Source: a virus
Strand: one strand, 5' to 3'
DNA length: 34,060 nucleotides
IMG/VR virus record: IMGVR_UViG_3300033145_000444
Location: 1 to 34,060 of that record
In this document: positions 1-34,060 of the stretch, in pieces
Layout: every line of letters begins with the position of its first letter
How positions within the stretch are numbered: the first letter of the stretch is position 1
The notes under the pieces: generated by a model
What the model saw: the letters and a program-made list of their open reading frames with translations, nothing else
What the model was told of the DNA's origin: nothing
The model's database searches: none
Program-made: the position numbers and the translations under genes

Positions 1-221
1 CTCAAGAAACCTTAACCGTTGTTAGCACAGCCTCAGCAACAAGTGACGGGTTAGTAGTGGCAGAAATTACAGGGATAGATTTACCAAGTGCAACAGACAA
101 AGCGATGTTCTGGAAAGTTACACGATTAAGCGGAGATGTTCAAGACACCATTTCAACGGTAACCCATCTTAGAGGACAATTCTTTAAATATATATCTAAT
201 AAATTAGGTACAGCATTATGA
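1..221 (+). CDS. Tail or structural protein, C-terminal fragment
   Basis: The frame is open from the left edge and ends at TGA 219-221, so only the last 72 or so residues are present. The fragment is Thr/Ser-rich and beta-prone, and includes FWKVTRLSGDVQDTIST and a final GQFFKYISNKLGTAL. This resembles the C-terminal end of phage tail or receptor-binding proteins, but no specific family can be named. Its stop overlaps the ATG of the next small gene (ATGA), so it heads an operon. It might be the end of the tail gene cut at the right edge if the molecule is circular, but the frames do not join directly. Confidence 0.6.
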   Translation, partial: QETLTVVSTASATSDGLVVAEITGIDLPSATDKAMFWKVTRLSGDVQDTISTVTHLRGQFFKYISNKLGTAL

Positions 222-313
222 AAACAGGAGCCCCAGCATTGACTATAATTGGATACATAATCTTTTTAATAGGGATAGTTTCTATTATTATGTTTATTTC
301 AAATCTAGTATGA
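218..313 (+). CDS. 31-aa single-pass membrane protein
   Basis: The ATG at 218 overlaps the preceding stop (ATGA). The product is MKTGAPALTIIGYIIFLIGI followed by more hydrophobic residues, so almost the whole protein is one transmembrane helix. It overlaps the next gene by four bases. The core IIFLIGIVSIIMFISNL is nearly repeated in the next product (VIFLIGLYSIIMFIEKL), so the two appear to be a tandem duplication. The function is unknown; small membrane proteins of this type can act in lysis or at the host membrane. Confidence 0.5.
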   Translation: MKTGAPALTIIGYIIFLIGIVSIIMFISNLV

Positions 314-405
314 AAAAATGGGAAAGAATAATAACGTGGGCAGAATTAGTAATCTTTTTAATCGGACTTTATAGTATAATTATGTTTATAGAAAAACTAT
401 GCTAA
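310..405 (+). CDS. 31-aa single-pass membrane protein, paralogue of its neighbour
   Basis: The ATG at 310 overlaps the previous stop. The product MKKWERIITWAELVIFLIGL ends with YSIIMFIEKLC. It has a short charged N-terminus and one membrane helix closely similar to that of the preceding gene. It overlaps the start of the downstream glycosyltransferase at 399. The compact coupling supports translation, but the function is unknown. Confidence 0.5.
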   Translation: MKKWERIITWAELVIFLIGLYSIIMFIEKLC

Positions 406-1216
406 GTATTTGTATCCCCAGCAGAAATGAGATATTTCTTAATAATACAATAAGAGATGTCTTGAAGAACGCCACGGGCAAGATAGAGATATTTCCTATT
501 TTAGACGGATATGAACCAGATGAATATGTAGATGATTATAGAGTTCACTACATTCATTTTAAGCACGGATTAGGCAAGAGACAGGGGATAAACGCTATGG
601 TAGCTGTCACGCCCATTGTATGGTAGCCAAAGGATTTGATGAACAGCTTATTAAAGACCACCAACCTAATTGGGTTCAAGTTCCAAGACGACACAGATTA
701 GACGCAGAGAATTGGTGCTTACAAAAACAAGTAGATAATAGACCACCAATAGATTATGAGTATATTATGTATCCTGATAAGTTTCCTGCCAAAGGATATT
801 TAGCTGGGTTCCACGGATATAAATGGGACGCTAGAAGTAAAGAAAGAAAAGACATACCAATAGATGATATTATTACTTTTCAGGGGTCAGCTTGGTTTAT
901 GACAAAGGAATGGTTCAAGAAATGTGGGTTTATGGATTACAAGTATCAGGCTTGGGGTCAAGAAGCAGAAGAGATTAGCTTTACCACTTGGGAGAACGGA
1001 GGCAGGGTAGTAGTCAATAAGAACACTTGGTATGCCCATCTTCACAAGGGTCAAAAGTATGGAAGAATGTATTTTCTTAATAAAGAGATGACTAGAAAGA
1101 GTTATGATTATTGTTATAGGAGGTGGAGTAATAGTCCAACACTTCACAATTTAATTAAAAAGTTTATGCCTATGCCAGGCTGGAAAAATGGAGACTTTAG
1201 AATATCTAAAAAGTAA
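399..1216 (+). pseudogene. Broken polypeptide GalNAc-transferase-like glycosyltransferase
   Basis: Two ORFs, 399-626 and 620-1216, together make one GT-A fold glycosyltransferase homologous to the intact gene at 1763-3331. The first carries the nucleotide-binding start (LSICIPSRNEIF, LDGYEPDE, GLGKRQGIN). The second begins at HAHCMVAKGFDE, matching the DAHC metal-site region, and contains WGQEAEEISFTTWENGG, which resembles the WGGEN...WQCGG motif of GT27 polypeptide GalNAc-transferases. Compared with the intact paralogue, about nine residues before the HAHC motif are missing and the frame shifts near 600-618. The DxH motif has become HAH. ATG 620 overlaps the stop TAG, so a separate C-terminal half could be translated by restart. 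A 9-bp repeat (TATGGTAGC at 596 and 619) flanks the break. It could be a real null allele, a phase-off state or an assembly error. Confidence 0.7.
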
Positions 1217-1766
1217 ATATGGAGAGGGGAACCCTCAAACTATACCAAAGAGCAGGTGGAAAGAATTACCTATACTATTTAATGAACTAGGATTTAAGGT
1301 TGGGGTAGAAGTAGGAGTTCTTAAAGGAAAGTTCACAAAGTGTTTGTGTAAATCAGGGTTAAAAGTATATGGAATAGACCCTTGGGTAGATTATTATAAA
1401 GATTACGAGGGTATGGACTATAGTGTTTTTGAGAGAGAAGCCAGAGAACGAGTCAAGCCCTATGATTGTACCCTTATAAAGAAATGGAGTTCTGAAGCTG
1501 TAAAAGATTTTGAAGATGAAAGTTTAGACTTTGTATTTATAGATGGTAACCACGCCCTAGAATATGTGATAGAAGATATAGCCAAATGGAGTAAGAAAGT
1601 TAGAAAAGGAGGGATAATATCAGGACACGATTATTTCAGGGGTAAAGGTAAAAACCTAATGCACGTTAAAGATGCTGTAAATACTTGGACTTATGTTTAT
1701 AAAATTAATCCTTGGTACATTTTGAAAGGTGATAAATGTCCCACTTGGTTCTGGGTAAATATATGA
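1188..1766 (+). CDS. Class I SAM-dependent methyltransferase (Methyltransf_24 type)
   Basis: This 192-aa protein fits a Rossmann methyltransferase. Motif I is VGVEVGVLKGKFTKCL at about residues 38-53, and the acidic end of strand 2 is YGIDPW at about 61-66. The motif DFVFIDGNHALEYVIEDI at about 113-130 is typical of the Methyltransf_24 family, which often modifies sugars or natural products. It overlaps the preceding broken glycosyltransferase by 29 bases and the following one by four (ATGA at 1763-1766). The context implies methylation of a glycan built by these enzymes. The substrate cannot be read from sequence. Confidence 0.8.
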   Translation: METLEYLKSKYGEGNPQTIPKSRWKELPILFNELGFKVGVEVGVLKGKFTKCLCKSGLKVYGIDPWVDYYKDYEGMDYSVFEREARERVKPYDCTLIKKWSSEAVKDFEDESLDFVFIDGNHALEYVIEDIAKWSKKVRKGGIISGHDYFRGKGKNLMHVKDAVNTWTYVYKINPWYILKGDKCPTWFWVNI

Positions 1767-3331
1767 AATATAAATTATCAATAATTATACCTGCCAGAAA
1801 CGAGATATTCGTTGGGCAGACGGTTAAAGACCTATTGGAAAATATTGAGGGGGATACAGAAGTAATAGTTGTTTTAGATGGCTATACTATCCCAGTGCCA
1901 GAAATACCCAAAGATGATAGAGTAAGAATAATAGAAAACAAAGAAGCCCTAGGACAAAGGGGTGCCACAAACCAAGCTGTTAGGACATCTAAGGCTAAAT
2001 ATATAATGAAGGTAGATGCCCATTGTTCTTTTGACAAGGGATTTGATGTTAAGATGATGAAAGATATGAACGACAACTGGACTATGGTGCCTGTTATGAG
2101 AAACCTACACGCCTTTGATTGGGTTTGTAAGTGTGGACATAGGGAATATCAAGGTAAGTCCCACCCTTGTCCTAAATGTGGGAAAGAGATGAAAAGAGAG
2201 ATAGTCTGGGTAGGAAAGACTAACCCCCAAAGCACATCATTCAGATTTGATAATACCTTACATTTTCAGTATTGGAGGGAATATAAAAAGAAACAGATAG
2301 GGGATTTAGTAGAAACAATGAGTATTCAAGGTTCTTGCTTTATGCTTACAAGAGATAAGTATTGGGAATTAGATATATGTGATGAGGGACACGGAAGCTG
2401 GGGTCAACAAGGCGTAGAAGTTGCCTGTAAAACTTGGCTATCAGGAGGTAGAGTAATTGTTAATAAAAAGACTTGGTATGCCCATATGTTTAGAACCCAA
2501 GGAGGGGACTTTGGATTTCCTTACCCCAATCCTGGGGTTAATAAAGCCAGAGAGTATTCAAGGAACTTATGGATAAATGGGAATTGGGATAAAGCTATTC
2601 ACCCCTTAAGTTGGTTAATAAAGAAGTTTAACCCCCCTGGCTGGGATAAATCAGTAGGGATAATCTACTATACGGATAGTGGGATAGACCCTAAACTGAT
2701 GAAGATAGTTCAAGACCAGATTAAGGTTGGGGCAGGTCAGAATAGAATAGTTAGTATTTCACTTAATAAGAAGATAGATTTTGGGACAACCCGAATAAAT
2801 ATGAAAGGTGAAAGGGGTAGCTTAATGTTATTCAAGCAGGTTCTTAAAGGATTAGAAGCCTTAGATACAGACATAGTATTCTTTTGTGAACACGATGTTC
2901 TTTATCACCCTTCGCACTTTGACTTTATCCCCCCAGACAAAGACACTTACTATTACAATGGGAACTTATGGCGGTTAAGATTGAAAGATGGTTTTGCAGT
3001 AAAGTATGACCATAAGTCTTTATCCCAGTTATGTGCTAACAGGGAAACCTTGCTTAAAGAGTTTAGGTTTAGGGTAGAAGATGTAGAAAAGAATGGCTTT
3101 CATCGGGGAGGTTATGAACCAGGAACAAGAAGTATAAGAAGAGGAGGTTTCAGTGATAGCAGGTCAGAGTTCTTCTATTCCAAAGAGCCGAATATAGATA
3201 TCAGACACGAAGATAACTTCACTAAAAGTAAATGGAAACCAGAAGATTTTAGAAGTCAAAGAAGTTGTCGGAATTGGGAAAATGGAAAGCTAGACGATTT
3301 ATGGGCTAAAGATTTATTAAAAGATTTTTAA
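1763..3331 (+). CDS. Two-domain glycosyltransferase with GT27-like N-terminal domain and zinc ribbon
   Basis: ATG 1763 is preferred over 1736 because it overlaps the upstream stop as ATGA and gives the canonical start MKYKLSIIIPARNE. Residues 1-285 form a GT-A domain with DGY near 39-41, the metal motif DAHC at 85-88, WGQQGVEVACKTW near 213-225, GGRVIVNKKTWYAH near 228-241. The DxH plus WGxE/WxxGG pattern is that of polypeptide GalNAc-transferases. A four-Cys zinc ribbon (C122, C124, C136, C139) is inserted between them. Residues 290-522 look like a second glycosyltransferase domain, with an acidic FFCEHDVLYHPSHF motif in place of DxD. It likely transfers a sugar to a protein or glycan; the neighbouring Ser-rich tail protein is an obvious candidate acceptor (inference). 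Confidence 0.75.
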   Translation: MKYKLSIIIPARNEIFVGQTVKDLLENIEGDTEVIVVLDGYTIPVPEIPKDDRVRIIENKEALGQRGATNQAVRTSKAKYIMKVDAHCSFDKGFDVKMMKDMNDNWTMVPVMRNLHAFDWVCKCGHREYQGKSHPCPKCGKEMKREIVWVGKTNPQSTSFRFDNTLHFQYWREYKKKQIGDLVETMSIQGSCFMLTRDKYWELDICDEGHGSWGQQGVEVACKTWLSGGRVIVNKKTWYAHMFRTQGGDFGFPYPNPGVNKAREYSRNLWINGNWDKAIHPLSWLIKKFNPPGWDKSVGIIYYTDSGIDPKLMKIVQDQIKVGAGQNRIVSISLNKKIDFGTTRINMKGERGSLMLFKQVLKGLEALDTDIVFFCEHDVLYHPSHFDFIPPDKDTYYYNGNLWRLRLKDGFAVKYDHKSLSQLCANRETLLKEFRFRVEDVEKNGFHRGGYEPGTRSIRRGGFSDSRSEFFYSKEPNIDIRHEDNFTKSKWKPEDFRSQRSCRNWENGKLDDLWAKDLLKDF

Positions 3332-3375
3332 CTAAAAGATTTTTAATTAAAAGATTTTTAATTAAAAGATTTTCA
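3316..3375 (+). repeat. Four 15-bp tandem repeats at the 3' end of the glycosyltransferase gene
   Basis: Four copies of the unit ATTAAAAGATTTTTA (variants in copies 2 and 4) lie head to tail at 3316-3330, 3331-3345, 3346-3360 and 3361-3375. The first copy encodes the end of the protein (LKDF-stop). Because the unit is a multiple of three, the following copies repeat LKDF-stop in frame. Each unit is nearly self-complementary (TTAAAA/TTTTAA), so the RNA could form small A/U hairpins. Confidence 0.9.
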
Positions 3376-3380
3376 ATAAA

Positions 3381-4775
3381 ATGAGTGAACCACTAGAAAA
3401 ACTTAATAATACTACTTACCGAAAGGTAGCTAATGATAACCCGAAAGACAGGTTAGAAATTGAAATTGGAGATATTAAACAAGAGGATTTTCACCCACAG
3501 ATAAAACTAAAAAGATGGGATAATGAATGTAATTTTTCAGTTCGTTTACTAGATAATGAAGTAGGTGAAGCTACCTTTAAGAAAGACCACGAGAAAGTTA
3601 ATTGGAAAAAGGGCAACATAGAAGTAAACTTCTTTGAAATAGATAATGCTTTCAAGTTTGACTATATAATAAAGAAGAAGCCCAAAACTAATAAACTTCA
3701 ATTTTCAATTCAAAGTAAAGATGTAGTTTTCTATTATCAGCCACCCTTGACCCAGAAAGAAATAGACGAGGGTTGTTCAAGACCAGAAAATGTAGTAGGA
3801 AGTTATGCTGTTTATCACTCCACAAAAGGTGGAATGAATGATATAAACGGTAAGGAATATAAGTGTGGAAAAATAGGACATATATTTAGACCTCATTTAT
3901 ACGATAGCAATGGATTAGAAACTTGGGCTGACCTACACATAGAAAATGGGTTATACGAAGTAACTATCCCACAGGACTTTTATGATAACGCTGTTTATCC
4001 GATTAGGAGTAATGATACTTTTGGATATGAAACGGCAGGAGAGTCAAACAGGAGTAGTTCTTCCAATGCTATTCATGGGACAGAGTATTCATTAAGTCAA
4101 GACGGAATCGTTACAAAAATAACAGCTCATGTTGAGGAGAGGGCTTCTCCAGACGGATTTGAACTTGGCTTATATGACAGTGGAACCAATAAAGGATATA
4201 CCGTAGAGGGACACCTATGGGATAGCAAGTATTGGCGTGAATTAAATATTGATAGTGGTGGCTCTCTAACGGCTGGAACAATTAGACTATGTTTACAAGC
4301 TGAAAGTGGGTTTAATTGGAGTTATGATGACCTCAATCCAGGTTCTCTCATTTCTGCTTATTCAGTGGAAACTTATGGAATATGGCCAAATACAACATTT
4401 GTAGATACTTGGGATTTTAATTTTTCCATCTACGCCACCTATACACCATCAGCAGCAGGGAGTAGTTCTGAATCACCCTCTCAATCACCCTCAAGTTCAG
4501 CTAGTCCATCTAATAGTCCTAGCAATAGTCCTAGCGAGTCACCCAGTTTAAGCCCTAGTAGTTCAGATTCACCAAGCGAGAGTCCTAGTGATTCACCTAG
4601 TTTAAGTCCTAGTTCAAGCGATAGTCCGTCAGAGTCTAGTAGCGAATCACCAAGTCAAAGCCCTTCTTCGTCTGAAAGTCCTAGCGAGTCCTCTAGCGAT
4701 AGTCCATCAGAATCACCCAGTTTGAGTCCATCTTCATCTGAATCTCCATCAGAGAGTTCGAGTAGAGTCGCCTAG
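3381..4775 (+). CDS. Tail appendage protein with mucin-like Ser/Pro/Glu-rich C-terminus (frame-disrupted)
   Basis: The intact part encodes 464 residues. Residues 1-350 form a globular, beta-rich region (for example VVFYYQPPLTQKEIDEG, LETWADLHIENGLYEVTIPQ and later jelly-roll-like strands). From about residue 363 it becomes a low-complexity chain of SPS/SES/SSS blocks such as SPSSSDSPSESPSDSP. An extra A at 4764 shifts the frame and gives an early stop at 4773-4775. The Ser-rich coding continues downstream in other frames to 5344. The same tail design recurs in the genes at 30787 and 32022, so this is a virion appendage family. The Ser-rich stalk could be an O-glycosylation substrate for the enzymes just upstream (inference). 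Confidence 0.7.
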   Translation: MSEPLEKLNNTTYRKVANDNPKDRLEIEIGDIKQEDFHPQIKLKRWDNECNFSVRLLDNEVGEATFKKDHEKVNWKKGNIEVNFFEIDNAFKFDYIIKKKPKTNKLQFSIQSKDVVFYYQPPLTQKEIDEGCSRPENVVGSYAVYHSTKGGMNDINGKEYKCGKIGHIFRPHLYDSNGLETWADLHIENGLYEVTIPQDFYDNAVYPIRSNDTFGYETAGESNRSSSSNAIHGTEYSLSQDGIVTKITAHVEERASPDGFELGLYDSGTNKGYTVEGHLWDSKYWRELNIDSGGSLTAGTIRLCLQAESGFNWSYDDLNPGSLISAYSVETYGIWPNTTFVDTWDFNFSIYATYTPSAAGSSSESPSQSPSSSASPSNSPSNSPSESPSLSPSSSDSPSESPSDSPSLSPSSSDSPSESSSESPSQSPSSSESPSESSSDSPSESPSLSPSSSESPSESSSRVA

Positions 4776-5344
4776 TGAAAGTAGCAGTGACTCCCCATCA
4801 TTATCTCCATCTAGTAGTGAAAGTCCATCAGAAAGTTCTTCAGATTCACCCAGTCAGAGTCCATCTAGTAGCGAAAGTCCTAGTGAATCATCTAGCGACT
4901 CTCCTAGTCAATCACCAAGTAGCAGTGACTCGCCAAGTGAGAGTAGCTCTGATTCTCCTAGTTTAAGCCCTAGTAGTTCAGATTCACCATCAGAGTTCAC
5001 CATCAGAGTCACCCAGCGAAAGTCCAAGCCAAAGTCCTAGTAGTAGTGAAAGTCCTTCAGAGTCAAGTTCTGAATCACCAAGTGAGAGTAGTAGTTTATC
5101 ACCCAGTTCATCAGAAAGTCCTAGCTTATCACCGAGCAGTTCAGATAGTCCGAGTCAATCTCCTAGCTCTAGCGACAGCCCTTCACTTAGTCCGAGTTCA
5201 TCTAATTCGCCATCTGAATCTAGCAGCAATAGTCCTTCGCTATCACCATCTAGTTCGGAGTCAGCTTCGGCTAGTCCGTCAGTAGCCCCATACGAGGGGA
5301 GAATAAAGGTCTGGGACGGAAGTGCTTGGGATATAATAATATAA
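4765..5344 (+). pseudogene. Displaced remainder of the Ser-rich appendage gene
   Basis: After the +1 shift at 4764 the SPSESSSDSP pattern continues uninterrupted in the next frame to about 4995. There a perfect 13-bp tandem duplication (4983-4995 and 4996-5008) moves the coding into the third frame. That frame continues to a sensible end, with ASASPSVAPYEGRIKVWDGS and then AWDIII before TAA at 5342-5344. The other two appendage genes end with comparable short Trp-containing tails, so the original protein probably spanned 3381-5344. Short ORFs in this stretch in other frames are repeat shadows. Confidence 0.7.
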
Positions 5345-5348
5345 AATT

Positions 5349-5468
5349 ATGGCACCATTTAGAAGTAAAAAACAAAGAGCTTATCTATATGCTAAACATC
5401 CAAAAATAGCTAAAAGATGGGCTAAAAAATACGGGTCGAAAATAAAACCTAAATTAAAAAAGAAATAA
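5349..5468 (+). CDS. 39-aa basic phage protein (PFRSKKQRAY type)
   Basis: The ATG at 5349 lies five bases after the appendage stop. The product begins MAPFRSKKQRAYLYAKHPKI, then AKRWAKKYGSKIKPKLKKK. It is strongly basic, and the PF(R/K)SK(K/A)QR..Y..HP.IA.RW pattern is familiar from small uncharacterised proteins in many phage genomes. No function is established. The high charge suggests nucleic-acid or virion association. Confidence 0.6.
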   Translation: MAPFRSKKQRAYLYAKHPKIAKRWAKKYGSKIKPKLKKK

Positions 5469-5477
5469 AAGAGGAAA

Positions 5478-5729
5478 ATGGAACAACCGACATTAAACGA
5501 CATATATCTAGTTGTCGGAGAAATAAAGGGCGAGGTCAAAGGGATTAACTCACGACTAGATAAAGTCAATGGAAGAATTGAAAAGGGAGAAGAAAGAACA
5601 AATAAACTTGAAACCTTTTGTGATACCCACGAGGGGAGAGAAAAGGGTATTACACTTATAATGGGAATAATCGGAGCTGTGATAGGTTCTTTAATTTCAA
5701 TAATAGGAATATACTTATCAACTAGATAG
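5478..5729 (+). CDS. XhlA-like holin-associated membrane protein
   Basis: This 83-aa protein has a coiled-coil N-terminal half (IYLVVGEIKGEVKGINSRLD and onwards) and one C-terminal membrane helix (GITLIMGIIGAVIGSLISII). That is the architecture of haemolysin XhlA-type proteins and tail-anchored lysis proteins. A purine-rich SD (GAGGAAA) lies just upstream. It begins the lysis region that includes an amidase, a second small membrane protein and a lysozyme-like protein. The exact role is inferred from architecture and position. Confidence 0.6.
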   Translation: MEQPTLNDIYLVVGEIKGEVKGINSRLDKVNGRIEKGEERTNKLETFCDTHEGREKGITLIMGIIGAVIGSLISIIGIYLSTR

Positions 5730-5743
5730 TTCTTTTAAAAGAA
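5730..5743. repeat. Perfect 14-bp palindrome TTCTTTTAAAAGAA, copy 1
   Basis: The palindrome begins directly after the stop of the XhlA-like gene and lies 14 bases before the next ATG. Identical copies occur at 8978-8991 and 9057-9070. As a perfect inverted repeat with no loop it fits a protein-binding site better than an RNA hairpin. Confidence 0.7.
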
Positions 5744-5757
5744 AGAGAGGTGCTATA

Positions 5758-6045
5758 ATGAACCAGTGGCTAGTAGTGTTCCCTCAAGTTGAGGGCAGGT
5801 GGTTCCACGTAACTCATTACGCAATGGCATTGAACATCTTTTCAAGGATACTTGACATTTATCCTCCACACTGGTATCGGATTAAAGCTAGGACAATAAC
5901 CACCAACGAAATGAGAAAGTGGAACATAGATTGTGTTTCACAGTTGGACAGGTTGTTTACCTATCTAAGACACAATCTCGATAATCGGTTGAGGGTGCGT
6001 ATCAAAGTCCAACGAAGAAAGGTAACGCTGAGAAAGGTGGTGTAA
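5758..6045 (+). CDS. 95-aa protein of unknown function with distinct codon use
   Basis: A GAGAGG SD lies seven bases upstream of ATG 5758. The product is aromatic and basic (MNQWLVVFPQVEGRWFHVTH, then RIKARTITTNEMRKW). Codon choice (AAC, ATC, CTC, CGT, GTG) is richer in G/C than in neighbouring genes. The same character recurs in the next gene and in the pair at 30208-30746. I do not recognise a family. Confidence 0.55.
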   Translation: MNQWLVVFPQVEGRWFHVTHYAMALNIFSRILDIYPPHWYRIKARTITTNEMRKWNIDCVSQLDRLFTYLRHNLDNRLRVRIKVQRRKVTLRKVV

Positions 6046-6046
6046 G

Positions 6047-6271
6047 ATGATGTCAAAACACCATATCTGCCCAACTTCGGTTGGAGGGTCAAAGACAGAC
6101 AAAAGAAACATCGTTGTAATCAACAAAAGAAAGCACGACCAATTTCATTCTTTATTTTCCAACAGGAAACCTAGCGAGTGTGTCAAATACCTCGTTGAGT
6201 ATTTCTTCGATGGTAATTGGCACTATGTCAACCAAGCAATGGCAAAACATTGCCAAGAAGTTCATCATTAG
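6047..6271 (+). CDS. Small HNH-like protein
   Basis: This 74-aa protein starts one base after the previous stop. The pattern KHHICPTSVGGS, NIVVINKRKHDQFHSLFSN resembles the His-rich core of small HNH-related phage proteins (HH, conserved Asn, then H..FH.LF). It lacks Cys pairs for a structural zinc and is short, so nuclease activity is uncertain. Codon use matches its upstream neighbour, and the two probably arrived together. Confidence 0.5.
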   Translation: MMSKHHICPTSVGGSKTDKRNIVVINKRKHDQFHSLFSNRKPSECVKYLVEYFFDGNWHYVNQAMAKHCQEVHH

Positions 6272-6355
6272 CACACAAAGGGTGGTAACCCAGAAGAAGC
6301 CAAACAAGATGCTAAATCTGAAATAAAGGACTTCTCCGAGCCTTACCACTCTAAA

Positions 6356-6388
6356 GGGGAGAATTAAGCTATACGCTTCGTTCTCCCC
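6356..6388 (+). terminator. Hairpin, possible terminator
   Basis: GGGGAGAA (6356-6363) pairs perfectly with TTCTCCCC (6381-6388) across a 17-base loop. No U-tract follows, so intrinsic termination is doubtful. It could instead be a processing or stability hairpin at the end of the 5758-6271 unit. The 158 bases between 6272 and 6429 hold nothing else I can support. Confidence 0.4.
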
Positions 6389-6429
6389 ATAATTAACAAT
6401 TGATAATCAACTAAACATAGGTTAACAAT

Positions 6430-6552
6430 ATGAAAACAAAAAAAGGAGTTCCTAAAAGACCTTGTCCTGGCTCAAAAATAAGGTCAAAAGGCAAAGGAAG
6501 AGGGTTAGGAGTTGGGAGAGGTAATGGTCCGATTGGACGAAGAAAGAAATAA
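6430..6552 (+). CDS. 40-aa Gly/Arg/Lys-rich protein
   Basis: The ORF ATG 6430-TAA 6552 encodes MKTKKGVPKRPCPGSKIRSK, then a GRGLGVGRGNGPIGRRKK tail. It is glycine-rich and highly basic, similar in style to tiny phage proteins often found near lysis genes. There is no recognisable SD and the function is unknown. Confidence 0.4.
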   Translation: MKTKKGVPKRPCPGSKIRSKGKGRGLGVGRGNGPIGRRKK

Positions 6553-6604
6553 AAATAAAAGCTCTTGACAATATAGAATACAGGTAAAAGAGGAAGATAA
6601 ATAT

Positions 6605-7078
6605 ATGAAACAAATAATAGTGGTCCACCACACAGTTTCAAGTAGGGACAAAACAAAAGTCAAAGATATAGATGATTGGCATCAAATTAGATGGCCTAAC
6701 TTTAAGAGTTCACTTGGGTACTTTGTGGGTTATCATTTTGTAATCACGGGAGATGGGACATTGACCCAGACAAGAAGAATGTCCGAGCAGGGTGCCCATT
6801 GTCCTCCAAACAAGGGTAGAATAGGCGTGGTTCTTACTGGAAACTTTGAGGAAGAGAAGCCAAGTAAAGCCCAACTAACTTCTTTACAGAACCTATTAGA
6901 GAAGTTAAATAAGCAAGGGATAACTGAAATATATGGGCATAATCATTTTAGCAAAACTCTTTGTCCAGGTCGTCATTTATCTAAATGGATAAAGATGTAT
7001 AAAAAGATTAGTATTATTAAAAAGTTAATCAACCTCTACAAAAAACTCTATAAGAAATTGTTGGGGTTAAAAAAATGA
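6605..7078 (+). CDS. N-acetylmuramoyl-L-alanine amidase (endolysin, Amidase_2)
   Basis: A good SD (AGAGGAAG) precedes ATG 6605. The 157-aa product is a PGRP/Amidase_2 domain: IIVVHHTVS with the first zinc His at 8-9, YHFVITGDG near 43-51, GVVLTGNF near 74-81, YGHNHFSKTLCPG near 110-122 with the other ligands (His112, Cys120). It cleaves the amide bond between N-acetylmuramic acid and L-Ala in peptidoglycan. The last 30 residues are Lys/Leu-rich and may bind the envelope. It overlaps the next holin-like gene by ATGA, forming a lysis cassette. Confidence 0.88.
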   Translation: MKQIIVVHHTVSSRDKTKVKDIDDWHQIRWPNFKSSLGYFVGYHFVITGDGTLTQTRRMSEQGAHCPPNKGRIGVVLTGNFEEEKPSKAQLTSLQNLLEKLNKQGITEIYGHNHFSKTLCPGRHLSKWIKMYKKISIIKKLINLYKKLYKKLLGLKK

Positions 7079-7263
7079 AGTATTCATTTATAAAAGGGTT
7101 GAAGAAAATGGCTAAAGTTTTAGTCCTTTACTTAATCCCAGTTTTAGTTGACCAGTTTATAGTTAAGTATCCCCTCTATGCCCAAATGACAATAGGCACA
7201 GGTTTAATCGGGGTAGTTAATTATTTAAAGGTTAAAAGCGTTCCGTTCTTTAGAAGTATTTAG
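7075..7263 (+). CDS. Holin-like small membrane protein
   Basis: ATG 7075 overlaps the amidase stop. The 62-aa product has a basic start, then two hydrophobic segments (AKVLVLYLIPVLVDQFIV and AQMTIGTGLIGVVNYL), suggesting two membrane helices or a hairpin. Size, topology and coupling to the endolysin make a holin role likely, although there is no family-specific motif. Confidence 0.55.
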   Translation: MKYSFIKGLKKMAKVLVLYLIPVLVDQFIVKYPLYAQMTIGTGLIGVVNYLKVKSVPFFRSI

Positions 7264-7272
7264 TTTATCCAC

Positions 7273-7301
7273 TTGACAAAAGGTCTTAATCAAGTTATCA
7301 T
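7273..7301 (+). promoter_or_regulatory. Sigma70-like promoter upstream of the lysozyme-like gene
   Basis: TTGACA (7273-7278) and TATCAT (7296-7301) are separated by 17 bases. The expected transcription start falls near 7308, almost at ATG 7309, so the transcript would be nearly leaderless. It would allow expression of the last lysis gene independently of the upstream operon. Confidence 0.5.
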
Positions 7302-7308
7302 TAAACTA

Positions 7309-7764
7309 ATGAAAAAAGAACCTCCCTTACGGGATTATCGATTTCATTTAGTCGTTCTAGGGGTTATTTTGGTCTTATTAGTAGGAATACTCATCTTATG
7401 GCCGAAAACAGCTCACAGCGAAGCTCAGGGGGTAAATATACCCTTCCTAGAGCCAATAGCTCCCCACTATGTTCCTTATATAGAAACTTATGGGGCAATA
7501 GTAGACAGAACAATGACTTTAGAGGAAACGATAATTGCCGATTGTGTCTGGAACAAAGAAAGTAGTAGAGGACAAAATATGTTTGGGGATTACCGAGATG
7601 GAGTTCCTATGGCATATGGACATTTCCAAATATGGTTAAGCCTTCATCTCATAACTTACGAATGTGCGATGGATTATAATTGTAGTCTATCTTACTTTCT
7701 AAAAGAGGTAAGGATGGGGAACGGAGAGCTTTGGACAACATATAAAGGTTGTTTAAATAATTAA
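7309..7764 (+). CDS. Membrane-anchored lysozyme/transglycosylase-like protein
   Basis: ATG 7309 is preferred to an in-frame TTG at 7273 that overlaps the promoter. The product starts with a charged segment, then one long membrane helix (VVLGVILVLLVGILILW), ending at an AHSEA site that could be cleaved as a signal. The rest contains CVWNKESSRGQNMFGD and GVPMAYGHFQIW, which resemble the catalytic Glu region and following GxFQI motif of SLT/goose-type lysozymes. Two Cys in the C-terminal part may form a disulphide. It probably acts on peptidoglycan, either in lysis or in virion entry. Confidence 0.6.
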   Translation: MKKEPPLRDYRFHLVVLGVILVLLVGILILWPKTAHSEAQGVNIPFLEPIAPHYVPYIETYGAIVDRTMTLEETIIADCVWNKESSRGQNMFGDYRDGVPMAYGHFQIWLSLHLITYECAMDYNCSLSYFLKEVRMGNGELWTTYKGCLNN

Positions 7765-7941
7765 CTTGCCCTTTGTCTTAGATGCAATTTGAGAAAAGGG
7801 ACAAAAATTGGGCTTTCCCACAAGTACCAAAGACTTTTATAGGGAATAAATTACATCACCTTTAGCATTTTCTCGGAAAATGAAAAGGAATATAACATAA
7901 AATTTACTCTTTAAGATTTGGCAACTATGGGACAGCTCTAT
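7765..7941 (+). other. Non-coding, hairpin-rich stretch
   Basis: No convincing ORF is present. A nested stem joins GCCC...TTTGTC (from about 7769) to GACAAA...GGGC (to about 7813). A compact hairpin CATTTTC-TCG-GAAAATG occupies about 7868-7884. The stretch runs into the tRNA-like element and its terminator, so it may be the 5' part of a longer non-coding transcript. Confidence 0.35.
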
Positions 7942-8024
7942 GGGTAGTGATAAAACAGTTTGTCAATTCTGTTTTATGGCAACAGCGTTTATCGCTTGTG
8001 AAGGTTCAAATCCTTAGCTACCCC
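7942..8024 (+). ncRNA. tRNA-like element, atypical
   Basis: GGGTAGT (7942-7948) pairs with GCTACCC (8017-8023) as a seven-base acceptor stem. Just inside is a T-arm-like GAAGG-TTCAAAT-CCTTA (8000-8016) with four pairs and the conserved TTCAAAT loop. The interior is not cloverleaf-like. A nine-base stem ATAAAACAG/CTGTTTTAT (7950-7958, 7969-7977) has a ten-base loop containing TTGTCAA, followed by a short AGCG/CGCT hairpin. There is no D-arm and no encoded CCA. A terminator follows at once. It could be a degenerate tRNA, a tRNA mimic or an unrelated structured RNA. Confidence 0.35.
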
Positions 8025-8029
8025 ACAAG

Positions 8030-8066
8030 AACACCTTTGTGCGGACAGCCTTGAGGTGTTTTTGTT
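8030..8066 (+). terminator. Rho-independent terminator
   Basis: AACACCT (8030-8036) pairs with AGGTGTT (8054-8060), followed immediately by TTTTGTTT. It closes the tRNA-like transcript and insulates it from the promoter at 8079. Confidence 0.7.
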
Positions 8067-8078
8067 TATCAGAAGGGG

Positions 8079-8106
8079 TTGACAAGCTCTGTGGGTATGC
8101 TATTAT
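8079..8106 (+). promoter_or_regulatory. Sigma70 promoter with extended -10
   Basis: TTGACA (8079-8084), 16-base spacer, TATTAT (8101-8106) preceded by TGC, an extended -10. A start near 8113 gives a leader of about 115 bases before the endonuclease VII gene. Confidence 0.65.
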
Positions 8107-8178
8107 TAGATTAACCCGTGAGATAGATAAAATTTTAAGCTTAAGAAACTAGAAAAATAAGGGTCAATTAAACAATAT

Positions 8179-8228
8179 CCACTTGCATTTTCCCGCCCCT
8201 ACCGCAAGTGGAGGCGGGATTTATTTTT
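8179..8228 (+). promoter_or_regulatory. Attenuator-like leader with two competing hairpins
   Basis: Stem A is CCACTTGC (8179-8186) with GCAAGTGG (8204-8211). Stem B is TCCCGCC (8191-8197) with GGCGGGA (8213-8219), extended inward by further pairs that use bases 8208-8211 of stem A. Stem B is followed by TTTATTTTT, as in an intrinsic terminator, and by the ATG at 8229. The two stems cannot form together, which is the geometry of an anti-terminator/terminator or translation switch. Confidence 0.55.
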
Positions 8229-8570
8229 ATGCCTATTAAAAATATAAGAAGAAGGAGAAGGTTTCAGAGAGAATATTATTACAGAAATAAGGATAAATGC
8301 AAAAAATATAATCAGAGCTATTATTTTTTAAAGAAGTATGGGATTACTGTAGAGAAAAAAAATAGAATGATAAAGAAACAAAACAATAAATGTATTATTT
8401 GTAATAGATTGTTTCATAAGAGAAACTGTCATCTTGACCATAATCATTCAGATGGAGTGATAAGGGGAATTTTATGTACAAATTGTAACACTGCTTTAGG
8501 GCTCGTGAATGATGACATCAACGTATTGAGAAAGATGATTAAATACATCGACAATAACGGGGGAATTTAA
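8229..8570 (+). CDS. Recombination endonuclease VII (Holliday junction resolvase)
   Basis: ATG 8229 is preferred to the in-frame GTG 8208, which lies inside the leader hairpin. The 113-aa protein has the Endonuclease_7 signature: CIIC (Cys55, Cys58), HLDHNHSDG at about 68-76 with the catalytic His/Asp/Asn set, and RGILCTNCNTALG at about 79-91 with the second zinc Cys pair and the RG.LC..CN motif. In T4 the homologue gp49 resolves branched DNA before packaging. The basic N-terminus (RRRRRFQREYYYRN) probably contacts DNA. Confidence 0.88.
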   Translation: MPIKNIRRRRRFQREYYYRNKDKCKKYNQSYYFLKKYGITVEKKNRMIKKQNNKCIICNRLFHKRNCHLDHNHSDGVIRGILCTNCNTALGLVNDDINVLRKMIKYIDNNGGI

Positions 8571-8575
8571 GTTTT

Positions 8576-8610
8576 GCTCACCTTCTCACGGGGGTGGGCA
8601 TTTATTTTAT
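8576..8610 (+). terminator. Hairpin plus T-rich tract between genes
   Basis: GCTCACC (8576-8582) pairs with GGTGGGC (8593-8599), including one G-U, and is followed by ATTTATTTTAT. It resembles a terminator. As at 8229, the T-rich tract runs directly into the next ATG (8611), so it may also control translation of that gene. Confidence 0.55.
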
Positions 8611-8844
8611 ATGGAGATAACAGAAGAACAAAACATAGAGAATATGAAGAAGTGTCCGAGATTTGAGGGATGTAATATTCCTAGATGTCCTCTTGATTAT
8701 TGGATGTTAGAAAGAGTAGAATTGGCAGAAGATGAGAGATGTATTTTGAGAGGGAAACAGAGGTCAAAAAGGGTAAAAGGTATAAGGAGTGCTAAAATGG
8801 GTAGTATCTCCAAGTTCGTGTGTAAAAAAAACAGAAACCTCTAA
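8611..8844 (+). CDS. 77-aa Cys-containing protein
   Basis: The product MEITEEQNIENMKKCPRFEG continues CNIPRCPLDYWM, then AEDERCILRGKQ. The four Cys in CPRFEGCNIPRCPLD...ERC suggest a small metal site. The C-terminal part is basic. The start has no SD but sits directly after a hairpin and AT-rich leader. Function unknown. Confidence 0.5.
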   Translation: MEITEEQNIENMKKCPRFEGCNIPRCPLDYWMLERVELAEDERCILRGKQRSKRVKGIRSAKMGSISKFVCKKNRNL

Positions 8845-8871
8845 ATAATACACGTATAGATTACTTCTTGG

Positions 8872-8947
8872 GTTCTGGGTAGGAGTGCGAAATTTATGTG
8901 AGTATCGCTTTGATGTGGTAACCATAAGATTAGTCCCTACCTAGAAC
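8872..8947 (+). ncRNA. Predicted three-way-junction RNA of unknown family
   Basis: A 12-base closing stem joins 8872-8883 to 8936-8947 (11 Watson-Crick pairs and one G-U). It encloses GCGA/TCGC (8887-8890 with 8905-8908) and a small hairpin with TGG-TAA-CCA at its tip (8914-8926). The overall shape is that of a compact aptamer or small RNA. I could not match it to a known riboswitch or ribozyme. It lies in a gene-free gap. Confidence 0.45.
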
Positions 8948-8977
8948 TGAGGAAATACAATCAAAGTTTTTATTCTA

Positions 8978-9070
8978 TTCTTTTAAAAGAAAAAACCTCG
9001 CCGATTTTTTAGAGATTAGCAAAGGATGAGAAGGAAAGAAAATCGGGTCAAAGAGTTTCTTTTAAAAGAA
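8978..9070. repeat. Nested inverted repeats bounded by two copies of TTCTTTTAAAAGAA
   Basis: The 14-bp palindrome occurs at 8978-8991 and 9057-9070. Between them CCGATTTT (about 9001-9008) and AAAATCGG (about 9040-9047) form a second inverted repeat. The two palindromes can also pair with each other, making a 93-base cruciform or long hairpin. A third palindrome copy sits at 5730. This looks like a binding-site array or operator. Confidence 0.55.
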
Positions 9071-9112
9071 TGGTTAGCCGAGCAGATGAAATACTGTTAA
9101 CAGCTCTAACCA
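9071..9112 (+). other. Hairpin in the non-coding gap
   Basis: TGGTTA (9071-9076) pairs with TAACCA (9107-9112), and GAGC (9080-9083) with GCTC (9103-9106). The loop contains the palindrome CTGTTAACAG (9094-9103). It directly follows the second TTCTTTTAAAAGAA copy. The rest of the gap to 9287 shows only a TTGACA-like box (9230-9235) and a TATAAT (about 9249-9254), spaced too closely for a standard promoter. Confidence 0.4.
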
Positions 9113-9287
9113 ATAAAAGGTAAAGTAAAGTAATAAGTTAGAAGATAAGAGGGTCAAAGACACCTCACCCAGTGAAAGCATAAGAAGAGTAGCACGCTTT
9201 TTATCACCCAAGTTATCTATTAGCTTCCTTTGACAAATACTGGGCTATTATAATTAACTCTTATAAGCACATAAGAGAGGGTGAACT

Positions 9288-9449
9288 ATGAAAATACATT
9301 ACGCATACTATAAGCATAAAAAAGGAAAGGTTTATTTAAAAAGAAATGGGTGGAAAAAGTTTCAAGAAGTAGAATTAAAAATGTTTTATTATAAAGGACA
9401 ATCTTATTTAAAAGTCGTTCCAGTAAATAATCAAATAAAATTATGTTAA
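9288..9449 (+). CDS. 53-aa basic protein
   Basis: A strong SD (AGAGAGGGTG) precedes ATG 9288. The product MKIHYAYYKHKKGKVYLKRN continues GWKKFQEVELKMFYYKGQSY. It is short, basic and rich in Tyr, with a beta-strand pattern. It overlaps the next gene by seven bases. Function unknown. Confidence 0.55.
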   Translation: MKIHYAYYKHKKGKVYLKRNGWKKFQEVELKMFYYKGQSYLKVVPVNNQIKLC

Positions 9450-10060
9450 TAAACTTATTAAGCCAATTAGGAATTATAGTTACTATCTTAGCCTCTTTGA
9501 CCCAGCAGGTTGAAATACTCCAACAAAAAGTTGAAGATTTCTCGCAAGTTGAGGTGCTTCAACAAAAAGTGGAGAAAATGGTAGAAGAAAGCGAGGTAAT
9601 AGAAGAAGTTTTAGAAGAAAAGGTCGAAGAGTTAGATGTTTCAGAAACCTTTAAATGTAGGTATGATAGTGAAATATGTGATTGCGAGGTTATGGTGAAA
9701 GGTCAAGCTATTGCTTTCAGGCGGGTTAATTGTGAATACTGCCCTAGATTTGAAATGGACGAATTAAAAACTTATTATAACCCAGCGATAGGAGAATACT
9801 TTAGTTTAGAAAAAGGAGAATGTTTCAATGTTCCCTGCCAAAACTGCGAAGAACTGAACTATTGGGGGGACACCTTTATTGATTGTAACTACTTTAAAGG
9901 CGGTTGTCCTGATAGTTGGAAAGAAAGAAAATGGCAATCACTTCACTACTTTGAATGTTGGATGGATAAATGTGTGGAACGGGGGACAAAAGGTTATAGA
10001 TATTTAAGTGAACAAGGTAACTGGATAGAAGCTGACTTACCTGAAGATTATAATTATTAA
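9443..10060 (+). CDS. Membrane-anchored Cys-rich protein with coiled coil
   Basis: This 205-aa protein begins with a hydrophobic segment (LINLLSQLGIIVTILASL), then a coiled coil with heptad-like VEILQQKVEDF / VEVLQQKVEKM repeats and an acidic stretch to about residue 68. The C-terminal 130 residues contain about 13 Cys, many in CxC or CxxC spacing (CDC, CEYC, CQNC), plus many aromatic residues. The layout suggests an exported or tail-anchored protein with a disulphide or metal-stabilised head. I do not recognise a family. Confidence 0.6.
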   Translation: MLINLLSQLGIIVTILASLTQQVEILQQKVEDFSQVEVLQQKVEKMVEESEVIEEVLEEKVEELDVSETFKCRYDSEICDCEVMVKGQAIAFRRVNCEYCPRFEMDELKTYYNPAIGEYFSLEKGECFNVPCQNCEELNYWGDTFIDCNYFKGGCPDSWKERKWQSLHYFECWMDKCVERGTKGYRYLSEQGNWIEADLPEDYNY

Positions 10061-10065
10061 GAGTA

Positions 10066-10080
10066 ACCCTCGTAGAGGGT
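10066..10080 (+). promoter_or_regulatory. Hairpin with the Shine-Dalgarno in its 3' arm
   Basis: ACCCTC (10066-10071) pairs with GAGGGT (10075-10080) around a GTA loop. The GAGGG arm is the SD of ATG 10088, with an eight-base spacing. Folding would hide the ribosome site. A near-identical element precedes the gene at 12463. Confidence 0.6.
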
Positions 10081-10087
10081 AAATAAT

Positions 10088-10216
10088 ATGAAAACTTGTA
10101 AAAGATGTAAAAAAGAGTTCAAGCCAAAAGGGGGGTCAAAGAGTACTTATTGTCCTAATTGTAGGAAGATAGAGAGTGCAAGGTCAATGTCTTATAAGAG
10201 AGGTAGAAGTTATTAA
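10088..10216 (+). CDS. 42-aa zinc-ribbon protein
   Basis: The product starts MKTCKRCKKEFKPKGGSKST and continues YCPNCRKIESARSMSYK. Two CxxC pairs (CKRC, CPNC) form a minimal zinc ribbon, and the rest is basic. It follows the SD-hairpin described at 10066. Probably a nucleic-acid-binding or adaptor protein; the role is unknown. Confidence 0.6.
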   Translation: MKTCKRCKKEFKPKGGSKSTYCPNCRKIESARSMSYKRGRSY

Positions 10217-10219
10217 CAG

Positions 10220-10247
10220 TTGACGATAGCTCTTGATATGTTATAAT
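10220..10247 (+). promoter_or_regulatory. Sigma70 promoter with extended -10
   Basis: TTGACG (10220-10225), 16-base spacer, TATAAT (10242-10247) with TGT just before it. The expected start near 10254 is only about three bases before ATG 10257, so the mRNA would be essentially leaderless. Confidence 0.65.
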
Positions 10248-10256
10248 GAAAACAAT

Positions 10257-10424
10257 ATGAAAAAAGATAGACAAATAGAAATACAAGAAGATATATTCAA
10301 ATACGCTTGGGAAAAATACAAGAATGAACTTACAATGCAAGTGTTTGTTGATGAAATATTAAAACCCACGCTAACAACCTTCTTCAGGAGGGTCAAAAAA
10401 AATGAAAATAAAAATAATAGTTGA
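10257..10424 (+). CDS. 55-aa protein, unknown, at the head of the rtcB operon
   Basis: ATG 10257 is chosen over in-frame TTG 10233, which lies inside the promoter. The product MKKDRQIEIQEDIFKYAWEK continues YKNELTMQVFVDEILKPTLT. It is helical and charged. It overlaps the next gene by 23 bases and opens a four-gene run ending in rtcB. Confidence 0.5.
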   Translation: MKKDRQIEIQEDIFKYAWEKYKNELTMQVFVDEILKPTLTTFFRRVKKNENKNNS

Positions 10425-10548
10425 AAGTGATAGTGGGGTAGTTCTAGGTAAAAGAGAAGCTGAAACCTTTGAGAGCGCTGAAGAAGATTTGGGTATGATG
10501 GAAAGATATATAACTAAGCATTATTTGGAAGAAGAACCAATAGAATGA
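10402..10548 (+). CDS. 48-aa acidic protein (DpnD/PcfM-like)
   Basis: A consensus SD AGGAGGG precedes ATG 10402. The product MKIKIIVESDSGVVLGKREA continues ETFESAEEDLGMMERYITKH. The N-terminal beta strands followed by an EA-rich helix recall small DpnD/PcfM-like phage proteins. It overlaps its neighbour by ATGA. Function unknown. Confidence 0.55.
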   Translation: MKIKIIVESDSGVVLGKREAETFESAEEDLGMMERYITKHYLEEEPIE

Positions 10549-10733
10549 AAAAATACATCGTCTGGGCGGTCATAGACAAAAACAAAGAGTTAATAGTAGA
10601 CCAAACATCCTTTTATGGGGAAAAAGATTATGCTGTATCTGTTGCTAACCAAATGAACAGGTCGGTTACTGAAAAGAAGAAACCCTATAAAGTTAAAAAG
10701 GCTTGCTTAATTATTAATCCTCAAATTATATGA
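10545..10733 (+). CDS. 62-aa protein, unknown
   Basis: ATG 10545 overlaps the previous stop, and its own stop overlaps the rtcB start (10730). The product (MKKYIVWAVIDKNKELIVDQ, then EKDYAVSVANQMN) looks like a small alpha/beta protein. Tight coupling to rtcB suggests co-regulation, though not necessarily shared function. Confidence 0.55.
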   Translation: MKKYIVWAVIDKNKELIVDQTSFYGEKDYAVSVANQMNRSVTEKKKPYKVKKACLIINPQII

Positions 10734-11917
10734 AAATATTAAATACAAAAATACCATTAAAAATATGGACTGACGATATTGAAGATGGAGCCTTAGAACA
10801 AGCTAAGCATCTTACAGAGCTTCCTTTTGCCTTTAAGCACATTGCTATAATGCCTGATACTCATCAAGGTTATGGTATGCCTATTGGTGGAGTAATGGCT
10901 ACGAAGGGGGTTGTAGTGCCAAATGCGGTCGGTGTCGATATCGGGTGCGGAATGTGTGCTGTTAAAACTTCTTTAACTGAAATAGATACCGACACTCTCA
11001 AAAAAATAATGGGAGAGATTAGGAAAGTTGTGCCTGTTGGATTCTCTCGCCATAAAGAAAAACAAAATATGGATTTAATGCCAACTGGTAATAATATCCC
11101 AGAAGAAGGGATTGTTCTTAAAGAGTGGGAAAAAGCTCAAACCCAAATAGGAACATTGGGTGGTGGCAATCACTTTATTGAGATACAAAAAGGTTCAGAT
11201 GGGCATATTTGGATAATGATACATTCAGGAAGTAGAAATCTAGGTTTAAAGATAGCAGACTACTACAATAAATTAGCGATTGAGTTAAATGAAAAATGGT
11301 ATACAGGTGTTCCCAAGCAATGGGAATTGGCTCATCTGCCGATAGACAGTGAAGAGGGTCAAGATTATTTAGGAGAAATGAACTATGCTGTTGAATTTGC
11401 TTTAGCTAATAGGAAGTTGATGATGGATAGGATAAAAGATATTTTTGAACCATATTTAGATAGAAGTGCTTGTGTATTAGAATTAGAATGGAATGGTTTT
11501 GACGAAATGATAAACATAGCTCATAACTACGCTTCTTTAGAAAATCACTTTGGAGAGAATGTTTGGGTTCATAGAAAAGGTGCGACTCTCGCAAGAGAAG
11601 GAACGATTGGAATAATACCTGGAAGTCAAGGAACTAAAAGTTATATTGTTAAAGGATTAGGAAACCCAGAGAGTTTTGAAAGTTGTTCTCACGGAGCTGG
11701 TAGATTGATGAGTAGAAAGAAGGCTTGTAATGAATTAGACCTAGAAAAAGAAATAAAGATGCTTAACGATAAGGGAGTTATTCATTCTATTAGGGGTAAT
11801 AACGATTTAGATGAAGCCCCTAGTGCCTATAAAGATATTTCAAAGGTTATGGAAAATCAAAAAGATTTAGTCGAAATTTTGGTTGAGCTAACCCCATTAG
11901 CAGTAATTAAAGGATAA
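10730..11917 (+). CDS. rtcB: RNA-splicing ligase RtcB
   Basis: The 395-aa protein carries the RtcB signature: DTHQGYGMPIGG near 43-54, GVDIGCGMCAV near 68-78 with the manganese ligands Asp70 and Cys73, GGGNHFIEI near 144-152, HSGSRNLG near 165-172, GSQGTKSYI near 298-306, and CSHGAGR near 319-325 with His321 as the expected guanylylated residue. RtcB joins 2',3'-cyclic phosphate and 5'-OH RNA ends using GTP. In a phage it could repair tRNAs or rRNA cut by host defence nucleases. It lies in a four-gene operon. Length is normal and no key residue appears missing. Confidence 0.93.
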   Translation: MKILNTKIPLKIWTDDIEDGALEQAKHLTELPFAFKHIAIMPDTHQGYGMPIGGVMATKGVVVPNAVGVDIGCGMCAVKTSLTEIDTDTLKKIMGEIRKVVPVGFSRHKEKQNMDLMPTGNNIPEEGIVLKEWEKAQTQIGTLGGGNHFIEIQKGSDGHIWIMIHSGSRNLGLKIADYYNKLAIELNEKWYTGVPKQWELAHLPIDSEEGQDYLGEMNYAVEFALANRKLMMDRIKDIFEPYLDRSACVLELEWNGFDEMINIAHNYASLENHFGENVWVHRKGATLAREGTIGIIPGSQGTKSYIVKGLGNPESFESCSHGAGRLMSRKKACNELDLEKEIKMLNDKGVIHSIRGNNDLDEAPSAYKDISKVMENQKDLVEILVELTPLAVIKG

Positions 11918-11918
11918 C

Positions 11919-11934
11919 CCCTGCTTTAGCAGGG
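11919..11934 (+). terminator. Hairpin after rtcB
   Basis: CCCTGC (11919-11924) pairs with GCAGGG (11929-11934) around a TTTA loop, starting two bases after the rtcB stop. No U-tract follows. The form (ACCC...GGGTAA) matches the other small hairpins at 10066, 12222 and 12442. Confidence 0.5.
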
Positions 11935-11957
11935 TAACTAAGACTTTAATAAGTAAT

Positions 11958-12239
11958 ATGAAAGAAGAAAAGAAAAAACATAATAAAAGATGGAATTTGT
12001 GGCATCTTCTCGGATTCCATAAACACTTAAATTGTGTTGAATATGGAGACTTTGGTGGAGATTTTAAAATAGAATATCCAAACCCCTGGTCTTTATTCGG
12101 AGTCAAGTATAATCGTTATCAATGTTTAGAATGTGGGAGAAAGTTTTGGATGCCTAAGGGAAATTTTGAAGAAATAAAATCCAATGAAAGGTTTTTTAAA
12201 TCCCTAAATAACAAGATTAACCCCTCCAAAGGAGGGTAA
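11958..12239 (+). CDS. 93-aa protein with one CxxC
   Basis: ATG 11958 begins MKEEKKKHNKRWNLWHLLGF. The protein is basic at the start, aromatic in the middle (YPNPWSLFGVKYNRYQ), and has CLECGRKFW near 56-64, a half zinc ribbon that may pair with the upstream H/C residues. The last codons (NPSKGG-stop) are encoded by a perfect hairpin. Function unknown. Confidence 0.5.
   Translation: MKEEKKKHNKRWNLWHLLGFHKHLNCVEYGDFGGDFKIEYPNPWSLFGVKYNRYQCLECGRKFWMPKGNFEEIKSNERFFKSLNNKINPSKGG
12222..12236 (+). promoter_or_regulatory. Hairpin with SD-like arm at the end of a gene
   Basis: CCCTCC (12222-12227) and GGAGGG (12231-12236) enclose AAA, directly before the TAA at 12237. GGAGGG would be a strong SD for ATG 12250, but that frame encodes only nine residues (MKTKVTKIN). 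It may be a leader peptide or a decayed gene start. Confidence 0.5.
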
Positions 12240-12289
12240 CTAAGTAATATGAAAACAAAGGTCACTAAGATAAACTAATAAGTAAACAT

Positions 12290-12440
12290 TATAATAGATA
12301 GTTCTTTTCTGGGGGAAGGAATAATAGCGTTAAGGGCCATTTGAGTCATTCTCAATACGCAATAAGATGTCTGTTGCTCTTTGGTGCATCAAAACAACAA
12401 TCTTATTAAAAACTTGGCCTTTCCCCAAAAGAGAATTATC
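12290..12440 (+). ncRNA. Predicted rod-like structured RNA with its own -10 box
   Basis: A TATAAT (12290-12295) precedes the structure; no good -35 is visible. A 23-base stem pairs 12297-12319 with 12418-12440. It has four imperfect positions, of which three are G-U and one is A-C. Inside, 12361-12368 plus 12372-12376 pair with 12395-12407 around a three-base bulge, capped by TTTG/CAAA, and a small TTGAG/CTCAA hairpin lies near 12340. The region has no ORF beyond the nine-residue one at 12250. It could be a long leader of the gene at 12463 or an independent small RNA. Confidence 0.5.
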
Positions 12441-12441
12441 T

Positions 12442-12454
12442 CCCTCGCAGAGGG
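12442..12454 (+). promoter_or_regulatory. Hairpin hiding the Shine-Dalgarno of the 12463 gene
   Basis: CCCTC (12442-12446) pairs with GAGGG (12450-12454) around GCA. GAGGG is eight bases upstream of ATG 12463. Sequence and spacing copy the element at 10066 (GAGGGTAAATA...ATG). Confidence 0.6.
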
Positions 12455-12462
12455 TAAATATT

Positions 12463-13077
12463 ATGAATAATATAATAAGAGATAAAATAAAAGAACAAAT
12501 CTTAATGGGAGGAGGAGAAACTTTAGTTGATGCTATTTACTTAATATTTAAGAATGAAATAAAACAAGAAACAACCCAAGCTAAAAAAGACGGATACCTA
12601 AATGGTTGGACAAGAGCTTGTGCTGAAATGGAAAAGAGGGAAAAAAAAGAAAGAGCTAACCTAATAGAAGAAATGAACTTCCAAATAGAACAAACAATTG
12701 TTAGATGTAATCAATGGTGTCAGGAAGAAAAAGATAAAGAAAAAGTTATGAAACATAAATACAAAGGAGAAGATTTGGATATAATGAGGGCGGAAGCTGA
12801 AAATATACGCTATAATAAAGCTAAAAAAGAAGCTAAAAAGGAAGCCATTGAAAAAACCAAAGATAAATTAAAAGAATTAAAAGAACAATTAATAAACCAC
12901 AGGGACAAGGGCATAGCATTTTGGGCTTCAATGAATAACGCTATTAACTATTCTCAGGGTAAGAAACCATTAGAAGAAGTATTCAAAGACCAAGAAAAGA
13001 TATACGCCTTTTGGCAAGGGTGGTTTTTAGAAACAAATGAGCTGGGGGAAGAAGAAACTAAAGAGAGACCCCTTTAA
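12463..13077 (+). CDS. 204-aa coiled-coil protein, unknown
   Basis: ATG 12463 is chosen because a GAGGG SD precedes it. An upstream in-frame ATG at 12367 lies within the structured RNA and lacks an SD. The product is highly charged and helical, with long Lys/Glu runs in the middle (for example KAKKEAKKEAIEKTKDKLKE) and a globular end (DKGIAFWASMNNAINYSQGK). No domain is recognised. It leads into the repeat-containing ORFs. Confidence 0.6.
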   Translation: MNNIIRDKIKEQILMGGGETLVDAIYLIFKNEIKQETTQAKKDGYLNGWTRACAEMEKREKKERANLIEEMNFQIEQTIVRCNQWCQEEKDKEKVMKHKYKGEDLDIMRAEAENIRYNKAKKEAKKEAIEKTKDKLKELKEQLINHRDKGIAFWASMNNAINYSQGKKPLEEVFKDQEKIYAFWQGWFLETNELGEEETKERPL

Positions 13078-13079
13078 TT

Positions 13080-13292
13080 ATGTTTCTAATTAACACCACA
13101 AATATAATTTACAAGTCTGGGTCTAGTTCTAGGTCTGGGTCTGGGTCTAGTTCTGGGTCTAGGTCTAGGTCTTGGTCTGGGTCTGGGTCTTGGTCTGGGT
13201 CTGGGTCTGGGTTTTGGTCTTGGTCTAGGTCTAGGTCTAGGTCTTGGTCTAGGTCTGGGTCTAGGTCTGGGTCTTGGTTAAATGGTAAATAA
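13080..13292 (+). CDS. Repeat ORF 1: MFLINTTNI-(S-x)n-LNGK
   Basis: The ORF starts two bases after the previous stop. It encodes MFLINTTNIIYKSGSS, then a Ser-Gly/Arg/Trp dipeptide chain made by the DNA hexamer TCTGGG/TCTAGG/TCTTGG, and ends SGSWLNGK. Two relatives lie at 13641 and 13736 with the same ends and different repeat numbers. The repeat changes almost only the first base of alternate codons. Whether it is translated is uncertain; the conserved ends argue for a real cassette. Confidence 0.5.
   Translation: MFLINTTNIIYKSGSSSRSGSGSSSGSRSRSWSGSGSWSGSGSGFWSWSRSRSRSWSRSGSRSGSWLNGK
13115..13278 (+). repeat. GGTCTN hexamer repeat, block 1
   Basis: Tandem GGTCTG, GGTCTA and GGTCTT units, with occasional GTTCTG, run for about 160 bases. 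The + strand has many GGG and GG runs at regular spacing, so G-quadruplex formation is possible. The opposite strand also has a long ORF (PD-LD repeats), an artefact of the repeat. Confidence 0.85.
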
Positions 13293-13330
13293 TAACCTAC
13301 CAGTGAAACAATAAGCTGGGGGTAAAAAAA

Positions 13331-13639
13331 ATGAGTAAAACAATTACAATAAGCGAAGAAACCTACGAGGGGATAAAAGACCAATTAGGTAGCGAGATTC
13401 TAGAAGTAGAAAACCTTGAGGACTTAATTGGCAAAAAGTTCTTATTTCAATGTGCTAGATATATCTACTACGGAAAGGTAAAGAATGTAAATTCTAACTA
13501 CATTGAGTTAGAGAAAGCTGGGGTAGTCTATGAAACGGGGGAACTGAAAGCAAAAGAGGCTTCAGACTTCCAAGAATTACCAAGTAATGTCTTTGTTATG
13601 AGAAATGCTATAGAGAGCTTCTGGGTTCCTAAATGGTAG
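13331..13639 (+). CDS. 102-aa protein, unknown
   Basis: A GGGGGT SD lies eight bases before ATG 13331. The product begins MSKTITISEETYEGIKDQLG and continues FLFQCARYIYYGKVKNVNSNY, with an SH3/KOW-like strand pattern in the middle and an aromatic end (SFWVPKW). It sits between repeat ORFs 1 and 2, which shows that the repeat cassettes are separate insertions or duplications. Confidence 0.6.
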   Translation: MSKTITISEETYEGIKDQLGSEILEVENLEDLIGKKFLFQCARYIYYGKVKNVNSNYIELEKAGVVYETGELKAKEASDFQELPSNVFVMRNAIESFWVPKW

Positions 13640-13640
13640 T

Positions 13641-13733
13641 ATGTTTCTAATCAACACCACAAATATAGTTTGGTTGTCTGGGTCTGGGTCTTGGTCTGGG
13701 TCTTGGTCTAGGTCTAGGTTAAATGGTAAATAA
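13641..13733 (+). CDS. Repeat ORF 2: short copy of the MFLINT cassette
   Basis: The ORF MFLINTTNIVWLSGSGSWSG...SRSRLNGK-stop has 30 residues. It begins one base after the previous stop and ends two bases before repeat ORF 3. It keeps the same N- and C-terminal blocks with only about eight repeat units. Confidence 0.45.
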   Translation: MFLINTTNIVWLSGSGSWSGSWSRSRLNGK

Positions 13734-13735
13734 TT

Positions 13736-14014
13736 ATGTTTCTAATTAACACCATAAATATATATTGGTCGTATGTGAATAACTCTGGGTCTGGGTCTAG
13801 GTCTAACTCTTGGTCTAACTCTAGGTCTGGGTCTAGGTCTTGGTCTTGGTCTAGTTCTGGGTTTGGGTCTTGGACTTGGTCTTGGACTTGGTCTTGGTCT
13901 GGGTCTAGGTCTAGTTCTAGTTCTGGGTCTTGGTCTAGTTCTAGTTCTGGGTCTAGGTCTGGGTCTTGGTTAAATGGTAAATACGAGGGTAAAATGCAGA
14001 AAGATAACGATTGA
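13736..14014 (+). CDS. Repeat ORF 3: long copy with read-through end
   Basis: The ORF begins MFLINTINIYWSYVNNSGSG, has the longest S-x repeat (with Asn and Thr variants), and reaches SGSWLNGK. Here TAA is replaced by TAC, so it reads on to KYEGKMQKDND before stopping at 14014. The repeat tract lies at about 13785-13968. Confidence 0.45.
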   Translation: MFLINTINIYWSYVNNSGSGSRSNSWSNSRSGSRSWSWSSSGFGSWTWSWTWSWSGSRSSSSSGSWSSSSSGSRSGSWLNGKYEGKMQKDND

Positions 14015-14216
14015 AGAATATGTTTGGGATATGTTTGATGAAACCAAATGGGATGCTGAAAAAGAATTTGGTTTAATGGGTAATGGGATGTTCTTGAAAA
14101 TGCTATTATTAAATTATTTACAATTAAAACAAACAGAAGATGAACAAAGAAGAAGATTTAAGACCAAGAATAGTGAAATGGGCAAACAGAAAAAAGAAGG
14201 AAAGAGTATTACATAG
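13974..14216 (+). CDS. 80-aa protein, unknown, start uncertain
   Basis: The frame gives ITIEEYVWDMFDETKWDAEK and GNGMFLKMLLLNYLQLKQTE, a plausible helical domain. The first ATG (13974) lies inside the end of repeat ORF 3, so the true start may be further in. It overlaps the nuclease gene by 77 bases. Confidence 0.4.
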   Translation: MVNTRVKCRKITIEEYVWDMFDETKWDAEKEFGLMGNGMFLKMLLLNYLQLKQTEDEQRRRFKTKNSEMGKQKKEGKSIT

Positions 14217-14730
14217 ATACCACGCTTCTGAAATCTGGGGGTTGCTCACTATAAATTATAAGACAGGTCAACCTTATACAACCCCCGAGGATTGGGTCAA
14301 TGGAAAGGTTTTTGATGAAAAGGGGTCAATGAATGTCTGGCACGGGACATTTGCTCACGAAGAAATACAAGCCCTTTATCCTGAATACGAACAAGAACTC
14401 CCAAAGGTTTATGAAAAAGACGGGATAATAATATCTGGTAAGGCAGACTTAATTGATGAAACCGAGGTCATAGAAATAAAAACCTCATTAGATAAAGTTC
14501 ACGATAAAGCCAAGAGCTGGCACATCTTCCAATTAAAACTCTATCTAACTATGTTTGAAAGGTCGGTAGGTCGGGTAGCTCAACCATTTTGGCGGGGTAA
14601 AATACCTATGTTAAAAACACTAGGAACTTATAAGAGAAATGATGAATGGTTCTCCCGTCAGTTTGAAGAACTGAGGGTCAAAGACCAACTAATAAGTAAA
14701 CATTATGAAAAAAATAATAAAGTTTATTAA
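14140..14730 (+). CDS. PD-(D/E)XK nuclease (Cas4/RecB-like)
   Basis: The 196-aa protein shows the core ISGKADLIDETEVIEIKTS at about 98-116: Asp103, then Glu112-x-Lys114 as the E-x-K catalytic pair. Upstream HGTFAHEEIQ (68-77) supplies the helix His/Glu, and FQLKLYL (130-136) is the motif IV helix of RecB-like exonucleases. In phages such enzymes process DNA ends during recombination or replication. The Cys cluster of Cas4 is absent, so it is not an iron-sulphur type. Confidence 0.8.
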   Translation: MNKEEDLRPRIVKWANRKKKERVLHRYHASEIWGLLTINYKTGQPYTTPEDWVNGKVFDEKGSMNVWHGTFAHEEIQALYPEYEQELPKVYEKDGIIISGKADLIDETEVIEIKTSLDKVHDKAKSWHIFQLKLYLTMFERSVGRVAQPFWRGKIPMLKTLGTYKRNDEWFSRQFEELRVKDQLISKHYEKNNKVY

Positions 14731-14860
14731 GTGGATATTTATTAAAGAGTTTCACTATCAATGTGGGATAGACTGGGCTATCGAACCCCCCGAAGGGGTC
14801 AATGAAGACTTATCAACCCAAAGAATAAAAGAAGATAATAATATACAAGAGAATAAATAA
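14705..14860 (+). CDS. 51-aa protein, unknown
   Basis: The product MKKIIKFIKWIFIKEFHYQC continues GIDWAIEPPEGVNEDLSTQR. It has an amphipathic or weak membrane helix at the start and a polar acidic end. It overlaps the nuclease gene by 26 bases and ends two bases before the next ORF. Confidence 0.45.
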   Translation: MKKIIKFIKWIFIKEFHYQCGIDWAIEPPEGVNEDLSTQRIKEDNNIQENK

Positions 14861-14862
14861 AT

Positions 14863-15018
14863 ATGGAAGAAAAAACCTTAGAACAATGTTATATGGAATC
14901 AGAATCTTTTGATGAGTTCTGTGAGTTATGTAATAAACAAGTAAACAAAGTCCCTGATATGACCGCCCTAGAGGTCTATCAAGAACTTCAAAGTAAATAT
15001 GAAGATAAAAGTGTCTAA
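14863..15018 (+). CDS. 51-aa acidic protein with CxxC
   Basis: The product MEEKTLEQCYMESESFDEFC continues ELCNKQVNKVPDMTALEVYQ. It is acidic, with CELC and an upstream Cys. It overlaps the next gene by 20 bases. Function unknown. Confidence 0.45.
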   Translation: MEEKTLEQCYMESESFDEFCELCNKQVNKVPDMTALEVYQELQSKYEDKSV

Positions 15019-15322
15019 AAAAATAGGAGCTTCGGCGTTCGTGTTTGAAGTTGACGAAAATAAAGAAATAGAAGCGTTGGCTAAGGCGGGTATGTTAGCT
15101 TCTGCTCCAGATGTATGTGCTTTGTGTGGTGGCGAGGTTAGTTTAACAGGTAAGAAAGCCAAAGGATACACCTTTGTAGAAATTAGATGTAAAAAGTGTG
15201 GTGCTACTTCTAGTTTAGGACAATATAAAGAAGGTGGATTCTTCTGGAAGCAGTTTGAGAAGTATCAGCCACAACCAAAAGTTGAGGGTGATGATAATAT
15301 ACCAGTAATAGAGGAGGAATGA
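14999..15322 (+). CDS. 107-aa zinc-ribbon protein
   Basis: MKIKVSKKIGASAFVFEVDE, a short alpha/beta start, is followed by a clear zinc ribbon: CALCGGEV (about 39-46) and CKKCGATS (about 67-74). An acidic tail (EGDDNIPVIEEE), as in many single-strand DNA-associated proteins, closes it. A role in DNA metabolism is possible, but the evidence is only architectural. Its stop overlaps the next ATG. Confidence 0.6.
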   Translation: MKIKVSKKIGASAFVFEVDENKEIEALAKAGMLASAPDVCALCGGEVSLTGKKAKGYTFVEIRCKKCGATSSLGQYKEGGFFWKQFEKYQPQPKVEGDDNIPVIEEE

Positions 15323-15429
15323 CTATCGAAAAACGGCTAGATAAAATGGCAGAATATCTAGCCAAAGAGCTGGAGGAAATCAAGAAAAAGTTAGAAGAAA
15401 TAGAAAAAATGGTAAAAATAGGAGAATGA
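15319..15429 (+). CDS. 36-aa coiled-coil peptide
   Basis: A GAGGAGG SD precedes ATG 15319. MTIEKRLDKMAEYLAKELEE continues IKKKLEEIEKMVKIGE, a continuous heptad helix. It overlaps both neighbours (15322 stop and 15426 start). Probably an oligomerisation or partner peptide. Confidence 0.5.
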   Translation: MTIEKRLDKMAEYLAKELEEIKKKLEEIEKMVKIGE

Positions 15430-15701
15430 TAGTCAATATAAACAGACCATTTATAAAGAGTGGCGTTGAATATGTAGATGTCAGGAGCTACATCGTCCAA
15501 AAAGCTGTTAGAAAGCACGAGTCTTTGATTATTGAGATCGGCGGTCAAAGAATGATAATCCCCCCCGAAAGACTAAAGAGCTATCAGAAGCTAACCAACC
15601 AGAAGTTTATATCCCAATTCGGGGGTAAAGATTACAAACTATTTAGCTATAAGTGGAAACCAACAACAGAAGAGGAAGAACTAAAATCGTGGTTATTATG
15701 A
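15426..15701 (+). CDS. 91-aa protein, unknown
   Basis: Coupled by ATGA at 15426. The product MIVNINRPFIKSGVEYVDVR continues with strands (SLIIEIGGQRMIIPPE) and an aromatic, charged end. I do not recognise a family. The position suggests a DNA-metabolism gene set. Confidence 0.55.
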   Translation: MIVNINRPFIKSGVEYVDVRSYIVQKAVRKHESLIIEIGGQRMIIPPERLKSYQKLTNQKFISQFGGKDYKLFSYKWKPTTEEEELKSWLL

Positions 15702-15943
15702 ATAAGAAGTCTAAGCTAAGGTCTAAGGCTGATAAGCTTTGGTATTTAGCATTATTAAAACCCAAGTGTGAGGTCTGTGGGGAAAAGGCAGTCCAAGTCC
15801 ATCATTTCTTTTATAAATCTAGCTATGGACATTTAAGATATGATGAAAATAATGGGATTAGCTTGTGTCAACATTGCCACTTTCTTCTTCATACCCGAGA
15901 CCCCAAGATAATCGTGGATAAAATAAGCAAAAGCATTAACTAA
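15698..15943 (+). CDS. HNH protein
   Basis: ATG 15698 overlaps the previous stop (ATGA) and is preferred to 15653. The 81-aa product has CEVCGEKAVQVHHFFYKSS, HLRYDENNGISLCQHCHFLLH: zinc Cys pairs (CEVC, CQHC), the HH motif and the Asn-Gly-Ile-x-LC core of HNH endonucleases. It is a free-standing, minimal HNH, and could be the packaging-associated type or a NinG-like recombination factor. Confidence 0.75.
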   Translation: MNKKSKLRSKADKLWYLALLKPKCEVCGEKAVQVHHFFYKSSYGHLRYDENNGISLCQHCHFLLHTRDPKIIVDKISKSIN

Positions 15944-15975
15944 ACCAAAAGCAGGGTATAAAACCATCAGCTTTT

Positions 15976-16083
15976 ATGAAGAAGCAATTAAAAAATATGA
16001 GTAAATTAGATTTAGCAATATTCTTTATAATAGGAGCATTAGCTGGATTTTGGCTTGGGGTAATAATGTCTTTAATGAAATGA
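15976..16083 (+). CDS. 35-aa membrane protein
   Basis: MKKQLKNMSKLDLAIFFIIG continues ALAGFWLGVIMSLMK, with one membrane helix. The leader forms an AAAAGC...GCTTTT hairpin ending just before the ATG. It overlaps the next gene by ATGA. Confidence 0.45.
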   Translation: MKKQLKNMSKLDLAIFFIIGALAGFWLGVIMSLMK

Positions 16084-16319
16084 TATATACTAAGCAGTGC
16101 AAAAACTGCGGGGTAATCTTTAAAACCAATATAAAAGCTAAAATCTTTTGCCATTATAGATGCTGTCGTAAATACTGGGAAAGAAATCGGAGGAAAACAT
16201 CAGAAGTTTGTGAAAATTGTGGGAAAGGATTAAATCGTGGGTCAAAGGTAATAAAATATAATTGTTCTTATGAAGTACAAAGCTGTTCCTGTGGCTATTC
16301 TCAATTAGTATTAGTATAA
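16080..16319 (+). CDS. 79-aa double zinc-finger protein
   Basis: ATG 16080 overlaps the previous stop and is preferred to 16050. The first unit is CKNCGVIFKTNIKAKIFCHY, then CCRKYWERNRRK, the YC...CR type finger found in many phage proteins. A second set is CENCGKGLN...CSYEVQSCSCGY. It is basic and probably binds DNA. It is the last + strand gene before the minus-strand group. The 108 bases after it hold an AAAGATTAAATCTTT palindrome (16348-16362). Confidence 0.6.
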   Translation: MIYTKQCKNCGVIFKTNIKAKIFCHYRCCRKYWERNRRKTSEVCENCGKGLNRGSKVIKYNCSYEVQSCSCGYSQLVLV

Positions 16320-16389
16320 GAAAACAGCCCCCGTTGAGGGAGCTGGTAAAGATTAAATCTTTTGTAGGCATACACCACCTTTACAAGTT

Positions 16390-16412
16390 AAGACGAAAAT
16401 GTCTTTATTACA
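16390..16412. terminator. Small hairpin between convergent genes
   Basis: AAGAC (16390-16394) pairs with GTCTT (16401-16405), followed on the + strand by TATTA. It lies between the ends of convergent genes and may terminate + strand transcription. The stem is weak. Confidence 0.35.
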
Positions 16413-16427
16413 CTTTAACTGCGACAA

Positions 16428-16586
16428 TTACCAAAGTTGGGTTGTTCCTGTCAACAAAACATAAATTGTTGCCAAAATGAGGGTCAAAAGGATACTAATC
16501 ATAATCCAAAATTCTAATCTCTCTCTAACACTACCACCACTATCTCTAGTCTCCTCTTTTAGCTTTTCTAATGTTTCTTTTTCCAT
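16428..16586 (-). CDS. 52-aa membrane protein with short coiled coil
   Basis: On the minus strand, ATG at 16584-16586 begins MEKETLEKLKEETRDSGGSV, then RERLEFWIMISILLTLILAT and a hydrophobic end. One charged helix precedes one membrane helix, similar in architecture to the XhlA-like protein at 5478. A TATTATAAAT stretch upstream could be its -10. Confidence 0.5.
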   Translation of the reverse strand: MEKETLEKLKEETRDSGGSVRERLEFWIMISILLTLILATIYVLLTGTTQLW

Positions 16587-16662
16587 ATTATTACACTACT
16601 TAATTTATAATAGCTCTTAATAAGATAGTCCTACCCCGTTTTTTAGGACTACCCTATAAAAG

Positions 16663-16824
16663 TTAATCTTCTTCAACGCTATCAAATGTATAACTATCGT
16701 CACACCATTCTTTTTCATTCTCCCATTCTCCGCTTTTGAATATCTTTTCAGCTTCTTCTTTGTTTTTGGCGTCTATTATTACCTCTCCACGACCATCAAA
16801 ATAGTAATTTACTCTATATTTCAT
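16663..16824 (-). CDS. 53-aa acidic protein
   Basis: MKYRVNYYFDGRGEVIIDAK continues NKEEAEKIFKSGEWENEKEW and ends SVEED. Two beta strands followed by an EA-rich helix resemble the small protein at 10402 and other DpnD/PcfM-like phage proteins. A TTTTAAAAGAA half of the 14-bp palindrome lies directly upstream of its start. Confidence 0.5.
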   Translation of the reverse strand: MKYRVNYYFDGRGEVIIDAKNKEEAEKIFKSGEWENEKEWCDDSYTFDSVEED

Positions 16825-16923
16825 TTTAAAAGAACGGGGTTAAATAATTCTCTGTATAAGAGCTACCAACTAGGCTGATAACTCTTAACAAAGGACTATT
16901 TTCTGCCTATATCGTATTTTATT

Positions 16924-17118
16924 TTATAGTATTTCATATTTTTTATACTGATTATTTATATTATTTATAATCTTCTCTACTCTTTCTGCTTCTTTCTCAT
17001 CAAAGGGAAATTCTCCGTCCTTAGAATGACTGAAAGTCCCTTCCTCTCTGTATGATAAATCAATAGATAGGTGTCTTCTAATTCTCTTCCAATCTCTTTT
17101 AGGTAATTTTATTCTCAT
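16924..17118 (-). CDS. 64-aa basic protein, unknown
   Basis: The minus-strand ATG at 17118 gives MRIKLPKRDWKRIRRHLSID and continues LSYREEGTFSHSKDGEFPFD, then a helical acidic end. A TTG at 17217 would add 33 residues of low quality. The start is chosen on composition, since no SD is clear. Function unknown; a DNA-binding role is possible. Confidence 0.45.
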   Translation of the reverse strand: MRIKLPKRDWKRIRRHLSIDLSYREEGTFSHSKDGEFPFDEKEAERVEKIINNINNQYKKYEIL

Positions 17119-17234
17119 ATTTTTTTTTATTTTACTTTTTCTAATTCTATTTCTGCTTCTTTGATTATCTTTTTGCTTAATAATCTTATGATCTTCCTCA
17201 ATAGATATGGCTATCAAGAGAGGGTATAAAATTA

Positions 17235-17405
17235 CTACTTTACTAGTTCTAAAATGCTTTTTACTTCATTAAATGTTTGGCTAGCATTGGTTTTTTCCTT
17301 TTTCTTCCCACAGGTTTCATTTTTATATTTGGATAAATCTGATTCTACACCAATTAAAATATGTTTTAATAATCTTATTTGTCTTTTTGTTAAATCTATT
17401 TTCAT
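17235..17405 (-). CDS. 56-aa protein, unknown
   Basis: The minus-strand ATG at 17403-17405 gives MKIDLTKRQIRLLKHILIGV, continuing ESDLSKYKNETCGKKKEKTN. A longer frame back to TTG 17504 would run through the hairpin at 17450-17513 and is less likely. It is the first gene of the leftward group, so the hairpin would be its 5' untranslated region. Confidence 0.5.
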   Translation of the reverse strand: MKIDLTKRQIRLLKHILIGVESDLSKYKNETCGKKKEKTNASQTFNEVKSILELVK

Positions 17406-17449
17406 AGTTTTAAATGTACTTCTCCATACAGAAGCGGTTAAATAAATAT

Positions 17450-17513
17450 CCCCTATAATCGCCAGCCCATAATTACCATTCAACAAATAATTATGAGCCA
17501 GCAACTATAGGGG
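17450..17513 (-). promoter_or_regulatory. Long stem-loop in the leader of the minus-strand genes
   Basis: Arms 17451-17476 and 17487-17512 match as an inverted repeat at 20 of 26 positions, with one more pair outside. All six mismatches are transitions that become G-U pairs in a minus-strand transcript, whereas on the + strand they would be A-C. The loop is ten bases. This points to a selected RNA structure in the leftward transcript. Confidence 0.65.
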
Positions 17514-17708
17514 ACATTGTTTTAATAACTCTTTTGGAGGTTTCAAATAAAAATCCCATAATGTAGCTGAATGTTTGCTGAATGTCATTAGTTATGAGCT
17601 TGGGCGGTTATAGAAGATATTTAAGATTTACAATGTACTCAATGTACTCTCTATACTGGTATAGTATCACAGGCCAGACATAAGGTCAACACCCCAGCGG
17701 ATTAAAAC

Positions 17709-17717
17709 TGTGGATAA
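17709..17717 (-). promoter_or_regulatory. DnaA box
   Basis: TGTGGATAA is an exact match to the DnaA consensus TTATCCACA on the minus strand. It lies in the non-coding candidate origin, about 320 bases from the iterons. A single 9-mer can occur by chance. Confidence 0.5.
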
Positions 17718-17744
17718 CTATTTCAGGGGTTAAAGGTCTTACTA

Positions 17745-17773
17745 TTGACTTATGCCTTAAAGTATGCTAGTAT
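17745..17773 (+). promoter_or_regulatory. Sigma70 promoter with extended -10
   Basis: TTGACT (17745-17750), 17-base spacer, TAGTAT (17768-17773) preceded by TGC. It drives rightward transcription through the candidate origin. Confidence 0.55.
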
Positions 17774-17862
17774 TCAAAGAATAGATAAAAACAAGCCGTT
17801 TAAATGCGTTTTAAGGGGTCAAAAGGGGTCAAGTAATACTAAACTATTATGTAGAAACAAGT

Positions 17863-17955
17863 ATGGTTAAGTATGTTGTTCTTGTAGGGATAATATTCGG
17901 GGTTATTAGTATATTAGTAAATATAGGAGGTAACAAGTTAAACCACAGGGGATAA
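17863..17955 (+). CDS. 30-aa membrane peptide
   Basis: The ORF MVKYVVLVGIIFGVISILVN continues IGGNKLNHRG, one membrane helix. It has no SD and lies within the candidate origin, so translation is uncertain. Confidence 0.3.
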   Translation: MVKYVVLVGIIFGVISILVNIGGNKLNHRG

Positions 17956-18032
17956 TAGAAGCTAAAGAAGTAAGGATAAGTAAGGATAAAAATCGGGGTC
18001 ACAAGGTTATAAAGAAACTAAAGAAGACTTAT

Positions 18033-18116
18033 AGGTGATTAAATATGTAGGTGGGCGATTAAATATAATAGGCGATTAAATAGGCGATTAAATATAAGGT
18101 TGTAGGCGATTAAATA
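18033..18116 (+). repeat. Five iterons, consensus AGGCGATTAAATA
   Basis: Copies start at 18033, 18053, 18070, 18082 and 18104, all in the same orientation. Copies 3 to 5 are identical; copies 1 and 2 differ by one base each. Spacing is 12 to 22 bases. No ORF uses them. Such arrays are typical binding sites of replication initiators. Confidence 0.75.
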
Positions 18117-18309
18117 TGAGGTATCTTATCTCTACACACACAATCATACAGACATAAGAATAAGAATACATAGAGGATTACACATAGAATACACATAGGG
18201 GGGGATAGGGTTAATGAATAGGTTTGAATATAAATGTATATAGCAATAATACATTAAAAAGGGAATATAGACATTAAATCACACATAAAGAACATATAAA
18301 AAGAATGAT

Positions 18310-18675
18310 ATGACTTGTAAATATTGTAATAAAGAAATAAAAGATAATCCAAATAATACTAAAAAGTATTGTAATGATGCTTGTAGAAAGGCATATTCAA
18401 GGCGGACAAATAGCCCTTCAAGTCGGACAAATGTCCGAGATGAGCAAGGCGGACAAACCAAGTCGGACAGATACACTATAGTCCCCGATAAAAAGGTTTA
18501 CGGAAGGCAAGCTGTTAGTTACGGGCGGGAAAGTAACGAATATACAGAATGGGAAACTAGACCTATGCCAGAAAATCCAGAAGATGTTCCTGTTAAAGGA
18601 AACAGGGGTATTTATAAAAGAAAGAATGGAACTAAATATTTAATAGACGCATTAGGTAATATAAATAATAGGTAA
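18310..18675 (+). CDS. 121-aa zinc-finger protein beside the terminase
   Basis: The N-terminus MTCKYCNKEIKDNPNNTKKY runs into CNDACRKAYSRRT, a C..C...YC...CR finger. The middle (SRTNVRDEQGGQTKSDR) is encoded by repeated DNA, and the C-terminus (ENPEDVPVKGNRGIYKRKNG, then TKYLIDALG) is a small globular part. It may bind the repeats in its own gene or the iterons upstream, as initiators or packaging proteins do (inference). It directly precedes the small terminase. Confidence 0.55.
   Translation: MTCKYCNKEIKDNPNNTKKYCNDACRKAYSRRTNSPSSRTNVRDEQGGQTKSDRYTIVPDKKVYGRQAVSYGRESNEYTEWETRPMPENPEDVPVKGNRGIYKRKNGTKYLIDALGNINNR
18399..18471 (+). repeat. Four direct repeats, consensus AAGKCGGACARA, inside a gene
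   Basis: Copies lie at 18399-18410, 18420-18431, 18446-18457 and 18460-18471. They fall in three different codon phases, so conservation is at the DNA level. Copy 2 also forms GGACA-AA-TGTCC, a short inverted repeat. The site is close upstream of the terminase genes, a usual place for pac or cosB sites. Confidence 0.65.
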
Positions 18676-18680
18676 TATAA

Positions 18681-19082
18681 ATGAAAGGAACACTTAAACA
18701 AAAAAAGGCGATAAAGATAACAAAAGAGATGCTGGAAGGGAAGAGAGATATGATGCCTCTAAAGGAGGTTATGCTTGAAGCTGGATTTTCTAAGACTACT
18801 TCTCGTGTTCCGAAAAAGTTAACTAGCACAAAAACTTGGGAAAGGTTTATGGAAAGTATAGATGAAAAACCAATTATCAAGTTATGGAAGAACCTAGCTA
18901 CCTTAAAACCTATTTCTTACAAAGGAATTGATGGTGAGAAAGAGAAGGTCCAAATCAAAGATATGAGAGTTATTATGCAGGCAGGGGAGAATATAATGAA
19001 ACTTAAAGGAAGATTTAAAGAAGTTTTAGATGTAGGATTATATCGTAAAAGAGAGGAGTTGTTTGATGAAGAAGATAAATGA
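18681..19082 (+). CDS. Terminase small subunit (putative)
   Basis: The 133-aa protein precedes and overlaps the large terminase. Its N-terminal part contains a helix-turn-helix-like PLKEVMLEAGFSKTTSRVPK, followed by a helical oligomerisation region and a charged tail (REELFDEEDK). Small terminases recognise the packaging site and regulate the motor. Identification rests on position, size and the HTH rather than a strong motif. Confidence 0.7.
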   Translation: MKGTLKQKKAIKITKEMLEGKRDMMPLKEVMLEAGFSKTTSRVPKKLTSTKTWERFMESIDEKPIIKLWKNLATLKPISYKGIDGEKEKVQIKDMRVIMQAGENIMKLKGRFKEVLDVGLYRKREELFDEEDK

Positions 19083-20349
19083 CGCCAAATTTCAAGAGAG
19101 AATAGGCTGGGTTCCCCACAAAGGACAGGCAGAAGTAATCGCCAGTCCAGCTAGAGATAAAACAATATGTGCTGGAGTGAGATGGGGTAAAAGTCAAGTA
19201 GCAGCCTATGAAGTAGCCAAAGAGCTGATGTACCCGAATAAAAGGATTTGGATTGTTAGTTTAAGCTATGATATGGCTAAAATGGTATTTAACCATTTAG
19301 TAGATTTTCTGGGACATTATGATAGGTCATTACTAAAAAAAGTTTCCTTTAGACCTCCACAGAAGTTAGTGATAAAAGAATGGAACTCGTGGGTTGAATG
19401 TAAATCATCAGGAGAGCCAGAAAGTTTGATGGGACAGGAGTTAGACCTTTGTATTATAGACGAAGCAGCCAGAACATCAGGTGATGTCTGGGATAGATAT
19501 TTAGCTGCTCGTTTAAGTACTAGACAAGGCAGAAGCATCGCTATTTCTACTCCCTTTGGTCAGACTAACTGGTTTTATAAAAGATATATTGAGACAAAAG
19601 AAACTAATAGTAGTTGGCATTTTAATACTTTAAACAACCCTTATTTTAAAAAGGAAGAATGGGATAGATTAAAAAAGAATACTCCAGAGATGATTTTTAA
19701 ACAGGAGTATGAGGCAGAATTTTTAAGAGACGCAGCTTCTGTCTTTAGAGGAATAAGTCAGATAATTGGAGATACTTTGAGAAAACCAGAAAGTGGACAT
19801 TATTATGTTATGGGAGTGGACTTAGGAAAACACAACGACTCCTCGGTAATAACGGTGATAGATACTTCAACTAATAATGTAGTTCATCACGATGATTTCC
19901 TAGGGATAGAATATCCATTACAGAAAGCTAGAATAATCGCTACGGCTAGAGAATACAATACAGCTAGAGTGTGTATAGATGCTACTCACGGGTCAGTAGG
20001 TGAACCAATCGCTGCCGACCTAACCAGAGAAGGGTTATTCGTAGAAGATTTTGGCTTTAGTGGAAAGTCAAAAAAGGAGTTGATAGAAAAGTTAAGTATA
20101 TTTATAGAGCAAGGTTTTATTAAAATACCAAAGGTAGAAAAGCTAATAGATGAATTAAATATCTTTGGGTATAAACTTACGGATTCTGGAAATATTGTAT
20201 ACTCTGCTCCGCCAGGTGCTCACGATGATATGGTGATGAGCTTGGCTCTAGCAGTTTGGAGTTTAAATCCAGGTAAACCAAAAATAGTAGATTTAATTAC
20301 TAAAGAACTAGCTAAAAATAAAGTAAAACTACATAAATCTTTTATATAA
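19066..20349 (+). CDS. terL: Terminase large subunit
   Basis: ATG 19066 has a GAGAGGAG SD and is preferred to TTG 19063. The 427-aa protein shows the ATPase motor: Walker A GVRWGKSQ (37-44), Walker B LDLCIIDEAAR (about 127-137), coupling motif ISTPFGQTNW. The RNase H-like nuclease follows: VMGVDLGKHNDSS (first Asp), VCIDATHG (second), GAHDDMVMSLALAVW (third). It packages DNA into proheads using ATP and cuts the concatemer. It overlaps the small subunit by 17 bases. Confidence 0.93.
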   Translation: MKKINDAKFQERIGWVPHKGQAEVIASPARDKTICAGVRWGKSQVAAYEVAKELMYPNKRIWIVSLSYDMAKMVFNHLVDFLGHYDRSLLKKVSFRPPQKLVIKEWNSWVECKSSGEPESLMGQELDLCIIDEAARTSGDVWDRYLAARLSTRQGRSIAISTPFGQTNWFYKRYIETKETNSSWHFNTLNNPYFKKEEWDRLKKNTPEMIFKQEYEAEFLRDAASVFRGISQIIGDTLRKPESGHYYVMGVDLGKHNDSSVITVIDTSTNNVVHHDDFLGIEYPLQKARIIATAREYNTARVCIDATHGSVGEPIAADLTREGLFVEDFGFSGKSKKELIEKLSIFIEQGFIKIPKVEKLIDELNIFGYKLTDSGNIVYSAPPGAHDDMVMSLALAVWSLNPGKPKIVDLITKELAKNKVKLHKSFI

Positions 20350-20351
20350 AA

Positions 20352-22073
20352 ATGAAAAAAGAAGAATTATTAAAAGCGATTAAACACGAGATAGATTATT
20401 GTGAAACAACTAATCTTAAAGTTAATCCGTCTTTTGAAAAAAATCAGTTAGGTGTTCTTGATTTGATTGAACGCTATTCTCTCTCGCAATACCGAGATGG
20501 TAGTTTAGATTCTTTTGGTAACCCAAGACCATTCTACGATATTGTTACTTTCCCATCTTTTGTAGCTTCTAAGTTAGTTGAAGCTGATGTCAAAGATATT
20601 AAAGTGATGTCTGAAAATGAAGATTATTGGACATCTTTTATTTTGGAAAAAGAATTACATTTCTGGTTAAAAGAAAACTACTTTGGAAATCTATTAAACG
20701 AAATGTCTTATAACTTGCCAAAGTATGGACATATCGTAATGAAGAAAGTTGGGGATAAAATAGAATTAGTTCCACTTCAAAACTTACGATTTAGACCAGA
20801 CGCCATATCAATGAAAAACATTCCAATTGTAGAAAGACATATCTATCAGCCTGATGAGTTCCTTTTAGAAGCTAAAAAAAGAAATTGGGATAATGTTAGT
20901 TTAGTTAATTTAGAACCAGCCGAGGTCGTTGATAATCTAATGACTACCGATAACCCAAAACTTCAGATATTTGAAGCGTGGTTCCCACCAAACTTCTTAG
21001 ATAGCAAATATAATTATTTCATTGTTTCTGGTGATGGAATAATCTTATCTTATTCTTCAATGCCTAAATCTCTTTATAAAGATTTAGCTTGGGAAAAGAT
21101 AAACGGAAGAACTTTAGGAAAGGGACAGATTGAAAAACTATTCCACGAACAGATTTATATGAATAGAATAGCATCAGACAAAGCTGAAGGCTTAATGTAC
21201 ACTTCAAAACACTGGTATCAAACTAGAGATAATTCAGTAGCTAGAAACCTATTATCCCAAGCTGAAAATGGAGAAGTTTTGATTACTAACGCTGCGATAG
21301 AGCCAATTCAGAACGAAGAAAGGAACTTACAATTCTATGGTTATGACGAGGGCAAATGGGAAACTAATGCTTACAGAAAAACCTTTACCCAAGAACTTCA
21401 AGTTACTAATTCATCCGTTGCCAATGCTAAAGCTCAAATAGTTTCAGCTCAATTACAAGCAGGATACTTCAAACAGAAGAAAGAGGAATTAGCTAACTTT
21501 ACTAAAGAACTAATTTGGGATTGGGTTATTCCTCAATTTAAGGACACTAAAAGAAAAGAACATAAGATGATTGTCAAGAACCTTTTGTCAGGCGATTCTG
21601 GGTCAGATAGATTATTTAATATGATAGTTTCAAGAAGAACAGAAGAAAAGAAATTAAACTTACTACTTAATGGAAAATTGATAATGCCAGACGAAGAAAA
21701 GTTAATGAAGTCAATGATAGCTGAACAAGCCAAGAATGAAGAAGTAGTTATTCCAAAAGGAACTTATGATGATTTAAAGTTCAAGATAAGTATAGAAATA
21801 GGAGATGAATCTTTAGATATGAATAGTAAAGCCCAGTTTATACAAATGGCTTTACAGACTTTGAATAACAACCCAGCCATTCTTCAAAATCCAATGACTA
21901 AATCACTATTCTATAAGTTTCTTGAAATGGGGGGAATAAATCCTCACGAATTAGGAGATGAACCAATCTTAACATTAACAGAACAGCTTGGGCAGTTAAG
22001 ACCAGGAGGAAGTATGGCTAAACCAGCGACATCTCAAACACCCCAACCAATAACCACTAACCAAGTAGTATGA
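20352..22073 (+). CDS. Portal protein
   Basis: The 573-aa protein directly follows the large terminase. It has the alpha/beta mix expected of a portal: FYDIVTFPSFVASKLVEADV, LNEMSYNLPKYGHIVMKKVG, IERLFHEQ-like helices, then a long clip and stem region (VANAKAQIVSAQLQAGYFKQ). The low-complexity C-terminus is Pro/Thr/Gln-rich. Twelve copies would form the DNA entry ring. There is no strong signature motif; position and size decide. Confidence 0.8.
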   Translation: MKKEELLKAIKHEIDYCETTNLKVNPSFEKNQLGVLDLIERYSLSQYRDGSLDSFGNPRPFYDIVTFPSFVASKLVEADVKDIKVMSENEDYWTSFILEKELHFWLKENYFGNLLNEMSYNLPKYGHIVMKKVGDKIELVPLQNLRFRPDAISMKNIPIVERHIYQPDEFLLEAKKRNWDNVSLVNLEPAEVVDNLMTTDNPKLQIFEAWFPPNFLDSKYNYFIVSGDGIILSYSSMPKSLYKDLAWEKINGRTLGKGQIEKLFHEQIYMNRIASDKAEGLMYTSKHWYQTRDNSVARNLLSQAENGEVLITNAAIEPIQNEERNLQFYGYDEGKWETNAYRKTFTQELQVTNSSVANAKAQIVSAQLQAGYFKQKKEELANFTKELIWDWVIPQFKDTKRKEHKMIVKNLLSGDSGSDRLFNMIVSRRTEEKKLNLLLNGKLIMPDEEKLMKSMIAEQAKNEEVVIPKGTYDDLKFKISIEIGDESLDMNSKAQFIQMALQTLNNNPAILQNPMTKSLFYKFLEMGGINPHELGDEPILTLTEQLGQLRPGGSMAKPATSQTPQPITTNQVV

Positions 22074-22297
22074 TATTCAACGAAAAAGAATTAAGTTTTA
22101 TAAATCTAAATAAGCCTATTATTAAGGGTATTTTAGAAAAGAAACTAGAAGATACTTTGAATGAATTGATTTATGAGAAAGACCCAGTTAAAACAGAGGT
22201 GTTAAAATTGTGGGCTAAAGAAACCAAAGAGTTAATAATAGTATTAGAAAATAGGAAAGAAGTTAAAAAAGATAAAAACCCATACACGGGAATTTAG
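22070..22297 (+). CDS. 75-aa helical protein, unknown
   Basis: Coupled to the portal by ATGA. MIFNEKELSFINLNKPIIKG, then LEKKLEDTLNELIYEKDPVK and KELIIVLENRKEVKKDKNPY: mostly amphipathic helix ending in a conserved-looking NPYTGI. Small genes between portal and scaffold are common in phages and may be head factors. Confidence 0.55.
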   Translation: MIFNEKELSFINLNKPIIKGILEKKLEDTLNELIYEKDPVKTEVLKLWAKETKELIIVLENRKEVKKDKNPYTGI

Positions 22298-22351
22298 GTC
22301 GTTGGGAGCAAACCCGTAAAAAACAATTAAAAGACTAAACTTTTTAAAAAA

Positions 22352-22882
22352 ATGGAAGAAGAAAACAATGTTCCTATTGATGAAAATCAAAAGGATATTC
22401 AAGAAACGGAGACGGAAACTCCACAAACCGAAGAGGATACTGTAGTTCCTGAAACTACAGAGGAAGAAAAACCTAAAAAATCAAAAGAGTTCCAAAGTTT
22501 AGAAGCCCAAAAGAAGCATTATCGTGAAAAGGCTGAAAAACTTGAAAGTCAACTTAAGAATAAAGTTGGTGGAACAAATCCAATGGAGGTCGTAAAACTT
22601 GCGAAGGCTTTTGAAGGATATAATGAGGAGGAAGTTGATTTTATCTCTCGTAATTCAAAAAGCGGGAAGATAGAGGACATTATATCTGCTACTAAAGACG
22701 AGTGGGTTAAAGACGCCATTGACGCCAGGAGAAAAAAGGTCGTAGATGCTAACAAAGTTCCTGGCTCATCTAGTCCTGATTTTGTCTCTAACAAGAAGTC
22801 TCCAAAAGAAATTGCGGATATGACTCCTAAAGATAGACAAAAGTACGAGGACGAACTAAATAGAGAGAGTACAGGAATTTAA
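22352..22882 (+). CDS. Capsid scaffolding protein
   Basis: The 176-aa protein is acidic at the start (long Glu/Thr-rich segment to about residue 42), has a coiled-coil centre (SLEAQKKHYREKAEKLESQL), and a basic, Pro/Ser-containing C-terminal region (KSPKEIADMTPKDRQKYEDE). This charge pattern and its place just before the capsid gene are those of scaffold proteins that template prohead assembly. Confidence 0.75.
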   Translation: MEEENNVPIDENQKDIQETETETPQTEEDTVVPETTEEEKPKKSKEFQSLEAQKKHYREKAEKLESQLKNKVGGTNPMEVVKLAKAFEGYNEEEVDFISRNSKSGKIEDIISATKDEWVKDAIDARRKKVVDANKVPGSSSPDFVSNKKSPKEIADMTPKDRQKYEDELNRESTGI

Positions 22883-22890
22883 CAATTAAG

Positions 22891-23751
22891 ATGAGTGCAC
22901 AGACTTACTTAGTGTTCAGACCAGACATCTGGTCTCCAACTATTGATAAGTTTTTCAAGGCAAAACTTGAAGCTGCTAAGTTTTTTATGGACTTTTCTGA
23001 CGAGGTAACAGAAGGTGGTAAATCCATTATGATACCTTGGCAATCAGAGTATACTTCTGCTTCAGTAACCACTACTACTGGTGATATTACTGGAAATTTA
23101 GTAACTGATACTAGAACAGTCCTTGATATAAACACTTGGAATCATACAGTGAGAATATTCGCTGATTTCCAAGCAGCTCAAGTAGCTAAGAATTATCGTC
23201 TAAAAGAGAGTTTTGCAGAAGCTATGGCTTATGCCCTAGCTAAAGGCTTAGATGATAGTATTTTAGGATTAGCTACTGCTGCGAATATATCAAGAGTTGT
23301 GAACGCTTCAACAGCAGGATTGAAATCATCTGACCTAGAAAGTGCTTTAGGAATTATAGAATCTTATAACATTCCTCGAAATGAATGTATCTGGTTTTTC
23401 CATCCAAAGGCATATTATAGCGAGGTTATGGCAGTTCAAAAATTATATGATGCTTCCCAATTTGGGACTCCATCATTGATTAAAGGAACCCACGATTCTC
23501 TATATGGTGTCCCAGTTGTGGTCACCAGCCAGGTCATTGATTCCAATGCTTCAATTGAAGGTGGAACACATAGAAATCTTCTTATACACAACCGAGCATT
23601 TTGTAACCTCCCAGGAGGAGTACCATCAGGCGTCAGGATGCAAACATTACCATCAGAGGCTTTAAGACAGACTTATGTCGCAGACATAATGTATGGAGTA
23701 AAGAAACTGGGTAATAGTTACAGAGGTGTTAGATTGATTTCTAAAAATTAA
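22891..23751 (+). CDS. Major capsid protein (HK97-like fold)
   Basis: The 286-aa protein starts MSAQTYLVFRPDIWSPTIDK and runs through an N-arm, an E-loop-like strand pair (GKSIMIPWQSEYTSASVTTT) and a central helix (ESFAEAMAYALAKGLDDSIL), then P-domain/A-domain elements (ECIWFFHPKAYYSEV, LYGVPVVVTSQV, RQTYVADIMYGVK). The order and length agree with HK97-fold coat proteins of tailed phages. It is preceded by the scaffold and followed by a strongly structured leader. Confidence 0.85.
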   Translation: MSAQTYLVFRPDIWSPTIDKFFKAKLEAAKFFMDFSDEVTEGGKSIMIPWQSEYTSASVTTTTGDITGNLVTDTRTVLDINTWNHTVRIFADFQAAQVAKNYRLKESFAEAMAYALAKGLDDSILGLATAANISRVVNASTAGLKSSDLESALGIIESYNIPRNECIWFFHPKAYYSEVMAVQKLYDASQFGTPSLIKGTHDSLYGVPVVVTSQVIDSNASIEGGTHRNLLIHNRAFCNLPGGVPSGVRMQTLPSEALRQTYVADIMYGVKKLGNSYRGVRLISKN

Positions 23752-23763
23752 CATTTAAAAACT

Positions 23764-23828
23764 TAGATGTCGTCTTATCAGGCTATAGCGGCGAACTTAG
23801 CCTGATAGGCGCCGCAAGAGGACATTTA
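23764..23828 (+). promoter_or_regulatory. Structured RNA with conflicting stems between capsid gene and glycan cassette
   Basis: Stem 1: TATCAGGCTA (23776-23785) with TAGCCTGATA (23798-23807), ten pairs. Stem 2: GCGGCG (23788-23793, in the loop of stem 1) with CGCCGC (23810-23815). Closing stem: TAGATGTC (23764-23771) with GACATTTA (23821-23828). Stems 1 and 2 form a pseudoknot or exclude each other. The SD AAGAGGA (23816-23822) for ATG 23828 lies next to stem 2 and partly in the closing stem. Confidence 0.6.
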
Positions 23829-24724
23829 TGAAGATTACATATTTCGGAAATTTTAAGAATAAAATACCAACGATAGATGAGGATATACTTTACTCCCTAA
23901 AAAAGGGAAATGAAGTAAAGAGCTTTGACCTTAGGGACTTTGACGATAAGAAGATGTTGAAGATAATTAAGGCTGCTAACGAAAGTGATTTATTCCTATT
24001 TCACGGGACAATAGCTGATATGGACGATTTCACGATGAGCTTAATACTTCAACGGATAACAGTTCTGTTAGATGCTATTAAGTGTAAGAAAGTGATGTGG
24101 TTCCTTGATAAAGTAGTTGGGACAAAGGTAAAGATTATTATGAGTTTAGTTGATAAGTTAGATTATATCTTTGTTTCAGATGATACTTGGTTAAGAAGAT
24201 TTGAGTCAGATAAGATATTTCCACTTCACCCTGGCTGTTCTGAAAAGCCAATTAAAGGGAGGTTTAAGAAAGAGTTGGAATGTGATATTGCTTTTGCTGG
24301 TTCATTGTATGGAGAAAGGGTTGGAATGTATGAGTTCCTTAAAAAGACCTTTGGAGAAAGGTTTAAGATGTTTGATGATAAGTATGGGAAAGATTATGCT
24401 GACTTATGTAAATCAGCCAAAGTAATCATTGTTCCCCAGCATCCGTTTGATGATTTCTTCTGGTCAGATAGGATTTATACCACTATGAAAAATGGTGGAG
24501 TAGTAGTTCATCCAAGAACCCAGGGGATAATTGAAGAAGGGTTTGAAGAAGGAAAGCATTACTTTAATTACTATTCCGAGTCAGAGCTTTATGCAACTCT
24601 TAAAATGCTTATTTCAAAAGAGAACAAAGGTCTAAGGAAAATGATTGGTGCTGAAAGCCAATACTTCGTTAATAAACACTTCACTTATTCTGATAGGATA
24701 GATGAGATGTTAAAGAAAATATGA
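23828..24724 (+). CDS. Glycosyltransferase (GT-B, CgeB-like)
   Basis: The 298-aa protein begins MKITYFGNFKNKIPTIDEDI. It carries VMWFLDKVVG and YIFVSDDTWLRRF in the N-domain. The C-domain has CDIAFAGSLYGERVGMYEFL, VIIVPQHPFDDFFWSDRIYT, GGVVVHPRTQGIIEEGFEEG and HYFNYYSESELYATLKMLI, the spacing of CgeB/Glyco_trans_1_2 enzymes. It opens the second glycosylation module. Donor and acceptor are unknown. Confidence 0.8.
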   Translation: MKITYFGNFKNKIPTIDEDILYSLKKGNEVKSFDLRDFDDKKMLKIIKAANESDLFLFHGTIADMDDFTMSLILQRITVLLDAIKCKKVMWFLDKVVGTKVKIIMSLVDKLDYIFVSDDTWLRRFESDKIFPLHPGCSEKPIKGRFKKELECDIAFAGSLYGERVGMYEFLKKTFGERFKMFDDKYGKDYADLCKSAKVIIVPQHPFDDFFWSDRIYTTMKNGGVVVHPRTQGIIEEGFEEGKHYFNYYSESELYATLKMLISKENKGLRKMIGAESQYFVNKHFTYSDRIDEMLKKI

Positions 24725-25554
24725 AGCTCCGTGTATCCAGCTCGGTGAAGCATTTCAAGGAAAGAGCAGAGAAAACCTGGGGGTTAGAAGAATGGTTAGG
24801 AATAGATGACCCAGATAAAGAATTATTATTCTTTGGGCTATTCCACGAAAGGGACTGGGAGGTCTTTGACAATTATGATGGAGAAAGGTCTGTATTCTGG
24901 TGTGGTTCTGATATTTTAAGGGCTAATGAAGATTATGAAAGACAAAGGATACTAAGAAACCATTTAGATACGAAGCATTATTGTGAGAATGAAACAGAAG
25001 CTAAAAACCTTAAGACCTTAGCAATAAACCCAATAGTAATTCCCTCTTTTTTAGACAGCTTTGATAAATATCCAGTTAGTTTTGAACCACCAAAAGATGG
25101 GAAATGGAAGTTCTGGTTGTGTGGACACCCAAAAAGGGAAGAAGAATATGGTTTCTTAATAGCTAAAAGAATGGCTAATCAATTCCCAGATATAGAGTTC
25201 CATTTTTACGGGGTAGATAAACCAGAGTTTGAACAACTTCCAAATATCTTTTATCACGGATATGTTAAAGAAGAGGTGTTGAACGAGGAGATTAAAAACT
25301 ATCACGCAGGATTTAGACCAAATAATCACGACGGAGTATCGGAGGTGATGATTAAATCACTTCTTCTAGGTCAATATCCAATTACAAGAATAAAATATGA
25401 TGATGTCTGGAATTACAATAGTGAACCAGAACTAATTGATTGTATAAACAAGTTGAAAGAACAAACGAAGCCAAATCTTCAAGCTAGATGTTCTTGGATT
25501 AAAAAATTGAATCAATATCCTTTTGTAAAAAATAGACCTATATTTATTCGGTAA
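24721..25554 (+). CDS. Glycosyltransferase with C-terminus replaced by a homing-gene insertion
   Basis: Coupled by ATGA at 24721. The 277-aa protein has a GT-B pattern: SVFWCGSDIL, FWLCGHPKREEEYG, FHFYGVDKPEFEQLPN, FYHGYVKEEVLNEEIKNYHA, GFRPNNHDGVSEVMIKSLLL, typical of GT4 acceptor/donor loops. The last residues after KKLNQYP (FVKNRPIFIR) come from the inserted element. The ancestral ending (KKLNQYPWCHRNYIK) is now found at the end of the HNH gene. The enzyme may well remain active. Confidence 0.75.
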   Translation: MKLRVSSSVKHFKERAEKTWGLEEWLGIDDPDKELLFFGLFHERDWEVFDNYDGERSVFWCGSDILRANEDYERQRILRNHLDTKHYCENETEAKNLKTLAINPIVIPSFLDSFDKYPVSFEPPKDGKWKFWLCGHPKREEEYGFLIAKRMANQFPDIEFHFYGVDKPEFEQLPNIFYHGYVKEEVLNEEIKNYHAGFRPNNHDGVSEVMIKSLLLGQYPITRIKYDDVWNYNSEPELIDCINKLKEQTKPNLQARCSWIKKLNQYPFVKNRPIFIR

Positions 25555-26112
25555 AGGTATTATGATTAAAAGAGATAAAATGGGGCGATTTATTAAGGGG
25601 ACATATCCTATAAAACCATTTAATGGACGAGAAAGAGTGGGAACTAAACTGAAATTATGGCATATAGAAATACTTAGAAAGACATGGCTTGGAAAAAAGC
25701 TTAGTAAGGAACATAGAAAAAAGTTAAGTCTAGCTAAAGTCGGATATGTCCCATGGATTAAAGGAAGGAATCATACAGAAGAGTCAAAACTTAAAATAAG
25801 TAAAGCTCAAAAAGGAAAACCAAAAAAAAGACTGAATATAAATGAACTAAAGACAGACGAGAGTAAACTTTGGCGAAATAGAATTGAATATAGGTTGTGG
25901 CGTGAGGCAGTTTTTGCCAGAGATAATTGGACTTGTCAGATTTGTGGGCAAAGAGGTGAAGAGTTAAACCCTCATCATATCAAGCAGTTTGCATATTACC
26001 CAAAATTAAGATTTGCCATAGATAATGGCATAACTCTATGTGTTAAATGTCATAAAGATTATCATAGGAAATATGGTATAAAGAAAGGTCAAAAAAAATT
26101 GAATCAATATCC
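25521..26112 (+). mobile_element. Homing endonuclease insertion with 20-bp direct repeats
   Basis: A 20-base sequence ending TTGAATCAATATCC is present at 25501-25520 and again at 26093-26112. Removing the 592 bases up to the second copy rejoins the glycosyltransferase frame to WCHRNYIK-stop, whose TGA overlaps the next ATG (26137) as ATGA. The insertion therefore carries an HNH gene and duplicated host-gene sequence at its border. Confidence 0.75.
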
Positions 26113-26140
26113 CTGGTGTCATCGTAATTACATAAAATGA
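25562..26140 (+). CDS. HNH homing endonuclease with NUMOD3 motifs
   Basis: The 192-aa protein has a basic N-terminus, two NUMOD3-type motifs (LSKEHRKKLSLAKVG near 47-61 and HTEESKLKISKAQKGK near 71-86) that bind DNA, then the HNH core: FARDNWTCQICGQRGEELNP, HHIKQFAYYP, FAIDNGITLCVKCHKDYH. The two Cys pairs hold zinc, and the HH and N residues are catalytic. The last 15 residues are the displaced end of the interrupted glycosyltransferase. Such enzymes spread by cutting alleles that lack the insertion. Confidence 0.88.
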   Translation: MIKRDKMGRFIKGTYPIKPFNGRERVGTKLKLWHIEILRKTWLGKKLSKEHRKKLSLAKVGYVPWIKGRNHTEESKLKISKAQKGKPKKRLNINELKTDESKLWRNRIEYRLWREAVFARDNWTCQICGQRGEELNPHHIKQFAYYPKLRFAIDNGITLCVKCHKDYHRKYGIKKGQKKLNQYPWCHRNYIK

Positions 26141-26925
26141 AATATAAAATAGGAATAATTGGAACTGGAATGGTAGGTGGAGCTTTAAAAAGGTACTTTA
26201 AAAAGAAGAAATATAAATTATATACTTATGATATAAATGGTGAGGGAAGCATTAAGGAAGTTAACAAAGCAGACTTTATTTATATCTGTGTCCCAACACC
26301 ATATAGAGAGGGAATAGGTTGTGATATGACAGAAGTTGGGAAAGCCATTTCACAAATAGAAGGGGAAAAAGTGATTATTATTAAATCAACAATAACCCCA
26401 GGAACAACTGAGAAGATACAATCTCAATTTCCAAAACATAAGATATTGTTTAATCCAGAATTCTTGACAGAAGAAACAGCAGATGCAGACATTGAGTTTC
26501 CTGATAGGCAAATAGTAGGATTTACTATTGAAAGTTATAATGTTGCTTCGCACATATTGAAACAGCTTCCATTGGCTACTTATGAAGCAATAGTTCCAGC
26601 GTTTATAGCAGAGTTCATCAAATATGCTGCCAATACTTGGTTCTCGGTGAAAGTAACTAAGAACAATGAACTTTATGACATTTTCAAGAAGTATGGAGGG
26701 TCGGATAAGGAGTTTGAAGCAATGATTGATGGATTATCAGCTGATAAGAGGATAGGAAGAACCCATTTAGAAGTATGGCATAAAGGATACAGGGGCTATG
26801 ATGGTAAGTGTCTCCCAAAAGATACAAAAGCATTTATAGATTTTGCCAAGAAGATGAAAGTTAAAACACCACTTATGAGTGCCAGTGATAAATACAATGA
26901 AAAGATTAGAAAAGAAAAACCTTAA
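26137..26925 (+). CDS. Nucleotide-sugar dehydrogenase (UDP-glucose/GDP-mannose family), short form
   Basis: The 262-aa protein has the NAD site IGIIGTGMVGGALKRYF (5-21), then CVPTPYREG, IIKSTITPGTTEKI, LFNPEFLTEETADADIEFPD, the central helix AEFIKYAANTWFSVKVTKNN, and GYDGKCLPKDTKAF with the catalytic Cys. The family oxidises UDP-glucose, UDP-ManNAc or GDP-mannose to the uronic acid. Usual length is about 430 residues; the C-terminal UDP-binding domain is missing. Short phage versions of this kind are known in glycan cassettes, but activity on a normal donor is uncertain. Confidence 0.82.
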   Translation: MKYKIGIIGTGMVGGALKRYFKKKKYKLYTYDINGEGSIKEVNKADFIYICVPTPYREGIGCDMTEVGKAISQIEGEKVIIIKSTITPGTTEKIQSQFPKHKILFNPEFLTEETADADIEFPDRQIVGFTIESYNVASHILKQLPLATYEAIVPAFIAEFIKYAANTWFSVKVTKNNELYDIFKKYGGSDKEFEAMIDGLSADKRIGRTHLEVWHKGYRGYDGKCLPKDTKAFIDFAKKMKVKTPLMSASDKYNEKIRKEKP

Positions 26926-27454
26926 TACTAGGAAGTATTATAACAAGGTTCTTCTGAACCATTTCAACAATACTGGGTTAGATGTCACTGATATGTGGAG
27001 AATAGAATGGTTGCTAGGAAGATGGAAAGGTGGAAAGTTATTAGATATTGGGTGTGGAATATCTCCATTACCAATAATCGCAGCTTCTAAAGGTGAAGTA
27101 TGGGCTATGGATTTTTCTGATGAGTTGATAGAAAGACTAAGACTTGGAACAAATAGGGTAAAATATATCACAGGTGATATGAATAAATTACCCTTTGATG
27201 ATAAGTATTTTGATTATGTAGTTCTTGGCGAGGTTCTTGAACATTCAGAAAACCCAAAAAGGGTTATAAGTGAAGCAGAAAGAGTATTAAAAGATAATGG
27301 GATAATAGCAGTGTCTTGTCCAAATGAGGAAAAAGAACATATCTATAAACAACATATCTGGAGTATCTCAAGAAAGGATATAGAGAATATGTTGAATGTT
27401 ACAGAATTAGATATAAAAAGTAATAACATACTTTGTTATGCTAAAAAGAAATGA
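26897..27454 (+). CDS. Class I SAM methyltransferase
   Basis: ATG 26897 is preferred to GTG 26879. It overlaps the dehydrogenase by 29 bases. The 185-aa product shows LLDIGCGISPLPIIAAS (motif I), VWAMDFSDELIERL, TGDMNKLPFDDKYFDYVVLG and EVLEHSENPKRVISEAERVL (Methyltransf_11 signature). It probably methylates a sugar or lipid of the same pathway. Confidence 0.82.
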   Translation: MKRLEKKNLNTRKYYNKVLLNHFNNTGLDVTDMWRIEWLLGRWKGGKLLDIGCGISPLPIIAASKGEVWAMDFSDELIERLRLGTNRVKYITGDMNKLPFDDKYFDYVVLGEVLEHSENPKRVISEAERVLKDNGIIAVSCPNEEKEHIYKQHIWSISRKDIENMLNVTELDIKSNNILCYAKKK

Positions 27455-28077
27455 GTATATTTACAGAAGAATTAAGAGAATGTAAAAAGATAGTTGCCAA
27501 AGACTTAGTTGGAAAGGACTTTAAAAGTGTTTTAGAAGTTGGAACCCAGTGGGGTGAAAGTTTAAAAGCAATAGGAAACTTATTCAAAGATAAGAAGTTA
27601 GTAGGAGTAGATACTGATAAGGTAGTAATCTTTTCTAACAAGTTTAACCTAGATTTAAAGATGGGAAACGTTCTAGGGTTGAAGTTTCCAGATAATAGCT
27701 TTGATGTTGTATTCACAAATGCCCTATTCTGTAATTTAAGTCCTGATGCGATAAATCAAGGGTTAGATGAAATAGTGAGGGTAGCTAATAAATATGTTTA
27801 CCTTGTAGAGTTAGAACTTCCCAAAAAAGGATATTGTAATGGAGGAAGAACTGGAGCTAATTGGAAAGAGTTGCTAGAAAAAAAAGGGTTAAAGGTTGAG
27901 TCAAGAAAAATAACTAAAGAAGAATGGCCAGTAGAGCCTTGGCTAACATATGGTCATCTTTATAAAGCAATATGGAAGCAAAAGTCATCTTCTCAATCCC
28001 ATTTACTGGAAAAACACCCTGTGCTGATACTTCAGGAGACGGATTCAACGGTCAAGAATGGTATGGACACAGACTAA
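27451..28077 (+). CDS. SAM-dependent methyltransferase, long overlap with the next gene
   Basis: Coupled by ATGA. The product has FKSVLEVGTQWGESLKAIGN (motif I), KLVGVDTDKVV, MGNVLGLKFPDNSFDVVFTN and NLSPDAINQGLDEIVRVANK. The natural end looks like YGHLYKAIW; the following 35 residues are read over the start of the next gene (106-base overlap) and look unstructured. A small indel that removed the original stop could explain this. Confidence 0.75.
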   Translation: MSIFTEELRECKKIVAKDLVGKDFKSVLEVGTQWGESLKAIGNLFKDKKLVGVDTDKVVIFSNKFNLDLKMGNVLGLKFPDNSFDVVFTNALFCNLSPDAINQGLDEIVRVANKYVYLVELELPKKGYCNGGRTGANWKELLEKKGLKVESRKITKEEWPVEPWLTYGHLYKAIWKQKSSSQSHLLEKHPVLILQETDSTVKNGMDTD

Positions 28078-28748
28078 AGATTTTCAAATCCTACACGATA
28101 AAGAGTTTAGCCAACCAAACTGACAAAGATTTCCTGTTATGGGTTCAATTTAGACCAGAAGAAAAAGATAATCCAATAACCAAAGAAATAGAACAAGCGA
28201 TTAAAGAATCTGGGATAAAATATGTTTTAACTTTTAATGGTGTTATAATGAGAGAAGATAAAGCAGTATGGCATAATGATAATTTGATAGAAAGAGCAGA
28301 AAAGTCCCTTAAGCAGTTAGGGGAAATAAAAGAAAAGTATGTGATAGAGATAGGTTTAGATTCAGATGATATGGTCATAGATAACTTTGTGGAGTTTGTT
28401 AGAGGTAAGAAGTTTAGGAAAGCATTTTATATGAGAGGAGGGTTCATCTTGTCAACAGAAGATAGATTATCAGAATGGTACAACCCAAGAAGTATGTCAA
28501 TCTATACGATTAACTATCCAACCAAGACATTCTTAAATGCTAAAAAGCACTTTAAGTATCAAAATGGGATAGATAGCCACGAACAAATACCAGACTTGTT
28601 AAATGCTGAATTGTTACCAGATGGAATGTTTTGTTCGGTAACCCACGGAATGAATATCTCAACAATCTGGGAACATCCGTTTAGAGAACAAGAGATTTAT
28701 AATGAAACAAGTAAATTACAAATAATAAATAGATTCAAAACAAAATGA
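27972..28748 (+). CDS. Glycosyltransferase, rhamnosyltransferase-like
   Basis: The 258-aa product has IFSIPFTGKTPC, HRLKIFKSYTIKSLANQTDK, DFLLWVQFRPEEKDN, VIEIGLDSDDMVIDNFVEFV and GGFILSTEDRLSEWYNPRSM. The R..F..YT..SL..QT...F pattern and the LDSDD metal motif match the putative rhamnosyltransferase family (GT-A). It overlaps the methyltransferase by 106 bases and the next gene by ATGA. Confidence 0.78.
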   Translation: MEAKVIFSIPFTGKTPCADTSGDGFNGQEWYGHRLKIFKSYTIKSLANQTDKDFLLWVQFRPEEKDNPITKEIEQAIKESGIKYVLTFNGVIMREDKAVWHNDNLIERAEKSLKQLGEIKEKYVIEIGLDSDDMVIDNFVEFVRGKKFRKAFYMRGGFILSTEDRLSEWYNPRSMSIYTINYPTKTFLNAKKHFKYQNGIDSHEQIPDLLNAELLPDGMFCSVTHGMNISTIWEHPFREQEIYNETSKLQIINRFKTK

Positions 28749-29455
28749 TTCGCCAAAAAAACGTATTTATTAATGTTCTTAATCAAGGAGTAATAGCCAC
28801 AGGGCTAGTTCAAGTAATAACTAATTTAATCCAGCAAGACGCATATCGGATAGGTTTAGATTTTCCAAATGGGAAACCAATCACAAATAATAGAAATAAT
28901 ATAGTTCAGAAGTTTTTAGCCAAGAAGGAATATGATTATCTGATGATGATAGATTCAGATATAGTTCCACCACCAAATATTTTAAAATTACTAGATTATC
29001 AGAAAGATATTATTGCCCCAGTTATGTTTGCACTTCAAAAGGGTGAAGTAAGACCATTATACTTAAAGATGGCAAAAGACGGGATATACGAGATACCAAA
29101 AGAGTTTATGAAAAAAACAGGACTACAAGAAGTAGATGCCACTGGAACAGGTTGTATCGTCATATCAAGAAAAGTTTTAGAAAAGATAAAGCATCCATTT
29201 GAAAACATTTATGATGTTGATGGAATAAAGAAATGGGGAAACGATTTTAACTTCTGTAAAAACGCTAAGGAAGAAGGATTTAATGTCTTTGTACACTTAG
29301 ACTTTATTTCTTCCCACATAACCAATATGGATTTAAAAGACATTTATTATACTGTATTACATAAGGCTAAAGCAGAAGATGAATTATATAAATTAAAGAA
29401 ATACTTTGATAAAAAGCCGAAACTACTAGAATCAATATTAAGTTCGCCAGAATAA
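28745..29455 (+). CDS. GT-A glycosyltransferase
   Basis: The 236-aa product shows FINVLNQGVIATGLVQVITN, NRNNIVQKFLAKKEYDYLMM, then MIDSDIVPPPNILKLL, the metal motif, and TGTGCIVISRKVLEKIKHPF, KKWGNDFNFCKNAKEEGFNV (WG.DF.FC). The pattern is common among phage-encoded glycosyltransferases. It ends the second glycan module. The sequence after its stop already belongs to the connector-like frame. Confidence 0.78.
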   Translation: MIRQKNVFINVLNQGVIATGLVQVITNLIQQDAYRIGLDFPNGKPITNNRNNIVQKFLAKKEYDYLMMIDSDIVPPPNILKLLDYQKDIIAPVMFALQKGEVRPLYLKMAKDGIYEIPKEFMKKTGLQEVDATGTGCIVISRKVLEKIKHPFENIYDVDGIKKWGNDFNFCKNAKEEGFNVFVHLDFISSHITNMDLKDIYYTVLHKAKAEDELYKLKKYFDKKPKLLESILSSPE

Positions 29456-29456
29456 T

Positions 29457-30197
29457 ATTCAATATTTAAACTCATCAGATACTGATAATTCATTATATCA
29501 TTACACTACTTACCTACTTGGTAAGGAGGTATCTGATTCAACCTCGCTTCCGATAGCTGCTTTCGTTCGTTCAGCTAATGCTTATTATAGAAAGGCTGCT
29601 TACTTTATTTGGAGAAATACCTCTGGGTGGCAATTTGATGACTCTAACTATTCTGATTTACCAATAGCAACAACCACGATAGTTGATGAGCAACAAGATT
29701 ATAAAATCCCGACTAACGCTCTATCTATCGAAAGAATAGAAGTGTTAGGAATAGATGGGAATTATGTTGTGATAGAAAGGATGGATAAGGCGGAGGTAAA
29801 CGATACAGCAATGTCTGAATACTATGAAACTCCAGGTATGCCAAGATACTATGATATATTTGGAAACTCGGTAATGCTTTATCCAAAACCAGATACAGGA
29901 GTTGTTACAGCTACAAAGGGGTTAAAAATCTACCTATCAAGAGATATATCTGCTCCATCAAATCCAGGAGCTTACAGAAACATATCAACTCAACCAGGAT
30001 TTCAGATTACTTTTCACCCTTACCTAGCTTATGGAGTTGCCTTAGATTATGGGGTATCCAAGAATTATCCTCAAGATAAAATAGCTCTTTTAAAAACAGC
30101 ATTACAAGAATATGAAATACAACTATCTGACTACTATTCAAAAAGAGATAGAGATTATACAACCAAGTTCAGACCAAAAATAAGAAGTTCAATTTAA
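29457..30197 (+). CDS. Head-tail connector-like protein lacking a standard start
   Basis: A continuous frame runs from an upstream stop at 29439-29441 to TAA 30195-30197. It begins around ATT 29457 (IQYLNSSDTDNSLYHYTTYL, then AAFVRSANAYYRKAAYFIW). It continues through QQDYKIPTNALSIERIEVLG, TPGMPRYYDIFGNSVMLYPK and HPYLAYGVALDYGVSKNYPQ, a pattern seen in phage head-completion or tail-attachment proteins. No ATG, GTG or TTG lies before GTG 29742, which would discard half of the conserved-looking part. Either ATT is used or the start was lost when the glycan cassette arrived. Confidence 0.6.
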   Translation: MQYLNSSDTDNSLYHYTTYLLGKEVSDSTSLPIAAFVRSANAYYRKAAYFIWRNTSGWQFDDSNYSDLPIATTTIVDEQQDYKIPTNALSIERIEVLGIDGNYVVIERMDKAEVNDTAMSEYYETPGMPRYYDIFGNSVMLYPKPDTGVVTATKGLKIYLSRDISAPSNPGAYRNISTQPGFQITFHPYLAYGVALDYGVSKNYPQDKIALLKTALQEYEIQLSDYYSKRDRDYTTKFRPKIRSSI

Positions 30198-30207
30198 GGA
30201 GAATAAA

Positions 30208-30624
30208 ATGAAAATTGTCTTTATTCAAGGTTCGTTTGACATACTGAACGCAGGACACGTAAAAGCTCTCAAAAGAGCCAGAAAACTAGGCGACAAGCTT
30301 ATTGTTGCCCTTAACACAGATGAGCTTTACACAGCATACAAGAACAATCTCGGACCAATCATTCCTTTCAAGCAAAGAAAAACCATTCTTAAATCCGTTA
30401 GATGGGTTGATGAAGTTGTTCCAATAGGAACATTCAGCCCAATTAGGGAACTTAAGAAATACAAGGTTGATGTCTATGTTTTGACTAAGGAATGGTTAAA
30501 GACCAAAGAGAAAGAGCTCGCCTATATGAGCAAGAAAGGGGGTCAAATAAGTTGGAGTCCTAGATTCAAAGGACAAATGTGTTCTTCTGACATTAGGAAA
30601 AGAATTAGAGAAAGGGACAAATAA
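30208..30624 (+). CDS. Cytidylyltransferase-like nucleotidyltransferase
   Basis: An AGGAG SD precedes ATG 30208. The 138-aa product has IQGSFDILNAGHVKALKRAR (5-24), the HxGH-type site with Asn in place of the first His (NAGH), RKTILKSVRWVDEVVPIG, and a final SSDIRKRIRERDK in place of the usual ISTTxIxxR. It belongs to the TagD/RfaE-C/HldE family that makes CDP- or ADP-linked precursors. Codon use is clearly richer in C-ending codons than in neighbouring genes, which suggests recent acquisition. Substrate unknown. Confidence 0.8.
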   Translation: MKIVFIQGSFDILNAGHVKALKRARKLGDKLIVALNTDELYTAYKNNLGPIIPFKQRKTILKSVRWVDEVVPIGTFSPIRELKKYKVDVYVLTKEWLKTKEKELAYMSKKGGQISWSPRFKGQMCSSDIRKRIRERDK

Positions 30625-30746
30625 TGAAAGTAATGTCTAAATTGCACCTTCACAAGATAGTCCAGGATATATGGGATAAGTTTCGTGAATCACGAGACAA
30701 AGGAAAAATCCTCATTATCCATTATGAACTGAAAGACAAGAAGTAA
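30624..30746 (+). CDS. 40-aa basic protein
   Basis: The start overlaps the previous stop (TAATG). MKVMSKLHLHKIVQDIWDKF continues RESRDKGKILIIHYELKDKK. It shares the C-rich codon style of the cytidylyltransferase and probably came with it. Function unknown. Confidence 0.5.
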   Translation: MKVMSKLHLHKIVQDIWDKFRESRDKGKILIIHYELKDKK

Positions 30747-30753
30747 TGCTTAA

Positions 30754-30777
30754 GGGTGGTACCTTTGAGTGCCACCC
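30754..30777 (+). terminator. Hairpin after the cytidylyltransferase pair
   Basis: GGGTGGT (30754-30760) pairs with GCCACCC (30771-30777), seven pairs with one G-U. No U-tract follows. It closes the two-gene foreign unit, as the hairpin at 6356 closes the other unit with the same codon style. Confidence 0.45.
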
Positions 30778-30786
30778 ATATATTAA

Positions 30787-31707
30787 ATGTTAAAAGTAGA
30801 AACAAAACAAAAATGTTTAAATACTGATAGAGCGGTAGTCAAAGGAAAAGTATTAGCAGAAATACCAGCTCCTTTTATAAATGGAAGATACCACTTCCAC
30901 CTTTCTAGGTTTTTAATGATGAATGGGTCAACCACTGATGTCTTTCATTCTAAACCCGTTTATTACCATACGAAAGAAAAAGAAACTAGACCATTAGATG
31001 AAATATGTATTTGGGCAGGAAATAAGAATATCCTTCTTAAAAAGAACCCCTTTGACCTAGACATCAACTTTGGTTATTTAAGCTGGCTAATGAGGCGTCA
31101 GACGCTTCTAGGGGGGTTTCTAAAGTGGAATGGACTGCCTCAATATATTGCCTTAAACGCTGTGGATACATCTTATCCAGACCCTCACCCTGAAACTACT
31201 ACTGTTGATGGGGTTGTTGCCGAAGGCTCGCAATCACTTAATTGGTGGAGTTGGTCAGGTCTTGTTAACAATAGTGGTGATTATGGAGGTGATGATTATG
31301 CCGAAGATGATTGTATTAGAATATTCGCTAATACTGGAGATGGGACAGATGATTGGAGGTCGTTAATCAGAAGTATATTCTTATTTGATACTTCAGGGAT
31401 AGGAGGTAGTAGTATGATTGATAGTGCTGTATTCTCTGTTTATGGAACAGAAAAGGGTGATGGTTTGAGTATCACTCCTGATATAAATGTTTATTCTTCT
31501 AACCCCACCTCAAATACTGCTTTAGATGCTGATGATTATAGCACCCTTGGTTCAACTGCTTTTTCAACTGCTATCACTTATGCTAATTATAGTGTAACTG
31601 GATATATGATGCTGCTAACAATGAACCTAGTTGGACAGCGAATGTTTATTCAAACTTTAGATGTTATTTTGCTGAACAAACAGGGACAGATAACGACCCT
31701 AAATTAG
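30787..31707 (+). CDS. Tail appendage protein, frameshifted before its Ser-rich end
   Basis: The product begins MLKVETKQKCLNTDRAVVKG and has a globular domain followed by a beta-rich, DNRLRE-like region (SLNWWSWSGLVNNSGDYGGD, SIFLFDTSGIGGSSMIDSAV, FSVYGTEKGDGLSITPDINV). An extra AT near 31614-31617 shifts the frame, and the product ends with unrelated residues at 31707. In the +2 frame the protein continues YDAANNEPSWTANVYSNFRC, then FAEQTGTDNDPKLVVNYSAS and a Ser-rich tail to 32018. Confidence 0.65.
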   Translation: MLKVETKQKCLNTDRAVVKGKVLAEIPAPFINGRYHFHLSRFLMMNGSTTDVFHSKPVYYHTKEKETRPLDEICIWAGNKNILLKKNPFDLDINFGYLSWLMRRQTLLGGFLKWNGLPQYIALNAVDTSYPDPHPETTTVDGVVAEGSQSLNWWSWSGLVNNSGDYGGDDYAEDDCIRIFANTGDGTDDWRSLIRSIFLFDTSGIGGSSMIDSAVFSVYGTEKGDGLSITPDINVYSSNPTSNTALDADDYSTLGSTAFSTAITYANYSVTGYMMLLTMNLVGQRMFIQTLDVILLNKQGQITTLN

Positions 31708-32018
31708 TAGTCAATTATTCTGCTTCAAGTGAAAGTCCAAGCTTGTCTCCATCTTCTTCGGAAAGTTCATCTGAAAGTCCTAGTTTGTCTCCTAGTTCTA
31801 GTCAAAGCCCTTCTAGTAGTAATTCACCAAGTAATAGTCCTAGTTTAAGTCCTAGTTCTAGTCAAAGCCCTTCTAGTAGCGAGAGTCCTAGTCTATCACC
31901 AAGTTCTTCAGAGAGTCCTAGTGAGAGTGCTTCACCTAGTGCCTCACCAAGTTGGGGTTATGAAGCTAAAAGTACTACTGATTGGGCATATCCAACTAAA
32001 CATACTTATGATGAATAA
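31618..32018 (+). pseudogene. Displaced C-terminus of the 30787 appendage gene
   Basis: Starting at GAT 31618, the shifted frame reads the end of the jelly-roll-like domain, then SASSESPSLSPSSSESSSES repeats and the closing SPSWGYEAKSTTDWAYPTKH block. A TTG at 31743 is the first possible start of a free-standing ORF but has no SD. This segment was almost certainly part of one protein with 30787-31613. Confidence 0.65.
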
Positions 32019-32021
32019 ATT

Positions 32022-33044
32022 ATGGCAATAGCAGTAGACGCAACTTCATCTGGACAGATAACGAGTGCTAATACTACAACAACAGTAGCCCATACTTGTA
32101 GTGGTTCAAATAGGGTTTTAGTAGTAGCTACTGCTTATGTAGATGCTTCGATAGTTTCTGGGGTAAAATATAACAATGTAGCGATGACTAAGGCAGTAGA
32201 AAGGAACGATGGAGATTATTTGAACTGTCAGTTATGGTATCTGGTTAATCCATCAACAGGAGCTAATGATATAGTGGCTACCCATACTGTTACTGGTACA
32301 ATGAAAGTATTTGGGGTTTCCTTTACAGGCGCCAATACTTCTAGTGTTGTTGATGTGACTGGAAATGAAACTAACGGGTCTGGCACAGACCCAAGTCTAG
32401 CAGTAACAACCAATAACGCTAACTCTTACTTAATAGATGTAGTAACTGTAAATGGAACATCAACATTATCCGTTGGTGCAAATCAAACAGCGATAGCAGA
32501 TTTGAATGGAAATAGTCATCAGGCGGCAGCCAGTTATGAAGCTGGCGGTGCTGCTGGAAGCTATACAATGAGCTGGGATATAGTTGAAAGTAGGACTTCT
32601 TCTCATTGTATTTTAGCAATTAAGGAATCAATTGGGAGCAGCTCTGAATCACCAAGCGAATCCTCATCAGAGTCTCCTAGCCAATCTCCGAGTAGCTCTG
32701 AATCACCCTCTGAAAGTAGTTCAGAGAGTCCATCAGAAAGTAGTTCATTATCTCCAAGCTCAAGCGATAGTCCTAGTTTAAGTCCTAGCTCATCAGAAAG
32801 TCCAAGCGAATCTAGTAGCAATTCACCCAGTGAATCGCCTAGTTTATCGCCTAGTTCTTCTGAATCACCAAGCGAATCCTCATCAGAGAGTCCTAGTTTA
32901 TCACCAAGTTCATCTAATTCACCATCAGAAAGTAGTTCAGAGAGTCCATCAGAAAGTGCTAGTCCTAGTGCTTCACCAAGTTTAGAATATCAAACTAAAA
33001 ATGATTCTAATTGGGCTTATCAAACATTACACGGACCATTATGA
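32022..33044 (+). CDS. Intact tail appendage protein with mucin-like C-terminus
   Basis: The 340-aa product has an N-terminal beta-rich domain of about 200 residues (MAIAVDATSSGQITSANTTT, VLVVATAYVDASIVSGVKYN, LWYLVNPSTGANDIVATHTV, VFGVSFTGANTSSVVDVTGN) resembling phage/bacterial adhesin-like repeats. About 115 residues of SPS/SES/SSS repeats follow, then the C-terminal block SPSLEYQTKNDSNWAYQTLH. That block is similar to the end of the 30787 gene. This is the only undamaged member of the family here. Confidence 0.72.
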   Translation: MAIAVDATSSGQITSANTTTTVAHTCSGSNRVLVVATAYVDASIVSGVKYNNVAMTKAVERNDGDYLNCQLWYLVNPSTGANDIVATHTVTGTMKVFGVSFTGANTSSVVDVTGNETNGSGTDPSLAVTTNNANSYLIDVVTVNGTSTLSVGANQTAIADLNGNSHQAAASYEAGGAAGSYTMSWDIVESRTSSHCILAIKESIGSSSESPSESSSESPSQSPSSSESPSESSSESPSESSSLSPSSSDSPSLSPSSSESPSESSSNSPSESPSLSPSSSESPSESSSESPSLSPSSSNSPSESSSESPSESASPSASPSLEYQTKNDSNWAYQTLHGPL

Positions 33045-33328
33045 AACAACAAGAACAAATAGATAATTTAAAAAAACAAATAGAAATATTAGAAGAAAAA
33101 GTGGGTGGGTTATCAATAACCCCAAAAGTAACAAATAAAGCATTTGAGGATATTAAGATGTATCCTAATTTAAAAGTAGATAGTTTAGTTTTAAAATATT
33201 ATAATCAAGACGCTGAACCAGATATTCTAGCTAATACAATAGCTTTATGGATAGATTCTGACGGTGGTCCAGCTTATTACTTAATTTACAACTTTAATGG
33301 AACAGCCAAAAAAGTTGCTTTAACATAA
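33041..33328 (+). CDS. 95-aa coiled-coil tail protein
   Basis: ATG 33041 overlaps the previous stop and is preferred to TTG 33011. MKQQEQIDNLKKQIEILEEK is a trimer-type coiled coil. A small beta domain follows (VDSLVLKYYNQDAEPDILAN, TIALWIDSDGGPAYYLIYNF). This N-coil plus beta-head layout is typical of short tail-fibre or spike proteins. Confidence 0.6.
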   Translation: MKQQEQIDNLKKQIEILEEKVGGLSITPKVTNKAFEDIKMYPNLKVDSLVLKYYNQDAEPDILANTIALWIDSDGGPAYYLIYNFNGTAKKVALT

Positions 33329-33859
33329 ATGAAATTAGTATTAAATAATTGGTCTGGGGGACAGGTAGAAGGCGAGGTCAAAAAGGAAGAAGGAACTTTC
33401 TATTCTTCTTATGGTATTGACCTTTATAGAGACCCTGGATTTTTGAAGCCTTCGTTCAGGCAAGTAGATATAAGTACTGCTCCTTATGCTACTGATATAA
33501 ATGCTATGATAAAAGATATTGCCGTTTACAATGGAAAGGGTTATCTTCTAGGTTATGGCGATAGAATATGGGGATTGTCAGATGTAGTCAGTAACATTTT
33601 CTATAATAATTCAGCTGGATTTGATTCTGGTGGGGTAGGACACGGATATCATGATTGGGGAACTGGTCATGGTGAAAGTTTAGTTATCTATCCCACAAAG
33701 ATAGAGGGAGAAGCAGATGGTGAGGCTGTTGATAAGTTATTCTTCTTTTACTCTAACTCAACTCATACTGGTGGTGCTTTTGGAATGTATGACCTAACCG
33801 ATACTTTTGATGATGATTGGGGGTCAACTGTTCTTTGGGAATGGAAGATATGTTGGTAG
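33329..33859 (+). CDS. Tail protein, frameshifted and cut by the right edge
   Basis: The product starts MKLVLNNWSGGQVEGEVKKE, then has beta-rich blades (YNGKGYLLGYGDRIWGLSDV, KLFFFYSNSTHTGGAFGMYD) and stops at 33859. The next frame continues from about 33849 with YVGRFDGNTGNNGTLYLTAF, DLGQGWEVTTLFQTKNYIGI and more propeller-like sequence to the window end. A missing AT at 33848-33851 would explain the break. It is probably a large tail or receptor-binding protein. Confidence 0.6.
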   Translation: MKLVLNNWSGGQVEGEVKKEEGTFYSSYGIDLYRDPGFLKPSFRQVDISTAPYATDINAMIKDIAVYNGKGYLLGYGDRIWGLSDVVSNIFYNNSAGFDSGGVGHGYHDWGTGHGESLVIYPTKIEGEADGEAVDKLFFFYSNSTHTGGAFGMYDLTDTFDDDWGSTVLWEWKICW

Positions 33860-34060
33860 ATTTGATGGGAATACTGGAAATAATGGAACATTATATTTAA
33901 CAGCTTTTGATTTAGGACAAGGGTGGGAAGTGACAACTTTATTTCAAACTAAGAACTATATTGGAATATGTGCCTATAATGATAGTTTAGGGAATACAGG
34001 CGAAAGTACTATCTTTTTCTGGGACGGAACATCTGATACCTTTTCTTTCAAAATAAGTTT
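33849..34060 (+). pseudogene. Displaced continuation of the 33329 tail gene, partial
   Basis: The shifted frame is open to the right edge and keeps the same beta-rich repeat style (TGESTIFFWDGTSDTFSFKI). It has no start or SD of its own. It therefore belongs to the same protein as 33329-33848. Confidence 0.6.

Follow-up and report, generated by a model that had tools for sequence, protein, structure and literature searches.

Polypeptide GalNAc-transferases of family GT27 carry out mucin-type O-glycosylation in eukaryotes, targeting serines in proline-rich tracts. In Firmicutes, serine-rich repeat proteins (SRRPs) have an alternating-serine form and are glycosylated in the cytosol, and their transferases, GtfA and GtfB, have a GT-B fold. 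The long serine-rich repeats of these proteins are O-glycosylated by SecA2/Y2-associated transferases whose genes lie in the same cluster (PMC12355684). Virions can be modified as well: the tail tube and capsid of mycobacteriophages are reported to be glycosylated at their C-termini by phage-encoded transferases (PMC12619734, citing Freeman 2023), and that article, in the portion available, describes no long alternating-serine tails. The novelty that a sequence-only reading of the DNA studied here had attached to virion glycosylation is thus not sustained.

The window, that is, the whole stretch of DNA analyzed, is a 34,060-base virus record, recognized as a tailed phage from its terminase, an endolysin-type amidase and an adaptor-like protein whose match falls slightly under the Pfam cut-off. 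It likely holds a phage-encoded protein O-glycosylation cassette that acts on serine-rich repeat (SRR) tails of the virion, although the transfer of sugar is a step that we infer. As in the mycobacteriophages, the transferase gene lies on a phage genome (the window contains both terminase and transferase), and virion proteins may likewise be the acceptors; unlike them, the window phage has a dedicated SRR tail as the presumed acceptor, a GT27-like enzyme and, most likely, hosts among the Patescibacteria rather than Mycobacterium. The Firmicutes systems are similar in that the phage and Patescibacteria loci encode an alternating-serine repeat protein beside transferases. They differ in fold, the phage enzyme being GT-A and GtfA/GtfB GT-B, and in destination, since SRRPs are cell-wall adhesins exported by SecA2 whereas the SRR proteins of phages are taken to be virion proteins. 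No SecA2 or SecY2 was recognized near the loci, and some chromosomal relatives adjoin TatC instead. The combination of a GT27-like enzyme, an alternating-serine virion tag and sharing with Patescibacteria appears to be undescribed; searches for SRRs in Patescibacteria or phages found no earlier account in the literature covered, subscription papers and preprints lying outside it.

Gene Content of the Window

All features described here are on the + strand. The terminase large subunit (19063..20349), which marks the window as a tailed phage, matches Terminase_6N (E = 2.3e-12) and Terminase_6C (E = 6.5e-10). The putative cassette includes a short-form glycosyltransferase paralogue (399..1216), which had been recognized as broken from the sequence; the damage is a frameshift near 600 and the loss of ~11 residues directly before the DxH motif. 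Next comes a methyltransferase (1188..1766; Methyltransf_24, E = 1.7e-16), likely a sugar O-methyltransferase and a conserved member of the cluster, with counterparts in 57 related loci. The main glycosyltransferase (1763-3331, alternative start 1736) is intact and contains two GT-A domains, one GT27-like (1763..2647) and a second (2651..3328) that is a separate gene in some relatives. The two transferases had been described as adjacent; both are present, but the methyltransferase gene lies between them.

Downstream, the 3381 gene encodes the N-terminal domain of a putative tail appendage (3381..4442), an SRR with serine at every second residue (4447..5285) and a short C-terminal tail (5286..5344). 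The Ser/Pro/Glu repeat that had been assigned to this appendage is indeed there, but 3381-5344 is not one open frame: two 1-nt indels split the SRR into three successive frames (4447-4755, about 4770-4992 and 4996-5285). A second SRR gene (30787..32018) combines an N-terminal domain with an SRR at 31740-31960 and has a frameshift near 31600, and a third follows at 32022..33044, its N-terminal domain weakly resembling minor tail proteins (phrog_2106, E = 0.004). Both transferase genes, the downstream repeat and the two further repeat genes thus lie where the sequence-only reading had placed them. The first transferase and the SRR tail gene are both frameshifted in this assembly, either through assembly error or through real decay.

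Further genes of glycosyltransferase, methyltransferase or sugar-nucleotide type are found elsewhere in the window. These are two more glycosyltransferase-like genes (23828..25554), the first matching Glyco_trans_1_2 and the second without a Pfam match; a gene of the UDP-glucose/GDP-mannose dehydrogenase family, which acts on sugar nucleotides (26137..26925); two methyltransferase genes (26897..28077); a rhamnosyltransferase-like and a glycosyltransferase-like gene (27972..29455); and a cytidylyltransferase-like gene that may serve in sugar activation (30208..30624).

The Main Transferase Resembles Polypeptide GalNAc-Transferases

Alignment of the intact transferase with 24 relatives revealed the invariant residues D85, A86, H87, W213, G214, E219 and H241, all within its first GT-A domain. 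All 70 main-type sequences keep the DxH motif, and 66 of the 70 have the metal His motif. The third metal-binding histidine, which lies in GHVFR in T1, is the invariant H241 of AHMFR here, so that the main type shares with GT27 both DxH and a metal His followed by FR. The GT27 motifs previously claimed for the intact copy were borne out for DAHC and TWYAHMFR, but the supposed WGxE reads WGQQ (in the sequence W213-G214-Q-Q-G-V-E219). The glutamate of WGxE(N) is absent from this copy and its position is Q, M or F across the main type, whereas the broken copy (WGQEAEE) and many of the short paralogues retain it. Specifically, the donor-site E and N of GT27 (WGGEN) are replaced by Q and G in the intact phage enzyme (WGQQG). 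With Gln, Met or Phe at the glutamate position in the main type, the donor sugar is not readable from the sequence, and the proposal of GalNAc as donor goes beyond the evidence because two GT27 donor-site residues differ. Judged from these residues, the intact copy may use another sugar or may be an elongating enzyme.

In searches against solved structures, the polypeptide GalNAc-transferases already ranked first with the single sequence and led with a profile (E = 4e-11), and the profile of the short paralogues reached 7e-12 over residues 4-254. They were the sole family matched across the whole domain in the profile searches. An AlphaFold2 model of the transferase (mean pLDDT of 89.6) gave the same result; the best 50 Foldseek matches in the PDB were all GalNAc-transferases, with a best E of 7.5e-15. 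The TM-scores to these enzymes were ~0.4, which we attribute to the differing second domain on both sides. The domain is therefore closest to GT27 and does not have an unrelated GT2 fold, in agreement with the sequence-only assignment. The C-terminal part, modeled alone with a pLDDT of 94.0, also adopts a GT-A fold, with glycogenin, chondroitin polymerase and WrtF among its matches; thus, the protein is a double transferase. This second GT-A domain takes the place of the ricin-type lectin domain of GT27, and the phage enzyme further differs from GT27 in its phage or Patescibacteria origin and in that no signal or membrane anchor was seen in it. Unlike the broken copy of the window, the short paralogue has intact homologues, as a second copy, in most related loci. 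Among the isolate phages of INPHARED, a tblastn search with the enzyme as sole query returned one weak match, which leaves that collection without a cultured model.

Serine Itself Is Under Selection in the Repeats

Serine occupies one register at 98-100% in the four longest SRR segments of the window, among them all three of the 3381 gene, and at 86% in the fifth, where the scanned stretch extends beyond the repeat. The intervening residues are mainly P, A, S, V, I, L and E, and the longest related repeats reach ~2,400 residues. The SRR serines of the window are encoded by AGY and TCN codons in roughly equal parts, and over 64 related repeats the AGY share is 0.33, the expectation for equal use of six codons. 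As more than one step separates the AGY from the TCN codons and both are used, serine itself is under selection, and the mixed codons show that its pattern is kept at the protein level and not by a DNA tandem array. A DNA-level tandem repeat as the source of the pattern was rejected on the same codon evidence and because TRF shows only minor arrays there. No signal peptide could be seen in those SRR proteins that were inspected.

SRR Tags End Virion Proteins of Relatives

The strongest evidence came from the domains that precede the repeat: in relatives, SRRs were found on recognizable structural proteins. Four SRR-tagged proteins match the tail protein family phrog_290, and the three of these that were scanned against Pfam match Phage_tube_2 (PF18906; E = 1.7e-25, 2.3e-40 and 3.1e-14). 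One more resembles a major tail protein (E = 2.9e-10), and two match a capsid structural family (best E of 1.8e-25), one of which, scanned against Pfam, gave a weak phage cement match as well. In each of these proteins the repeat begins directly after the folded domain and ends the protein. The enzyme is present in three of the records behind them (L028, L115 and L119) and was not found in the 13-15 kb contigs of three others (L135, L165 and L085). Because the tags end tail-tube and capsid-cement proteins, the SRR, as judged from these matches, sits on virions. The three SRR proteins of the window itself are putative virion parts, placed as such by their neighborhood and by weak matches.

The Cassette Is Shared between Phages and Patescibacteria

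Nearly all genome contigs that bear the enzyme are from Patescibacteria, and each of ten genomes searched in full contains one compact cluster. A closed Woesebacteria chromosome of 916 kb has SPSxS repeats at 211-215 kb only, beside the cluster at 217-232 kb, the other matches being three short Thr-rich or mixed stretches elsewhere. The neighbors of this cluster are sugar-nucleotide and polysaccharide genes and TatC, indicating that this copy is cellular. A prophage origin for all chromosomal copies was rejected, since those of L069, L072 and L044 sit among ordinary cell genes. The reading of the system as phage-only is not supported, because this cluster also occurs in the chromosomes of Patescibacteria. 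From the cellular carriers we infer a patescibacterial host for the window phage.

What the window widely has in common with the enzyme-bearing loci is limited to the transferases and the methyltransferase and does not extend to terminase, portal or tail domains, indicating that the cassette moves from one phage backbone to another. A quick tree built from 167 transferase domains shows viral sequences intermixed with those from genomes, so that no fewer than 23 label changes are needed on branches with good support. An attempt to map the phage through its terminase or capsid was set aside: the relatives so found, many of them short records, had neither enzyme nor SRR, the cassette being independent of the backbone.

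Transferase and SRR Genes Occur Together

To examine the linkage from the enzyme side, we sampled 34 viral-contig and 43 genome-contig loci of enzyme relatives. SRR genes were found inside the fetched flanks of 29/34 viral and 26/43 genome loci, typically as the next gene downstream. Where 3 kb of room or more is available, the SRR gene starts <2 kb downstream, often a few bases away, in 11/16 viral and 13/27 genome loci, and among genome loci that extend 8 kb or more downstream, the SRR is present in 15/19. Two of the remaining four are L076, which has a Ser/Thr-Pro repeat instead (S, T and P make up 86% of its densest stretch), and L046, in which a gene that begins like the SRR protein of L072 is cut at the locus end. 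A viral locus lacking an SRR, L025, bears a Ser/Thr repeat.

From the substrate side, viral contigs were selected solely by SRR codon patterns, after which each whole record was searched for the enzyme; the second codon pattern mostly matched DNA not encoding an SRR, and those records served as background. The transferase was present in 26/29 SRR records compared to 1/55 records without a recognized SRR (records of at least 20 kb; p = 2.7e-17, a value that overstates independence given the kinship among records and hosts, from a tally taken by hand from tables). In the sole enzyme-positive control record, L159, a short SRR was found. The co-occurrence in related phages that the sequence-only reading had anticipated thus holds for most long SRR records but not for G006, G020 and G052. 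The repeat of G006 is of a different kind (SSSSW). The other two have a true SRR and no such enzyme; in G020 a Methyltransf_24 gene and one or more group-1 transferases above the cut-off were found, and in G052 an epimerase gene. These two exceptions show that the pairing is not absolute and are compatible with another transferase doing the job. L318, at 39% identity the only viral relative found for the tail N-terminal domain of the window, has no SRR in the 21 kb fetched and no such transferase in its 32.8-kb record. Overall, the proposed pairing of enzyme and Ser-rich substrate is strongly supported by fold and profile, by co-occurrence and by the SRRs on virion proteins of relatives.

These data also bear on other explanations. 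The transferases might alter host surface polysaccharide, in serotype conversion or superinfection exclusion, with the SRR genes nearby as fellow accessory genes of the tail region. Such enzymes are frequent in phages, the window has the additional glycosyltransferase, sugar-dehydrogenase and methyltransferase genes, and the chromosomal cluster sits amid polysaccharide genes. We nevertheless regard this as unlikely, as no Gtr-type membrane partner genes were seen, the nearest folds act on proteins and not on lipid-linked glycans, and the SRR link is also seen when the substrate is the starting point and recurs on different phage backbones and on chromosomes. It is similarly improbable, and slightly more so, that the SRR tails carry no sugar and serve as flexible bristles or spacers with which the transferase hitchhikes. 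Sugar-free disordered Ser/Pro linkers exist, and the three long SRR records without the enzyme would fit; however, a spacer has no need for codon-saturated selection that keeps each alternate residue a serine, the SRR and the enzyme are lost together, and two of the three exceptions bear other sugar-pathway genes. Glycosylation of phage DNA bases is very improbable: DNA-modifying phage transferases are known (PMC12619734), but no base-hypermodification genes were recognized in the window, bacterial chromosomes also carry the enzyme next to SRR genes, and its closest fold matches are transferases that act on proteins.

Discussion

In the favored reading, that of a protein O-glycosylation cassette, the GT27-like domain would start the glycan by transferring a sugar from a nucleotide-sugar donor to the serine hydroxyls of the SRR tails, serines in proline-rich tracts being, as in GT27, the presumed target. 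The second GT-A domain, the other transferases and the methyltransferases would then extend and cap the glycan. The acceptors would be C-terminal extensions of virion proteins, namely tail appendages in the window and tail tube and capsid cement in relatives, and the product would be a virion with dense glycan bristles. Glycosylation would take place in the host cytosol, before virion assembly, because the SRR proteins looked at have no visible signal peptide. The donor sugar and the glycan structure are presumptive, and the "mucin stalk" of the sequence-only reading goes beyond the evidence. The function would most likely lie in the control of adsorption, in mimicry of the host surface or in a protective coat.

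A more tentative reading, which we hold to be possible but less than even in likelihood, is that Patescibacteria and their phages have one common mucin-like glycoprotein system and that an SRR-tagged virion mimics the glycan coat of the host cell. Such a system might consist of GT27-like transferases, sugar methyltransferases and alternating-serine proteins whose repeats run from tens to >2,000 residues, with the phages fusing short SRR tags onto their tail-tube and capsid proteins.

If our favored interpretation is true, the cassette would give bacteria and phages an equivalent of mucin-type O-glycosylation that relies on a structurally related enzyme, and it would offer a modular route by which a short repeat tag brings glycan bristles to phage tail tubes and capsids. 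The tag-plus-enzyme pair would also be a potential tool for protein glycosylation. The Patescibacteria are a huge, mostly uncultured group, and it is their poorly known surface and phage biology on which the finding would bear.

Several of the long serine-rich repeat (SRR) proteins, in which serine occupies every second residue, end in a common C-terminal sequence of roughly IKTVNGx(5)IKxVNGL (loci L039, L044, L056 and L060). In at least five Patescibacteria loci, the cluster containing the GT27-like transferase and SRR genes is flanked by tatC (L069:17036-17647, L072:19054-19788, L058:19728-20435, L041:12103-12789 and L078:387-950). No twin-arginine signal was seen in the SRR proteins examined.

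The window also contains two short Ser-rich ORFs, at 13080-13292 and 13736-14014, which encode the repeat SGSRSWSG and correspond to an imperfect GTCTRG hexamer array. In contrast to the SRR genes, these ORFs look like a DNA-level repeat. Read on the opposite strand, 13080-13292 would give an Asp-rich repeat. Genes of the 34-kb window are broken by at least four frameshifts, at about positions 600, 4770, 4993 and 31600, which may be a sign of an indel-prone assembly.

The phage record L451 harbors SRR genes and lacks the GT27-like enzyme. In the region 6832-7770, the SRR genes of this record have two neighboring genes, one radical-SAM-like and the other transferase-like.

In two loci outside the main set, the enzyme instead adjoins Ser/Thr-Pro repeats (SSTPSATPS): L076 (12715-14226), which comes from a Myxococcales bin, and the viral locus L025 (9392-10870). 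Thus, conservation may concern the hydroxyl residue, and not serine alone.
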